Of a DNA stretch of 52,257 nt, positions 1 to 52,257 are shown one piece after another. A program made the translations under genes and the position numbers. The DNA comes from an uncultured Gammaproteobacteria bacterium (GTDB lineage Bacteria; Pseudomonadota; Gammaproteobacteria; PS1; Pseudothioglobaceae): the NCBI GenBank assembly GCA_913047325.1, contig CAJWTP010000004.1, positions 1 through 52,257 of the forward strand, read 5' to 3'. The first letter of the stretch is position 1, and the number at the start of each line of letters is the position of its first letter. Below the pieces are notes generated by a model. That model made no database searches. It was not told the DNA's origin and saw nothing but the letters and a program-made list of their open reading frames with translations.

Positions 1-101
1 GCACAATAATATAGTATTTAAAACTGAATGTCAAGACTTTTTTTATTTTTTTTATAAGATTGTGATAAAAGGCTTTTTTTACGATCGAAGATTTATAGTC
101 G

Positions 102-130
102 AAAAAAAGGCTTGCAATTTTGCAAGCCTT
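102..130 (-). terminator. Rho-independent terminator after tRNA-Lys
   Basis: Read on the minus strand, a perfect 10-bp stem (arms 107-116 and 121-130, loop of 4) is followed by a run of seven T (the A-run at 102-108 on the plus strand). It lies just after the tRNA-Lys 3' end, so it should end the tRNA transcript. Confidence 0.88.
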
Positions 131-138
131 CTTGAATA

Positions 139-214
139 TGGTGGGTCGTGAGCGATTTGAACGCTCGACCATCGGATTAAAAGTCCGGTGCTCTACCAGC
201 TGAGCTAACGACCC
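139..214 (-). tRNA. tRNA-Lys (anticodon TTT)
   Basis: A 76-nt cloverleaf on the minus strand. The 7-bp acceptor stem pairs GGGTCGT with ACGACCC, the D-arm contains AGCTCAGCTGGTAGAGC, and the anticodon loop CTTTTAA gives anticodon TTT (lysine). The T-arm has GTTCAAATC. The 3' CCA is encoded in the DNA (positions 139-141), which is usual in gammaproteobacteria. Confidence 0.95.
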
Positions 215-266
215 ATAATAAAAACGAGAAATTATACTGAACAAGTTTCCAATAATCAATCAATAA

Positions 267-551
267 TTAGCCATTATTTACAGCCTCTTTGAGGCGCTTT
301 CCAGGCTTGAAAAATGGCACAAATTTTTCCTTCACTTGAGTTTTTTCACCAGTCTTTGGATTAATTCCAATTCTGCTTTCACGGTGTCTTTTATAGAAAC
401 CGCCAAAACCACGAATCTCGACTCCTTTTCCTGAAACAATTGCTACGCTTAACTGCTCAAGAATGACTTCAATGGAGCGCTTAGATTCTGAACGCGGTAA
501 TTTACAATTGTCTGAGATTATCTCAATAAAATCTGTTTTTTTCATTTTCAT
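267..551 (-). CDS. ihfB: Integration host factor beta subunit
   Basis: This 94-residue protein matches the HU/IHF family in length and layout. It has an N-terminal helical dimerisation region (about 1-45), then the beta-arm segment with GFGGF near residue 48 and the RIGINPKTG arm carrying the DNA-intercalating proline. IHF beta pairs with IHF alpha to bend DNA sharply in transcription, replication and recombination. Its place directly downstream of rpsA (36 bp, same strand) is the classic rpsA-ihfB arrangement, which favours IHF beta over HU. A second in-frame ATG two codons later (MKK) is an equally plausible start. Confidence 0.93.
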   Translation of the reverse strand: MKMKKTDFIEIISDNCKLPRSESKRSIEVILEQLSVAIVSGKGVEIRGFGGFYKRHRESRIGINPKTGEKTQVKEKFVPFFKPGKRLKEAVNNG

Positions 552-587
552 TAGGCCGCCACAATTTATAAAGCGACCTCGTTAGTG

Positions 588-2261
588 TTATTTGTCCTTT
601 GCTATCTTTAACAAGTCGCCCAGCTTTGAGCCGTTAGAAGTTGATGATTGCTTATTATAGTCTGCCATCGCCTCTTTCTCTTCAACTGAATCTTTAGCCT
701 TGATGCTAAGTGATACTTTTCTAGTTCTTCTATCTAATTGAGTAATTACAATCTCAATCTCTTCACCTTTCTTAAGAAGAGATGAGGCATCTTCTACTCG
801 TTCTAGCGAGATTTCAGATGCCTTCAGGTAACCACTAACACTATCAGCAAGCTCTACAACAGCGCCTCTTGCGTCAACCTCAGCGACAGTTCCTTTAACA
901 ATTGAACCTTTTTTATTTGCTGAGGCAAACTGTGAAAAGCTATCCTCTCCAAGTTGCTTGATGCCCAAAGAAATGCGTTCCTTTTCTGCATCAATGTTAA
1001 GAATAACGACATCAAGTTCTTGGCCTTTTGAATATGAAGAAACTATTTGGTCAGCTGATAGTTTATTCCACGAGATGTCAGCTAAATGAATCAAACCATC
1101 GATTCCACCTGGAAGACCAACAAATAGGCCAAAATCGGTGATTGATTTTATTGTTACATTTATCTTGTCACCTTTGCTATGATTTGATTCAAAGGCCTCC
1201 CATGGATTCTCCTGAGCCTGTTTCATGCTCAATGAGATTCGGTGTTTTGATTCCTGAACATCTAAAACAACAACCTCAACCTCTTGTCCTAATTTCACAA
1301 ACTTAGATGGTCTAGCGTTTGCATTTGTCCAGTCCATTTCACTAACATGAACGAGACCTTCGACACCCTCTTCAATTCTGACAAATGCACCATAGTCAGT
1401 CAGATTAGAAACCACACCTGAGACCTTTTTACCCATAGGTAGACGTTCTGAAATGCTTTCCCAAGGACTTGAAGTCAACTGCTTCAAGCCAAGCGACACT
1501 CTCATTTTTTCTTTATCAAAGTTAAGTACTTTGACTTTTATTTTGTCGCCAATCGTTAGTTTTTCTGAAGGATGATTTACGCGCTGCCAAGAAATGTCTG
1601 TGATGTGCAATAAACCATCAACACCGCCCAAATCAATAAAGGCGCCATAGTCAGCAAGATTTTTAATCACACCTTCTACTTCTTTTCCTTCCTCTAATGT
1701 TTCAAGAAGAGCTTCTCTGTCTGCAGAGTTAGCCTCCTGCATGATGGCTTTTCTTGAGATAACAATGTTGTTTCTAACTTCATCCATTTTAATAACGATG
1801 GCTTCGATTTCTTGACCTATCAAGAAATCGAAATCTTTGACAGGTCTTACGTCAACCAGTGAGCCCGGCAAAAATGCCTTAATAACTCCTATATCTACTG
1901 TCAAACCTCCCTTGACTGAACCTGTGACAACTCCTCTTACAGCCCCCTTAGATTGCATTGCCGCTTCAAGCTCTTGCCACATCTTAATGCGCTTTGCTTT
2001 TTCACGAGAAAGCAGGGTGTGACCTAGACCATCGTCAATTGACTCTAGCGCTACTTCAACAACATCACCCTCTACAATTTCTATCTCTCCATTAACATTT
2101 GTAAATTCGTTTAATGAAATGAAACCTTCTGACTTTAAGCCAACATTAACAATCGCTTTTTCACGATTCATACTGACCACAGTGCCCATTAATAGAGCTC
2201 CAGGTTTTACGTTTTGCTGGATTTCGCTATTCTCAAATAGCTCCGAAAATGATTCTGACAT
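588..2261 (-). CDS. rpsA: 30S ribosomal protein S1
   Basis: The 557-residue length is the usual size for gammaproteobacterial S1. Six S1/OB-fold RNA-binding repeats can be followed, the clearest with the pattern DYGAFVDLGG...GLLHITDISW and its variants near residues 205, 290 and 375. Repeats 1 and 2 (about 20-170) are divergent, as expected for the ribosome-docking half. S1 brings mRNA to the 30S subunit and is needed for mRNAs with weak or absent Shine-Dalgarno sequences, which fits the many weak ribosome-binding sites in this window. It lies between cmk and ihfB, a conserved gene order. Confidence 0.97.
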   Translation of the reverse strand: MSESFSELFENSEIQQNVKPGALLMGTVVSMNREKAIVNVGLKSEGFISLNEFTNVNGEIEIVEGDVVEVALESIDDGLGHTLLSREKAKRIKMWQELEAAMQSKGAVRGVVTGSVKGGLTVDIGVIKAFLPGSLVDVRPVKDFDFLIGQEIEAIVIKMDEVRNNIVISRKAIMQEANSADREALLETLEEGKEVEGVIKNLADYGAFIDLGGVDGLLHITDISWQRVNHPSEKLTIGDKIKVKVLNFDKEKMRVSLGLKQLTSSPWESISERLPMGKKVSGVVSNLTDYGAFVRIEEGVEGLVHVSEMDWTNANARPSKFVKLGQEVEVVVLDVQESKHRISLSMKQAQENPWEAFESNHSKGDKINVTIKSITDFGLFVGLPGGIDGLIHLADISWNKLSADQIVSSYSKGQELDVVILNIDAEKERISLGIKQLGEDSFSQFASANKKGSIVKGTVAEVDARGAVVELADSVSGYLKASEISLERVEDASSLLKKGEEIEIVITQLDRRTRKVSLSIKAKDSVEEKEAMADYNKQSSTSNGSKLGDLLKIAKDK

Positions 2262-2350
2262 AATTCTTTTGATATTGACCGGTAATTCTTAAGCTACAAC
2301 GGTTTCCGCTTAATTCATATCGGGTTAGTTAATATTTAAAGTTTGACCGC

Positions 2351-3016
2351 TCAAACCTCGATAATTGCCATTACCTTGCTAATGACTTCATCAATTGTAA
2401 GATTTGTAGTATCTATAATCAATGCATCTTTGGCTGGTTTTAGTGGAGAGTGAGCTCGATTTTTATCGCGCTCATCTCTTTTCCTAACCCCATCCAAAGT
2501 GTGCGAAATGTTACCAGCATTGCCACCAACTTGCAACTGTTTTAATCTTCTCCTAGCCCTCTCTTCAGGATCAGCAGTTAGAAACACTTTAAAAGGGGCA
2601 TCAGGAAATACCACTGTCCCCATATCTCTACCATCAGCAACCAAGCCAGGCGGTTTTTGAAATTGCCTTTGTTTTACAAGTAAAACTTTTCTCAGCGGAG
2701 CCAGTTGTGCATATTTTGAGGCTACTGTTGCAGTTTTTTCTGTGCGCAATTCGGTTGTTACATCGACCTTGTCTAAATAGACACTAAGTGGTGCATGGTC
2801 AGAATTTGATTTAAATTCTAAGTCAAGCTTGCTCGCAAGTTCTAATAAACCATCAAGATTATCTATACCAATACCACAATCCATTGCTGCAAGTGCAAAT
2901 GCTCGATAGATAGCACCAGAATCTAGCTGGTGCCAATTTAGTTTTTGTGCAACAATACTTGCCACAGTACCCTTTCCAACGCCACTTGGCCCGTCAAGAG
3001 TAAGAACTGGAATCAT
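2351..3016 (-). CDS. cmk: Cytidylate kinase
   Basis: This 221-residue NMP kinase starts with the P-loop LDGPSGVGKGTVA (residues 6-18) and has the CMP-binding region LVADGRDMGTVVFPDA (about 125-140) typical of the family. The RRRLKQLQ lid region follows. It phosphorylates CMP and dCMP in the cytoplasm for nucleotide recycling. It precedes rpsA on the same strand with a gap of about 90 bp, the standard cmk-rpsA order. Confidence 0.96.
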   Translation of the reverse strand: MIPVLTLDGPSGVGKGTVASIVAQKLNWHQLDSGAIYRAFALAAMDCGIGIDNLDGLLELASKLDLEFKSNSDHAPLSVYLDKVDVTTELRTEKTATVASKYAQLAPLRKVLLVKQRQFQKPPGLVADGRDMGTVVFPDAPFKVFLTADPEERARRRLKQLQVGGNAGNISHTLDGVRKRDERDKNRAHSPLKPAKDALIIDTTNLTIDEVISKVMAIIEV

Positions 3017-3087
3017 TGTTTGGACGGCTCGTTAGTTAGCAGAAAAAATATACAAAGGTATTTAGTGTTTAGTCTCATCCAAATTTC

Positions 3088-4572
3088 CTATTCAGGCCTC
3101 ATATGAGGGAAAAGCAATACATCTCTAATCGAAGGTGAATTTGTAAAAAGCATCACTAGACGGTCAATCCCTATGCCCTCGCCTGCAGTTGGAGGCATAC
3201 CATATTCCAGAGCGCGGATATAGTCAGCATCATAATGCATAGCTTCATCATCTCCAGCATCTTTTCGGTTAGCTTGTTCTCTAAATCTTTGGGCCTGGTC
3301 TTCTGGATCATTTAGTTCAGAAAAACCATTAGCAATCTCTCTGCCACCAATAAATAATTCAAAGCGATCGGTTACAAATGGGTTTTCATCATTGCGTCTA
3401 GATAGAGGGGACACTTCTGTTGGATAGTGAGTAACAAAAGTAGGCTGAACCAATTTATCCTCAACAGTTTTTTCAAAAATTTCAATCTGAATTTTTCCTA
3501 AACCCCAATTATCTTTAACCTTGATGCCCATTTTTTCAGCGCTACTTTTAGCATTCTCCAAAGATAAGTCTGCAGGCTTAAAATTTGGATTGTATTTCAA
3601 AATAGAATCAAACACACTGAGCCGTTCAAAAGGTTTGGAGAAATCAAAATCGTCTCCCTGGTAATGAATTAAACCTGATTTACAAATATCACTCGCTATA
3701 CCTCTAAACAAGTCCTCAGTAAGGTCCATGAAGTCTTCGTAAGTGGCATAGGCTTTATAAAACTCAATCATTGTAAACTCTGGATTGTGGCGTGTAGAAA
3801 GCCCTTCATTCCTGAAATTTCTATTAATTTCAAAGACCCCGTCCATACCACCAACAATCAACCTCTTAAGATACAGCTCAGGAGCAATGCGTAGGTACAA
3901 ACCCATATCTAAAGCATTATGATGGGTGACAAATGGCTTTGCAGCTGCACCACCTGGTATAACTTGCATCATTGGGGTTTCGACTTCCAGATAATTGTGC
4001 TGAATAAAGAAGTTGCGAATATAAGCAACTATTTGTGAACGCAGCTGGAAAACTTTTCGGGAGTCTTCGTTCATGATAAGGTCGACATAACGTTGACGAT
4101 ATATTGTTTCTTTGTCGGACAAACCATGGAATTTATCAGGAAGCGGTCTAAGCGATTTGGTTAGCAGCTTGATTTCATTAACTCGAACAGAAAGCTCTCC
4201 AGTTTTGGTCTTAAAGAGAAGCCCTTTGACGCCAACTATATCTCCTATATCCCATTTTTTGAAGTGTTCATTGTAAAAACCGTCATCCAGCACATCCCGG
4301 GTAACGAAGAGCTGCATCCGTCCCGAAGAATCCTGTATTTGCGCAAAGCTCGCCTTTCCCATAACCCTTTTGAGCATCAACCTTCCTGCAATACAGACTT
4401 CTTTGTTCTCCTGCTCCAGTGGTTCATTTTTTAGTGAGCCATAATTATCGTGAAGGTCTTGAATTAAGTCACTTGGTTTGAAGTCATTAACAAATGGATT
4501 TCCAGCTTCTCTTAAATCTGCTAATTTAGACTTCCTTTCTGCAATCAGTTTGTTTTCGTCTTGTTCGCTCAC
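3088..4572 (-). CDS. lysS: Lysyl-tRNA synthetase, class II
   Basis: The 494 residues hold an N-terminal OB-fold anticodon-binding domain (about 55-165) and a class II catalytic core. Class II motif 2 is [14 protein letters not shown], and motif 3 is [13 protein letters not shown] close to the C-terminus. The enzyme charges tRNA-Lys with lysine. It starts 2 bp after the stop of the upstream TPR gene, so the two are probably co-transcribed. Confidence 0.97.
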
Positions 4573-4574
4573 TG

Positions 4575-5243
4575 TTATCTCTGTATATTAATTTTCTCTA
4601 ACTCAACCTTGGCCAGCGTCTCTGCCTTTTTAAAGTCTTTTTGTGCTAGTTTATCTTTACCAATACTTTTATATAATGAACCACGATTATAATAGGCTTG
4701 GTAAAAGTTTTTATCTAATTCAATCGCTTTAGTTAAATCTTTGAGTGCTAAATTATGCTCTGCTATTTTAGAGTAACAGTTGCCACGGTTATAGTAAGCT
4801 GTAATATATTTTTCGTCTATTAAAATTGCTTCAGAATAGTTCTGGATTGCTTCTTTAGTTTTGTTGAGTCTATCATAGCAATTTGCTAAATTATTGAAAA
4901 TACCTGTATCCTTTTTATTCAATTTCAGTGCACACTCTAAATACTCTATCGCCTTATTAAAGTTCTCTTTCTGTTGTTCCATATAGGCTAAGCAATAATA
5001 AGCTTCCGCGCTATTAGGATTAGCTTCAATCGCGCTAGCCATGCTTTCATGGGCCAGATCAAAATTACCCTGTTGCTGATGAAGATAGCCCAAATTCATA
5101 TGCGCACTAGCTTTCAAATCATTGCCAGCAGATTTATGTTTAACTAACGCATTCCAGCTCTGAATAGCTGAGGAAAATTTACCTTGCTTTTGATAATTGT
5201 ATGCTGTTACCATTAAGTCACCGAACTCCTGGCTTGAAGTCAT
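4575..5243 (-). CDS. TPR-repeat protein, function unknown
   Basis: This 222-residue protein is made almost entirely of about six tetratricopeptide repeats. Clear ones are [36 protein letters not shown] and [18 protein letters not shown]. No signal peptide or membrane segment is visible, so it is probably a cytoplasmic scaffold for protein contacts. It lies between ccmH and lysS. The closeness to ccmH (36 bp) recalls the TPR protein CcmI of cytochrome c maturation, but CcmI carries N-terminal membrane helices that are missing here, so I do not use that name. Confidence 0.8.
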
Positions 5244-5279
5244 AAAAAATGAATGCCTTATAGATATAATCGTTTTATT

Positions 5280-5717
5280 TTAATTGCCTTTTGCCCTATC
5301 AATATCAATAGTTAGTTCAGCCGCTATCTTGGATCTTGCTCTTATAGATCGAAATAAAAGAAATAGGCAAATAAATAAAAATATAAATGGCGCAAACCAA
5401 AGCATGTAAGTTGCTGGCTTAATTGGTGGTTTGAAAATAACAAAATCACCATACCTCTGTACCATAAAACTATAAATTTCATCATTTGTGTGATTACTGA
5501 GAATCATTTTGCGAACCTGCTCACGCAAATCAAGCGCTAAGCCTGAGTTAGAATCGCCGATACTTTGCCCTTGACATACCGGACAACGAATATCTTCAAT
5601 TAAGTCACGATAACGCTTCTCTTGTTCAGATGAAGTAAATTCTTTTGCCTCAATAGTTCCAGCATAACTAGATTGAATAAGCAAAAATATGAGAGTAAAT
5701 TGAATAAAATAACGCAT
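5280..5717 (-). CDS. ccmH: Cytochrome c maturation protein CcmH
   Basis: A 145-residue CcmH/CycL/NrfF-family protein. It has an N-terminal signal sequence (about 1-19), the family heme-handling motif RCPVCQGQSIGDSNS (about 44-58) with its CxxC thiols facing the periplasm, and one transmembrane helix (about 103-123) near the C-terminus. CcmH keeps the apocytochrome c CxxCH cysteines reduced for heme attachment. No other ccm genes are in the window, so the rest of the system must be elsewhere. The divergent uup gene starts only 37 bp away. Confidence 0.93.
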   Translation of the reverse strand: MRYFIQFTLIFLLIQSSYAGTIEAKEFTSSEQEKRYRDLIEDIRCPVCQGQSIGDSNSGLALDLREQVRKMILSNHTNDEIYSFMVQRYGDFVIFKPPIKPATYMLWFAPFIFLFICLFLLFRSIRARSKIAAELTIDIDRAKGN

Positions 5718-5754
5718 TCAAACAGTTAACTATTTAAAATTCAAATTTTAACTT

Positions 5755-7611
5755 ATGCCACTTATTACCTTAGACAATATTTCGCTACAATTTTCTGAAA
5801 ATCTAGTACTGAATGAGATCAGTGCTACCATACAAAAGGGCGACAAAATAGCGCTAATCGGTCGTAATGGAGAAGGTAAATCCAGTCTCATGAGGGTGCT
5901 GGCAGGAATAATTGATGCAGACGATGGCGAAATAAAGGTAAAAAATAATACTACTATTAGTTATTTAGAGCAGTCCTCGCCTCAAGATATTGAACAATCC
6001 CTTTTTGAAGTCGTTGCAAGAGGTCTGGGCACTATTGGTGACCTTTTAGCAAATTATTACCGAAGTACTCAGTCAAGCAACGCTGAGGAAAGCGGCCCTT
6101 ATCAAAGCCTTATCGAGCAGAAAGATGCATGGCACTATATACACAAAATTGAGGCAATCTTAAATCGCTTTAAACTTGACCATAAAGCCAAATTTTCAAC
6201 AATGTCGGGTGGATGGAAAAGGCGTGTTATGCTTGCCCGCGCAATAATCCAAGAACCTGACCTTCTTCTACTTGACGAACCGACAAATCATATGGATATT
6301 ACCGCGATTCTTGATTTAGAGAAGTTGCTCAAAGATTTTCATGGGACTATAGTCTTAATTAGCCATGACCGTTCATTTGTGCAAGCAATTGCAAATAGGG
6401 TTTTTGATCTAGACCGAGGAAATCTCGCAGTATTTGAATGTGGCTATCTGGATTACTTAAAACGTAAAGAAAATTTACTAAATGCGGAAGAACTAGAAAA
6501 TGCAAGATTCGATAAAAAGCTTACTCAAGAAGAGGCATGGATACGTCAAGGCATAAAAGCAAGAAGGACTCGTAATGAAGGTCGTGTTAGAGCCCTAAAA
6601 GAGATGCGGCAAGCTTATATTAATCGCCGCAAAAAACAAGGCAAAGTAAAAATTCATACACCCGATGAAGACGAAAAAAGAATTTCAAAAATTGTATTTG
6701 AAGTGAAAAAAATTAGTTATCAAATCGGCCAATTAGAACTTGTAAAAAAATTCTCATTACTCGTATTAAAAGGCGATAAGATTGGCATTATTGGTGGTAA
6801 CGGTTCCGGTAAATCTACCCTTGTCAGGCTTCTGTTGAATGAATTAAAGCCAGACCAAGGCAGTATTCGTCGATCAAAAACCATTGAATTAGCATATTTT
6901 GACCAAATGCGCGAATCTCTTGACCTTAATATGAAGGCTATGGATTTTGTTTCGGGCGGCAGAGATTACATCAAAATTAATGGCAAAAGTAAGCACATTA
7001 TTGGATATTTGAGACAGTTTTTATTTACCGCCAAACAGGCAATGGCTCCTATTAAAATGTTTTCTGGTGGAGAGAAAAATCGTTTAATGTTAGCGAAAAT
7101 TCTTTCCCAACCTTCTAACCTATTAGTTCTTGATGAGCCTACTAATGATTTGGATGTTGAAACACTTGAACTGCTTGAAGAGATGTTAGTTGATTTTGCT
7201 GGTACTATAATATTGATTTCTCATGATAGAACTTTTCTTAATAACATTGTTGGCTCCACAATAGTAATGGAAGGTAATGCGGTTATCGAACAATATATTG
7301 GCGGCTATGACAATTATCTTGAGCAAAAAACAAAAAAAATTAATCAAAAAAATAACGCAGCTTCAACAAAATCAGATAAAAATAATATAAATAAAAGCAA
7401 GCTTTCATATCGCCAGCAACAAGAACTGAACTCTCTTCCAGAAATAATTGAGAATTTAGAAAACGAGATTTCTGTCGCTCAGCAACATTTATCTAATCCA
7501 AAATTTTACCAAGATCCCGAAGCTATCAATTTAACAATGAAATTACGCGAGATGGAACTACAATTAGAGGTACTATATGACAAATGGAGTAAATTAGATA
7601 GTGAAAAGTAG
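5755..7611 (+). CDS. uup: ABC-F family ATPase, Uup-like
   Basis: The 618 residues carry two ABC ATPase domains on one chain with no membrane segments. First domain: Walker A GRNGEGKSS, signature MSGGWKRR, Walker B LLLLDEPTNHMD. Second domain: GGNGSGKST, FSGGEKNR, LLVLDEPTNDLD. A C-terminal coiled coil (about 555-615) fits Uup rather than EttA. The linker with LKEMRQAYINRRKKQGKVK resembles the Uup linker. ABC-F proteins act on ribosomes or nucleic acid in the cytoplasm. Uup is linked to transposon excision control and ribosome or branched-DNA handling. The last codons overlap the next gene. Confidence 0.88.
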   Translation: MPLITLDNISLQFSENLVLNEISATIQKGDKIALIGRNGEGKSSLMRVLAGIIDADDGEIKVKNNTTISYLEQSSPQDIEQSLFEVVARGLGTIGDLLANYYRSTQSSNAEESGPYQSLIEQKDAWHYIHKIEAILNRFKLDHKAKFSTMSGGWKRRVMLARAIIQEPDLLLLDEPTNHMDITAILDLEKLLKDFHGTIVLISHDRSFVQAIANRVFDLDRGNLAVFECGYLDYLKRKENLLNAEELENARFDKKLTQEEAWIRQGIKARRTRNEGRVRALKEMRQAYINRRKKQGKVKIHTPDEDEKRISKIVFEVKKISYQIGQLELVKKFSLLVLKGDKIGIIGGNGSGKSTLVRLLLNELKPDQGSIRRSKTIELAYFDQMRESLDLNMKAMDFVSGGRDYIKINGKSKHIIGYLRQFLFTAKQAMAPIKMFSGGEKNRLMLAKILSQPSNLLVLDEPTNDLDVETLELLEEMLVDFAGTIILISHDRTFLNNIVGSTIVMEGNAVIEQYIGGYDNYLEQKTKKINQKNNAASTKSDKNNINKSKLSYRQQQELNSLPEIIENLENEISVAQQHLSNPKFYQDPEAINLTMKLREMELQLEVLYDKWSKLDSEK

Positions 7612-8188
7612 CAGTAACAATTTAATTGTAGACCTCGACCATACCCTTATTGATACTGACCTATTAGTTAAATCTTCTTTCGGTGTCTTAAGAAAAAGCC
7701 CATGGTTAATTTTGCATTACTTCTTATGGTTATCGAAAGGTAAAGGATACCTGAAAGATCAACTGGTCAGGCGTTTTGAGATAAACGTTACCCATTTACC
7801 TTACAACAAAACAGTTATTAACTATGTTCGCCAAAGAAAAGACGAAGGCAATAGAGTTATTCTTGCGACTGCTTCACACAAAAATTACGCCTTCGCGATT
7901 GCAAAATATCTTCAGTTATTTGATGATGTTATGGCAACCAATAAAGACCTCAACTTATCTAGCTATATCAAAGCAGAAAAACTTATCGAGCGTTTTGGTG
8001 AGGGTAATTTTGATTATGTCGGTGACCATATGAGAGATTTACCAGTATGGGAGGCATCAAAACTTTCCATAATCGTAAATGCAAGTAGAAGAGTTATATC
8101 TAGGACTGAGCACCTTAACAGGTTAATTATTACAACTAAAGGTCAGAAATCCTCAACCAAAGAAGACACACCAGCCAAGAAAACATAG
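7601..8188 (+). CDS. HAD-superfamily phosphatase, like the HAD half of UbiA fusions
   Basis: A 195-residue protein with the HAD motifs in order: motif I DLDHTL (residues 11-16), motif II around ILATASHKN, and motif IV YVGDHMRDLPVW. The segments SKGKGYLK and LPYNKTVINYVR match my memory of the HAD domain normally fused in front of a UbiA prenyltransferase, but here the chain ends where UbiA would start. It begins with GTG inside the end of uup (11-bp overlap), so translation is probably coupled. The substrate is unknown. Its 3' end overlaps the convergent small membrane-protein gene by 46 bp. Confidence 0.75.
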   Translation: MKSSSNNLIVDLDHTLIDTDLLVKSSFGVLRKSPWLILHYFLWLSKGKGYLKDQLVRRFEINVTHLPYNKTVINYVRQRKDEGNRVILATASHKNYAFAIAKYLQLFDDVMATNKDLNLSSYIKAEKLIERFGEGNFDYVGDHMRDLPVWEASKLSIIVNASRRVISRTEHLNRLIITTKGQKSSTKEDTPAKKT

Positions 8189-8322
8189 ATTGCAAAAGTT
8201 GCAAGCATAACCCATGAGCCTACCTTAAAGAATGACACGTTATTGCCAATAAATCGAGTATTGAAAAACCAGATAATGTAACTAACAACAATTACAACGG
8301 CGAGCAATCTGAGTATAAACAT
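8143..8322 (-). CDS. Small membrane protein (59 aa), unknown
   Basis: A short minus-strand reading frame starts 8 bp after the uvrC stop codon and encodes 59 residues. It begins MFILRLLAVVIVVSYIIWFF and has two strong transmembrane segments (about 4-20 and 37-56) joined by a short loop with NTRFIGNNVSFFKVG. The hydrophobic pattern, the close spacing after uvrC and the lack of any other gene in the interval support it as real. The Shine-Dalgarno sequence is weak. I do not recognise a family. The position after uvrC is that of pgsA in some gammaproteobacteria, but this is far too short to be PgsA. Confidence 0.65.
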   Translation of the reverse strand: MFILRLLAVVIVVSYIIWFFNTRFIGNNVSFFKVGSWVMLATFAIYVFLAGVSSLVEDF

Positions 8323-8330
8323 AAGGTTAA

Positions 8331-10124
8331 TTATTTCTTTAATTTTTCTTTTATTTTAGTCGCCAAAGCACTACTTATACCAACAACTTTTTGTAATTCT
8401 TCTTGGCTAGCTTTTTCAATTTCTTGAAGGCCTCCGAAATGATTCAAAAGAGCTGTACGTTTCTTGTTTCCGATACCTTTAATGCTTTCAAGTGGAGATA
8501 TGTTTCGTTTTGACGCTCTTTTTTGTCGGTGATGTTTGATGGCAAATCTGTGAGACTCATCTCGAATATTATTAACTAATAATAAGGCAGGATCATGAGG
8601 GACTAGATTTATTCTATTAACTTTTTCATCTTCGACTGTAATGAGAGTCTCGAGACCTGCTTTTCGACTCTCACCTTTTGCAACTCCTACCAACTGTATT
8701 GAATCAATACCGATAGAATTCAATACCATAATAGCCTGGTTGAGTTGACCCAAGCCACCGTCTATAAAAACAATATCGGGTAAAGTTTTATTGTTTTTAA
8801 GGAGTGAAGAATAGCGACGAAAAACAGCCTGACTTATAGCAGCGTAGTCGTCCCCGGGAGTGATATCCTTGATGTTAAATTGTCTGTACTTTTTTGTTAT
8901 TGGAAGTCCTTTCTCAAATACAACACAGGATGCAGTGGTTGCCTCCCCCATGGTGTGACTTACGTCAAAACATTCCATCAACTCTGGAAGTTGACCCAAA
9001 GCTAATGTTTCTTGTAAACATTCAAGTTGTTTTTTCTTGGTAAAACTTGATAACAAATACTGCTTTAAATTCTCTTTTGCGTTCAGTGATGCAATTTCTA
9101 GAAAGTGTTTTTTTTCAACTTTTGGTGAATGAATGATCTTAGTTGACAGGGCCTTGGCAATCAAAATTTTATCATCTAACTTATGGCTGAGTACTATTTG
9201 TCTAGGAGAATTTTTACCAAGATAGTACTGTGGTAAGAAGGCACTTAAAACGTTTTCACAGGTTTTACCTTTGGCGTTCCTAGGAAAAACACTTTCACTG
9301 CCAATTTGTTTTCCCGAGCGGACAAACATCACTTCAATACAGTGAATGTTATCTTTTTGGACGACGCAAATAACATCCATATCTGAATTAAATTGTGAGC
9401 CATGCCTTTCTTGAATAGTACGTAGACCAATTAACTGGTCTCTGTAATTAGCTGCAAGTTCATAATCCAAATCAACTGAAGCCTGCTTCATCTTTTGCGA
9501 AACCTGATTGAGAAGCTTTACACCTTTGCCTCTCAAAAAGAGGCCTGCCATTTCAACATCTTGTTTATAGCTTAGGTCAGAAATCTTTCCGACACAGGGT
9601 GCACTGCAAAGGCTGATTTGGTATTCTAGACAGGGCCTTGAGCGGGAACGATAAAAACCATCTGAACACTGCCGAACTTTGAATATTTTTTTTAATAAAG
9701 ACAAGGCGTCTCGAGCAACATGAGCCGATGGATATGGCCCAAAATATTGATAATTTTTATTTTTTTTGCCTCGAAATAACCCTAGTCGAGGATGCTTGTC
9801 GTTGCTGAGATAGATGTAAGGATAACTTTTAGCATCTTTGAGTAATATATTGTATTTTGGTTTGTATTGCTTTATAAGATCATTTTCTAGAAACAAGGCT
9901 TGAGTCTCTGTTTTTGTTATGATCACCGAAAAGTCGTAAATATTTTTTCTCAGCGCTTGTGTTTTGTCGCTAGAGCTTGTTTTAACAAAGTACTGGGAAA
10001 TTCTATTCTTCAGATTCTTGGCTTTACCAACATAGATGACCCGACCACTTCGATCTAACATTTTATAGACACCTGAATCAGTACTTAGGTTTATTAATTT
10101 AGTTGTAAGTTTTTCCGTTGTCAT
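8331..10124 (-). CDS. uvrC: UvrABC excinuclease subunit C
   Basis: The 597-residue protein has the GIY-YIG nuclease domain at the N-terminus (GVYKMLD...VIYVGKAKNLKNR, about 18-45), a UVR motif for UvrB contact (near 200-235), the RNase H-like 5' nuclease region (MECFDVSHTMGEATTAS, then VFIDGGLGQL) and a C-terminal helix-hairpin-helix pair (ISPLESIKGIG...). It makes both incisions in nucleotide excision repair. I choose the ATG at 10124 (MTTEKL). The reading frame can be extended 13 codons upstream to 10163, but that would abut the divergent mlaC start and adds residues not expected in the family. Confidence 0.95.
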   Translation of the reverse strand: MTTEKLTTKLINLSTDSGVYKMLDRSGRVIYVGKAKNLKNRISQYFVKTSSSDKTQALRKNIYDFSVIITKTETQALFLENDLIKQYKPKYNILLKDAKSYPYIYLSNDKHPRLGLFRGKKNKNYQYFGPYPSAHVARDALSLLKKIFKVRQCSDGFYRSRSRPCLEYQISLCSAPCVGKISDLSYKQDVEMAGLFLRGKGVKLLNQVSQKMKQASVDLDYELAANYRDQLIGLRTIQERHGSQFNSDMDVICVVQKDNIHCIEVMFVRSGKQIGSESVFPRNAKGKTCENVLSAFLPQYYLGKNSPRQIVLSHKLDDKILIAKALSTKIIHSPKVEKKHFLEIASLNAKENLKQYLLSSFTKKKQLECLQETLALGQLPELMECFDVSHTMGEATTASCVVFEKGLPITKKYRQFNIKDITPGDDYAAISQAVFRRYSSLLKNNKTLPDIVFIDGGLGQLNQAIMVLNSIGIDSIQLVGVAKGESRKAGLETLITVEDEKVNRINLVPHDPALLLVNNIRDESHRFAIKHHRQKRASKRNISPLESIKGIGNKKRTALLNHFGGLQEIEKASQEELQKVVGISSALATKIKEKLKK

Positions 10125-10163
10125 TACAATCAGAGTTAAATTAAATGATAGTAAAATATCCAC

Positions 10164-10802
10164 ATGAAAATTCTTCTTGATATTTTAAAGGCAATCCTTA
10201 TCAATATATCTTTTATCGGACTTACATTGGCCGCTAATTCATGCCCGACAATCTCACCAAACGACTCAGAGGATTCACCAGTGGCGCAATCTCAAGCCAT
10301 TATCGATGATATTCTTTGCTCTTTTATAGAGCAAAACAAGAATGCTGAAAGCACTTTTTTCACAACACTCAATATAGCCAAAAAGAAAATAATTCCTTAT
10401 ATTGATGTTGAATATAGCACTGAACTAGTTTTGGGTGATTACTGGGGTCAACTCCAATATAGTGATAGAAAAATATTTGAAAGGGACCTTAGGAATTCTT
10501 TAATTAATGAATATATATATATATTAGCAACCATAGTGAATTGGGATCGAATCAGCATTATTGTTAATGAAAATGCTACAAAAGAGGGGAATATAGCCAA
10601 GGTGATAGTGACTGCTTCATTGAATAATGAACCTGCAAAAGCTTTAGTTACATTAAAAATGATTAGGAAAGACCGCTGGCGTGTCTATGACGTAATTTAT
10701 CAGTCTATCAGTATGGTCGATTTAGAAAAGTATAGTTATGACTCAAAAATAAATAGGTACGGCATGAAAGAATTTCTACAAATTATGTTAGAGGGAACAT
10801 AG
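10164..10802 (+). CDS. mlaC: MlaC-like periplasmic phospholipid-binding protein
   Basis: The 212 residues start with a signal peptide (about 1-23, ending LTLAANS). The Ttg2D/MlaC pattern follows, including the helix with YWGQLQYSDRKIFERDLRNSLINEY and the late strand RKDRWRVYDVIYQSIS. MlaC shuttles phospholipid across the periplasm between MlaA and MlaFEDB. It sits 6 bp before murA, where mla genes are often found, but no other mla genes are in this window. Sequence divergence is high, so the substrate is assumed from the family. Confidence 0.8.
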   Translation: MKILLDILKAILINISFIGLTLAANSCPTISPNDSEDSPVAQSQAIIDDILCSFIEQNKNAESTFFTTLNIAKKKIIPYIDVEYSTELVLGDYWGQLQYSDRKIFERDLRNSLINEYIYILATIVNWDRISIIVNENATKEGNIAKVIVTASLNNEPAKALVTLKMIRKDRWRVYDVIYQSISMVDLEKYSYDSKINRYGMKEFLQIMLEGT

Positions 10803-10808
10803 AAATCA

Positions 10809-12068
10809 ATGTATAAACTAGTTATTCGAGGTGGTAATAGTCTCATTGGAAACATTAGAACATCTGGTTCAAAAAATGCCACTCTTCCAATCCTTTTTTC
10901 ATCTATTCTTGCGGATGAACCCCTAAAGCTTACAAACACACCTCAACTAACTGATGTTTCGACTACACTGAGACTTTTGATGGATATGGGTGCAAACTTT
11001 ATCCTTGAAGAGGACGGATCTATTTTAGTTGACGCATCAAACCTCAATAATTTAGTAGCAGACTATTCCCTCGTTAAAACGATGAGAGCATCAATCTTGA
11101 CGCTAGGTCCAACGTTAGCAAAATACAAAAAAGCTAAAATATCTTTGCCTGGTGGTTGTGCTATCGGCACTCGGCCAGTCGACCTACACTTAAATGCGCT
11201 AGAAAAAATGGGGGCAAAAATTAAGTTAAATAATGGCTATATTTATGCCAGCGCTAAGGAACTTAAAGGAGCGCAAATCAACTTTGATTTGGTCTCTGTA
11301 ACCGCAACTGAAAATATAATTATGGCTGCAACATTAGCAAATGGCATTACTACAATCAGTAATGCTGCACAAGAGCCTGAAGTCACAGATTTAATCCATT
11401 GTTTAAATAAAATGGGGGCGAAAATAACCGGTGAAAATAGCTCGACACTTATTATAGAAGGAGTTGGCAGGCTTAGTGGCACAGAATACAATATATGTCC
11501 AGACCGCATTGAAGCTGGAACCTATTTAGTAGCAGCTGCAATCACTGGTGGCTGTATCACTGTTAACAATATTGAACCAGACTCGATGCGCTCCGTAATT
11601 GGAAAGCTTATTGAGACTGGAGCTGACATTCAAACAAATAAAAACTCCGTCAAGCTCGACATGAAAGGCAGGAGACCACAGGCAGTTGACATTAGAACCA
11701 GTGCATACCCGAACTTTCCGACCGATATGCAGGCTCAATTTGTCGCCCTTAACTCCATAGCAAAAGGTAGTAGCACAATTATAGAAACCATTTTTGAAAA
11801 CCGCTTTATGCATGTTCCTGAAATCAACCGTATGGGAGCTAACCTTAAACTGGAAGGCAACACAGTTGTATGTAAAGGGGTAAAATCCCTCAAGGGCGCG
11901 AACTTGATGGCGACAGATCTTAGAGCCTCTGCAAGCCTTGTTTTGGCAGGTCTTGCTGCTGAAGGGTCTACTACTATTGAACGTGTTTATCATCTTGACC
12001 GTGGTTATGAAATGATCGAGGAAAAATTTAAGATGCTAGGTGCAGATATAGACCGAGTTCAGCACTAG
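10809..12068 (+). CDS. murA: UDP-N-acetylglucosamine 1-carboxyvinyltransferase
   Basis: The 419-residue EPT-fold enzyme carries SGSKNATLPIL near the N-terminus, the catalytic loop PGGCAIGTRPVDLHLNALE with the cysteine that is attacked by fosfomycin, and the closing motif DLRASASLVLAGLAAEG near the C-terminus. It adds enolpyruvate from PEP to UDP-GlcNAc, the first committed step of peptidoglycan synthesis. It lies in an apparent plus-strand run mlaC-murA-hisG-hisD. The Cys rather than Asp in the loop predicts fosfomycin sensitivity of the enzyme. Confidence 0.97.
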   Translation: MYKLVIRGGNSLIGNIRTSGSKNATLPILFSSILADEPLKLTNTPQLTDVSTTLRLLMDMGANFILEEDGSILVDASNLNNLVADYSLVKTMRASILTLGPTLAKYKKAKISLPGGCAIGTRPVDLHLNALEKMGAKIKLNNGYIYASAKELKGAQINFDLVSVTATENIIMAATLANGITTISNAAQEPEVTDLIHCLNKMGAKITGENSSTLIIEGVGRLSGTEYNICPDRIEAGTYLVAAAITGGCITVNNIEPDSMRSVIGKLIETGADIQTNKNSVKLDMKGRRPQAVDIRTSAYPNFPTDMQAQFVALNSIAKGSSTIIETIFENRFMHVPEINRMGANLKLEGNTVVCKGVKSLKGANLMATDLRASASLVLAGLAAEGSTTIERVYHLDRGYEMIEEKFKMLGADIDRVQH

Positions 12069-12094
12069 AATAATTTCAACAAATAAAATATATT

Positions 12095-12712
12095 ATGCTA
12101 ACTATCGCTCTTTCTAAAGGTCGAATATTAGAACAGACCCTTCCTTTGTTGAAAAAGGCAGGTTTAAACATATCTTCTGAAGAACTAGGTAGTAGAAAAC
12201 TTGTTCTTAATACAAATCTTGATGACGTCAAAGTCATTATTCTCCGTGCAAGTGATGTTCCGGTTTTTGTTCAGCATGGTACTGCTGACATCGGTGTCTC
12301 TGGAAAAGATGTGCTTTTAGAACATGGAGGTTTAGGACTTTTTGAGCTGCTGGATTTGAAAATTGCAAAATGCCGTCTCATGGTCGCTGCACGAGATGAA
12401 AGTGACTTGAATCAAAGTACTCTCAAAATAGCAACCAAATATATCAACTCTACCAAACATTATTTTCAGTCAAAAGGAAGGCAGGTTGAGGTAATCAAGC
12501 TTTCTGGTGCAATGGAGTTGGCACCAATAGTAGGACTAGCAAACTGCATAGTTGACCTAGTTGATACTGGTAACACTCTTAAAGCAAATGGCTTGACAGC
12601 GCTAGACCATATCTATGATATAAGCTCGAGGCTAATAGTCAACTCCGCGTCCTTTAACACTAAACACAACGAAATTAATAGATGGATTGCAAGAATTGAA
12701 GAGAATCTATGA
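12095..12712 (+). CDS. hisG: ATP phosphoribosyltransferase, short form
   Basis: At 205 residues this is the short HisG type, with only the catalytic periplasmic-binding-like fold. Motifs include [18 protein letters not shown] at the start, [12 protein letters not shown], and the PRPP loop [16 protein letters not shown]. It condenses ATP with PRPP, the first step of histidine synthesis. The short form lacks the C-terminal regulatory domain and needs HisZ for activity and feedback control. hisZ is not in the window. Its stop overlaps the hisD start by 4 bp. Confidence 0.96.
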
Positions 12713-14007
12713 TCACCAAACTTTCTTCTCAACAGTCCGACTTTGAATCAAAACTCTCTGCTTTGCTCGCATGGGAAAGCGTTTCAAATAAACAAGTTGC
12801 TGATATAGTTGATGAAATAATATCTTCAATTCGTACTGGTGGTGATAAGTCTCTCGTTGATTATTCAGTCAAATTTGACAACGTCAAAGCTGATTCATTG
12901 GCCGATCTTACAATAAGTCGTGCAGATATTAAAAACGCTTATAAAGCTTTGGGAGACTCAGAAAGGAACGCTCTAGCTGTTGCTGCAGAAAGGATTAAAC
13001 AATATCATCAAAAGCAAAAACAAAAAACCTGGACTTACACTGAAGAAGATGGCTCGATGCTTGGTCAAAAAATAACACCTTTGGATCGAGTTGGTTTATA
13101 TGTTCCTGGAGGTAAAGCAGCCTACCCTTCTTCAGTTTTAATGAATGCAATACCTGCCAAGGTGGCTGGAGTTGAGGAGCTCATCATGGTTGTACCAACC
13201 CCAAACGGGCAAATCAACCAGCTTGTATTGGCAGCGGCGTTTATTTCTGGCGTTAATAAAATCTTTACAATAGGTGGTGCGCAAGCTATTGCGGCTTTAG
13301 CTTATGGAACTGAAAGTGTACCAAAGGTCGATAAGATAGTTGGGCCTGGAAATATTTATGTCGCTACAGCAAAGCGAGCTGTTTTTGGCCAAGTTGGCAT
13401 TGATATGATTGCTGGCCCTTCTGAAATTCTTATCATATGCGACGGAAATACAGATCCAGACTGGGTTACAATGGATTTGTTTTCACAAGCTGAGCATGAT
13501 GAAGATGCACAATCAATATTACTTTGTCCTAATCAAAACTTTATTAATGAAGTTGAAAAAAGCATTAAAAAACTTTTGCCTGCCATGGATAGGCAAAATA
13601 TTATTCGCACAGCTCTCACAGAGCGAGGTGCACTGATTCAAACAAAGGACTTATCAGACGCCATTGAAATATCAAATAAGATTGCGCCAGAACATTTAGA
13701 GCTGTCAGTTGATAACCCTGAATCTATTCTGGATAGTATCAAAAATGCGGGGGCAATTTTTATGGGAAAAAATACCTGTGAAGCTTTAGGTGATTACTGT
13801 GCAGGACCGAATCATGTACTTCCAACCTCAGGAACTGCGAGATTCTCTTCGCCGCTTGGTGTTTATGATTTCCAGAAGAAATCAAGCCTAATCATGGTTT
13901 CAGATGAAGGTGCCAATACTTTAGGCAAAGTTGCTGCAACGCTTGCCGATGGTGAAGGCCTACAAGCTCACGCTAAATCTGCAAGATATCGAGTTAATAA
14001 ACCTTAA
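12709..14007 (+). CDS. hisD: Histidinol dehydrogenase
   Basis: The 432-residue length is usual for HisD. Visible motifs are [18 protein letters not shown], the NAD-site region [15 protein letters not shown], the zinc-site segment [10 protein letters not shown], and APEHLELSV with the catalytic His. It oxidises L-histidinol to histidine in two steps. It is translationally coupled to hisG (ATGA overlap). The rest of the his operon does not follow. The next gene is convergent and starts directly at the hisD stop. Confidence 0.97.
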
Positions 14008-14790
14008 TTATCCTGGCAAAGCTTGATAGTAGCCATTTTCCTCAACAATTTTAATAGGTCTGTCAAATAAACTACTTAAAGTTTTGCTTGTTAAAATCTT
14101 GGCTTTGTCACCATCATTTACCACTTTACATTCTTTCAATAAAATGACTCTATTAATTTCAGGTGGAATTTCGTGAATATGATGAGTAACTAAAATAACA
14201 TTTTTACCCATACTTATAAGGTCTTGAATAATTTCAAGATACTGAAAGCAAGTACGCAAGTCAAGACCACTTGTTGGTTCATCAAGCACGAGAACTTCAG
14301 GGTTATGCACTAAAGCACGCGCTAATAGAAACTTTCGCTGCTCGCCAGTAGACATCGTTGAAAATTGACGAGATTGCAAACCTTCTATGTCCAACAATTT
14401 CATGGTCTGATAGGCAAGTTCTAGATGTTCGTTATCAAAGCTCTGATGCTGCCATATTCCATCGCTAGCATAAAAACCTGACAACACTACGTAAAGACCT
14501 AGTGCACTGTTAGAATAATTACTCTGTAAGTGATGCGAAACTACTCCTAAATGAGCACGCAATTCTTGCACATTCCAGTGATCTTTTCCAAAAATTTTTA
14601 TACTGCTATTTTCATTCGCCACTATATAAAGTTCACGATTTAACAATTTAAGCAAGGTTGTTTTACCTGCACCATTAGGACCTAAAATAACTGTATTCTG
14701 GCCTCTTTCTAGAGTCAAAGAAAAGTTGTCAAAGATTTTGTTTCTTTGCTGAAAAACGGTAATATTTTGAAGTTCAATTATGTTTTGCAA
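14008..14790 (-). CDS. Stand-alone ABC transporter ATP-binding protein
   Basis: The 260 residues form a single ABC ATPase domain: Walker A LGPNGAGKTTLL (about 37-48), signature MSTGEQRKFLLARAL, Walker B VLVLDEPTSGLD and the switch histidine in VTHHIHEIP. No permease or binding-protein gene is next to it. The overall look resembles the ATPases grouped with ModF/YlmA, so the partner and substrate cannot be named. Its stop codon abuts that of hisD and the two genes converge without a spacer. Confidence 0.8.
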   Translation of the reverse strand: MQNIIELQNITVFQQRNKIFDNFSLTLERGQNTVILGPNGAGKTTLLKLLNRELYIVANENSSIKIFGKDHWNVQELRAHLGVVSHHLQSNYSNSALGLYVVLSGFYASDGIWQHQSFDNEHLELAYQTMKLLDIEGLQSRQFSTMSTGEQRKFLLARALVHNPEVLVLDEPTSGLDLRTCFQYLEIIQDLISMGKNVILVTHHIHEIPPEINRVILLKECKVVNDGDKAKILTSKTLSSLFDRPIKIVEENGYYQALPG

Positions 14791-14842
14791 AATCTTAATC
14801 TATTTAATTGTGTATCAATAAAAAACAACTTAGTCTTAATTT

Positions 14843-15745
14843 CTATTTTCTTTTATAAACTGTATCCAATTTGGGCAATAATTGGGACAAGAACATGCCT
14901 GTGAGCATCAGTCCACAACCCAAAAGACCTCTTGTCGATAAATATTCATCTAATAGCAACCAGCCACCTAACACTGCAAAGGCTCCTTCAAGGCTTAAGA
15001 TTATTGCCGCATGAGAGGAGTGTGCGTGTTGCTGGGCTACTACTTGCAATGTATATGCAACACCGGTCGACATAACGCCAGCGTAAAGCAAGGGGATAGC
15101 TGTTTCTATAATCATATCCCAAGTAATTAATTCAATGACAATTGCAATCAATAAACTTAGAATCCCGGTTACTATATACTGAATCAGCGAAAGTTTCAAA
15201 GGATCCATCCGTTTTGCAAAGTAGCCTATGTATAACACATGTGCCGCAAAGAATACCGCACAGACTAGCTGAAGTAAGTCACCCTCAGCAATACTGAAGT
15301 CTTCCTTGATACTGAGTAGATATAAACCAAACAGAGCGATTGTTGCTCCTAGCCAAGTGCCGGAGCCTGTTTTTTGTCCAAAAAATAATCCAATCAAGGG
15401 TACAAAAAATATATACAAGCCAGTGATAAAACCAGCCTTTCCCGCCGTTGTATATTGTAATCCTACCTGCTGAAAACTAATCGCTACAAACAATATCAAG
15501 CCTGCCATAGCGCCAGCAAACAATAGTTTCTTTGTTGACACTTTCGCTTTATGCTCTGGTTGAGGTTTTTTAGATAGAAACCAAACCACTGGAGTCAGCG
15601 CTATCACACCTATCAAGAATCTGACTCCATTGAATAAAAAAGGACCCATCGTTTCCATGCCCTCGCGTTGAGCCACAAAAGCAAACCCCCAGATGACAGC
15701 TGCAATGAGCATCAATAAATCAGCTTTTATTGCTTGACTATTCAT
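14843..15745 (-). CDS. DMT-superfamily (EamA) transporter
   Basis: A 300-residue integral membrane protein with about ten transmembrane helices arranged as two EamA repeats (about 7-145 and 155-295). The opening segment LLMLIAAVIWGFAFVAQREGM and the second-repeat segment HSSHAAIILSLEGAFAVLGGWLLLDEYL are typical of drug/metabolite transporters. The substrate is unknown. It overlaps the next upstream DMT gene by 8 bp but is clearly a different subfamily from the two that precede it. Confidence 0.85.
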   Translation of the reverse strand: MNSQAIKADLLMLIAAVIWGFAFVAQREGMETMGPFLFNGVRFLIGVIALTPVVWFLSKKPQPEHKAKVSTKKLLFAGAMAGLILFVAISFQQVGLQYTTAGKAGFITGLYIFFVPLIGLFFGQKTGSGTWLGATIALFGLYLLSIKEDFSIAEGDLLQLVCAVFFAAHVLYIGYFAKRMDPLKLSLIQYIVTGILSLLIAIVIELITWDMIIETAIPLLYAGVMSTGVAYTLQVVAQQHAHSSHAAIILSLEGAFAVLGGWLLLDEYLSTRGLLGCGLMLTGMFLSQLLPKLDTVYKRK

Positions 15746-16625
15746 AATTATTTAATTGTTTGTTTATTATTTTCTTTGGTGACAGCCCGGCACTATACCA
15801 TGCGTGACAAAATAAAGTTATTATAACGATAGAGCCTCCAATCAAAGCATTACTGGAGGGCTCTTCTTTAATCATAATCCAGGCAATTAAAGTTCCCAAT
15901 ACTGTACCAAGCGGAAAAAACATTGCAACTTCAGGAGCCGTGATGTATCGCGGAGCAATTGTTATTAAACTAAATGAAACAGCAACAACAATTCCGCTGG
16001 CAAAAACATACAGCATAGATTGGGACGATAAGACCAATGAATCTGCAATAATAAAACCAATTAAGGCTATCACTAAACCGTTTACAGCCATTGCAGGAAT
16101 CATATTTACGTTATTATATTTTCTCAAAAGAGTGAAAGAAAAGCCCCCAATAACTACCGAAGTCAAAGCGAAAAGGTTACCCGTTAAATTCATGCCACTT
16201 GTATCTCCAGCCATGACAATATAAATTCCAATAAATATAATAATCATCGAGAGCCATGTATATAAGGCAGGCTTTTCTTTTAGCATCACCAAAGAAACAA
16301 TCGCAACCATGATAGGCGAAGTACTAATAATGACCAGTGTTTTAGCTATAGATGTGTAATGAATTGCCAAAATAAATGAGGTACCGCCCAAAGCCGTTAA
16401 AAACCCGATAAGTATCCCCTCTTTGCCAATATTAATTACTTCATTAAGTGCTTTAGAGCGATAGGTTATGAGCAAAATAACAATAATGCCAGCAGTAAAA
16501 AATATCCCACGCCAAAACAGAATCGTCCAGCTATCAGCATTAGCAAGTCTCACTAATGCAGCATCTGGAGACAAAATCAAGATTCCAAAAAATGCAATTA
16601 ATAATCCTTTTAGATGTTTGTTCAT
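15738..16625 (-). CDS. DMT-superfamily transporter, tandem copy 2
   Basis: The 295 residues hold about ten transmembrane helices and two EamA repeats. The start HLKGLLIAFFGILILSPD, LARLANADSWTILFWRG-like segment and TLVIISTSPI closely match the neighbouring gene at 16666-17535, so the pair came from a tandem duplication. It probably exports or imports a small polar metabolite in the inner membrane. The substrate is unknown, and nothing local ties it to a pathway. Confidence 0.85.
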   Translation of the reverse strand: MNKHLKGLLIAFFGILILSPDAALVRLANADSWTILFWRGIFFTAGIIVILLITYRSKALNEVINIGKEGILIGFLTALGGTSFILAIHYTSIAKTLVIISTSPIMVAIVSLVMLKEKPALYTWLSMIIIFIGIYIVMAGDTSGMNLTGNLFALTSVVIGGFSFTLLRKYNNVNMIPAMAVNGLVIALIGFIIADSLVLSSQSMLYVFASGIVVAVSFSLITIAPRYITAPEVAMFFPLGTVLGTLIAWIMIKEEPSSNALIGGSIVIITLFCHAWYSAGLSPKKIINKQLNNYE

Positions 16626-16665
16626 ATTAAAACTTATGGGAGGTTAACTTAGTCAATATAAGAAT

Positions 16666-17535
16666 TTATTTATTTTTCTGCTCTTTGTTGGCTAGATTGG
16701 CACTATACCAAGCATGAAAAAATAAAGTAGCAACAACAATTATGCCTCCGATTATGGCATTGTTCGTGGGCACTTCATTAATCATTTTCCAAGCAATCAG
16801 AGTCCCTAAAACAGTTTCCAAAGGCATAATCATTCCAACCTCAGCTGCAGGCATATATCTTGGAGCTATGGTTATTAGACTAAACGATATCGATAGAATT
16901 ACCCCCATTGCAACAACATAAATTATTGCCTCAGGCTTTAAGACAAGTGTAGGGGCAAAAATACATGCAATTATTGCGGCAATGATACCTCCTACTGCCA
17001 TAGTTGGAACCATATTGACGGTCTTATATTTGCGCACAAGTGTAAAAGTAAAGCCCATGAGAATAGCTGTAATCAATGCAAAAATATCGCCCACTATATT
17101 CTGCCCACCAAAATTAGCACTCATAACAATATAGATCCCGATAAATACAATAATCATTGCCAGCCAAGTAATTAGACTTGCCCTTTCACGTAACGTCAGC
17201 CAGGCAATAATTGCAATCCAAATCGGTCCTGTACTTATAATAACAAGAGTATTAGCTATCGAGGTATGCATAATTGCAAATACGAATGTTCCGGTCATGA
17301 TTCCGTGCAACCAACCTATCCATAAACCGCCTCTGCCGATTTTCTTAAATTCAACAATTGTCTTTGAGCGATAGGTGATAAGCAAAAGTATCAAAACACC
17401 AATCGACATTAATAAGCCCCTATAAAAAAGCACTGTCCAACTGTCAGCATCAGTCAACCTTATGAGTACGGAGTCTGGACTCAAAATAACGACCCCAATA
17501 AAAGTCATCAAAATACCCTTTAAATGACTGGTCAT
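16666..17535 (-). CDS. DMT-superfamily transporter, tandem copy 1
   Basis: The 289-residue protein has about ten transmembrane helices and two EamA domains. It is co-linear with the following gene over its whole length, for example HLKGILMTFIGVVILSPDS, DADSWTVLFYRG, LLLITYRSKT and TLVIISTGPI. It lies between the AEC transporter (23 bp upstream) and the second copy (40 bp downstream), so a four-gene transporter operon on the minus strand is likely. The substrate is unknown. Confidence 0.85.
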   Translation of the reverse strand: MTSHLKGILMTFIGVVILSPDSVLIRLTDADSWTVLFYRGLLMSIGVLILLLITYRSKTIVEFKKIGRGGLWIGWLHGIMTGTFVFAIMHTSIANTLVIISTGPIWIAIIAWLTLRERASLITWLAMIIVFIGIYIVMSANFGGQNIVGDIFALITAILMGFTFTLVRKYKTVNMVPTMAVGGIIAAIIACIFAPTLVLKPEAIIYVVAMGVILSISFSLITIAPRYMPAAEVGMIMPLETVLGTLIAWKMINEVPTNNAIIGGIIVVATLFFHAWYSANLANKEQKNK

Positions 17536-17558
17536 GTTATATCTCTGTTTTAAGCTGT

Positions 17559-18440
17559 TTAGTTAATTGAAAGCACATAGTATAGTGCCATAGGAAGTAT
17601 AAATAAGCTCCCAATATTACCAATCGTTACTATTGAAGCAACAGTTTCAGGTTGTTGCTGATACTTTTCAGCCATTACATGATTAAGAACTGCAGGTGGC
17701 AATACACTAAATAGAATGAGTTGCTGATAATGTAATGTTTCAAAATCAAAAAATTGAACGAGTATTAACGCCACCGCTAATCCTGTAAGGGGGCATAAAA
17801 TAGCCCCCAATACTCCCAGCTTCCAATCACCGAAATTAACACCAATTAGGTGCGTTCCTAGGGTAAATAATAATAATGGAATCGCTGCCTGACCTAACAA
17901 ATCAATCATTTGAGTTGCTGGTAACCAAAGCTCAAGATCTATAAGATTAATTCCAATACCCGCTAGAGTTGCAATCAGAATAGGAGATCTAAATACAGGC
18001 AGTAAATTTGAATTTTTTGATAATATATAGGCTCCAAAAGTAAAATGCAACAGCATCTCTATAACAAAAAGAACGACAGCCGCGCCAAGCGCAATCTCGC
18101 CAAATGCAAGTACCGCTATCGGTAAACCTACATTGCCTGTATTGCCAAACATCATCGGAGGAACAAAGGTTTTAATATTAATGTCCAAAACCTTTGCAAT
18201 AATCCAGGCAATGACCCCTGAGCCTAAAATAACAATGACCCCAGATAAAGCTAAAACTTGATAGTTTTGAATTTGGAATGACTCTCTAGATAGAACAGAA
18301 AACATTAGCGCTGGCAAAAAAATATTAAAATTAATTGTATTCGCCGTATCCATGTTTGGCTGAAATTTTGAAGCATAGAAATAGCCCACTAGAACTATTG
18401 CAAATACCGGAAAAATAATGCCAAAAATTTGATAAATCAC
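17559..18440 (-). CDS. AEC-family (auxin efflux carrier-like) permease
   Basis: The 293 residues are largely hydrophobic with about ten helices, beginning IYQIFGIIFPVFAIVLVGYF. The family motif PPMMFGNTGNVGLPIAVLAFGE (about 95-116) and the C-terminal PPAVLNHVMAEKYQ identify the AEC / Mem_trans family. Bacterial members often move organic acids such as malate or malonate, but the substrate cannot be read from the sequence. It is probably the first gene of the transporter run that continues with the DMT genes. Confidence 0.85.
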   Translation of the reverse strand: MIYQIFGIIFPVFAIVLVGYFYASKFQPNMDTANTINFNIFLPALMFSVLSRESFQIQNYQVLALSGVIVILGSGVIAWIIAKVLDINIKTFVPPMMFGNTGNVGLPIAVLAFGEIALGAAVVLFVIEMLLHFTFGAYILSKNSNLLPVFRSPILIATLAGIGINLIDLELWLPATQMIDLLGQAAIPLLLFTLGTHLIGVNFGDWKLGVLGAILCPLTGLAVALILVQFFDFETLHYQQLILFSVLPPAVLNHVMAEKYQQQPETVASIVTIGNIGSLFILPMALYYVLSIN

Positions 18441-18552
18441 TAGCTATTGTTGAATAAAAAAGATTTAATTTTATCTTACTTATGAAATTTTTTTTTGAAT
18501 TAAATAGTTTATGCTTTTAAGAGGAGAGATTTCCTTAACTAAACATCATTGA

Positions 18553-19341
18553 CTAGATTTTTTTTGCTACCAAACTGTAACACATTGGTGGACGATTTTC
18601 TTGTTCAGATAAAAAAGCAGCCCTATTAGATATGTCATGGGCATATTCATCAAAATGAGTGATAATAAAATCATGCGCTATAAGGTCTCCCAATATCTCT
18701 GCCAATGGGTGATGGAACCAATAAGATGGCGACTTTATTACTACATTTGGGTTCATATAGTCATTTACGTGCTCTTCAAAGTAGGGTTTATTATCGAAGT
18801 AATCATTTCTAATAGTTCCGCCAGAATCCTCTTCAAAAAGCCATAAAACAGGGTGCATTTCATACACGAGTATTTGGCCACCGGGTTTTAGCAGGCGATT
18901 TAATATAGCAAAGAAAGTTGCAAGGTCTTGCAGCCATCCCAGAACACCGATCGTTATATATAGCAAATCAAATTGATTATTGTAAATATCACCTAAATTA
19001 TAAATGTCACTACAAACAAGTTCAATTTCTACTCCCGCTGCCTGCTTAAGTTTCTCTCCTTGCTTAATAAATTCATCACTAATGTCAAAACCTACACAAC
19101 GACCTGCACCAGCTTTTTTGACCGAAATTAGCTCTCTGGCATTGTTACAGCAGATTTGTGCCACTGACATTCCTGAGAGGTTTATTTTTTCAAATAGGCG
19201 TTGCTCTACAGCATCAAATGTTGTGAAGTTAGGTTGACTAACGCGCTGTATTAAGTCGTTTACGTAATTCTCTTGATGAACAGAGGCGACTTCATTCCAA
19301 TAAGCTTTATTAGCAATGGTGCATTCAGCGCGATTAATCAT
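18553..19341 (-). CDS. Class I SAM-dependent methyltransferase
   Basis: The 262-residue protein has a Rossmann methyltransferase core: VAQICCNNARELISVKKAGAGRCVGFDIS as motif I region, LVCSDIYNLGD, LLYITIGVLGWLQDL, and LNRLLKPGGQILVYEMHP. The glycine-rich loop is replaced by CCNNARE, which is seen in some members of Methyltransf_25/11-type families. A substrate cannot be assigned. It stands alone, 17 bp upstream-to-downstream from the DUF6580 gene on the same strand. Confidence 0.8.
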   Translation of the reverse strand: MINRAECTIANKAYWNEVASVHQENYVNDLIQRVSQPNFTTFDAVEQRLFEKINLSGMSVAQICCNNARELISVKKAGAGRCVGFDISDEFIKQGEKLKQAAGVEIELVCSDIYNLGDIYNNQFDLLYITIGVLGWLQDLATFFAILNRLLKPGGQILVYEMHPVLWLFEEDSGGTIRNDYFDNKPYFEEHVNDYMNPNVVIKSPSYWFHHPLAEILGDLIAHDFIITHFDEYAHDISNRAAFLSEQENRPPMCYSLVAKKI

Positions 19342-19357
19342 CGGCCTACTTAATTAA

Positions 19358-19951
19358 CTAGCCTGAACTATATATGAGTGAGCTTTTTTGTTTCAAAACA
19401 GCTAAATTTGAATAGCTACGTAATGCATAATAGGCGCCAAAAATAATGCCAGACCAGATTAAATCTCCGGCGACTGTATTTTGGAAGAAAGGAATTGCCA
19501 TGGTGTAGCAAAGAACTAGGCCAGACCATGTCTTCTCATACATTGGCGAAAATGCCCACACAGCAAAATTAGTTGCTAAAAAGAACACCGTGGAGCTTGC
19601 TAGAGCAGCACCTGTTATTCTCAGCAAACCTAACTTTTTCTGTAAAAAGTTCTTAAATACAATCGGGAATAATAACGAAAGATAGACAACCCACATAGAC
19701 TTTGAAGCAAACCATTCTGGCGAAAGAAAACCAAATGCAAAATAATCAGTTAAGAGCATTGTTACGACCACTGCAAGTATCGCCATATATCTTTTCATAA
19801 AAATAAAACCGGAGAAAAGTGCAATAGCCGCCATCGGTGTAAAGTTCGGCGGGTGAGGTAGCAATCTGCCAGCTACACCTAGGACGATTAAAACCGCTAA
19901 AATTACTAAAAAGGTGAAACTCGAATTAATTTTGTGTTCACTAGTATTCAT
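19358..19951 (-). CDS. DUF6580-type membrane protein
   Basis: The 197 residues have five or six transmembrane helices. The segment VAGRLLPHPPNFTPMAAIALFSG (about 25-47) is the hallmark of the DUF6580 family, which resembles the S components of ECF vitamin transporters. It is directly downstream of a DUF4430 gene (33 bp). DUF4430 domains occur with ECF-like uptake systems for cobalamin, so a vitamin-uptake role for the pair is a reasonable guess but not shown. Confidence 0.7.
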   Translation of the reverse strand: MNTSEHKINSSFTFLVILAVLIVLGVAGRLLPHPPNFTPMAAIALFSGFIFMKRYMAILAVVVTMLLTDYFAFGFLSPEWFASKSMWVVYLSLLFPIVFKNFLQKKLGLLRITGAALASSTVFFLATNFAVWAFSPMYEKTWSGLVLCYTMAIPFFQNTVAGDLIWSGIIFGAYYALRSYSNLAVLKQKSSLIYSSG

Positions 19952-19984
19952 AACTTTTCCTCAAATTATTTGACACATGGTACC

Positions 19985-20359
19985 CTAAAACGCTTCAAGG
20001 TTTAGATGTATAAAAGTATTATCATCAAGAATAACATCTTTCGCCCCTACCATCGACATTTTGCCATTAACGTAGAGCGCCCAATATGTATTCCCAATAG
20101 CCTCAATACCACCCAAAGACATGATTTGAGGCCCCCAATCTGTCTCCTTAGAGCCCATTACCACTAACAGATCAATAGCATCAAATGCATTAATTCCTTT
20201 TTCTACTTGCTTTACAGCGCTAATATTTAATTGGCCTGTTGAAGTGACAGTCAATGAAAGTTGGACCGTTTCAACTGAACTTGCTTCATCAGACAAGACT
20301 AGTTGAGTTGAAAGCAAGCCAACAAAAAGTACTAGTAAAAATTTTAACTTCAGTTTCAT
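19985..20359 (-). CDS. DUF4430-domain secreted protein
   Basis: The 124-residue protein has a signal peptide (about 1-23, MKLKLKFLLVLFVGLLS...LVLSD) and one DUF4430 domain with GINAFDAIDLLV, SLGGIEAIGNTYWALYVNGKM and a final aspartate-rich turn. DUF4430 resembles the cobalamin-binding beta domain of intrinsic factor and transcobalamin. It is followed by the DUF6580 membrane protein on the same strand, and no cobalamin riboswitch is visible in the 120 bp upstream. The ligand is not established. Confidence 0.7.
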   Translation of the reverse strand: MKLKLKFLLVLFVGLLSTQLVLSDEASSVETVQLSLTVTSTGQLNISAVKQVEKGINAFDAIDLLVVMGSKETDWGPQIMSLGGIEAIGNTYWALYVNGKMSMVGAKDVILDDNTFIHLNLEAF

Positions 20360-20480
20360 TTATCAAAGAACATTACAATTATATTCCGGCGATTTTATAT
20401 GAATATTTGTAAAAATCAATCAAAAAAAATAATTATTATTTTGAAAAAATAGCTATAGAATGTCTCGCTTTGACTCTTAT

Positions 20481-21896
20481 CTAGAATGGAAATTTCTTCC
20501 CGCCCATACCTGGCAAACCACCAGGCATTTTGGAAAAGTCGGGCATCCCCTCTTCGCCCTGCATCTGGTTCATTTGCTGCATCATCTTTTTCATTTTTCC
20601 ACCACTCATTTTTTTCATGGTTTTTTGCATTTTTTCAAACTGTTTGAGTAGTTTATTTACTTGCTGAACATTAGTTCCTGAGCCACTTGCAATTCTTTGT
20701 TTTCGTGAACCCTTGATTAAGTTGATGTGTGTCCTTTCCTTGGGTGTCATTGAGTTTATGATGGCTATCATCAACTTACTCTCTGAATCGCCTATAACCT
20801 TATTTTTTACGCTCTGTGGCATATTCCCCATGCCCGGTAATTTATCCATTAGTGAACCCATACCCCCCATCTGCTGCATTTGGATTAACTGCTCCTTCAT
20901 ATCTCCCAGATCGAAACGACCTTTTGTCATTTTTTGGACAGTTTTTTTCGCTTTTTTCTGGTCTACCTTGCGTGATATCTCTTCTACCAGAGACAACACA
21001 TCTCCCATACCTAATAGCCGAGAAACAACCCTGTCTGGATGGAAAGGTTCTAGTGCATCGGTCTTTTCACCGACACCTAAAAATTTGATTGGTTTGCCTG
21101 TAATATGTCTAACAGAAAGAGCTGCACCGCCACGAGCGTCACCGTCTGTTTTGGTAAGAATAATTCCTGTCAAAGGCAAGGTGTCGGCAAACGCTTTTGC
21201 TGTATGAGCAGCATCCTGACCAGTCATCGAGTCAACAACAAATAAAGTCTCAATTGGGTTAACTCTTTGCTGCAATAATTGCACCTCAGACATCATCTCT
21301 TCATCTATATGCAAACGTCCTGCCGTATCAACTAAGAGAACATCATGGAACTGGCTCTGGGCTTGCTTTTTAGCTTCTGAAACTATTTTTTCAGGACTGT
21401 CATTTTGATTTGATGGAAAAAAGTCGACTCCAACCTGTTCTGCTAGAACTTTTAGCTGTTTGATTGCTGCAGGGCGATATACATCAGCACTGACGACAAG
21501 AATTTTTTTCTTTTCTCTCTCCTTTAAGTGGCGCGCAAGTTTTGCGATTGATGTTGTCTTGCCGGCACCTTGAAGACCTGCCAGCATAATAACTGCAGGG
21601 GGTTGAGTTGCAAGATTCAATGCAATATTTTCACCGCCAATGATTTCAGTTAACTCTTGCTCAACTAACTTAATAAATACCTGCGAAGGAGTTAACCCTT
21701 CACCTACCTTTAGTCCTATTGATTTTGTTTGAACTCGCTCTATAAACAATTTGATAACATCAAGGGCGACATCGGCTTCTAATAGAGAGCGTCTTACTTC
21801 CCGAATTGCATCTTTTATGTTGGCTTCAGATAGTTTATTTTTGCCCTGTAAAGCCTTGAAGCTATTGGACAGTCGGTCAGATAAATTATCAAACAT
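20481..21896 (-). CDS. ffh: Signal recognition particle protein Ffh
   Basis: The 471 residues contain the SRP54 N domain (about 1-85), the GTPase G domain (G1 GLQGAGKTTS, G3 DTAGRLH, G4 TKTDGDARGGAA) and a methionine-rich M domain from about 325 ending in GMGGKKFPF. Ffh with 4.5S RNA binds signal sequences and targets membrane proteins through FtsY. It is divergent from ypjD, the same arrangement as in E. coli. Confidence 0.97.
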   Translation of the reverse strand: MFDNLSDRLSNSFKALQGKNKLSEANIKDAIREVRRSLLEADVALDVIKLFIERVQTKSIGLKVGEGLTPSQVFIKLVEQELTEIIGGENIALNLATQPPAVIMLAGLQGAGKTTSIAKLARHLKEREKKKILVVSADVYRPAAIKQLKVLAEQVGVDFFPSNQNDSPEKIVSEAKKQAQSQFHDVLLVDTAGRLHIDEEMMSEVQLLQQRVNPIETLFVVDSMTGQDAAHTAKAFADTLPLTGIILTKTDGDARGGAALSVRHITGKPIKFLGVGEKTDALEPFHPDRVVSRLLGMGDVLSLVEEISRKVDQKKAKKTVQKMTKGRFDLGDMKEQLIQMQQMGGMGSLMDKLPGMGNMPQSVKNKVIGDSESKLMIAIINSMTPKERTHINLIKGSRKQRIASGSGTNVQQVNKLLKQFEKMQKTMKKMSGGKMKKMMQQMNQMQGEEGMPDFSKMPGGLPGMGGKKFPF

Positions 21897-21955
21897 TGCA
21901 ATTAATTTGGGTCAAATTATCGTATTATATAGGTTTTCAGATTACAGAGTTATAG

Positions 21956-22744
21956 ATGCCTCCTCTCTACATCATTCCTTTCGCGACCTATTTATTGGCG
22001 GCACTCCTTTTGACGCGCTACTTTATGCTTGACAATATCACCAAACGTCACCGCGCAGTCACAAACCTATCGCTCTTGATAGCATGCATTTCCCATGCCT
22101 ATATCCTGAAAGATTATTGGCAGGGAGATGGAATATTTTTTGGATTAGTTACTAGTGCCTGTTTTATTTCTTGGGTTGTTGCTACTTTGCTATTTCTAAC
22201 CTCACTCACAAAGCCAGTACATGTAATCGGAATTCTGGTATACCCGCTCACTGCAATCTCGGTGATATTATTGCTGCTGTTTCCAGATACAAACAGCAAG
22301 CTCGTTTCAATATCAATTGCATCACACGTATTTCTCTCGGTCGGCGCTTATGCATTACTGGCTATTGCGGTAGCTCAATCTATACTATTAAAGATTCAAG
22401 AAAGACTTCTGCATGATCACAATATAAATAATTTAATTAATAAACTACCACCTCTCCAGACTATGGAAGATTTTTTCTTTCAGACACTGAAAATGGGTTG
22501 TATCCTGCTTACCCTTTCTCTAGCATCCGGCTTTATTTTCGTTGATGAATTTTTTGAACAAAATCTAAGCTATAAAACCTTTCTCTCCGTAATAGCCTGG
22601 ATTGTTTTTGTAGGTATAGTTGTTGGGCATAGGATGTTTGGTTGGCGTGGGAAGAATGCTATATTAGCAACTCAGATTGCTTTTTCAGTACTTGTTTTAG
22701 CTTACTTTGGGACTAAGCTTGTCTTAGAGAGATTAATAACTTAA
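21956..22744 (+). CDS. ypjD: CcsA/YpjD-family cytochrome c assembly membrane protein
   Basis: The 262-residue protein has eight predicted transmembrane helices and the cytochrome c assembly (CcsA/CcmC) fold, including HVFLSVGAYALLAIAVAQSILL and ending with GWRGKNAILATQIAFSVLVLAYFG. Its place divergent from ffh is that of YpjD in gammaproteobacteria. The family has a WWD-like heme-handling ancestry, but the function of YpjD itself is not well defined. Confidence 0.85.
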   Translation: MPPLYIIPFATYLLAALLLTRYFMLDNITKRHRAVTNLSLLIACISHAYILKDYWQGDGIFFGLVTSACFISWVVATLLFLTSLTKPVHVIGILVYPLTAISVILLLLFPDTNSKLVSISIASHVFLSVGAYALLAIAVAQSILLKIQERLLHDHNINNLINKLPPLQTMEDFFFQTLKMGCILLTLSLASGFIFVDEFFEQNLSYKTFLSVIAWIVFVGIVVGHRMFGWRGKNAILATQIAFSVLVLAYFGTKLVLERLIT

Positions 22745-22777
22745 CATGTGTCATGACCAGAACTAATTGATTTAAAA

Positions 22778-23173
22778 ATGAGTAAAAAAACGCTAAGTGG
22801 TGAATGTCTCTGTGGTGAAATCTCATGGCAGATGAGTGGTCCATTCGAGTTCTTCGGTATGTGTCAATGTTCACGCTGTCGTAAAGTCACAGGGGCAGCA
22901 TTTGCAACTAATCTTTTTGTTAAACCTGAGCAGTTTATATGGCTCAAGGGTGAAAATAATCGCAATGAGTACCTTTTGCCTAAACCGAATACATTTGGCA
23001 ATGCCTCTTGTAAAACTTGTGGCTCAAGAGTGCCAAGAAAGACTGCCCGTGGATGGGTTCTAGTTCCCCTTGGAAGTACAATGGAGCTGCCAGGAATTGA
23101 GCCAACCTTAGTTTGTCCTGATGATCATACGGAATGGTTTACTACCCTTGAATCAACTATAACTGAGCAATAA
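22778..23173 (+). CDS. GFA-domain (Mss4-like) zinc protein
   Basis: The 131 residues form a GFA / Mss4-like fold. Zinc-ligand cysteines are visible as GECLCGEISW (residues 8-17), MCQCSRCRK (about 28-36) and SCKTCGSRV (about 73-81). The founding family enzyme condenses formaldehyde with glutathione, but most members have no proven activity. The presence of formaldehyde-forming demethylases later in the window is suggestive only. The gene lies 34 bp after ypjD and its product is a general GFA-family call. Confidence 0.78.
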   Translation: MSKKTLSGECLCGEISWQMSGPFEFFGMCQCSRCRKVTGAAFATNLFVKPEQFIWLKGENNRNEYLLPKPNTFGNASCKTCGSRVPRKTARGWVLVPLGSTMELPGIEPTLVCPDDHTEWFTTLESTITEQ

Positions 23174-23181
23174 TAAACTGA

Positions 23182-24969
23182 TTAGTCAATGTGGAGTACT
23201 GCAAGAAATGCCTCTTGCGGAATATCAACCCTGCCAATAGAGCGCATTCTTTTTTTGCCTTTCTTTTGTTTTTCAAGAAGCTTTCTTTTACGTGATACAT
23301 CACCGCCATAACATTTTGCAGTTACATTCTTTCTTAGTGCCTTAACATTCGTTCTCGATATTATTTTAGCGCCTATACATGCCTGAATAGCAACATCAAA
23401 CATTTGCCGAGGAATTAGCTCTTTCATTTTGACTGCTATTTCGCGACCTTTATGGATCGAATTATCACGATGAATAATCAAAGCTAAAGCATCTACAGAT
23501 TCGTTATTTATTAGAATATCTAAACGGATCAGGTCAGATACTTGGTAACGTTCAAAGTGATAGTCCATCGAAGCAAAACCTCTTGAGACAGACTTTAGCC
23601 GATCAAAGAAATCTAGAACAACCTCATTTAAAGGCAACTCATAAGTGATCGAAACCTGTCTACCTAAATACTGAATACTTTTCTGGATACCTCTCTTCTC
23701 TACACAAAGACTAATAACTGGGCCTACATAATCATTGGTAACCAGAATATTAGTGGCAATGATTGGCTCTCTAAACTCAGAGATTTCTTGAACTGGCGGC
23801 AATTTTGAAGGACTGTCGACCCTATAGGTTTTACCTTTTGTATCCAAAATTTCATAGGCCACTGTCGGTGCTGTAGTGATAAGATCTAAATCATATTCAC
23901 GCTCAAGCCTCTCTTGCACAATTTCCATATGAAGTAAACCGAGAAATCCAATTCGAAAACCAAATCCAAGTGCATCTGAGTTTTCCGGCTCGTACTGAAG
24001 CGCGGCATCATTTAGTCTTAGCTTAGAAAGTGCATCCCTAAACTTTTCATAATCCTCACCAGAGGCGGGAAACAATCCGGCAAAAACTCTGGGCTGTACT
24101 GGCTTAAATCCTTCAATGGGGAGGCTAACAGGGTTTTTGCTTGCTGTAATGGTGTCTCCCACTGGAGCACCATCGATGTTTTTAATGCTCGCAATTAAGT
24201 AGCCAACTTCACCCGCTTTTAGGCTTTCTGTTTTGGTTCTTTTTGGGGTAAATATTCCTACTTCATCAACCAAATGCTCATCGCCATTTGAGAAAATTTT
24301 AATTTTAGTTTTAGCTTTTATTTCGCCATCTACAACTCTAATGAGTGATACCACGCCTAAATAGTTATCAAACCAAGAATCTATGATTAATGCTTTAATT
24401 GGCGCATTAAGCTCTCCAACAGGGGCAGGTATTCTTTCAACAATTTGCTCTAAAATTTCTTCTATGCCGATTCCAGATTTTGCACTAGCATGTATAGCTT
24501 CGTGAGCCTCTACCCCTATAACGTCCTCAATTTCATCAACAACCCTTTCTGGTTCGGCTGCAGGTAAATCTATTTTATTGAGTACAGCGACAACCTCTAG
24601 TCCCTCTTCAATAGCTGTATAGCAATTGGCAACTGTCTGCGCTTCAACACCCTGCGAAGCATCAACTATAAGAAGCGCACCTTCGCAAGCAGAGAGTGAG
24701 CGAGATACTTCATATGAAAAGTCAACATGTCCAGGAGTGTCAATGAAATTCAAATGATAAGTTTGTCCATTTTTTGACTTAAAGTCCAAAGAGACGCTTT
24801 GAGATTTAATTGTGATGCCTCTTTCTTTCTCGATATCCATTGAGTCAAGAACCTGGGAAGACATTTCGCGCTCACTTAGGCCGCCACAATGTTGAATAAA
24901 GCGATCAGCAATCGTCGATTTACCGTGATCAATATGGGCAATAATTGAAAAATTTCTGATATTTTGCAT
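23182..24969 (-). CDS. lepA: Elongation factor 4 (LepA)
   Basis: The 595-residue translational GTPase carries G1 [10 protein letters not shown]3 DTPGHVDF and G4 NKIDLP near the N-terminus. The LepA-specific C-terminal domain follows, with [19 protein letters not shown]. It back-translocates or remodels ribosomes under stress. lepB is usually next in an operon but is not seen here. The peroxiredoxin gene is divergent from it. Confidence 0.97.
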
Positions 24970-25021
24970 ATCAATGATAAAATGAATGCTTGTTTTTTTA
25001 AACCAACGTATTATAGCTTAT

Positions 25022-25471
25022 ATGAATAAAATTAACCCAACTACCTGTAAGGCAACCAGTAATCAGAAAGTCCAAATTCCTGATGATAATGGGAGAAATA
25101 TTGTGCTCTATTTCTACCCTAAAGATTCCACACCGGGTTGCACTATAGAAGGCAATGATTTTTCAAGCTTGGAGAGCTCTTTTGAAAAGCAAAATTCAGT
25201 AATATATGGTGTCTCAAGAGACAGTTTGGCTTCTCATGAAAAATTTAAGAAAAAGTTTAACTTCTCTTTTGATTTGATATCTGATGAAGATGAATCGCTA
25301 TGCAATCAATTCGATGTGATTAAGCTTAAGAAACTATACGGCAAAGAATATCTTGGTATCATTAGGTCAACTTTTGTTATTAGTCCAGCTGGTGAAATCC
25401 TTAGGAAGTGGGACAAAGTAAGGGTGACCGGGCATGCTCAAGAGGTTCTTGAATTTGTTGGCACTTTATGA
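25022..25471 (+). CDS. bcp: Thioredoxin-dependent peroxiredoxin, Bcp/PrxQ type
   Basis: With the start at 25022 this is a 149-residue PrxQ-like protein. The peroxidatic motif is YFYPKDSTPGCTIEGNDF with Cys40. The usual PrxQ resolving cysteine at position +5 is Asn45 here, so this is a 1-Cys or otherwise altered form. Another Cys lies at about 96 (DESLCNQF). It reduces hydroperoxides. An upstream ATG at 24986 would add 12 unusual residues, so I prefer 25022. Its end overlaps ubiG by 4 bp. Confidence 0.88.
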   Translation: MNKINPTTCKATSNQKVQIPDDNGRNIVLYFYPKDSTPGCTIEGNDFSSLESSFEKQNSVIYGVSRDSLASHEKFKKKFNFSFDLISDEDESLCNQFDVIKLKKLYGKEYLGIIRSTFVISPAGEILRKWDKVRVTGHAQEVLEFVGTL

Positions 25472-26172
25472 ACGGCAACATTGATCTTGATGAAGTAGAA
25501 AAGTTCGCCTCACTTGCGGCACGCTGGTGGGATAAAGATTCCGAGTTTAAGCCACTACACGACATCAATCCTCTTCGACTGAACTATATTAAAGAGCAAT
25601 GTGGTGGCTCGATAAAGGGTAAACGTATACTTGATGTTGGCTGCGGTGGCGGCATTCTTTGCGAATCTTTAGCATTAGAAGGAACCGAAGTTGTAGGTAT
25701 TGATCTCGCCGAAGCCGGACTTGAAGTTGCAAGGCTTCATTTACTAGAGTCTGGATTAGACGTCAATTACCAAAAAATTACAGCTGAAGAATTTGCCAAA
25801 TCAAACGCAGAAGCTTTTGATATTGTCACCTGTATGGAAATGCTTGAACATGTGCCAGAACCATCATCAATAATTAAATCCTGCTCTAAACTAGTCAAAC
25901 CACAGGGAAAGGTTTTTTTCTCAACAATTAATCGAAACCCAAAGTCTTATTTTTTTGCTATTGTTGGTGCTGAATATGTACTAAATCTCCTACCAAAAGG
26001 TACCCACAACTATGAGAAATTTATTCGACCTAGCGAGATAGATAAATGGGCTAGAAGGAATAACCTGTCGATTGCTTCAATGATTGGTATGACATACAAC
26101 CCAATAACAAAGAAATACAAACTTGAAAAAGATGTAAGCGTTAACTATCTCGCTCACTATCAAAAGAATTAA
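25468..26172 (+). CDS. ubiG: 3-demethylubiquinone-9 3-O-methyltransferase
   Basis: The 234 residues match UbiG. Early motif FASLAARWWDKDSEFKPLHDINPLRLNYI, SAM-binding motif I ILDVGCGGGILCESLA, then VTCMEMLEHVPEP and FFSTINRNPKSYFFAIVGAEYVLN. It performs both O-methylations in ubiquinone synthesis at the inner membrane. It overlaps the peroxiredoxin by an ATGA-type junction, so the two are coupled. Confidence 0.95.
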   Translation: MNGNIDLDEVEKFASLAARWWDKDSEFKPLHDINPLRLNYIKEQCGGSIKGKRILDVGCGGGILCESLALEGTEVVGIDLAEAGLEVARLHLLESGLDVNYQKITAEEFAKSNAEAFDIVTCMEMLEHVPEPSSIIKSCSKLVKPQGKVFFSTINRNPKSYFFAIVGAEYVLNLLPKGTHNYEKFIRPSEIDKWARRNNLSIASMIGMTYNPITKKYKLEKDVSVNYLAHYQKN

Positions 26173-26173
26173 T

Positions 26174-26202
26174 TCTCTGAGTTGTTGAAAACAACCCAGA
26201 GA
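26174..26202. terminator. Hairpin between convergent ubiG and soxG
   Basis: A stem of about 11 bp with one mismatch (arms TCTCTG-A-GTTGTT and AACAAC-C-CAGAGA) lies in the short convergent gap. The T-tracts on both sides are weak, so it is a likely but not strong bidirectional terminator. Confidence 0.5.
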
Positions 26203-26212
26203 TCAAATTTAA

Positions 26213-26782
26213 TTACAATACGTTCTTAACAGAAACTTCAATTGCATGAAGCATTGAATGCGAGAAGGAGCGCATTGTTAAAAGTACATATGAATCATCA
26301 CCATCTCTATAGATAATCGTTCCAATATGCTCCATAACAGTTCTAGCAACACTACCTATAGTAAACTTATCCGGATCTAAATCTAATGGGCAGATACGTT
26401 CAAGAACATCGCGACTTCTTTCGCCACTTACACGGATCATAGCCCAGGTATCTGACTGGTCAGTATAGTAGGCAGGTGCATTTAATTTATCCGCAATATC
26501 AGCCTCGGCATCATCACCTGCATAAGGATAGTAAGCCAAGACTTGATTTTTCTGCAAACGCCATAATGTGATCAATGCGTCTGAAGAGTGAGTTGAATGA
26601 CCCATTGTTGGAATAGATAAACCGCAAGACTTTTTAATTGCCGAATCAATTTTATCTACTTTGTCTCTAGGCATCGCAACCATCACTAAAGATTGATCAA
26701 TTACCTCTGCAATGGTAATCCCGTCAAATTCATGCTCTACACCATTTAATGGCGATTCTTTTGTTAAAGTATAATCAGACAC
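26213..26782 (-). CDS. soxG: Sarcosine oxidase-like gamma subunit
   Basis: I place the start at the GTG at 26782, giving 189 residues (VSDYTLTKESPL...). The GTG overlaps the soxA stop by 8 bp and has GGAG 7 nt upstream. The longer frame from 26842 would read through the C-terminal coding part of soxA without such a site. The protein matches the SoxG family, for example LWRLQKNQVLAYYPYAG and WAMIRVSGERSRDVLERICPLDL. It is the small subunit of a heterotetrameric demethylating oxidase or dehydrogenase (sarcosine or N-methylglutamate type). It is the last gene of the operon. Confidence 0.85.
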   Translation of the reverse strand: MSDYTLTKESPLNGVEHEFDGITIAEVIDQSLVMVAMPRDKVDKIDSAIKKSCGLSIPTMGHSTHSSDALITLWRLQKNQVLAYYPYAGDDAEADIADKLNAPAYYTDQSDTWAMIRVSGERSRDVLERICPLDLDPDKFTIGSVARTVMEHIGTIIYRDGDDSYVLLTMRSFSHSMLHAIEVSVKNVL

Positions 26783-29738
26783 GTAAACGCTCCCCTTCTG
26801 GATCGAAGAAGTGTGGGCTACAAATTTCAACCTCAACATCACTTCCCCTCACTAAATCAACTGCACGAACACATTCACCTTTACGGTTTTGTCCGCCCTT
26901 AATAAACCCTAATCCAATATAACATCCCAACATTGGCGAATAAACTGAAGATGAAATCCAGCCTTGATCGTTCTCAGTTGTAGCATCATCACGTAAACCA
27001 AGTAGATGAGCTCCTGCAAGAGAATAACCCTTGTCAATTAGGTCATTCTTATTTACCGGCTTAAAGCCAACCATTTGCAAACGGTCATCACGCTGAAGAT
27101 CTTCACGTAACCCGAGAGTATAACCAATAAAATCTTTCTTTCCTGAAACCATACCACCCATACCTAGATCATAAGCGCTCGTCTGACCGTTAAGCTCAGG
27201 ACCGGCTGCATGGCCTTTTTCAACTCGCATAACACCCAATGCCTCTGTTCCATAAGGGATAGCGTCAAACTCTTCACCTACCTCCATTAGGACACGCATT
27301 AGTGAGTCACCATAACGTGTAAGAACAGCAATTTCATAAGCAAGCTCACCAGAAAATGAAATTCTAAATAATCTTGCAGGAATGCCACCACAAACTGTGA
27401 TTTCTCCTGCAGCCATGAATGCAAATGCTTCATTAGAAATATCGTACTCAGGATCAACAATCTTTTGCAGTAATTTGCGAGAGTTTGGACCTGCAACTGC
27501 ATACTGTGCATACTGTTCAGTAACAGAAATCATATGGACATCTAAATCGGGCCACAAACATTGGTGACAAAACTGCATATGGCGATAAACACTAACCGCA
27601 TTCGCAGTTGTAGTTGTCATTACAAAATGATTCTCAGAGAGTCTGGCTGTTGTACCATCATCCATCGCCATACCGTCTTCACGAAGCATAAGACCGTAAC
27701 GAGTTTTTCCTACCGGCACTTTGGCAAAAGCATTCACATAAATTCTATTTAAGAATTCGGAAACATCTATACCTTTAAGGTCGATCTTACCAAGCGTTGT
27801 TACATCACAGATGCCAACAGAAGAGCGTGTTTGTTTGACTTCACGGTCAACAGATTGACGCCAATGAGTTTCACCTGGCTTAGGGAACCATTGTGAGCGA
27901 TACCACATCCCCACTTCAACGAAGATAGCATCCTGTTTAGCCGACCATTTGTGACTTGGTGTGTATCTAGTTGGATAGAATTCCATACCGCGCCTTCTAC
28001 CAGCAAACGCACCCATTGCAACTGGCGCATAAGGAGGACGGAAGATTGTTGTACCTGTCTCTTCCATTGTCTGCTCCATATTCTCGGCCATAATGCCAAT
28101 CGCAAGAACGTTAGCAGTTTTACCTTGGTCTGTCGCCATGCCAAGAGTTGTATAACGCTTTACATGCTCAACAGATCTAAAACCTTCCTGGTTTGCAAGC
28201 TTAATATCTTTCGCTGTTACATCATTCTGAAAGTCAACCCAGGCTCTATTATTGCCACTTGGAACACTCCATTGAGCTGAAATATTGTAAGCCACTATGG
28301 GTGTTGAAGCTGGATCTGAATTGCTAGCTTTGTAACCAAGTTCAGCAGCAACAGCAGAACCCTGATTATGACCTTCAACTATCGCATCGGCCAAAACCAT
28401 GGTGCCTTTGGCGCGACCCGCAATTGACATACCCACGGGAGCTGAGGAATCTGGCACAAAGGTTGCTAACTCCTCGTTCCATTTCGGTACGCCACGATGG
28501 TGGCAGGTTAAATGAAGGTTTGGATTCCAACCACCTGAAACGGCAAGAGTGTCTGTTTCGATCGTCTTTCCATTTGAGAGCTTGATTGATTTGATTGCTC
28601 TGCGGCCCTTCGTACCAACAACATCGGTTCCCATAAAAATCTGTGCTCCTGCAACTCGCATGACTGGCTCAATAGAGCGCGAATCAACGATTGCAACCAC
28701 ATTAACGCCTTTATTAAATAAGTCCTTGGCAGTCTTCCACCCGTCATCATTATTTGTATAGACACTGACTCTTTGTCCTACACTGACGGCAAAGCGGTTT
28801 AGATAAGTTCTAACGGCACTAGCCAACATGATTCCCGGACGGTCATTGTTGCCGAAAGCTATCGACCTTTCTGTTGCTCCAGCACATAATATTGTGCGTT
28901 TTGTATAGATCCGCCAGTTAACTTGACGTGGCTTGTCTTTGTCCGCTCTTGCCTCGACATCTCTGTTTTCAATGGCACCATAAATGCCGTGGTCATAAGC
29001 GCCAAATACTGTAGTATCAGTCATTAGTGTTACGTTATCCATAGCGCTTAGTTTGGCGACTGTTTTTATAGCCCATTCGCTTCCAGGCAGACCATCGATC
29101 TCATTAGTTTCTGAGTTTAACCTACCACCCATAACAAAATCTTCGTCGGCAAGGATCACTTTTGCACCTGACTGAGCCGCTGTTATTGCAGCTGAAAGAC
29201 CTGTAGCGCCAGCGCCAATGATCAAGATGTCGCAATAACGGAACCCTTTATCGTAAGTATCTGGGTCAGCCTCTTTTGATAGGGTGCCTAAACCGGCTGA
29301 GTTTCGGATCGCTGGCTCATAGACTTTCTCCCAAAAAGCCTTTGGCCACATAAAGGTTTTGTAATAAAAACCTGCACTGAGTAGCGGCGAAAAAAAGTCA
29401 GTAACTGCCATAAAGTCGAACTCCAAAGGACCTCTATGGTTTTGGCTTTTTGCATAGAGCCCTTTATATAGTTTTGTTACAGTTGCACGAGTGTTTGGCT
29501 CTTTATATGCGCCACTGCCTACCTCCATAATTGCATTTGGCTCTTCTGAGCCCGCCGTTAGGATGCCGCGTGGGCGGTGATACTTGAAAGAGCGCCCTAC
29601 CAGATGCTTGTTGTTTGCAAGCAAAGCAGATGCGAGCGTGTCACCTTCATAACCCTGCAATAATTGGCCATTGAAAGTAAAACTTACGGGCTTCTCTTGG
29701 TCAATTAGACCACCATCAATTCTATTAATTTGACTCAT
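26775..29738 (-). CDS. soxA: Sarcosine oxidase-like alpha subunit (SoxA / MgdC type)
   Basis: The 987 residues have the expected order: an N-terminal ferredoxin-like Fer2_3 domain with SFTFNGQLLQGYEGDTLASALLAN (about 18-41) and RSFKYHRPRGI, a dinucleotide-binding fold with ILIIGAGATGLSAA (about 171-184), and a C-terminal GcvT-like folate domain (about 610-985) with SFSGELAYEI. This subunit binds NAD and channels the one-carbon unit to tetrahydrofolate as 5,10-methylene-THF. It starts within the soxD stop (ATGA overlap). Confidence 0.92.
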   Translation of the reverse strand: MSQINRIDGGLIDQEKPVSFTFNGQLLQGYEGDTLASALLANNKHLVGRSFKYHRPRGILTAGSEEPNAIMEVGSGAYKEPNTRATVTKLYKGLYAKSQNHRGPLEFDFMAVTDFFSPLLSAGFYYKTFMWPKAFWEKVYEPAIRNSAGLGTLSKEADPDTYDKGFRYCDILIIGAGATGLSAAITAAQSGAKVILADEDFVMGGRLNSETNEIDGLPGSEWAIKTVAKLSAMDNVTLMTDTTVFGAYDHGIYGAIENRDVEARADKDKPRQVNWRIYTKRTILCAGATERSIAFGNNDRPGIMLASAVRTYLNRFAVSVGQRVSVYTNNDDGWKTAKDLFNKGVNVVAIVDSRSIEPVMRVAGAQIFMGTDVVGTKGRRAIKSIKLSNGKTIETDTLAVSGGWNPNLHLTCHHRGVPKWNEELATFVPDSSAPVGMSIAGRAKGTMVLADAIVEGHNQGSAVAAELGYKASNSDPASTPIVAYNISAQWSVPSGNNRAWVDFQNDVTAKDIKLANQEGFRSVEHVKRYTTLGMATDQGKTANVLAIGIMAENMEQTMEETGTTIFRPPYAPVAMGAFAGRRRGMEFYPTRYTPSHKWSAKQDAIFVEVGMWYRSQWFPKPGETHWRQSVDREVKQTRSSVGICDVTTLGKIDLKGIDVSEFLNRIYVNAFAKVPVGKTRYGLMLREDGMAMDDGTTARLSENHFVMTTTTANAVSVYRHMQFCHQCLWPDLDVHMISVTEQYAQYAVAGPNSRKLLQKIVDPEYDISNEAFAFMAAGEITVCGGIPARLFRISFSGELAYEIAVLTRYGDSLMRVLMEVGEEFDAIPYGTEALGVMRVEKGHAAGPELNGQTSAYDLGMGGMVSGKKDFIGYTLGLREDLQRDDRLQMVGFKPVNKNDLIDKGYSLAGAHLLGLRDDATTENDQGWISSSVYSPMLGCYIGLGFIKGGQNRKGECVRAVDLVRGSDVEVEICSPHFFDPEGERLRV

Positions 29739-30022
29739 TTTCCTCGACCCATTGATCTTGAGACATCTTGAGCCAACTCAACATTGATAATCTCATGTGT
29801 TAAAGTGTTTCGAGTAACCAACAACCAGGACTGGTCACCTTGTTCGTGGTACCATAATTCGCGGTTATCACCTGCAATGTTTTCCCTAATATATTGATAC
29901 TGATGGAAATCATCAGCCACAGTCCTGGACTCCCAGTCTGGTCTATCAATGAGATCAGCGGAACCTAGATAAACAAACTCCTCAGAATCTCTAGGGCCTA
30001 ATAATGGATGGTTTATTATCAT
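29735..30022 (-). CDS. soxD: Sarcosine oxidase-like delta subunit lacking zinc cysteines
   Basis: The 95-residue length and the ending LWYHEQGDQSWLLVTRNT identify SoxD. The family binds zinc through Cys6, Cys9, His59 and Cys63. Here the start reads MIINHPLLGPRD, so both N-terminal cysteines of the usual CPxCG motif are gone, and position 63 is Asp. His59 remains. SoxD has a structural role in the tetramer, so this subunit has probably lost zinc without losing its place in the complex. It follows soxB by 12 bp and overlaps soxA. Confidence 0.88.
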   Translation of the reverse strand: MIINHPLLGPRDSEEFVYLGSADLIDRPDWESRTVADDFHQYQYIRENIAGDNRELWYHEQGDQSWLLVTRNTLTHEIINVELAQDVSRSMGRGK

Positions 30023-30034
30023 CTTGCTGCCTCT

Positions 30035-31297
30035 TTAGTGAAGGTTTGGCTGCGCACCAACACCTTTTTCATCAATCATTGCGCCACGCCTGAAACGATC
30101 CAAGCGGTATGCGGTAGCGACCTCGTGAGATTCATCAGTTGCCAACAAATGTGCATAACAATACCCACTAGCAGGTGTTGCCTTAAAGCCACCGTAACAC
30201 CAGCCACCATTGAAAAAGAGTTCTTCAATTTCAGTACTATCAATGAACGGTGATCCATCCATCGACATGTCCACAATACCGCCCCACATGCGGAGCAATC
30301 TTGCACGACCAACTATCGGCATGATAGCCATACCGCCAGAACAAACATCTTCTACAACTGGTAAATTACCTCGCTGAGCATAAGTATTGTAAGCATCAAT
30401 GTCACCGCCAAAAACCAAACCGCCTTTGTCTGACTGCGAACAATAAAAGTGCCCCGCTCCAAAAGTTATAACATTGTCCATTACAGGTTTAAGGCCCTCA
30501 GTGACAAATGCCTGAAGGACGTGACTTTCGATTGGTAATTTGATACCGACTTTAGCCATAACTCGACCAGACGAGCCCGCAACGCATACACCAACACGGT
30601 TGGCTTTGATGTCGCCTTTTGCAGTCTTCACGCCTAAACATACTCCATTTTCGATATTGAACCCGGTCACTTCACAATTTTGAATAATATCAACACCTAA
30701 ATCGCTTGCACCCCTGGCATATCCCCAGGCAACGGCGTCATGACGAACTGTTCCACCACGGGGCTGAGCTAGCGCCCCCTTGATAGGGAAACGGGCATTG
30801 TCCATGTCAAGGAATGGGTATCTTTCCTTGACATCCTTAGCTTCTAAATATTCAGCGCCGGCATCGGCAAAAAGCATTGCATTGCCTCGACGAATAAAAG
30901 CATCTCTCTGGGCATCATTGTGGATTAAATTCATAATTCCACGCTGAGAAACCATTGCGTTATAGTTTAAATCTTGCTCCAAATTCTCCCATAATTGCAT
31001 AGAAAGCTCATAGAAGGGCTCGTTACCAGGGAGTAGATAGTTTGAACGAATAATAGTAGTATTCCTGCCAACATTTCCAGAACCAATCCAGCCACGCTCA
31101 AGAACAGCTACATTTGTGATGCCATGATTTTTTGCAAGATAATAGGCAGTTGCAAGCCCATGACCGCCGCCGCCAACAATAATTACATCGTAACCATCAG
31201 CCTTAGGTTCTGCATCACGCCATACGGGCTCCCAACCCTTATGCCCTGTTAAAGCTTCTTTTAATACTTTGAAGGCAGAATATCGAGTATTACTCAC
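30035..31297 (-). CDS. soxB: Sarcosine oxidase-like beta subunit (SoxB / MgdA type)
   Basis: The 420-residue DAO-family flavoprotein has the FAD dinucleotide motif IIVGGGGHGLATAYYLAK (about 39-56) and the conserved GGTVRHDAVAWG in which His186 corresponds to the histidine that holds covalent FMN in heterotetrameric sarcosine oxidase. WGGIVDMSMDGSPFI and GGFKATPASG near the end are typical. It oxidises the N-methyl group of an amino-acid substrate. Sequence cannot separate sarcosine from N-methylglutamate as substrate. It lies 3 bp after the second DAO gene. Confidence 0.92.
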   Translation of the reverse strand: MSNTRYSAFKVLKEALTGHKGWEPVWRDAEPKADGYDVIIVGGGGHGLATAYYLAKNHGITNVAVLERGWIGSGNVGRNTTIIRSNYLLPGNEPFYELSMQLWENLEQDLNYNAMVSQRGIMNLIHNDAQRDAFIRRGNAMLFADAGAEYLEAKDVKERYPFLDMDNARFPIKGALAQPRGGTVRHDAVAWGYARGASDLGVDIIQNCEVTGFNIENGVCLGVKTAKGDIKANRVGVCVAGSSGRVMAKVGIKLPIESHVLQAFVTEGLKPVMDNVITFGAGHFYCSQSDKGGLVFGGDIDAYNTYAQRGNLPVVEDVCSGGMAIMPIVGRARLLRMWGGIVDMSMDGSPFIDSTEIEELFFNGGWCYGGFKATPASGYCYAHLLATDESHEVATAYRLDRFRRGAMIDEKGVGAQPNLH

Positions 31298-31300
31298 AAC

Positions 31301-32641
31301 TTAGCTCCAAGGATAAGGGCTATTTGAAACTGGATGTAATTTGCCTTCTTTAAAGCGACTAAATCTGAATGGTTCCAAAAGATCTTGTTTTTCACCCATC
31401 AACTCTTCAGCAACAAGGCAACCTAGACCTATCATTTTGTAGCCATGGTTACTATCGGCAATAATAGTAACATTATTATGAAAGGTATCAATTACTGGGA
31501 AGCTATCAGCTGTAAAGCAGCCAATACCGCCAGAAGGCTCCTTATGGTACTTTGGCATTGTGCCCTCGAATCTCTTGTGGCAATGTGCAAGAGCTGAGAC
31601 CCACATGTGAGCAAATTCTGGACCTGAAACGAATTCTGGACTTGAAGGGCCATAAGGGTCAATCGCCACATCTTCTGCTGGCTTCTTAATTTCATAAGGA
31701 GCGGCACCACCCTGAACACCACCAAAATGCCAGTCAGGTTTGTAATATATTCCCCACATTTGATCTGTAATAAGAGAGCCATCAACTGTCGAGTATAGAG
31801 GAGCATCTGTGTCGACATGCAGAACAGGAGGCATCTTGCCGTCATTGGTTTGAAGTATCTCAGGATCTACACGTAAAACACCTTCTTCCAACTGCCAAAA
31901 ACGCCACATATCGACATCATTATGAACATTACCTTCGAGATCTTTTACCTCAATATGTGCTGGAAGATCTAGCATTTTCCAAAAATCTATAACCCATGGA
32001 CCCGCACCAATAACAACACTTTCACAACCAACTGTACCTAGGTTAGTTTCGACTGCGGTCACGGTATCAGTATCATCTTTGGTAAAACCAGTAACTTCAA
32101 CACCGGTGATAATTCTTACTCCCAAATCTTCAACTTTTTTAGCTAATCCATACATCGCTTTTGTGTTATTCGAGTAGCCACCTTTTTTCTCATGAAGGAC
32201 TGATGTTATGCCTTCAGCTTGCCAGTCATCAAACATGTTAAGCATGTATTCACGCGACTCTTCCTCTCCTTCAATGAACACGCTTTCATATCCAATTGCT
32301 TGCTGTTCTGAATGGATTTGCTTCACATCTTCACGCATACTTTCAGGTGAAATTTGCATATAGCCAACCGGATGGTAGCTAAAAGATTCAGGGTCGCTCT
32401 CCCAAACGCTTACAGAGTGCGCCATTAATTTGCGCATTGCTGGTTGAAAGTAGTTATTACGAACAACGCCACACGCAATACCAGTAGCGCCAGCTGATAT
32501 TCCAGCTTTGTCTAGAATAATTACGTTATCCTTAACTCTTTCGCCCCTGGCGGTTAATATTTCTGCTAGACGCCATGCTGTTGATAATCCGTGTATACCG
32601 GCACCAACGATTACGTATTTGGCTTGATCTGGAAATGACAT
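31301..32641 (-). CDS. FAD-dependent DAO-family oxidoreductase, second demethylase candidate
   Basis: The 446 residues form a DAO-type flavoprotein with FAD motif VIVGAGIHGLSTAW (residues 10-23), IACGVVRNNYFQPAM and the C-terminal SNHGYKMIGLGCLVAEEL. It is a divergent relative of soxB. At the position of the covalent-FMN histidine it has Asn159 (GGYSNNTKAMYG), so it cannot be the FMN-carrying beta subunit. It may act on dimethylglycine or another N-methyl amine, or serve as an alternative subunit. It is first in the operon and has a good ribosome-binding site (GAGGAG, 7 nt before ATG). Confidence 0.85.
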   Translation of the reverse strand: MSFPDQAKYVIVGAGIHGLSTAWRLAEILTARGERVKDNVIILDKAGISAGATGIACGVVRNNYFQPAMRKLMAHSVSVWESDPESFSYHPVGYMQISPESMREDVKQIHSEQQAIGYESVFIEGEEESREYMLNMFDDWQAEGITSVLHEKKGGYSNNTKAMYGLAKKVEDLGVRIITGVEVTGFTKDDTDTVTAVETNLGTVGCESVVIGAGPWVIDFWKMLDLPAHIEVKDLEGNVHNDVDMWRFWQLEEGVLRVDPEILQTNDGKMPPVLHVDTDAPLYSTVDGSLITDQMWGIYYKPDWHFGGVQGGAAPYEIKKPAEDVAIDPYGPSSPEFVSGPEFAHMWVSALAHCHKRFEGTMPKYHKEPSGGIGCFTADSFPVIDTFHNNVTIIADSNHGYKMIGLGCLVAEELMGEKQDLLEPFRFSRFKEGKLHPVSNSPYPWS

Positions 32642-32961
32642 ACTGAACTCCTCGTTATTTTATATAATAGAATAAACAAACATTAAATACTAGTTTATTT
32701 ATCGTCTTGTGCAACTTAATTTATTTCTTGTCATATTATCTTTTAAAGTAAGCCATAAGGCTCGCAAAAATATTCAAACTGAAGTGAAATTAATTAATAT
32801 TTTTTTTGAATTTCATAAATATATTTAAATGTTAAATCGGTAATATTGTATATCGAATTAAAGGTAGATTTTTTATTAAGTTTGTCTTCAATGATTAGAT
32901 AAAAACCCTTTAATGACAGGATAATTACACGAAAAATAATAAATTATATCTAACTAAATAT

Positions 32962-32974
32962 TTCTTCCGAAGAA
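32962..32974. promoter_or_regulatory. Candidate LysR operator (T-N11-A palindrome)
   Basis: The 13-bp sequence TTCTTC-C-GAAGAA is a perfect dyad and fits the T-N11-A rule for LysR-type regulators. It is 108 bp before the LysR start and about 320 bp before the sox operon start. Confidence 0.5.
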
Positions 32975-33051
32975 AAAAAATATCATTATTAATCAAGTTT
33001 TTGTTACAATTAAAACAAAAACAAGTATAATTATATTCAACATTTCGAATG

Positions 33052-33070
33052 ATAAATTTTGTAAATTTAT
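33052..33070. promoter_or_regulatory. Inverted repeat just upstream of LysR gene
   Basis: A perfect 8-bp inverted repeat with a 3-bp spacer, ATAAATTT-TGT-AAATTTAT, ends 11 bp before the LysR start codon. It could be an autoregulatory site. Being all A/T, chance is a real alternative. Confidence 0.3.
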
Positions 33071-33081
33071 GTTGATTACTT

Positions 33082-33972
33082 ATGTCTAGAAGATATTACA
33101 AATTACCGCCCCTGACTTCATTGGCAACTTTTGAAACTGCTGCTCGTCATCGAAGCTTTAAAGGTGCCGCTGAGGAACTTGGTGTGACGCCAGGGGCTGT
33201 TAGTCATCAGATTAAGTTCTTAGAAACCGAGCTTGGGCTTTCCTTGTTTGATCGAAAGCATCATGGCAATAATTTAACTGACCATGGCGAATCTTTATTT
33301 GCTGCTCTGCAAAGTAGTTTTGCCGCAGTATCTTCTACACTTGCGAATCTTAGACGTTCAGCTACAGACACAGAAGTGACTATTAGTGCTACAACGGCCG
33401 TCTCTGGTTTATGGTTAACGCCTCGTCTTTCTCAGTTTTGGAGAGAGCAGCCTGAAATTCCTGTCAACCAGCATGTTACAGACAATCCAGATTCACAAGG
33501 GGTAGCTGTCGACCTAAAGATATGTTATGGATTTGTTGAAAATGAATCAACCCAGAAACATACATTATTTCATGACGAGCTTGTACCAGTTTGCAGCCCA
33601 AATTTTGCTAGTCAAAATCCAAACCCAACAATTGAAGAGTTGGCTCAAATGCCACTAATTCATCTCAGGGCAAAAGATAAGAACTGGTCTAATTGGTTTT
33701 CTTGGTTTACTGCTCTCGGGCACAAAGGAAAGATCTCACAGGGGACACATGTAAATAACTATATGATTGCCCTACAAACCGCTAGTGATGGTACAGGTAT
33801 AGTTCTAGGCTGGAGGCACCTATGCAAGCCAAAGCTTGATACTGGTGAATTGGTAATTTTGGGTGACACATCTATACCTGCACCCTCTGCCATCTACATT
33901 ATGAGCGAAAAGGAAGAGCTTTTATCAGAAAATGTTAAGGCCCTTAGAGACTTCCTGATTCAAAAACCTTAA
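33082..33972 (+). CDS. LysR-family regulator, GcvA-like
   Basis: The 296-residue protein opens with a winged helix-turn-helix (about 8-68): PPLTSLATFETAARHRSFKG then AAEELGVTPGAVSHQIKFLE, which matches the GcvA subgroup closely. The C-terminal periplasmic-binding-like effector domain runs from about 90 to 295. GcvA-type proteins control glycine-cleavage and related amino-acid or osmolyte genes. Divergence from the sox operon suggests control of it and of itself. It is followed by the Rieske gene (about 115 bp), which may also be a target. Confidence 0.87.
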   Translation: MSRRYYKLPPLTSLATFETAARHRSFKGAAEELGVTPGAVSHQIKFLETELGLSLFDRKHHGNNLTDHGESLFAALQSSFAAVSSTLANLRRSATDTEVTISATTAVSGLWLTPRLSQFWREQPEIPVNQHVTDNPDSQGVAVDLKICYGFVENESTQKHTLFHDELVPVCSPNFASQNPNPTIEELAQMPLIHLRAKDKNWSNWFSWFTALGHKGKISQGTHVNNYMIALQTASDGTGIVLGWRHLCKPKLDTGELVILGDTSIPAPSAIYIMSEKEELLSENVKALRDFLIQKP

Positions 33973-34087
33973 CAAAATAATTAAATATTTCTTCTTGAAA
34001 TTATTTCATTCATTTACTTGAAAATATTTAAGATTGAGTTATCTTAGTTGATTGTATCATTCCTGTTTTTATCAACACTTTATAGAG

Positions 34088-35245
34088 ATGTCTAAGACTC
34101 CACTGAGCAATATCGATGAAGTCCTAAAACCCATTGAAAAAGCAAAAGGCTTGCCAAACGAGCACTATACAAGCGATGCCGTATTTAATGAGGAAAGGCA
34201 GGCTGTTTTGTTTAATAACTGGTCAGCGATTGGTTTTGGTAAAGATATACCTGAACCGGGTGATTCTAAGCCGATAAGTTTCGTTGACATGCCACTAATC
34301 ATCGTTCGTAATGATGATGGCGCGATTAATGTATTTCAAAATACCTGTCGCCATCGCGGCATGATCCTAATAGACAAACCCACCAAACTTACTAACGTTA
34401 TTCGCTGCCCATATCATAGCTGGTGCTATACCCTAAATGGTGAACTTTGTGCAACACCTATGGTTGGGGGCACTGAAAGTAATAATCATGAAGCTATAAA
34501 ATATGAAGAGCTTGGTCTTTATAAAATTAAATCTTATGTTTGGCAAGATATAATTTTTGTTAATATTTCTGGTAATGCACCTGAGTTTGCTGAGTATTCT
34601 GCAAAGGCATTAAATCGATGGGCTGAATTTGATAAGCCAATTTATTATGGCGGAGAAGAGTCACACTTTAAGCTAGAAATTAAAACAAACTGGAAGTTAG
34701 CAATTGAAAACTATTGTGAAAGCTATCACCTTCCTTTTGTTCATCCAGGGCTTAACGATAACTCAAAAATTGAAGATCATTACCATATCGAAGAGCCAGG
34801 TCGTTTTTCTGGCCAGGGGTCATATGTTTACAATCAAATCAAAACAGAAAATGGCGACACCTTTTCTGACTTTGAGGGACTTTCAAGTAAATGGGATAGT
34901 GGCAGTGAATATATTGCACTCTACCCAAACGTACTATTAGGAGTCCATAGGGATCATATATTTTCCATTATTGTAGAGCCAATCTCTACCGAAAAGTCGA
35001 TTGAACATGTATCAATATACTATGCCAAAAGGCCAGACGAAATGTCAAATCTAAAAAGCCTTATGACATCTAATGCAAAATTTTGGAAGTCAGTATTTTT
35101 GGAAGATGTCTTTGTGGTTGAAGGTATGCAAAGAGGTAGAAAAGGCTTGATGTTTGATGGTGGAAAATTTTCACCAGCAATGGACAGCCCTACCCATTGC
35201 TTTCATCAATGGGTAGCACAACAAGTTAAGAATTTCAGGTCTTAA
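34088..35245 (+). CDS. Rieske non-heme iron oxygenase, alpha subunit
   Basis: With the ATG at 34088 the product has 385 residues. The Rieske [2Fe-2S] ligands are CRHRG (Cys87, His89) and CPYHSW (Cys107, His110). The mononuclear iron site appears as NWKLAIENYCESYHLPFVHPG with His214 and His219. The family includes choline monooxygenase, glycine betaine monooxygenase GbcA and stachydrine demethylase, so oxidative N-demethylation of betaine or a similar compound is likely. No reductase gene is adjacent. A TTG at 34052 could add 12 residues but is less likely. Confidence 0.85.
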   Translation: MSKTPLSNIDEVLKPIEKAKGLPNEHYTSDAVFNEERQAVLFNNWSAIGFGKDIPEPGDSKPISFVDMPLIIVRNDDGAINVFQNTCRHRGMILIDKPTKLTNVIRCPYHSWCYTLNGELCATPMVGGTESNNHEAIKYEELGLYKIKSYVWQDIIFVNISGNAPEFAEYSAKALNRWAEFDKPIYYGGEESHFKLEIKTNWKLAIENYCESYHLPFVHPGLNDNSKIEDHYHIEEPGRFSGQGSYVYNQIKTENGDTFSDFEGLSSKWDSGSEYIALYPNVLLGVHRDHIFSIIVEPISTEKSIEHVSIYYAKRPDEMSNLKSLMTSNAKFWKSVFLEDVFVVEGMQRGRKGLMFDGGKFSPAMDSPTHCFHQWVAQQVKNFRS

Positions 35246-35268
35246 ATAAGCTGTATTTTCTGCTTATT
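35245..35268. terminator. Small hairpin between convergent Rieske and folD genes
   Basis: A 7-bp stem AATAAGC/GCTTATT with a 10-nt loop fills the 21-bp gap and overlaps both stop codons. It is AT-rich and lacks a good T-tract, so it is a weak candidate for a shared terminator. Confidence 0.35.
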
Positions 35269-36130
35269 AATTATTTGATGTGTCCTCTTCTAGTCGCCTA
35301 GAGTTTTCCTTGTAGGCTACTAATGTATTTTCTAGAAGTGTGGCTATTGTCATCGGTCCTACACCGCCAGGGACAGGAGAAATCGCAAGCGCCTTATCTT
35401 TTATTGCATCAAAGTCGACATCACCAGTCAGCTTACCGTTTGCGAGGCGGTTAATTCCTACATCAATTACAACAGCTCCCTCTTTGACCCAATCCTCTTT
35501 AACCAAGTGGGTAACGCCAGCAGCCGCAACAATCACGTCAGCAGTTCTAACCTTCTCAACAATATCTTTAGTATCCTTATGACAAATCTGAACCGTAGCG
35601 CCAGCATTTAGCAATTCCATTGACATAGGCCTACCAACAATATTAGAAGCGCCAATAATGACGCAGTCTTTGCCCTTTAGGTCATAATCTAGTGTTGCCA
35701 ACATACTCATAACCCCTTTCGGAGTGCAGGGCCTTATAAAGGGCTTGTTTTGCATCAATTTCCCAACGTTTTCACTACTAAACCCATCAACATCCTTCTC
35801 AGGTCTGATTGCCTCAATAATCGAGTTAGAATCGATATGCGCTGGCAAAGGTAATTGCACCAAGATTCCATCTATACTTTTATTTGCATTAAGTCGATGA
35901 ATTTCTGAAAGCAGCTCTTCCTGGGTTATATTAGCAGACTTATGGAGCTGGTCGGAGTAGAATCCGACCTCGACACATGCCCGTGATTTATTTTTTATAT
36001 AGATTTCGGAGGCTGGGTCATCACCCACCAAAATAACTGCCAGTCCTGGTGGACGTGAACATTTTTTTACCTCCTTTGTTATTGCATGTCTTAACTCTTT
36101 TGCAATCTTTTTTCCATCAATTATTGTCAT
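35267..36130 (-). CDS. folD: Methylenetetrahydrofolate dehydrogenase / cyclohydrolase
   Basis: The 287-residue FolD has the family motifs VGDDPASEIYIKNKSRACVEVGF (active-site lysine within YIKNK), ILVQLPLPAHID, PCTPKGVMSML, IIGASNIVGRPM and ISPVPGGVGPMTIATL. It converts 5,10-methylene-THF to 10-formyl-THF. In this island it would take up the C1 units released by folate-linked demethylation of sarcosine or related amines. A ribosome-binding site AGGAG precedes the ATG. Confidence 0.96.
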   Translation of the reverse strand: MTIIDGKKIAKELRHAITKEVKKCSRPPGLAVILVGDDPASEIYIKNKSRACVEVGFYSDQLHKSANITQEELLSEIHRLNANKSIDGILVQLPLPAHIDSNSIIEAIRPEKDVDGFSSENVGKLMQNKPFIRPCTPKGVMSMLATLDYDLKGKDCVIIGASNIVGRPMSMELLNAGATVQICHKDTKDIVEKVRTADVIVAAAGVTHLVKEDWVKEGAVVIDVGINRLANGKLTGDVDFDAIKDKALAISPVPGGVGPMTIATLLENTLVAYKENSRRLEEDTSNN

Positions 36131-36323
36131 TTTTCATTCTCCTAATATTTCAATATTAATGTAATGTTGATATTATCGTAGCAAACAAAATGTAAATTAT
36201 TAATTAATTTCACTTAAATGTGAATTTTTGAAAAGTGTTAATTTATTTGTTGGTGTCATCCAATTATGCATATAAGTGAAAGACATCTTGTTGCTTTAAT
36301 TGAATGTTAAGCTAGGATTGGTA

Positions 36324-38735
36324 TTAATTAATCCCTAATAACTTTCTTCTTCTTGATGCCCAAGTCTGAATTAGATGATCAACTGTCAAGCCGATAGATG
36401 CGACACAAAGCCCGAGCAATAGTCCGTTACCGATTCCTTGTTTATCTGATAAGGCTTTTATAATAAATTGCCCCAAATCTTCGGTGCCAATGAAAGCTCC
36501 AATAATAACCATAAATAGAGCAAATATAACGGTCTGGTTTACTCCTAGCATAATATGAGGAAAGGCTAGGGGTAATTCAATCTTAACCCATCTCTGTATC
36601 CGACTTACACCCGACATTGAGCCTGCATCTTGCAAGTCTTCTGGCACGCTATTAAGACCTTCCACTGTATAACGGGTAGCAGGAATGGTGGCATAGATAA
36701 TAACTGCAATTAAAACGGTTGTGTCAGTTACTCCAAAAAGTATCATAACCGGAATCAGATAAACAAACGATGGAAAGGTTTGAAAGGTATCGCACAGCAA
36801 TAAAATAACCTTTGAAGCTAATTTATTTTGAGCGCATAAAGAACCAGCGGTTATACCAATAATTGCCGACGCAATAACTCCAAAACTTGCCATATAGGCT
36901 GTAATTAGAGCTCTATCCCACCACTCCAGAAGAGCAATAAATAGCAAACACAAGCCAACAATTAAGGCAGATCTAATTCCACCAACAATGTAGCCAATAC
37001 CCATCACTAAAAAAAATGTTGCGCTAACAGGCATCGACAAATATGACTCTCTCATTGGTAGAAGTATATCTACAATTAACCATTTATTAAAATCCTGCAA
37101 ACTAAAGAAAAAGTAGTCTAGAAACCAATCAATCCCACCCTGCAACATAGGTTCTAAAGTAACGCCTTTAGTGTGAGGTATTAAATATAAATAATTGATA
37201 CCGCCTTTAAAAATGAAAGTGCCAATGTAAGACAAAACAATACCTATCAATAAAATAACACCAAAAAGTAGTGACCATTTATGGCGCAGCATAAAAGGAA
37301 GGTCAGCAAAATAGTCAGTCTGCTTATTCGCCCAAGCCATAGACAATTTATCTAAAACCACTGCAATTATTACAATACACAGTCCTAATTCCAGAGCTTG
37401 TCCAACTCTCAGCTGATTAAGTGCAAGCAACAAATTAAAGCCCAAACCCTTTGCACCAATAAACGAGGCAATCACTGCCATTGCTAGGCACTGCATGATT
37501 ACTTGGTTTACGCCAATTAAAATGTCACGCCTTGCAGTAGGAATCAAAACCTTAAACATCAATTGATAATTGTGGCATCCGCTCATCATGCCCGCATCAA
37601 GAACCTCTGGCGAAACTCTTTTAAGCCCCAAAAGGGTTAGACGTATCATCGGTGGCGTCGCAAAAATTATTGTTGCAATGGCGCCAGCCTGATCACCAAT
37701 TCCAAAAAACACCATAACAGGCACTAGATAAGAAAAATGAGGCAACGACTGAGCTATGTTAAGCAACGGCGCTAATACCACTTCTACTGATTTACTTTTG
37801 TATGACCAAACCCCAAAAAACAATCCCAAAATAACAGAAACTGGTGCTGCAATCAATACAAATGAGAGCGTTTCCATAGAAGGCTCCCATTGCCCAAAAA
37901 TGGAAATATACAAAGTTCCAAAACATGCTAACATCGCAAGCCCTCTACCCTGAAGAGCATAACCCAGCATGGTTGTAGTTGCACAAACCACAGTCCAAGG
38001 CAAGGCAGGCCAATAAGCCCACTCATTTTCACTGAGCCAATCCCAACTCGTAAAAGCAACAATGGTTTTAACTCCACCCAAAAGAATTTCACGAATAAGT
38101 GCTATACAAAAAAGTAAAGCAGCTGAAATACCTCTGGTGATTTGAAAAATTAAAGCCTTGTCTTCAAATTCCTCAATATCTGGGTCATAAACTTGAATTG
38201 GAAACCACTCATACATCAAAAAGTTCCCATAGTCAGTCACTATTATTGGCAGGTCCCAAAAACTGCTTGTCCCTGGTTCGCCAAAAAACCAAGTAAACAA
38301 AGTTGGCGCTACAAAAAAACCTCCGAAAATAGAGATAATGACATAGAGGAATAACTTAGTCCAGTATCTCTTAAACCAATCGATTAGAGAAATCTTTGAT
38401 GACTGTATTTTTGAATAGTAGTTATTAAATATCAATCCAGCCATAATTAACAAGGTTGTCAATATATATACTATGGAGGTACTGACTACCAGATTGAGAA
38501 AATTTAACTCGGGTATACGTACGAATTGCGGCGGCAACTGGCCACTCAAAATCATACTGACTGACTCAGAAAATCCTGTAACAGGAACTATTTGACCTTT
38601 TTCAACCGCTTTAGTAAAGCCATCTCTAACATCAATAATTTCACTATATTGGCCGGTCATTAAAATAAGGACTACAAAACCGATTAGAACAACGCCTAAT
38701 TGTACTAATTTAGGGTTATTTTTTAGGTAGTCCAT
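36324..38735 (-). CDS. proW: Glycine betaine/proline-type ABC permease, fused double permease
   Basis: At 803 residues this is about twice the normal length of ProW. Two complete binding-protein-dependent permease domains are on one chain. The first EAA loop reads GLKRVSPEVLDAGMMSGC (about 375-395) and the second GLNSVPEDLQDAGSMSGV (about 685-705), each with SLPHFSYLVPVMVFFG or TFPSFVYLIPVMILFG just before. Long hydrophobic segments lie at the N-terminus and between the domains. It probably imports glycine betaine with ProV and ProX. It is 12 bp downstream of proV, so both are in one transcript. Confidence 0.9.
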   Translation of the reverse strand: MDYLKNNPKLVQLGVVLIGFVVLILMTGQYSEIIDVRDGFTKAVEKGQIVPVTGFSESVSMILSGQLPPQFVRIPELNFLNLVVSTSIVYILTTLLIMAGLIFNNYYSKIQSSKISLIDWFKRYWTKLFLYVIISIFGGFFVAPTLFTWFFGEPGTSSFWDLPIIVTDYGNFLMYEWFPIQVYDPDIEEFEDKALIFQITRGISAALLFCIALIREILLGGVKTIVAFTSWDWLSENEWAYWPALPWTVVCATTTMLGYALQGRGLAMLACFGTLYISIFGQWEPSMETLSFVLIAAPVSVILGLFFGVWSYKSKSVEVVLAPLLNIAQSLPHFSYLVPVMVFFGIGDQAGAIATIIFATPPMIRLTLLGLKRVSPEVLDAGMMSGCHNYQLMFKVLIPTARRDILIGVNQVIMQCLAMAVIASFIGAKGLGFNLLLALNQLRVGQALELGLCIVIIAVVLDKLSMAWANKQTDYFADLPFMLRHKWSLLFGVILLIGIVLSYIGTFIFKGGINYLYLIPHTKGVTLEPMLQGGIDWFLDYFFFSLQDFNKWLIVDILLPMRESYLSMPVSATFFLVMGIGYIVGGIRSALIVGLCLLFIALLEWWDRALITAYMASFGVIASAIIGITAGSLCAQNKLASKVILLLCDTFQTFPSFVYLIPVMILFGVTDTTVLIAVIIYATIPATRYTVEGLNSVPEDLQDAGSMSGVSRIQRWVKIELPLAFPHIMLGVNQTVIFALFMVIIGAFIGTEDLGQFIIKALSDKQGIGNGLLLGLCVASIGLTVDHLIQTWASRRRKLLGIN

Positions 38736-38747
38736 ACTTTTCTTAAT

Positions 38748-39815
38748 CTAATCGTTTGTTTCTTCTTTATTGTCACCAAACAACACATGAATGACTTTGG
38801 AATTATGTATGACGCCAACAATTTTGTCGTTCTCATCTACAACAGCTATAGGCTTCTGTTCATTAAGCACCGCTTCGGCAACAGTCTCAATAATTGCATC
38901 CTTAGACACTTTTAAATCAGCTAGTTCTTCGGAACTATCTAATGGCTCCATTACCGTTTCAATCTTAAGCACCTTTTCTCTTGGCACCTCCTCGGTAAAT
39001 TTTCGAACATACTCGGTTGCTGGATTAAGAACGATATTGGCTGGCGTATCTAATTGCTCGATAATTCCATCTTTCATGATTGCTATTCGATCAGCGAGTC
39101 TAAGTGCTTCATCAAAATCGTGTGTTACAAATAAAATCGTTTTATTCAAAACTCCCTGAAGTCTAAGGAATTCATCTTGCATCTCTTTACGTATTAATGG
39201 ATCTAGGGCCGAGAAAGGCTCATCCAAGAACCAAATGTCGGGCTCAACAGCCAATGAACGAGCAATACCTACACGTTGCTGCTGACCACCAGATAATTCT
39301 CTTGGAAAATAATTTTCACGCCCATCAAGACCAACAAGCTCAACCATTTCCATGGCTCTTATCATACTATCCTTTGTGCTATTGCCTTTAACCTGAAGAG
39401 GAAAGGCGATATTTTCTAATACAGTTTTGTGCGGTAATAGGGCAAAACTTTGAAACACCATACCCATTTTATTGCGTCTAAGTTCAATAAGTTCTTTGCC
39501 ACTCAAGGCTAATAAATCTTCACCTTCGATAAATATCTGACCTGCAGTTGTGTCAGTTAATCTTGATATGCATCGAAGTAGTGTTGATTTACCTGAGCCA
39601 GACAAACCCATAATCACCAACATTTCACCATGATGAACTTCGAATGATGCATTATTAACACCTACTACACAGCCTGCATCCTGAAACTCTTTAGCGTCAA
39701 CTTTACCATTAGAGCTTTGAAGCATTTTTTCTGCATTCTCACCAAAAATTTTATAGACAGACTCGCACTTAACGACTGGCTGCTTTTGCTTGGATGAAGT
39801 ATCTTGAGAAGGCAT
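38748..39815 (-). CDS. proV: Glycine betaine/proline ABC transporter ATP-binding protein
   Basis: The 355-residue ATPase has the ProV/OpuAA layout: an N-terminal extension (VYKIFGENAEKM), Walker A GLSGSGKST (about 70-78), signature LSGGQQQRVGIARSLA, Walker B IWFLDEPFSALDP and a C-terminal CBS-like segment ending with IAVVDENDKIVGVIHNS. CBS pairs in this family sense ionic strength, but only about one module seems present. It is upstream of proW in the same minus-strand operon. Confidence 0.93.
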   Translation of the reverse strand: MPSQDTSSKQKQPVVKCESVYKIFGENAEKMLQSSNGKVDAKEFQDAGCVVGVNNASFEVHHGEMLVIMGLSGSGKSTLLRCISRLTDTTAGQIFIEGEDLLALSGKELIELRRNKMGMVFQSFALLPHKTVLENIAFPLQVKGNSTKDSMIRAMEMVELVGLDGRENYFPRELSGGQQQRVGIARSLAVEPDIWFLDEPFSALDPLIRKEMQDEFLRLQGVLNKTILFVTHDFDEALRLADRIAIMKDGIIEQLDTPANIVLNPATEYVRKFTEEVPREKVLKIETVMEPLDSSEELADLKVSKDAIIETVAEAVLNEQKPIAVVDENDKIVGVIHNSKVIHVLFGDNKEETND

Positions 39816-39964
39816 AATATAAATTTCTAAATAAATTGATATTCTATTTTACATATAACACACGAAATGATAACGCATTACTGCCAAAGTTAGGTTGTAT
39901 TATTCTTAGAAAAAATAAAAAGTTCGGTTGAACCTTCAGTTAAATAGTTTTGGAGGTACATATT

Positions 39965-39997
39965 AAAACCCCTCTGAGTCTGACTCAGAGGGGTTTT
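39965..39997. terminator. Strong hairpin between proX and proV
   Basis: A nearly perfect dyad of up to 16 bp (arm AAAACCCCTCTGAGTC and its complement) is flanked by A and T tracts. On the minus strand, proX transcripts would meet a GC-rich stem followed by TTTT. It could stop most proX transcripts or act on both strands. Partial read-through would give less proVW than proX mRNA. Confidence 0.75.
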
Positions 39998-39998
39998 T

Positions 39999-40037
39999 TA
40001 CACAATACTTGTGTATTTACACAATACTTGCGTATTT
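39999..40037. repeat. Two tandem 19-bp repeats after the proX stop
   Basis: Two copies of TACACAATACTTGTGTATTT (the second with one change, GCGTATTT for GTGTATTT) sit head to tail with a period of 19 bp. They start next to the hairpin and end 1 bp before the proX stop codon. The function is unknown. Confidence 0.7.
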
Positions 40038-40038
40038 G

Positions 40039-40989
40039 TTACATACCTACTCCAGTCATAGCTCTCCAAGTATCTTCATTGTCAGCTAGCCATTTTGTAG
40101 CAGCGTCCTTATGACTCATTCCTTCTAGGTCAACAAGTGCGGCCATAGAACCAATTTGACCTGCATCGAACGACATTCTAGAGAACGCCATGTAAGCCGC
40201 TGGATGAGTTTTAGGGAACTTATAGTTCGCCGCTTTCTTCAACCAACCTTTTGGCGATCCACACTTACTGTCACCACCATCTTGTTTTCTGCAACCCAGA
40301 TAATACTCAGGCCACTCAATGAAAACAAAACCGGCACCATCAGTGAAGTTTGGAGTCCAGTTAAACGTCAATGTAGCACGTCCTTCTTTTTCAGCAGCTA
40401 CGTGGTCTGCCCAAAGAGCGTCGGCACTACCAGCAAACTTAACAACCCAATTGTCGCCTAAAAGTGCTTCTACACGATCTGGATATTCTGTACCGTGCCA
40501 GCTTTGAGGTCCTTCTAAGATACGACCTTTTCCGCCAGAATCTACTGTTGCAAACACTTCATAACAATCAATCAATGCTTTATAGTCTGGAAGTCCAGGG
40601 CACATATTGTTGTCAACTACCCATTGTGGAACTCCAACCTCTTCAAGAGTCAATGCAGCATGCGTTCCAGCGTCAATTAAGCCACCTTTAGCCATTGCAG
40701 CATAGAATGAAGCACCGAAAGTGGACTGCCAAACCTCGTGAGAGATAGTTACGTCACCATTACGAATGGATTCATAAACACCTTGAGTGTCAGCAGAAAC
40801 ATATTCAACATTGTTACCCATGTCTTCAAAAATTCCACCAATAACGTAGGCCATTACCACTTGGCTAGACCAGTTATGTGTTGGAATTACAATTGGCTTT
40901 GTCGAGTCAGCCGCAAGCGTTTGACCAGAGACAGAAGCTAAAGTCATGACTAAAGCAGCTGCAGCTACTTTACTTGTAAACTTTTTCAT
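40039..40989 (-). CDS. proX: Glycine betaine/proline ABC transporter substrate-binding protein
   Basis: The 316 residues start with a signal peptide (about 1-26, ending SGQTLAAD), so the protein is periplasmic. The OpuAC/ProX-like features are ADSTKPIVIPTHNWSSQVVMAYV, GDVTISHEVWQST and the aromatic-rich TFNWTPNFTDGAGFVFIEWPEYY, consistent with a cage for trimethylammonium groups. It has a strong ribosome-binding site (AAGGAG 6 nt before ATG) and its own promoter region, so high-level expression is expected. Confidence 0.92.
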   Translation of the reverse strand: MKKFTSKVAAAALVMTLASVSGQTLAADSTKPIVIPTHNWSSQVVMAYVIGGIFEDMGNNVEYVSADTQGVYESIRNGDVTISHEVWQSTFGASFYAAMAKGGLIDAGTHAALTLEEVGVPQWVVDNNMCPGLPDYKALIDCYEVFATVDSGGKGRILEGPQSWHGTEYPDRVEALLGDNWVVKFAGSADALWADHVAAEKEGRATLTFNWTPNFTDGAGFVFIEWPEYYLGCRKQDGGDSKCGSPKGWLKKAANYKFPKTHPAAYMAFSRMSFDAGQIGSMAALVDLEGMSHKDAATKWLADNEDTWRAMTGVGM

Positions 40990-41022
40990 TTATTTCTCCT
41001 TTATAGTTATAACTGAAAATTT

Positions 41023-41051
41023 ATTATCAATTCAATTTTGAAATGATTCAA
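41023..41051 (-). promoter_or_regulatory. Candidate proX promoter
   Basis: On the minus strand, TTGAAT (41051-41046) and GATAAT (41028-41023) are separated by 17 bp, which fits a sigma-70 promoter. Transcription would start near 41016, leaving a short leader before the proX ATG at 40989. Confidence 0.55.
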
Positions 41052-41097
41052 ATAGACAATTGTCAATATGATTATTTGAGCAAAAAAGGTCAAATAA
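41048..41097. promoter_or_regulatory. Three alternating half-sites upstream of proX
   Basis: The 7-bp half-site TCAAATA occurs at 41048-41054, as TATTTGA at 41073-41079 and again as TCAAATA at 41090-41096. The last two form an 8-bp perfect inverted repeat with a 10-bp spacer. A 10-bp palindrome GACAATTGTC lies at 41055-41064. The first half-site overlaps the -35 element, so a regulator could bind here. Confidence 0.5.
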
Positions 41098-41156
41098 CCA
41101 CGTTTACATTCATAGATTAATTTAGTATCTTTGAATGTTTAGTCACCTGTTTTCTC

Positions 41157-43460
41157 TTACATCCTAACTCGAGTTTTTTCAGGATCATAAAATGGAAAGC
41201 GAACAACAGTTGCCGCTAGGCGCTTCTGATGCCCATCTAACTTTCCTACCTCAACCTCAGTGCCAATTTCTGACTCCTTGACTGAAATTCTACACAAGGC
41301 AATGTTCTTTTTTAGTATTGGTGAACGTGTTGCGCTTGTAATAATTCCTACCTGTTGCTTCCCAATAAATACACCATCTTCATGGAGAGCAACTTCGTTT
41401 GATTCTAATTCTAACCCAACTAAGACCCTTTGTGGAGATTTCTTCCTAAGAATTAATGATTCTTTACCAGAAAAATCTTCATCTTTCGTTTCTAATGGCA
41501 CAGTAAACGATATGCCTGCCTCGAATGGATCAGTCTGATCACAAAATTCATAGCCAGCAAAAATTAGGCCAGACTCAATACGAAGCATATCCAGAGCATT
41601 TAAGCCTAGAGGACATATATTAAACTCTTTACCAGCCTCGGCTATTGCATCCCAAACGGCCTCGCAGTCATTCGGATGTGCAAAAACCTCATATCCCAAT
41701 TCTCCCGAGTAACCAGTCCTAGAAACCATAACCGGAATTCCAAATTCACCTCCTATGCGTCCAATTGTAAATCGGAACCATTTAAGGTCATCAACATCGG
41801 GTTGGAGCCTTGGTGTCCAAATAATTTTTGCTAACGTCTCGCGACTCTTTGGCCCCTGTACTGCTACGTTGTGTAATTGATCTGTGGAAGATTTAATCCA
41901 TACATCTAGATTCCTGTCTTTGGCAATTTTACGAAGTAGCTTTCCGCCATCGTCTGAACCGCCAATCCAGCGAAAGTTATTTTCACAGAGACGGTACAAA
42001 GTGCCATCATCTACCATACAGCCGTTTTCATAGCACATAGCAGAATAAACAACTTGTCCAACCGCAAGTTTGCGAACGTCTCTGGTTATAGCATACTGCA
42101 TCAATGCTTCAGCATCTTGACCATAAACTTCAAACTTTCTTAGCGGCGCAAGATCAATCATTGCAACCCCTTCACGGCACTGCCAATATTCCTTTATGGC
42201 ACCTAAGTTTGTATAGTCTAGTGGCAACCAATAGCCATTGTAGTTGTCAAAATTCTTAGTTAATTTTGAAGTGTTTTTATGAAAACCGGTTTCTTTAGTC
42301 ATAGTTGGTATTGATTTAGGGTCAGGTCTAAAAGCCGTCGCTGGTGAAAAATTGTTACTATTATCGTATATCCTAACATGGATATCGGTTGGATTCCAAT
42401 TGTTGGCAGAGGATGTATCGTCCGGGCAAGCTGATGACACACAAACCAGATCATCTAAAGCTTTAAATAAAACGTAGTCGCCGGGTCTTGACCAAGAAAC
42501 ATCCGCAGTCAGTGCATGGCACTCTTCAATTGCCGTATTAAAAAATAAATTAACTGCAACCCAGTTCTTGCGCGGTGCAATGCCATATTCGGCAAGAGAC
42601 TTGTTGAAGTTGTCATTGCAATTGATATGACCTGGAAAACCTCTATCGTCATAGTATTTAGCATTGCAAGCCAAACCAAATGTGTCATGCCTGCAAACCG
42701 TATCGCGAACAACTTCAACCAACGGCACTGAATTTTGATTATAAAACTTGTCATGACACCCTGGTTCAGGATAACTCTTAAGCATGTGTGACCTGGTCAC
42801 GGTTGGATCGAGATTTAACTCCCTATTGTTTTTCAAGTCTTCAACTAAAAATGCTTGGAAATCCGAGCATTGATGACCTTCAACATCAATGATTTGTATG
42901 TATTCGCCCGCTTTGACCTTGTAAGCCATTGCTGAACTGTTCTTAACCCTAATTTCCTTTTTTGTTTTTGCGAGAGGCTCTGGTAGTCTTTCTGACGGCT
43001 TTGTTGGATTTGCACGAGAAACATTTATCAGAATCTCTGTTGGTGAATCTTGTTCATCGACAATCATCGGGCCACCCTTTGCATCAAAAACACACCAAGC
43101 ATCCTTGTCAATAACAAAAGATTGACGGGAATCAGCTCGGCTTTTATCTTTGAAGAGCTCAATGCCACTTAATTTATTGGTATTGATTTTGTTATGACTC
43201 AAGATAGCTTTAAGCATATCAGAGCAGTCTGCTGAAACTATTTCTGTTGAAGCACTACTGGGCTTACTGTTCCACTCAAGAGAATTATTTATCATAGAAC
43301 CTTTTGAGTCAAAGGCCAAGAGATTACATTGCTGGTCACCTTCAACATCAACAATTTCAACAGAATCACCATGTTGTAATTCTATTGAAACGGCTTGACC
43401 GCCATATATCTGGTAGGTTTCTATATCGCCAGCATAACTGGCAGATTGTATATTACTCAA
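41157..43460 (-). CDS. Tandem DUF1989 - GcvT fusion (candidate folate-linked demethylase)
   Basis: The 767-residue protein has three parts: a DUF1989 repeat (about 15-150) with VDVEGDQQCNLLAF, a second DUF1989 repeat (about 170-375) with IDVEGHQCSDFQAF and a Cys/His-rich segment (256-281: CRHD...LACN...GHINCNDN), and a GcvT aminomethyltransferase domain (about 405-767) with SRTGYSGELGYEVF. DUF1989 proteins include the subunits of carboxyguanidine deiminase; GcvT domains move methyl or methylene groups to folate. The first DUF1989 lacks the Cys/His segment and seems degenerate. A substrate is not known. It is transcribed toward proX, 167 bp before it. Confidence 0.85.
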   Translation of the reverse strand: MSNIQSASYAGDIETYQIYGGQAVSIELQHGDSVEIVDVEGDQQCNLLAFDSKGSMINNSLEWNSKPSSASTEIVSADCSDMLKAILSHNKINTNKLSGIELFKDKSRADSRQSFVIDKDAWCVFDAKGGPMIVDEQDSPTEILINVSRANPTKPSERLPEPLAKTKKEIRVKNSSAMAYKVKAGEYIQIIDVEGHQCSDFQAFLVEDLKNNRELNLDPTVTRSHMLKSYPEPGCHDKFYNQNSVPLVEVVRDTVCRHDTFGLACNAKYYDDRGFPGHINCNDNFNKSLAEYGIAPRKNWVAVNLFFNTAIEECHALTADVSWSRPGDYVLFKALDDLVCVSSACPDDTSSANNWNPTDIHVRIYDNSNNFSPATAFRPDPKSIPTMTKETGFHKNTSKLTKNFDNYNGYWLPLDYTNLGAIKEYWQCREGVAMIDLAPLRKFEVYGQDAEALMQYAITRDVRKLAVGQVVYSAMCYENGCMVDDGTLYRLCENNFRWIGGSDDGGKLLRKIAKDRNLDVWIKSSTDQLHNVAVQGPKSRETLAKIIWTPRLQPDVDDLKWFRFTIGRIGGEFGIPVMVSRTGYSGELGYEVFAHPNDCEAVWDAIAEAGKEFNICPLGLNALDMLRIESGLIFAGYEFCDQTDPFEAGISFTVPLETKDEDFSGKESLILRKKSPQRVLVGLELESNEVALHEDGVFIGKQQVGIITSATRSPILKKNIALCRISVKESEIGTEVEVGKLDGHQKRLAATVVRFPFYDPEKTRVRM

Positions 43461-43653
43461 TAGTCTTTCCCCCTAATGATTTATACAATAACAATGGAAT
43501 TATAAAATATCATTTAATAAACAGTCAATTTTATAAAATTCACCTTTTAGCGAAATTAATTTAATCATATGTATAAGCATAAAAGACACCATTAAATGTA
43601 TGGAAATTTGAGCTTATTAATCATAATATTAAATCCAATTTTGAAATAAATTT

Positions 43654-43703
43654 TTTAGTTTTAACAGCACCTCAAAAGGGGGGAGAGATGCTGTCAAACT
43701 AAA
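43654..43703. other. Large imperfect hairpin between the glutamate-synthase-like operon and the fusion gene
   Basis: Arms TTTAGTTTTAACAGCACCTC (43654-43673) and GAGATGCTGTCAAACTAAA (43685-43703) pair over about 19 bp with two G-U pairs and one bulge, around an 11-nt loop rich in G on the plus strand. No T-tract follows, so it may stabilise the mRNA end or act as a weak terminator rather than a typical one. The rest of the 298-bp gap (43461-43758) holds nothing else I recognise. Confidence 0.6.
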
Positions 43704-43758
43704 GGGTAAACTAATTAAAGTTTGTAGAAACAAATCTTCAGCTGACCCCAAAAATTAC

Positions 43759-44154
43759 TTACCAGTACTTAAATTTAGAGTAAGCATTATTTAAATCAAC
43801 GATTGGATGACCTTCAGACATTTGGAACTTGATCAACAATTCACGTGCAATCATGTCACGTTCTTGCTGGTTATTAGGTAGATCAATCGTGTCAGGAATT
43901 GTTACCCAGCCATTTATGTTTCTATCAAAAACTGCGGCACGATCTTCTTCGTAACCCATATGAACATCTTCCAACCAATTAAGATCTTTCCAGCCCATCT
44001 TGTCAATGTATTTTTGCAAAAAAGGTGTAATATACTTAAGATCTGGAACTAAGTTCACATCGTATCTATAACCGATATGTTGACCAATTTCCTGTTCACG
44101 AACGGTGTCTAGACCGTCGCTGTCAATGAAATACCCTTCTTCATTATTACTCAT
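43759..44154 (-). CDS. Conserved-looking protein of unknown function (131 aa)
   Basis: I do not recognise a family for these 131 residues. It is soluble with no signal peptide or cysteine, acidic at the N-terminus (SNNEEGYFIDSDGLDTV), with a central EDVHMGYEEDRAAVFDRNINGWVTIPD and a C-terminal aromatic tail (YSKFKYW). It starts 13 bp after the FMN-domain gene and is the last gene of the operon, so it may be a small subunit or assembly factor of that enzyme. Confidence 0.75.
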   Translation of the reverse strand: MSNNEEGYFIDSDGLDTVREQEIGQHIGYRYDVNLVPDLKYITPFLQKYIDKMGWKDLNWLEDVHMGYEEDRAAVFDRNINGWVTIPDTIDLPNNQQERDMIARELLIKFQMSEGHPIVDLNNAYSKFKYW

Positions 44155-44167
44155 GATTACTCCTTAT

Positions 44168-45505
44168 CTAAAAACGTGTCATGTCAGGCCGACCAACTGT
44201 ATGCTGAGAACCTGCAATAGGCACCTGTGCACAAGCTGAAGCCTCCATAGTCAAAGCGGCTATATCTTCTGGCTCTAATGAATGTACATTAGTCTTTCCA
44301 CAAGCTCGCGCCATCATTTGGCATTCAATTGCTAGTGTATGTAAGAAGTTATATACACGCTGTGAAGCTGCATCCGGATCTAGACGCTTTCTAAGCTCAG
44401 GGTCTTGAGTCGCAACTCCAACAGTACAGCGACCAGTATGACAGTGATAGCATTCACCAGGCTTAACACCCATCTCACCCTCAAAATCGGCTTCTGGAAT
44501 ATCTCTGTTACAGTTAAGCGCCATCATTACGGAATGACCAATCGCAACCGCATCCGCACCAAGTGCAACAGCTTTTGCTACATCACCACCATTACGGATA
44601 CCACCTGCATATACTAAAGAAATTCTACCAGTCATGCCAACATCATCAATCGCTCTACGAGCCTGACGAATCGCAGCGATACCTGGAACGCCAGTTTCTT
44701 CAGTTGCAAGGTGAGGCCCTGCACCAGTACCGCCTTCCATGCCGTCAATATAGATACTATCACAGCCAGTTTTAGCGGCCATACGGACGTCATCGTATAC
44801 ACGCGCAGCACCTAACTTTAATTGAATTGGAATTTGACCGTCTGTCGCTTCACGGATTTCTTCAATTTTAAGCGCTAGATCGTCTGGGCCTAGCCAGTCA
44901 GGGTGTCTTGCAGGTGAGCGTTGGTCAATACCAGCCGGCAGTGAACGCATCTCTGCAACCTGGTCTGTTACTTTTTGGCCCATCAAGTGTCCACCTAAGC
45001 CGACCTTACAACCCTGACCGATAAAAAATTCAACACCATCAGCTAAACGCAGGTGGTTAGGATTAAAGCCGTAACGAGACTGGATACACTGATAGAGCCA
45101 CTTACTAGAATAACGCCTCTCATCAGGAATCATACCACCTTCACCAGAACAAGTCGCCGTACCAGCCATAGTAGCACCACGAGCCAAAGCTGTTTTCGCT
45201 TCATAACTCAGGGCACCGAAACTCATACCAGTTACATAAATAGGTATGTCTAGCTCTAAAGGTCTCTTAGCCTCAGGACCAATAATGGTCTTGGTTAAAC
45301 ATTTTTCCCTGTAACCCTCGATAACAAAACGGGTTAGCGTACCTGGCATAAAAGTCAAATCATCCCATGTTGGAATCTTTTTGAATAGAGAGAAACCTCT
45401 CATTCTGTAACGACCCAAATCTGACTTGATGTGAATATCGTTCATCACTTCCTTTGGAAAGATAAAACTTTTACCTAAATTGTATTTATCGTCTTTTTCA
45501 CTCAT
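44168..45505 (-). CDS. Glutamate-synthase FMN-domain protein (GlxD / MgsC type)
   Basis: The 445 residues correspond to the FMN-binding barrel of GltB. Motifs: VTGMSFGALSYEAKTALARGA, GEGGMIPDERRY, QIPIQLKLGAAR-like region, YIDGMEGGTGAGPH, and an iron-sulphur loop CYHCHTGRCTVGVATQDPEL. It would take ammonia or methylamine-type groups delivered by its partner subunits and add them to 2-oxoglutarate. As in GlxBCD/MgsABC, this domain is a separate gene. It lies between the GXGXG-domain gene and the 131-residue gene. Confidence 0.88.
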   Translation of the reverse strand: MSEKDDKYNLGKSFIFPKEVMNDIHIKSDLGRYRMRGFSLFKKIPTWDDLTFMPGTLTRFVIEGYREKCLTKTIIGPEAKRPLELDIPIYVTGMSFGALSYEAKTALARGATMAGTATCSGEGGMIPDERRYSSKWLYQCIQSRYGFNPNHLRLADGVEFFIGQGCKVGLGGHLMGQKVTDQVAEMRSLPAGIDQRSPARHPDWLGPDDLALKIEEIREATDGQIPIQLKLGAARVYDDVRMAAKTGCDSIYIDGMEGGTGAGPHLATEETGVPGIAAIRQARRAIDDVGMTGRISLVYAGGIRNGGDVAKAVALGADAVAIGHSVMMALNCNRDIPEADFEGEMGVKPGECYHCHTGRCTVGVATQDPELRKRLDPDAASQRVYNFLHTLAIECQMMARACGKTNVHSLEPEDIAALTMEASACAQVPIAGSQHTVGRPDMTRF

Positions 45506-45541
45506 AATATTTCCTTGTATTAATTTAGTTAAAAAGTATTA

Positions 45542-46384
45542 TTACAGAACTATTTTCTTTTCATGTGGCTCTAGATTATCGTAGTTCCACAATTGCTTAC
45601 CCGAAACGAACTTCTGCATTTTCTCAACCCCTTTAGGCGTTTTAATGCCATAAAGGTCAAGTTTTGAAGTTAGGTAACGGATATCTAGTTCAGTCATTTC
45701 ACCTGGTACACAGTCAACACCTAGCTCTTCAACCTCACCACCAATATAAATAGTTCCGTCATACATTGAGTCACCCAGGTTCATCCCAGCATCGCCACAA
45801 ACAATCATACGGCCACGCTGCATCATAAAGCCAGAAAAAGCGCCTGTATTACCACCAACCAGTATTGTCCCTCCTTTTTGGTCGATTCCAGTGCGCGCAC
45901 CAACACTACCCCTACATACAAGGTCTCCACCTCGAATAGCTGCACCAAATGTGGAACCAGCATTACCCTCGATAACGACGGTACCCGCCATCATGTTTTC
46001 TGCACACGACCAACCAACTCGACCCTTAATATGAACATTCGGTCCATCAATTAAGCCGCAACCGAAGTAGCCTAGACTGTCTGAAAAAGTTAGGTTTAGA
46101 CGATTCAAAATACCAACACCAACGCCGTGGCGTGACATAGGGTTGTCAACCGTAATGTCTCCTATACCTTTTTCCATTAACGTTCTAATTTCGCCATTGA
46201 TCTCTCTTGGAGTCATCTCGAGTGCATCGATTGTTGCACTTTTGCTTGTGTCTACGTCAAATGAATGAAAATAAGTTAGATTTTCACTTTCATCAGCAGA
46301 GAAAAAACGTTGCTGAGTACGCCCTTTTAATTGCTCTTCATGAAGCCCCATTTCATGAGACTTATCTTTATTTAATGTTGCCAT
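45542..46384 (-). CDS. Glutamate-synthase GXGXG-domain protein (GlxC / MgsB type)
   Basis: The 280-residue protein has the beta-helix GXGXG repeat pattern of the GltB C-terminal domain. Repeats are YFGCGLIDGPNVHIKGRVGW, GTVVIEGNAGSTFGAAIRGG, GTILVGGNTGAFSGFMMQRG and GRMIVCGDAGMNLGDSMYDG. This domain has a structural role between the amidotransferase and FMN domains. It is about 50 residues longer than I remember for MgsB, mostly at the N-terminus. Its start overlaps the amidotransferase gene by 13 bp. Confidence 0.87.
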   Translation of the reverse strand: MATLNKDKSHEMGLHEEQLKGRTQQRFFSADESENLTYFHSFDVDTSKSATIDALEMTPREINGEIRTLMEKGIGDITVDNPMSRHGVGVGILNRLNLTFSDSLGYFGCGLIDGPNVHIKGRVGWSCAENMMAGTVVIEGNAGSTFGAAIRGGDLVCRGSVGARTGIDQKGGTILVGGNTGAFSGFMMQRGRMIVCGDAGMNLGDSMYDGTIYIGGEVEELGVDCVPGEMTELDIRYLTSKLDLYGIKTPKGVEKMQKFVSGKQLWNYDNLEPHEKKIVL

Positions 46385-47310
46385 ACTTTTACCTCTCCAT
46401 GATATGGGTCAAATGTATCAATAGGATGATCAAACAACTTTCTAATTGCAACTTCTTCTGAAGCAAGAGCAATCATATCATCGCCTTCATATACAACCAT
46501 TGGTTTGGCGGCCATAACATCCTTTGCCATGCCAAGTTCGTCTTTTGTTGCCACCAGGTAGGTGAAAACGCCGTCAAGAAATTCAACAGAGTCTCTCATT
46601 GCCGTTTCCAAATCAACACCCTCGCTTATTTTGTCGGCAATATATACCGCGATAAGTTCTGAATCACAGTCAGATGAGAAGCGATGCCCTTTGCGCTCAA
46701 GTGCGCGTCTGTTCGTCCAGTAATTGGTCAGCTGACCGTTATGAACAACAGCAACGTCATTGAATGGGTACGCCCAATATGGGTGCGCAGAACGAATATC
46801 TACATCTGACTCTGTTGCCATCCGTGTGTGTCCGATACCGTGGGTACCGTTAAAACTGTTAAGACCATACTGTTCAGAAACAATCGCAGCGTCTCCAAGA
46901 TCTTTGACAAGCTCAAGTGAATTCCCGATAGACAAAATTTCAACACCCTCAATATCCTCAATAAAGTCTGCCAATTTTTGCATATCACCCGAGAATTGAA
47001 TCTCATAACGATGAGCATATTCAGTTGGACTTTCTTTGCTAACAACCTTAACTCCTAGTTCAGCGAGGCGTGAGTCAATTGTTGCCAAGCGCGACTCGAT
47101 GGCAGCATGTATATCGTAACTTCCTTCTAGGTCAGCTGCTTCAGCAACTTTAAAGCGTAAAACCTGATTGCCGTTATCTGGTCCATACATTGCATAACCA
47201 GTTGAATCCGGACCTCTGTGTTTCAAAGCCTGCAACATTGATGTCATTTGTTCACCAATATTTACGCTTTTCCCGCCTTGTTTATGAATAATTCCTGCTA
47301 TTCCGCACAT
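46372..47310 (-). CDS. Class II glutamine amidotransferase (GlxB / MgsA type)
   Basis: The 312 residues form an Ntn-type GATase II domain. Cys2 of MCGIAGIIHKQGG is the nucleophile after Met removal, LKHRGPDSTGYAMYG and GIGHTRMATESDVDIRSAHPY follow, then VVHNGQLTNYWTNRR and DCDSELIAVYIADKI. In the N-methylglutamate pathway such a subunit releases methylamine from gamma-glutamylmethylamide. In general the family frees ammonia from glutamine. It is 75 bp downstream of the glutamine-synthetase-like gene. Confidence 0.88.
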   Translation of the reverse strand: MCGIAGIIHKQGGKSVNIGEQMTSMLQALKHRGPDSTGYAMYGPDNGNQVLRFKVAEAADLEGSYDIHAAIESRLATIDSRLAELGVKVVSKESPTEYAHRYEIQFSGDMQKLADFIEDIEGVEILSIGNSLELVKDLGDAAIVSEQYGLNSFNGTHGIGHTRMATESDVDIRSAHPYWAYPFNDVAVVHNGQLTNYWTNRRALERKGHRFSSDCDSELIAVYIADKISEGVDLETAMRDSVEFLDGVFTYLVATKDELGMAKDVMAAKPMVVYEGDDMIALASEEVAIRKLFDHPIDTFDPYHGEVKVWQH

Positions 47311-47385
47311 AAATAAATCTCCTATCCTAATATTTGCCCACCTAGGAGGGTGGGTACTCTAAATAAAAACCTAAATCTAGCTAGC

Positions 47386-48864
47386 CTATGGCAAGCAATC
47401 CAAGTAAGTCTCAACATCCCAATCTGTAACCGTATGGTTAAATCTTTCCCACTCGTCATTCTTGTAGTGGTGGTAGACTTTATACATTTCATCGGGCATT
47501 GCAGATTTGATTACTTCATCGTTTGCAAGTTCATTCATCGCATCACCTAATGACATAGGCAACTTCTTAACATCTTTACCTGCTTCCAAAGCTTCATAGA
47601 TATTGCGCTCTTCAGGCTCACCCGCATCGATGTTATTATCAATACCGTCACCCATTGCCTTTAACAAGGCTGAGCCCATCAGGTAAGGATTCACCATTGA
47701 GTCAACTGAGCGGTATTCGAAACGACCTGGGGCAGAAACACGAAGCGCACAGGTACGGTTTTGGTAACCCCAGTCAGCAAAAATTGGCGCCCAGAAACCG
47801 GTATCCCAAAGACGACGATATGAATTTACTGTAGAAGAGCCAATTGAGGTAAGTGCTGGTAAATGCTTGATAACGCCACCAATCGAATTTAGGCCAATAG
47901 GGCCAGGCTTAACTTCGTCAATTGAAGGATCTGGCATGAACGTGTTTTCGCCACCCTCTTTGTAAGTGTAGCATCCTGACATACCTGGAAGTTCTCCATC
48001 AATAGAGGCAATCTCTGGATGGAATACATCCTTGCCACCTTTCCACAAAGACATATTATGGTGACAACCTGAAGCCGAAACACCCATAAATGGCTTACTC
48101 ATAAAGCAGGCAATCAAACCAAACTCACGTGCAACCTGCGCACAAATTTGACGATAAGTCGTCAGACGGTCTGCATTACGCAAGACATCATCGAACTGAG
48201 TATTAAGCTCAAGTTGGCCCGGAGCATCTTCGTGGTCACCCTGAATAATGTCAAGACCCATTTGCTCTGAATATTCAATAACCTTCATAAATACAGGACG
48301 TAGCTCTTCAAACTGGTCAATATGGTAACAGTTAGGCTTGGTAACACCACCGTTTGGCCTACCATCTTCACCTCGCTTAAGCCACATCATCTCTGGCTCT
48401 GTGCCGCAGCGCATATCTAAACCATACTGGTCTTGGAACTCCTTATGTTGCCTATAAAGGTTTCCGCGACAATCAGAAGTTAAAGCTGCACCCGGGTTTT
48501 CACGCTCCTCACGGTTTCTATAAAGTCTACAGAAAACGCGAGCGACGCGCTTATCCCATGGCAGTTGACAAAAGGTTTCAGGATCTGCTATACCGACAAG
48601 CTCAGAAGCCTCAGGTCCATAACCGATATAATGGCCATGACGGTCAACAAATAAATTAGCTGTTGAACCGTATACCAATTGAAATCCTTTTTCAGCCAAT
48701 CGTTCCCAGTGACGACCAGGAATACCTTTACCGACAATACGACCGGTAACTGAAACAAATTGATAATATACATATTTAATACCCAAAGCATCGATCTTAG
48801 CTTTAACTTCCTTTACTAGCTTGTCGCGTCCAGGTGCGTTAACGTGCTGTTCTAAATCTGTCAT
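47386..48864 (-). CDS. Glutamine synthetase-like ligase (GlnT / GmaS candidate)
   Basis: The 492-residue enzyme belongs to the glutamine synthetase superfamily. GTEPEMMWL and HEDAPGQLELN carry metal-binding acids, SASGCHHNMSLWK is the ATP-loop region, NSYRRL and NRTCALRVSAPGRFEYRSVD the nucleotide and glutamate sites. No adenylylation tyrosine motif of classic GlnA is evident. Together with the next three genes it matches the set gmaS-mgsABC, so gamma-glutamylmethylamide synthesis is one option. It is about 50 residues longer than the GmaS proteins I recall. A good SD (GGAGAG) precedes the ATG. Confidence 0.85.
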   Translation of the reverse strand: MTDLEQHVNAPGRDKLVKEVKAKIDALGIKYVYYQFVSVTGRIVGKGIPGRHWERLAEKGFQLVYGSTANLFVDRHGHYIGYGPEASELVGIADPETFCQLPWDKRVARVFCRLYRNREERENPGAALTSDCRGNLYRQHKEFQDQYGLDMRCGTEPEMMWLKRGEDGRPNGGVTKPNCYHIDQFEELRPVFMKVIEYSEQMGLDIIQGDHEDAPGQLELNTQFDDVLRNADRLTTYRQICAQVAREFGLIACFMSKPFMGVSASGCHHNMSLWKGGKDVFHPEIASIDGELPGMSGCYTYKEGGENTFMPDPSIDEVKPGPIGLNSIGGVIKHLPALTSIGSSTVNSYRRLWDTGFWAPIFADWGYQNRTCALRVSAPGRFEYRSVDSMVNPYLMGSALLKAMGDGIDNNIDAGEPEERNIYEALEAGKDVKKLPMSLGDAMNELANDEVIKSAMPDEMYKVYHHYKNDEWERFNHTVTDWDVETYLDCLP

Positions 48865-49075
48865 TTAATCTCTCCGTTAAAATTAAAAAGAATCTTTTTT
48901 AGATTTCCCCCTCTATACCTTTATCTTTGTTTTCGCGATATTTACCATGATAAAACAAAATAAAGACACAAACATATTTGCAGGTTAATTCAGAATAATC
49001 AGATAGGCAAAGGCAAAATCAATCCTTTTATTTCTAGCAAAATTACGTCTTTGTAGCACCACAAATTTAAATAAA

Positions 49076-49105
49076 AGTATACGCCAAATATTATTTCCTT
49101 GTCAA
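49076..49105 (-). promoter_or_regulatory. Sigma-70 promoter for the glutamine-synthetase-like operon
   Basis: On the minus strand, TTGACA (49105-49100) and TATACT (49081-49076) are separated by 18 bp, a near-consensus promoter. Transcription would start near 49069 and leave a leader of about 200 nt before the ATG at 48864. The rest of the 407-bp gap to the XRE gene (48865-49271) has no gene. Confidence 0.7.
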
Positions 49106-49271
49106 GAAATTTTTTTGATTTTAAGGAAATTAATAAGATATCAATATTTCTTCTGTTATAGACGAAAATTGATTGTGATTATTATGAAAAAGTGATTAAC
49201 TTAAGAGAAAATTTTGATTATTAAATTATCACTAATTTATTGAATGTTAATTAGAGGATATAAAACTTCAT

Positions 49272-49904
49272 TCAAGCTATACTGTTTGAACAAATAACGG
49301 CTAAAAACTGGCATTCAGTGGAAAGAATTTTTTTAGGTCCATGAGGTTTATCTGAATCAAAGTATAGTGAGTCGCCCTCTGTAAAGTGATAAACCTTAGT
49401 ACCATAATAATAATCCATCTCACCTTTAAGCATATAGATAAACTCAACACCTTGATGTTGAAACTCCGGGAATTCATAATCCTTAGATGAAACTGTAATA
49501 AGGCAAGGCTCTACCTTCAATGGACCACCAACAGTATGCCCTAACAATTGATAGTGTCTTTTTTTATGTGTCCCACCCCGCTCAATTGTTAGACCAGCGC
49601 CTGACTTGATAAAGGTTGGTTCTACTTCTTTATCGTGTTGCTTGAATAGCGTGGTTATTGTGATATTTAGGGCATGACAAATTAATTGTATTGTTCTAAG
49701 TGAAGAACTGATTTGTCCATTTTCGATTTTTGAAAGCATGCTAGCCGAAAGTTGCGATTGTCTCGACAATTGCTGAAGCGTTACACCGGCAGCTTTTCGA
49801 GCTAACCTTACCTGTTTACCAATTGACGCCTCGAGATGCTTATCGGTACCAAAACTTGGCAACTGCTTATCAATTATCGATACGCCTTTTTTCGGTGGTG
49901 TCAT
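49272..49904 (-). CDS. XRE-cupin transcriptional regulator
   Basis: The 210-residue protein has an N-terminal XRE helix-turn-helix (about 28-85: VRLARKAAGVTLQQLSRQSQ, then MLSKIENGQISSSLRTIQ) and a C-terminal cupin domain (about 130-205) with GVEFIYMLKGEMDYYYG and GDSLYFDSDKPHGPK. Such regulators often sit beside glutamine-synthetase-like genes for amine use (PuuR-like) and sense a pathway compound through the cupin. It lies upstream of the glutamine-synthetase-like operon and is transcribed in the same direction, with about 400 bp between. Confidence 0.88.
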   Translation of the reverse strand: MTPPKKGVSIIDKQLPSFGTDKHLEASIGKQVRLARKAAGVTLQQLSRQSQLSASMLSKIENGQISSSLRTIQLICHALNITITTLFKQHDKEVEPTFIKSGAGLTIERGGTHKKRHYQLLGHTVGGPLKVEPCLITVSSKDYEFPEFQHQGVEFIYMLKGEMDYYYGTKVYHFTEGDSLYFDSDKPHGPKKILSTECQFLAVICSNSIA

Positions 49905-50205
49905 ACTTTATCTATTTTTACTAAGAATCAAAAAAAATAATACACAAGAAAATAGCATTAAGAAACGAATAATAACATAAATATTTTTTTATATCTAATT
50001 AAAAAGAGTGAAAATTAACCATATAAAAAATATTTGATTAGAATGAATCTGCAGATATTGGTTGTTTTCTCTTTATTCATTTATCCTTTCAACGCTTTGC
50101 TGCTGCTTCAAGTATTTTCTTATCTTCTGTATCAGAATACATAGGCAAATCTGGATTTCCAGGTTTGCATTGAATTTTTTATCCAGCATCCTTTGTTCTT
50201 CTCTT
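49905..50205. other. Intergenic region upstream of the XRE gene, no confident gene
   Basis: This 301-bp stretch is AT-rich near the XRE start. Close to the BHMT end, the minus strand reads in the same frame as BHMT after its stop (with a second stop) as a short coding-like tail including PGNPDLPMYSDTEDKK. I do not call it a gene. A TATTTGA element at 50031-50037 matches the proX half-site. Confidence 0.4.
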
Positions 50206-51219
50206 TTATCTTGTGCGTCTACTTCTTCTTTGTTTCTTTACAGTAGCGCTCTGACCTGTAAGAATTGCTTTCGATCCAGCCGAGAGTTCGCCGACGTTTT
50301 CTTCAATTTCTTGCAAATTTGGCAAATCGTTCATTTCATGTTCATCCATCGCCTTTCGCATAGCTCTAATGTGATCAAAACTTGTACCACAGCAGCCACC
50401 AACAATTCTAGCACCAGAATTTAATGCTAGATGAGCATACTCAGCCATCAACTCTTCGGTTCCAGAATACACAATACTTCCGTCATGAAATTCCGGAATA
50501 CCGCAATTTGCCTTGGCAATAATTATCGTATCGTCAGTCATATTGCGATTAATATCTATAATCGCTGCCAATAGGTCTGCTGCCCCAACACCGCAATTTC
50601 CGCCAAGTCCAAACAATCCAAGGCCTTGTGATCTTTTAGCTAGTTCTGCTGGCGTAACACCCATCATTGTTTTCCCTGCAGTATCAAAACTCATGGTTGC
50701 ACATACCGGAATATCAAATTGTTCAACTGCCTCAATAGCCGCTTCGAGCTCTTCCATTGAATACATAGTTTCTAACCACAACACATCGACACCGCCCTCG
50801 ACAAGACCTTCTGTTTGCTCCTTGAAAGCGTCTGTCGCTTGTTTTGCTGTCATTAACCCGTGTGGTTCAATCATTTCACCGGTCGGGCCTATAGATCCTG
50901 CAACCACTACTGTCCGGCCTGCTCCATCGGCAACCTCTCTTGCAATCATTGCAGCGGCCTTGTTTAGCTCAAACACTTGGTCCTCTAGATTATGAAGCTT
51001 TAGCCTAAAGGAATTACCACCAAAACTGTTGGTTAAAATCAAGTCAGAACCAGCATCGACAAAACCTTGATGAAGCGCTCTAATACAATCTACATGACTA
51101 ATATTCCAAGGTTCTGGGGGATCACCGGCCTCAAGGCCCATAGCAAATAGGTTAGTGCCAGTTGCGCCATCAGCGAGGACATATTGTTTCTCGCCTAGAA
51201 TTTTAAATAGATTGTTCAT
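50206..51219 (-). CDS. Betaine-homocysteine S-methyltransferase
   Basis: The 337-residue methyltransferase has a homocysteine-binding TIM barrel. It begins with LADGATGTNLFAMGLEAGDPPE, has ILTNSFGGNS, then the zinc ligands in GLGGNCGVGA and IVGGCCGTSFDHI. It moves a methyl group from glycine betaine to homocysteine, giving dimethylglycine and methionine. The basic tail (KKQRRSRRTR) is usual in bacterial BHMT-like proteins as I recall. The place at the edge of the betaine island supports betaine as donor, although S-methylmethionine users share the fold. Confidence 0.85.
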   Translation of the reverse strand: MNNLFKILGEKQYVLADGATGTNLFAMGLEAGDPPEPWNISHVDCIRALHQGFVDAGSDLILTNSFGGNSFRLKLHNLEDQVFELNKAAAMIAREVADGAGRTVVVAGSIGPTGEMIEPHGLMTAKQATDAFKEQTEGLVEGGVDVLWLETMYSMEELEAAIEAVEQFDIPVCATMSFDTAGKTMMGVTPAELAKRSQGLGLFGLGGNCGVGAADLLAAIIDINRNMTDDTIIIAKANCGIPEFHDGSIVYSGTEELMAEYAHLALNSGARIVGGCCGTSFDHIRAMRKAMDEHEMNDLPNLQEIEENVGELSAGSKAILTGQSATVKKQRRSRRTR

Positions 51220-51563
51220 ATATGCTTAAAACATGAATATTAATCATTAGCTTAATAGTGAATTTTGAATTAAGAATTGAGTCACTTATAGGAGACATTT
51301 TAATGTGTTTTTGTGTTAAATTTTCAAACAAAAAATAATCAAACTTCATATTGCAAAAAAATTATATTTTTTTATATATTTTTCAGCTATACCAAAGCAA
51401 TAACTATATAATCTCTGTTATATAGAAAACTCACTTACAGTGACAATTTTGATGACGGCAGACAATATAACTTTTAAGCTATTAAGTAGCAAGGAAAGTG
51501 GTCGAGGGTTTTTTACGGAAGCCCTGACATCGTCGAGTAGAATTCCTTTTACATTTTGAAAAA
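51220..51563 (+). promoter_or_regulatory. Intergenic region upstream of sucA with a possible structured leader
   Basis: This 344-bp gap separates the divergent BHMT and sucA genes. TATAAT at 51407-51412 could be a sucA -10 element, but no good -35 is seen. Downstream, 51493-51546 can fold as nested helices: GGAA with TTCC, TCGA with TCGA, and GGG with CCC. No clear Shine-Dalgarno sequence precedes the ATG. I do not recognise a riboswitch class. Confidence 0.35.
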
Positions 51564-52257
51564 ATGAACAGCAACTCTAATTCTCATCAGGATGTTATCG
51601 AGCGTTTCGTTAGATACGGCGAAAATAATTTTGAGTCTCTCTCTTATAACCCACAACCACAAGGCAAAACCGACAAACAGCTTGGCGTTCTTCGTCTCAT
51701 ATATGCTTACCGATTCTCTGGCCACCTACGAGCAAAACTAGACCCTCTAAAAAGACCTAGGCATCATCCAATCCCAGAATTCAAGCTCTCAGAATTTGGA
51801 CTGAGTGATTCTGATCTTGATAAATCTTACGATGTGGGTTCTTATCTTGGGCCAAACTGTAATACACTGCGCGGACTTGTCGAATCCCTTGACAAGACCT
51901 ATTGCACAAGTTTGGGCGTCGAATATATGCACATACCTGATATTAAAGAAAGGAAATGGATTCAGCGTCAAATAGAAACAAAGTCTAACCAGCTCCATAG
52001 CCCCTCAGAAGAGAAAAAATGGCTTCTACAACGACTCACGGTAGCTGAGGTTTTTGAAAAGTTCTTGCACAATAAATATGTTGCCCAAAAACGTTTCTCC
52101 CTCGAGGGAAGTGACTCATTAATTCCATTACTTAACGTGCTTATCGAACACTCCGGTCAGCATGAAATGAAGAGGGTTTGTCTTGGTATGGCGCATCGTG
52201 GTAGACTAAATGTCCTAATTAATATTATGGGTAAACGTGCAGAATTCTTGTTTAAGG
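51564..52257 (+). CDS. sucA: 2-oxoglutarate dehydrogenase E1 component (5' part)
   Basis: The first 231 codons run off the window end with no stop. The N-terminal segment with GVLRLIYAYRFSGHLRAKLDPL, then CNTLRGLVESLDKTYC, LGVEYMHIPD and KYVAQKRFSLEGSDSLIPLL then GMAHRGRLNVLINIMGK are typical of OdhA/SucA E1. It decarboxylates 2-oxoglutarate with thiamine diphosphate in the TCA cycle. Its presence argues for a complete oxidative TCA cycle. The start ATG at 51564 gives MNSNSNSHQD. Confidence 0.95.
   Translation, partial: MNSNSNSHQDVIERFVRYGENNFESLSYNPQPQGKTDKQLGVLRLIYAYRFSGHLRAKLDPLKRPRHHPIPEFKLSEFGLSDSDLDKSYDVGSYLGPNCNTLRGLVESLDKTYCTSLGVEYMHIPDIKERKWIQRQIETKSNQLHSPSEEKKWLLQRLTVAEVFEKFLHNKYVAQKRFSLEGSDSLIPLLNVLIEHSGQHEMKRVCLGMAHRGRLNVLINIMGKRAEFLFK

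Follow-up and report, generated by a model that had tools for sequence, protein, structure and literature searches.

Within a 52,257-nucleotide stretch of DNA from an uncultured gammaproteobacterium of the family Pseudothioglobaceae (hereafter the window), we identified a gene module at positions 43759–48864 that would, with a probability of about 55%, encode a second, divergent γ-glutamylamide pathway, running alongside GmaS-MgsABC and devoted to dimethylamine (DMA) derived from the fish osmolyte TMAO. The more general assignment, a GmaS-type alkylamine ligase combined with a split synthase that serves methylated-amine catabolism and is distinct from GmaS/Mgs, we hold with high confidence.

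A conserved five-gene operon beside genes for TMAO catabolism

The module opens with the gene for a GmaS-type ligase of 492 aa (47386..48864; Gln-synt_C, 276 bits), followed by those for a class-II glutamine amidotransferase-like subunit of 312 aa with the N-terminus MCGIAG (46372..47310; GATase_6/GATase_7), a GXGXG subunit of 280 aa (45542..46384; PF01493, 50.3 bits) and an FMN, glutamate-synthase-like subunit of 445 aa that carries a CxxCxxxxC motif (44168..45505; PF01645 (Glu_synthase), 302.8 bits). All four reading frames are open and intact, lie on the minus strand and have Pfam matches over cut-off, in agreement with the original prediction; the amidotransferase and GXGXG genes overlap by 13 bases, and the three synthase genes follow the same order as MgsABC. 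It had also been noticed that the ligase and the GXGXG protein exceed the canonical versions by about 50 residues, as is borne out by the complete canonical mgsABC-gmaS set that the related genome G007 carries elsewhere, besides its window-type set: there, the ligase has 437 (against 492) and the GXGXG subunit 230 (against 280) residues, with an amidotransferase of 301 and an FMN subunit of 440 aa. The operon's fifth gene (43759..44154, minus strand) encodes an undescribed 131-aa protein without a Pfam or NCBIfam match. Among the 80 loci fetched, 48 carried all five genes over the identity thresholds, and because order and strand are constant in all 48, with the five genes collinear on one strand, the arrangement is more than chance. 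The fixed-order set was found in several marine lineages. A 198-aa protein encoded near the module in 22 of the 80 loci was left out of the system, since the window holds no clear match to it (best E 0.13).

The neighboring genes, all on the minus strand, point to TMAO. Next door lies the gene for the TMAO demethylase Tdm (767 aa, 41157..43460; NF053776 equivalog, 1121 bits, cut-off 1100), followed by that for a TmoX-like TMAO-binding protein (40039..40989) whose best PDB match, 4xz6, scored 278 bits and the next 27 bits; 4xz6 is TmoX of R. pomeroyi according to PMC8918994. A TmoW-like ABC ATPase (38748..39815; TIGR01186, 338.4 bits, cut-off 326.6), a TmoV-like permease with two BPD_transp_1 stretches (36324..38735) and FolD, for methylene-tetrahydrofolate oxidation (35267..36130; PRK10792, 408.8 bits, cut-off 355), continue the row, and an XRE-cupin regulator (49272..49904; HTH_3 and Cupin_2) is encoded upstream of the operon. 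Tdm, the TmoX-like protein and the 131-aa protein had escaped the original prediction. In other loci, scanned with one representative per cluster, genes near the module encode Tmm (over cut-off, L113), AmtB, formate-THF ligase and FolD.

The ligase retains the GmaS amine pocket and forms a separate clade

Alignment with RhGmaS showed that the ligase retains all seven residues of the amine pocket together with the flap Trp. Residues K46, Y180, Q208, D210, E212, E219, N221, W358 and R370 correspond to K30, Y147, Q175, D177, E179, E186, N188, W300 and R312 of RhGmaS in 15 of 15 ligase rows, including the catalytic R312, D177 and E186; two of the 15 GmaS rows in this alignment were mis-framed and mismatch at most positions, and the tree was built with re-extracted rows. 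Both hallmarks of GlnA, the ammonium Asp and the flap Glu, are absent: the ammonium loop FQLVYGSTANLFV contains no Asp, and Trp replaces the flap Glu. The ligase shares the Gln-synt_C family with GlnA and with PuuA, the γ-glutamylpolyamine ligase, but its pocket is of the GmaS type, unlike that of the genome's own PuuA-like protein or GlnA, both of which are encoded elsewhere. Because the ligase keeps the GmaS pocket and flap Trp, lacks the ammonium Asp and is encoded in a TMAO catabolic cluster, the module looks, judging by its sequence, like a GmaS/Mgs-type set for a methylated amine and not like a glutamine synthetase.

Whole-sequence comparisons set the ligase apart from GmaS. It scored 305.8 bits against TIGR03105 (type III ligase), below the cut-off of 469.6, and its scores against several glutamine synthetases of solved structure (up to 214.7 bits) exceeded those against the solved GmaS proteins (178.9 and 156.7 bits); it also carries an extra stretch at about residues 286–324. 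A phylogeny, proposed earlier as a check on the ligase, revealed no clustering with plain GlnA. Twenty window-type ligases and one sister of 55% identity formed their own clade (100/99), and the window ligase lies outside the separate clade of ten GmaS rows that includes RhGmaS (98/99); the deep branching order is unsure because these branches are long. An AlphaFold2 model of the ligase had a mean pLDDT of 51.7 and is therefore too poor for a comparison of pockets.

Canonical GmaS coexists with the module, and Dmm is missing

As the pocket residues are those of GmaS proteins that use monomethylamine (MMA), the sequence cannot tell MMA from DMA. The main rival to a DMA pathway is accordingly a second MMA system, an alternative GmaS-MgsABC under TMAO control, perhaps with another affinity, redox partner or regulation, which we regard as unlikely but as the strongest competitor. 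It agrees with the retention of all seven MMA-pocket and the catalytic residues, with the 14 of 67 ligase genomes, some of them incomplete assemblies, that have no TIGR03105 match over cut-off, and with loci L107 and L110, where the ligase gene is placed beside canonical mgsABC-gmaS, both the window-type synthase and the 131-aa gene are absent, and no Tdm was found in the genomes. However, 53 of the 67 genomes (52 of 66 distinct), the one-contig G007 and G008 among them, already encode a ligase of canonical type that scores above the TIGR03105 cut-off, which would make a further ligase for MMA redundant. The over-cut-off matches score 495–687 bits, the best being at least 643 in 51 of 67; the G007 protein reaches 675 bits and is 64% identical to RhGmaS. 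The window's own genome contains a 135-aa fragment at a contig edge that shares 80% identity with G007 GmaS and 36% with the ligase of the window. Given these canonical sets, the simple reading of the module as canonical GmaS-MgsABC was rejected, and the suggestion that the organism has its N-methylglutamate synthase here is not supported; the accompanying remark that its substrate may differ is the better-supported half of that prediction.

The distribution of Tdm and Dmm argues further against a second MMA system. Counts of Tdm, PF11927 and TIGR03105 omit the short loci L053, L054, L057, L069, L070, L074, L075, L076, L077, L085, L095, L096, L102 and L109 as well as L034–L049, the window's family being represented by 16 ligase genomes chosen mostly by completeness; as the L078 genome is G015 (identical coordinates), distinct genomes number 65, or 66 for TIGR03105. 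On this basis, Tdm occurs in 54 of 66 ligase genomes (53 of 65 distinct; over cut-off in 46) and was not found in the other 12, and the haem subunit PF11927, taken for DmmC because of the gene order in L153, occurs in four of 66 (four of 65 distinct). We also compared 56 ligase genomes with 24 Tdm genomes lacking the ligase, two sets unequal in kin and assembly quality (80 genomes, chosen without G137, G334, L078 and 11 genomes closely related to the window's). A DmmA-like protein adjoining PF11927 was present in none of the 56 and in 23 of the 24, whereas the 131-aa gene was present in 53 versus none and the SoxB-like gene in 45 versus one. Nine of the 56 had isolated DmmA-domain matches of 25–41 bits, of which four exceeded the cut-off of 33 bits; none lay beside PF11927. 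The window's genome, at 90% completeness, yielded neither PF11927 nor a DmmA-like protein.

A phylum sample of 397 genomes gave the same picture. Tdm was present in 28 of them, and the ligase, at E≤1e-90, in three, all with Tdm. PF11927 accompanied Tdm in 26 of the 28, and the sole two without it were the sole two with a ligase at 75% identity or more, a coincidence of 1 chance in 378 if kinship is ignored. Of 14 control genomes, one matched PF11927, none NF053776, one TIGR03105, two PF22290 and 13 PF01645. A second MMA system leaves this mutual exclusion with Dmm unexplained; moreover, we know of no enzyme that would convert the DMA produced by Tdm to MMA without Dmm.

Sarcosine oxidase-like genes and other candidate amines

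The Sox-like complex that had been noted 11 kb away is indeed there, with its near end at that distance, and consists of a SoxBDAG-like complex (26213..31297, minus strand), proposed to act as N-methylglutamate (or sarcosine) dehydrogenase, plus an extra gene for a SoxB-like FAD oxidoreductase with a DAO domain ('soxB2', 31301..32641, minus strand), the proposed N,N-dimethylglutamate demethylase. The former scored over cut-off for SoxB/SoxA (TIGR01373, 656 bits; TIGR01372, 1296.7 bits) and under cut-off for soxD (67.6 bits) and soxG (65.2 bits), and by sequence appears to comprise the four subunits of a sarcosine oxidase-family enzyme, matching the MgdABCD type. The nearest solved relatives of the SoxB-like protein are β subunits of heterotetrameric sarcosine oxidase and, more weakly, dimethylglycine dehydrogenase/oxidase. 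Since the gene is placed with Rieske and LysR homologues both in the window and, at 72% identity, in G372, which has Dmm and lacks the ligase, it may belong to another pathway.

The window also encodes BHMT and a Rieske protein distantly similar to GbcA, raising the prospect that the module handles another small amine, such as ethylamine, or sarcosine from these nearby betaine genes. Sister ligases at 53–55% identity sit in different amine-type loci, which fits such a reading and is why we did not count them as the same system. We nevertheless judge it improbable, as BHMT occurs in just 16 of 80 loci, all in the order bhmt-xre-ligase with the XRE-cupin gene in between, as opposed to the presence of Tdm in most ligase genomes.

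The synthase subunits differ from MgsABC

The amidotransferase-like and FMN subunits are 32% and 49% identical to their canonical counterparts in G007, and the GXGXG subunit has an N-terminal extension relative to the 230-aa version. The CxxCxxxxC motif is present in 53 of 53 full-length window-type FMN rows, and also in the window-type subunit of G090, versus none of five canonical MgsC-like rows, and is missing from the canonical FMN subunit of G007. Unlike canonical MgsC, where the PF01645 match ends at about residue 312, the window-type subunit retains the C-terminal part of Glu_synthase, with the match ending at 363–368 (except G090, 314). Glutamate synthase, which also occurs in split archaeal forms, has three catalytic parts; the module resembles GltB/GltD in these and in the iron-sulphur-type cysteines of the FMN part, but differs in that each part has its own gene, the operon lacks a GltD-like gene and the accompanying ligase is of a non-ammonia type. 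An ordinary, split GS-GOGAT pair for ammonium assimilation, which these FMN-subunit features and the whole-sequence scores of the ligase would favor, is very improbable and was rejected, like a plain glutamine synthetase, given the flap Trp, the ammonium loop and the presence of GlnA and full-length GltB elsewhere in the genome, so that the module is not needed for ammonia.

The 131-aa protein, a further difference from MgsABC, has 58 invariant columns (25 rows) and no cysteines, and as a subunit probably plays a structural or adaptor role. A profile search against PDB sequences gave one weak match (E 0.011), and Pfam a chance-level match in one of 25 members. Its predicted model (pLDDT 74.0, pTM 0.65) had no Foldseek match in the PDB at E≤0.001 and, in a second comparison, nothing above Z 2.5, neither of which establishes a new fold.

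A proposed route from TMAO to glutamate

In the DMA pathway that we favor, TmoXWV would import TMAO and Tdm would cleave it to DMA and formaldehyde/methylene-THF. The 492-aa ligase would then couple DMA to glutamate at the expense of ATP, yielding γ-glutamyldimethylamide, from which the amidotransferase subunit may free DMA within the complex. The GXGXG/FMN subunits would condense DMA with 2-oxoglutarate and reduce the resulting iminium to N,N-dimethylglutamate, with electrons presumably arriving via an iron-sulphur cluster. The SoxB-like flavoenzyme could remove the first methyl group, giving N-methylglutamate, and SoxBDAG the second, giving glutamate and methylene-THF, the latter passing to FolD. 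To our knowledge, no glutamate-synthase-type enzyme works through a secondary amine.

The proposed pathway resembles GmaS-MgsABC-MgdABCD in its ligase, class-II amidotransferase, GXGXG and FMN subunits, in the shared pocket and flap Trp, in the SoxBDAG-like complex nearby and in the methylated-amine context, and is set apart from it by the features described above and by coexistence with the canonical set. With DmmDABC it would share the position directly after Tdm, without homology: Dmm is a haem-type oxygenase complex, the module an ATP ligase with a glutamate-synthase-like complex. We give even odds to the full proposal, a new DMA pathway of ATP coupling, an Fe-S glutamate-synthase-like complex and stepwise flavin demethylation that replaces Dmm in many TMAO-degrading marine proteobacteria. 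In the openly licensed PMC literature, we found no description of a pathway via γ-glutamyldimethylamide or dimethylglutamate, nor, in work on dmmDABC since 2018, of such a ligase-based DMA pathway.

The dmmDABC genes are reported to be absent from SAR11 and abundant marine Gammaproteobacteria, and for the growth of SAR11 HTCC1062 with TMAO as sole nitrogen source, the authors who observed it supposed in 2022 an unknown isoenzyme at the DMA step (PMC8918994). The divergent methylamine-type set beside TMAO genes may be the missing DMA route of sea bacteria in which the known enzyme is absent. If so, the module would close the gap that published work leaves where dmmDABC is missing, and a widespread operon standing in for Dmm beside Tdm would replace that gap with a named set of genes open to testing and alter the interpretation of DMA turnover in metagenomes.

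A second ligase-synthase operon next to Tdm

In the window, a minus-strand gene for an XRE-cupin regulator comes first in transcription order, ahead of a five-gene operon on the same strand that encodes a ligase (492 aa), a class-II amidotransferase (312 aa), a GXGXG protein (280 aa), an FMN glutamate-synthase-like protein (445 aa) and a 131-aa protein. Minus-strand genes for the TMAO demethylase Tdm, a TmoX-like binding protein, an ABC ATPase, a double permease and FolD follow in this order, and farther along from FolD lie a Rieske protein, a LysR regulator, a SoxB-like flavoprotein and SoxBDAG. Tdm, which makes dimethylamine (DMA), exceeds its curated equivalog cut-off (1121 vs 1100 bits). 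The best solved relative of the binding protein is 4xz6 (278 bits; runner-up 27 bits), described as TmoX of R. pomeroyi (PMC8918994). With 803 aa and two permease stretches, the TmoV-like permease (36324-38735) is of double length; members of its cluster in other loci have a median length of 533 aa. The Rieske oxygenase (34052-35245), a distant GbcA relative (112.7 bits, cut-off 670), adjoins a GcvA-like LysR regulator and the SoxB-like gene. Elsewhere, three consecutive EamA-family transporters (14843-17535) adjoin a Mem_trans transporter (17559-18440).

The order of the window genome was represented by 83 genomes. Scanning named genomes revealed at least 589 ligase relatives, the best 80 of which were kept; among these 80, records of Candidatus Thioglobus / Pseudothioglobus and of the SUP05 cluster are the closest named relatives of the window's genome, and titles include Thioglobus, Thiotrichaceae, Rhodospirillales, Kiloniellaceae, Granulosicoccaceae, SAR324 and others. 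All five genes passed their thresholds in 48 of the 80 loci, many of which are truncated by contig ends, and were in one order and on one strand in 48/48. A Tdm match was present in 35 of the 80, the SoxB-like gene in 24 and at least one of the two in 54. Recurrent neighbours, named from one scanned representative each or from likeness to a window gene, included a GntR regulator (47), AmtB (33), FolD (12) and FTHFS (7), and at one locus (L113) Tmm, over its cut-off, lies near the module. Also near it, at L099:15234-15830 and 21 further loci, is a conserved gene product about 198 aa long; the sole member scanned (L094) had no Pfam or NCBIfam match, and the window no clear match to it.

The module is distinct from the canonical GmaS-MgsABC set

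The one-contig relative G007 carries both the window-type operon (L159) and, at a separate locus (L158), the canonical N-methylglutamate pathway set, with an amidotransferase of 301, a GXGXG protein of 230, an FMN protein of 440 and a ligase of 437 aa. This canonical ligase aligns with the characterised RhGmaS (7cql) along almost all of its length (635 bits, 64% identity), whereas the window ligase reaches 29% identity and 157 bits; several glutamine synthetases match it better, with scores of up to 215 bits. Some ligase passed the TIGR03105 cut-off in 53 of 67 genomes with a window-type ligase, with at least 643 bits in 51, and the window's own genome holds, at the edge of contig C68, a 135-aa fragment 80% identical to the end of G007 GmaS. 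The module is thus distinct from the canonical set.

Seven residues form the monomethylamine (MMA) pocket of RhGmaS, with Arg312 reported as catalytic (PMC7948447). These, Arg312 and the flap Trp300 are identical in 15/15 window-type rows; at the Trp300 position, the genome's own GlnA has Glu and its PuuA-like protein His. No Asp was found in the window-ligase loop corresponding to the ammonium-binding loop of glutamine synthetase. At positions 176 and 182, near the pocket, RhGmaS has Asn, whereas all window-type rows have Gly and Pro, respectively. As judged from sequence, the MMA-pocket residues cannot discriminate DMA from MMA as substrate. In the tree, window-type ligases and one 55% sister form a clade (100/99) separate from the GmaS clade (98/99). 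Clustering with plain GlnA, named as an outcome that would refute the original prediction, was not seen, the deeper order being unsure owing to long branches. Sister ligases of about 53% identity on plasmids of Paracoccus sp. TOH (L162) and Ruegeria sp. SCSIO 43209 (L163) adjoin a second gene for a glutamine synthetase. Genes for P450 or aldehyde dehydrogenase and for glutamine amidotransferase/hydrolase are also annotated there, and none for a split synthase; these loci perhaps represent another gamma-glutamyl amine pathway.

The FMN subunit has CxxCxxxxC followed by xVG in 53/53 full-length window-type rows, whereas MgsC-like rows next to canonical sets lack CxxCxxxxC in 5/5. PF01645 matches end near position 312 in canonical MgsC but extend to 363-368 in GltB and window-type subunits; in G090 the match ends at 314, yet CxxCxxxxC is present. 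By analogy with glutamate synthase, the window-type subunit may hold an iron-sulphur cluster, which would imply an electron path other than that of MgsC. CxxCxxxxC also occurs in two FMN proteins of a third glutamate-synthase-like type (649-652 aa; L092:5202-7151, L098:277-2235), whose genes adjoin one for an amidotransferase and one resembling that of the window's XRE-cupin regulator. For the 131-aa protein, which has 58 invariant columns in 25 aligned rows, neither PDB chains nor Pfam or NCBIfam yielded a clear relative.

The ligase occurs mostly with Tdm and without Dmm

In a phylum sample of 397 genomes, Tdm occurred in 28 and the ligase in three (G000; G090, 75%; G443, 55%), each of which also has Tdm. 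PF11927 is a haem subunit of dimethylamine monooxygenase (Dmm) type, and at L153 its gene is lined up with those for DmmA- and DmmB-like proteins, for an FMO and for Tdm. Of the 28 Tdm genomes, 26 have PF11927, and those that lack it are G000 and G090, a coincidence with a chance of 1 in 378, kinship ignored. Among 66 ligase genomes, PF11927 occurred in 4 and Tdm in 54, over its cut-off in 46. We compared 56 genomes having the ligase at 75% or more with 24 Tdm genomes lacking it: the 131-aa gene was found in 53/56 vs 0/24, the SoxB-like gene in 45/56 vs 1/24, and DmmA adjoining PF11927 in 0/56 vs 23/24 (exception, G149), a contrast that kinship and completeness may inflate, since the ligase group consists largely of uncultured marine records and the other group largely of complete genomes from other families. 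G007, G008 and G090, all complete or nearly so, show the same contrast. DmmA-domain matches of 25-41 bits occurred in nine ligase genomes, four over the 33-bit cut-off; none adjoins PF11927.

A proposed route for dimethylamine

Thioglobus singularis is reported to have tmm and tdm, and dmmDABC to be absent from SAR11 and abundant Gammaproteobacteria (PMC5520151). For SAR11, an unknown isoenzyme has been supposed (PMC8918994) and glnT-glxBCD proposed as methylamine route (PMC3160333). Dmm has been kept as the DMA step (PMC13390433). Among the papers listed by our literature searches, none was seen to describe a second ligase-synthase set.

Tdm yields DMA, and Dmm was not found; the GmaS-type ligase, which stands beside Tdm and is no replacement for GmaS, is the obvious candidate for the DMA-accepting enzyme; we infer every step after Tdm. 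The ligase would join DMA to glutamate, and the split synthase would convert the glutamate-bound DMA to N,N-dimethylglutamate. The SoxB-like protein, which among solved structures is closest to sarcosine oxidase beta, with dimethylglycine dehydrogenase second, would remove one methyl, and SoxBDAG the last. At L083, the five-gene operon is grouped with SoxBDAG and the SoxB-like gene; Tdm was not found in that genome, and the set would provide the complete proposed route from external DMA.

Several observations speak against this route, the undiscriminating pocket residues among them. Tdm is absent from 12/66 ligase genomes and the SoxB-like gene from 11/56. At L107:8014-9489 and L110:9989-11464, a window-type ligase without its synthase partners or the 131-aa gene adjoins SoxB/SoxA-like genes and canonical mgsABC-gmaS, with Tdm found in neither genome, representing either a counter-example or a reduced form. 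G372 has Dmm and lacks the ligase; its SoxB-like gene (L157) is grouped with Rieske and LysR homologues as in the window, which makes the place of this gene in the DMA route the weakest link.
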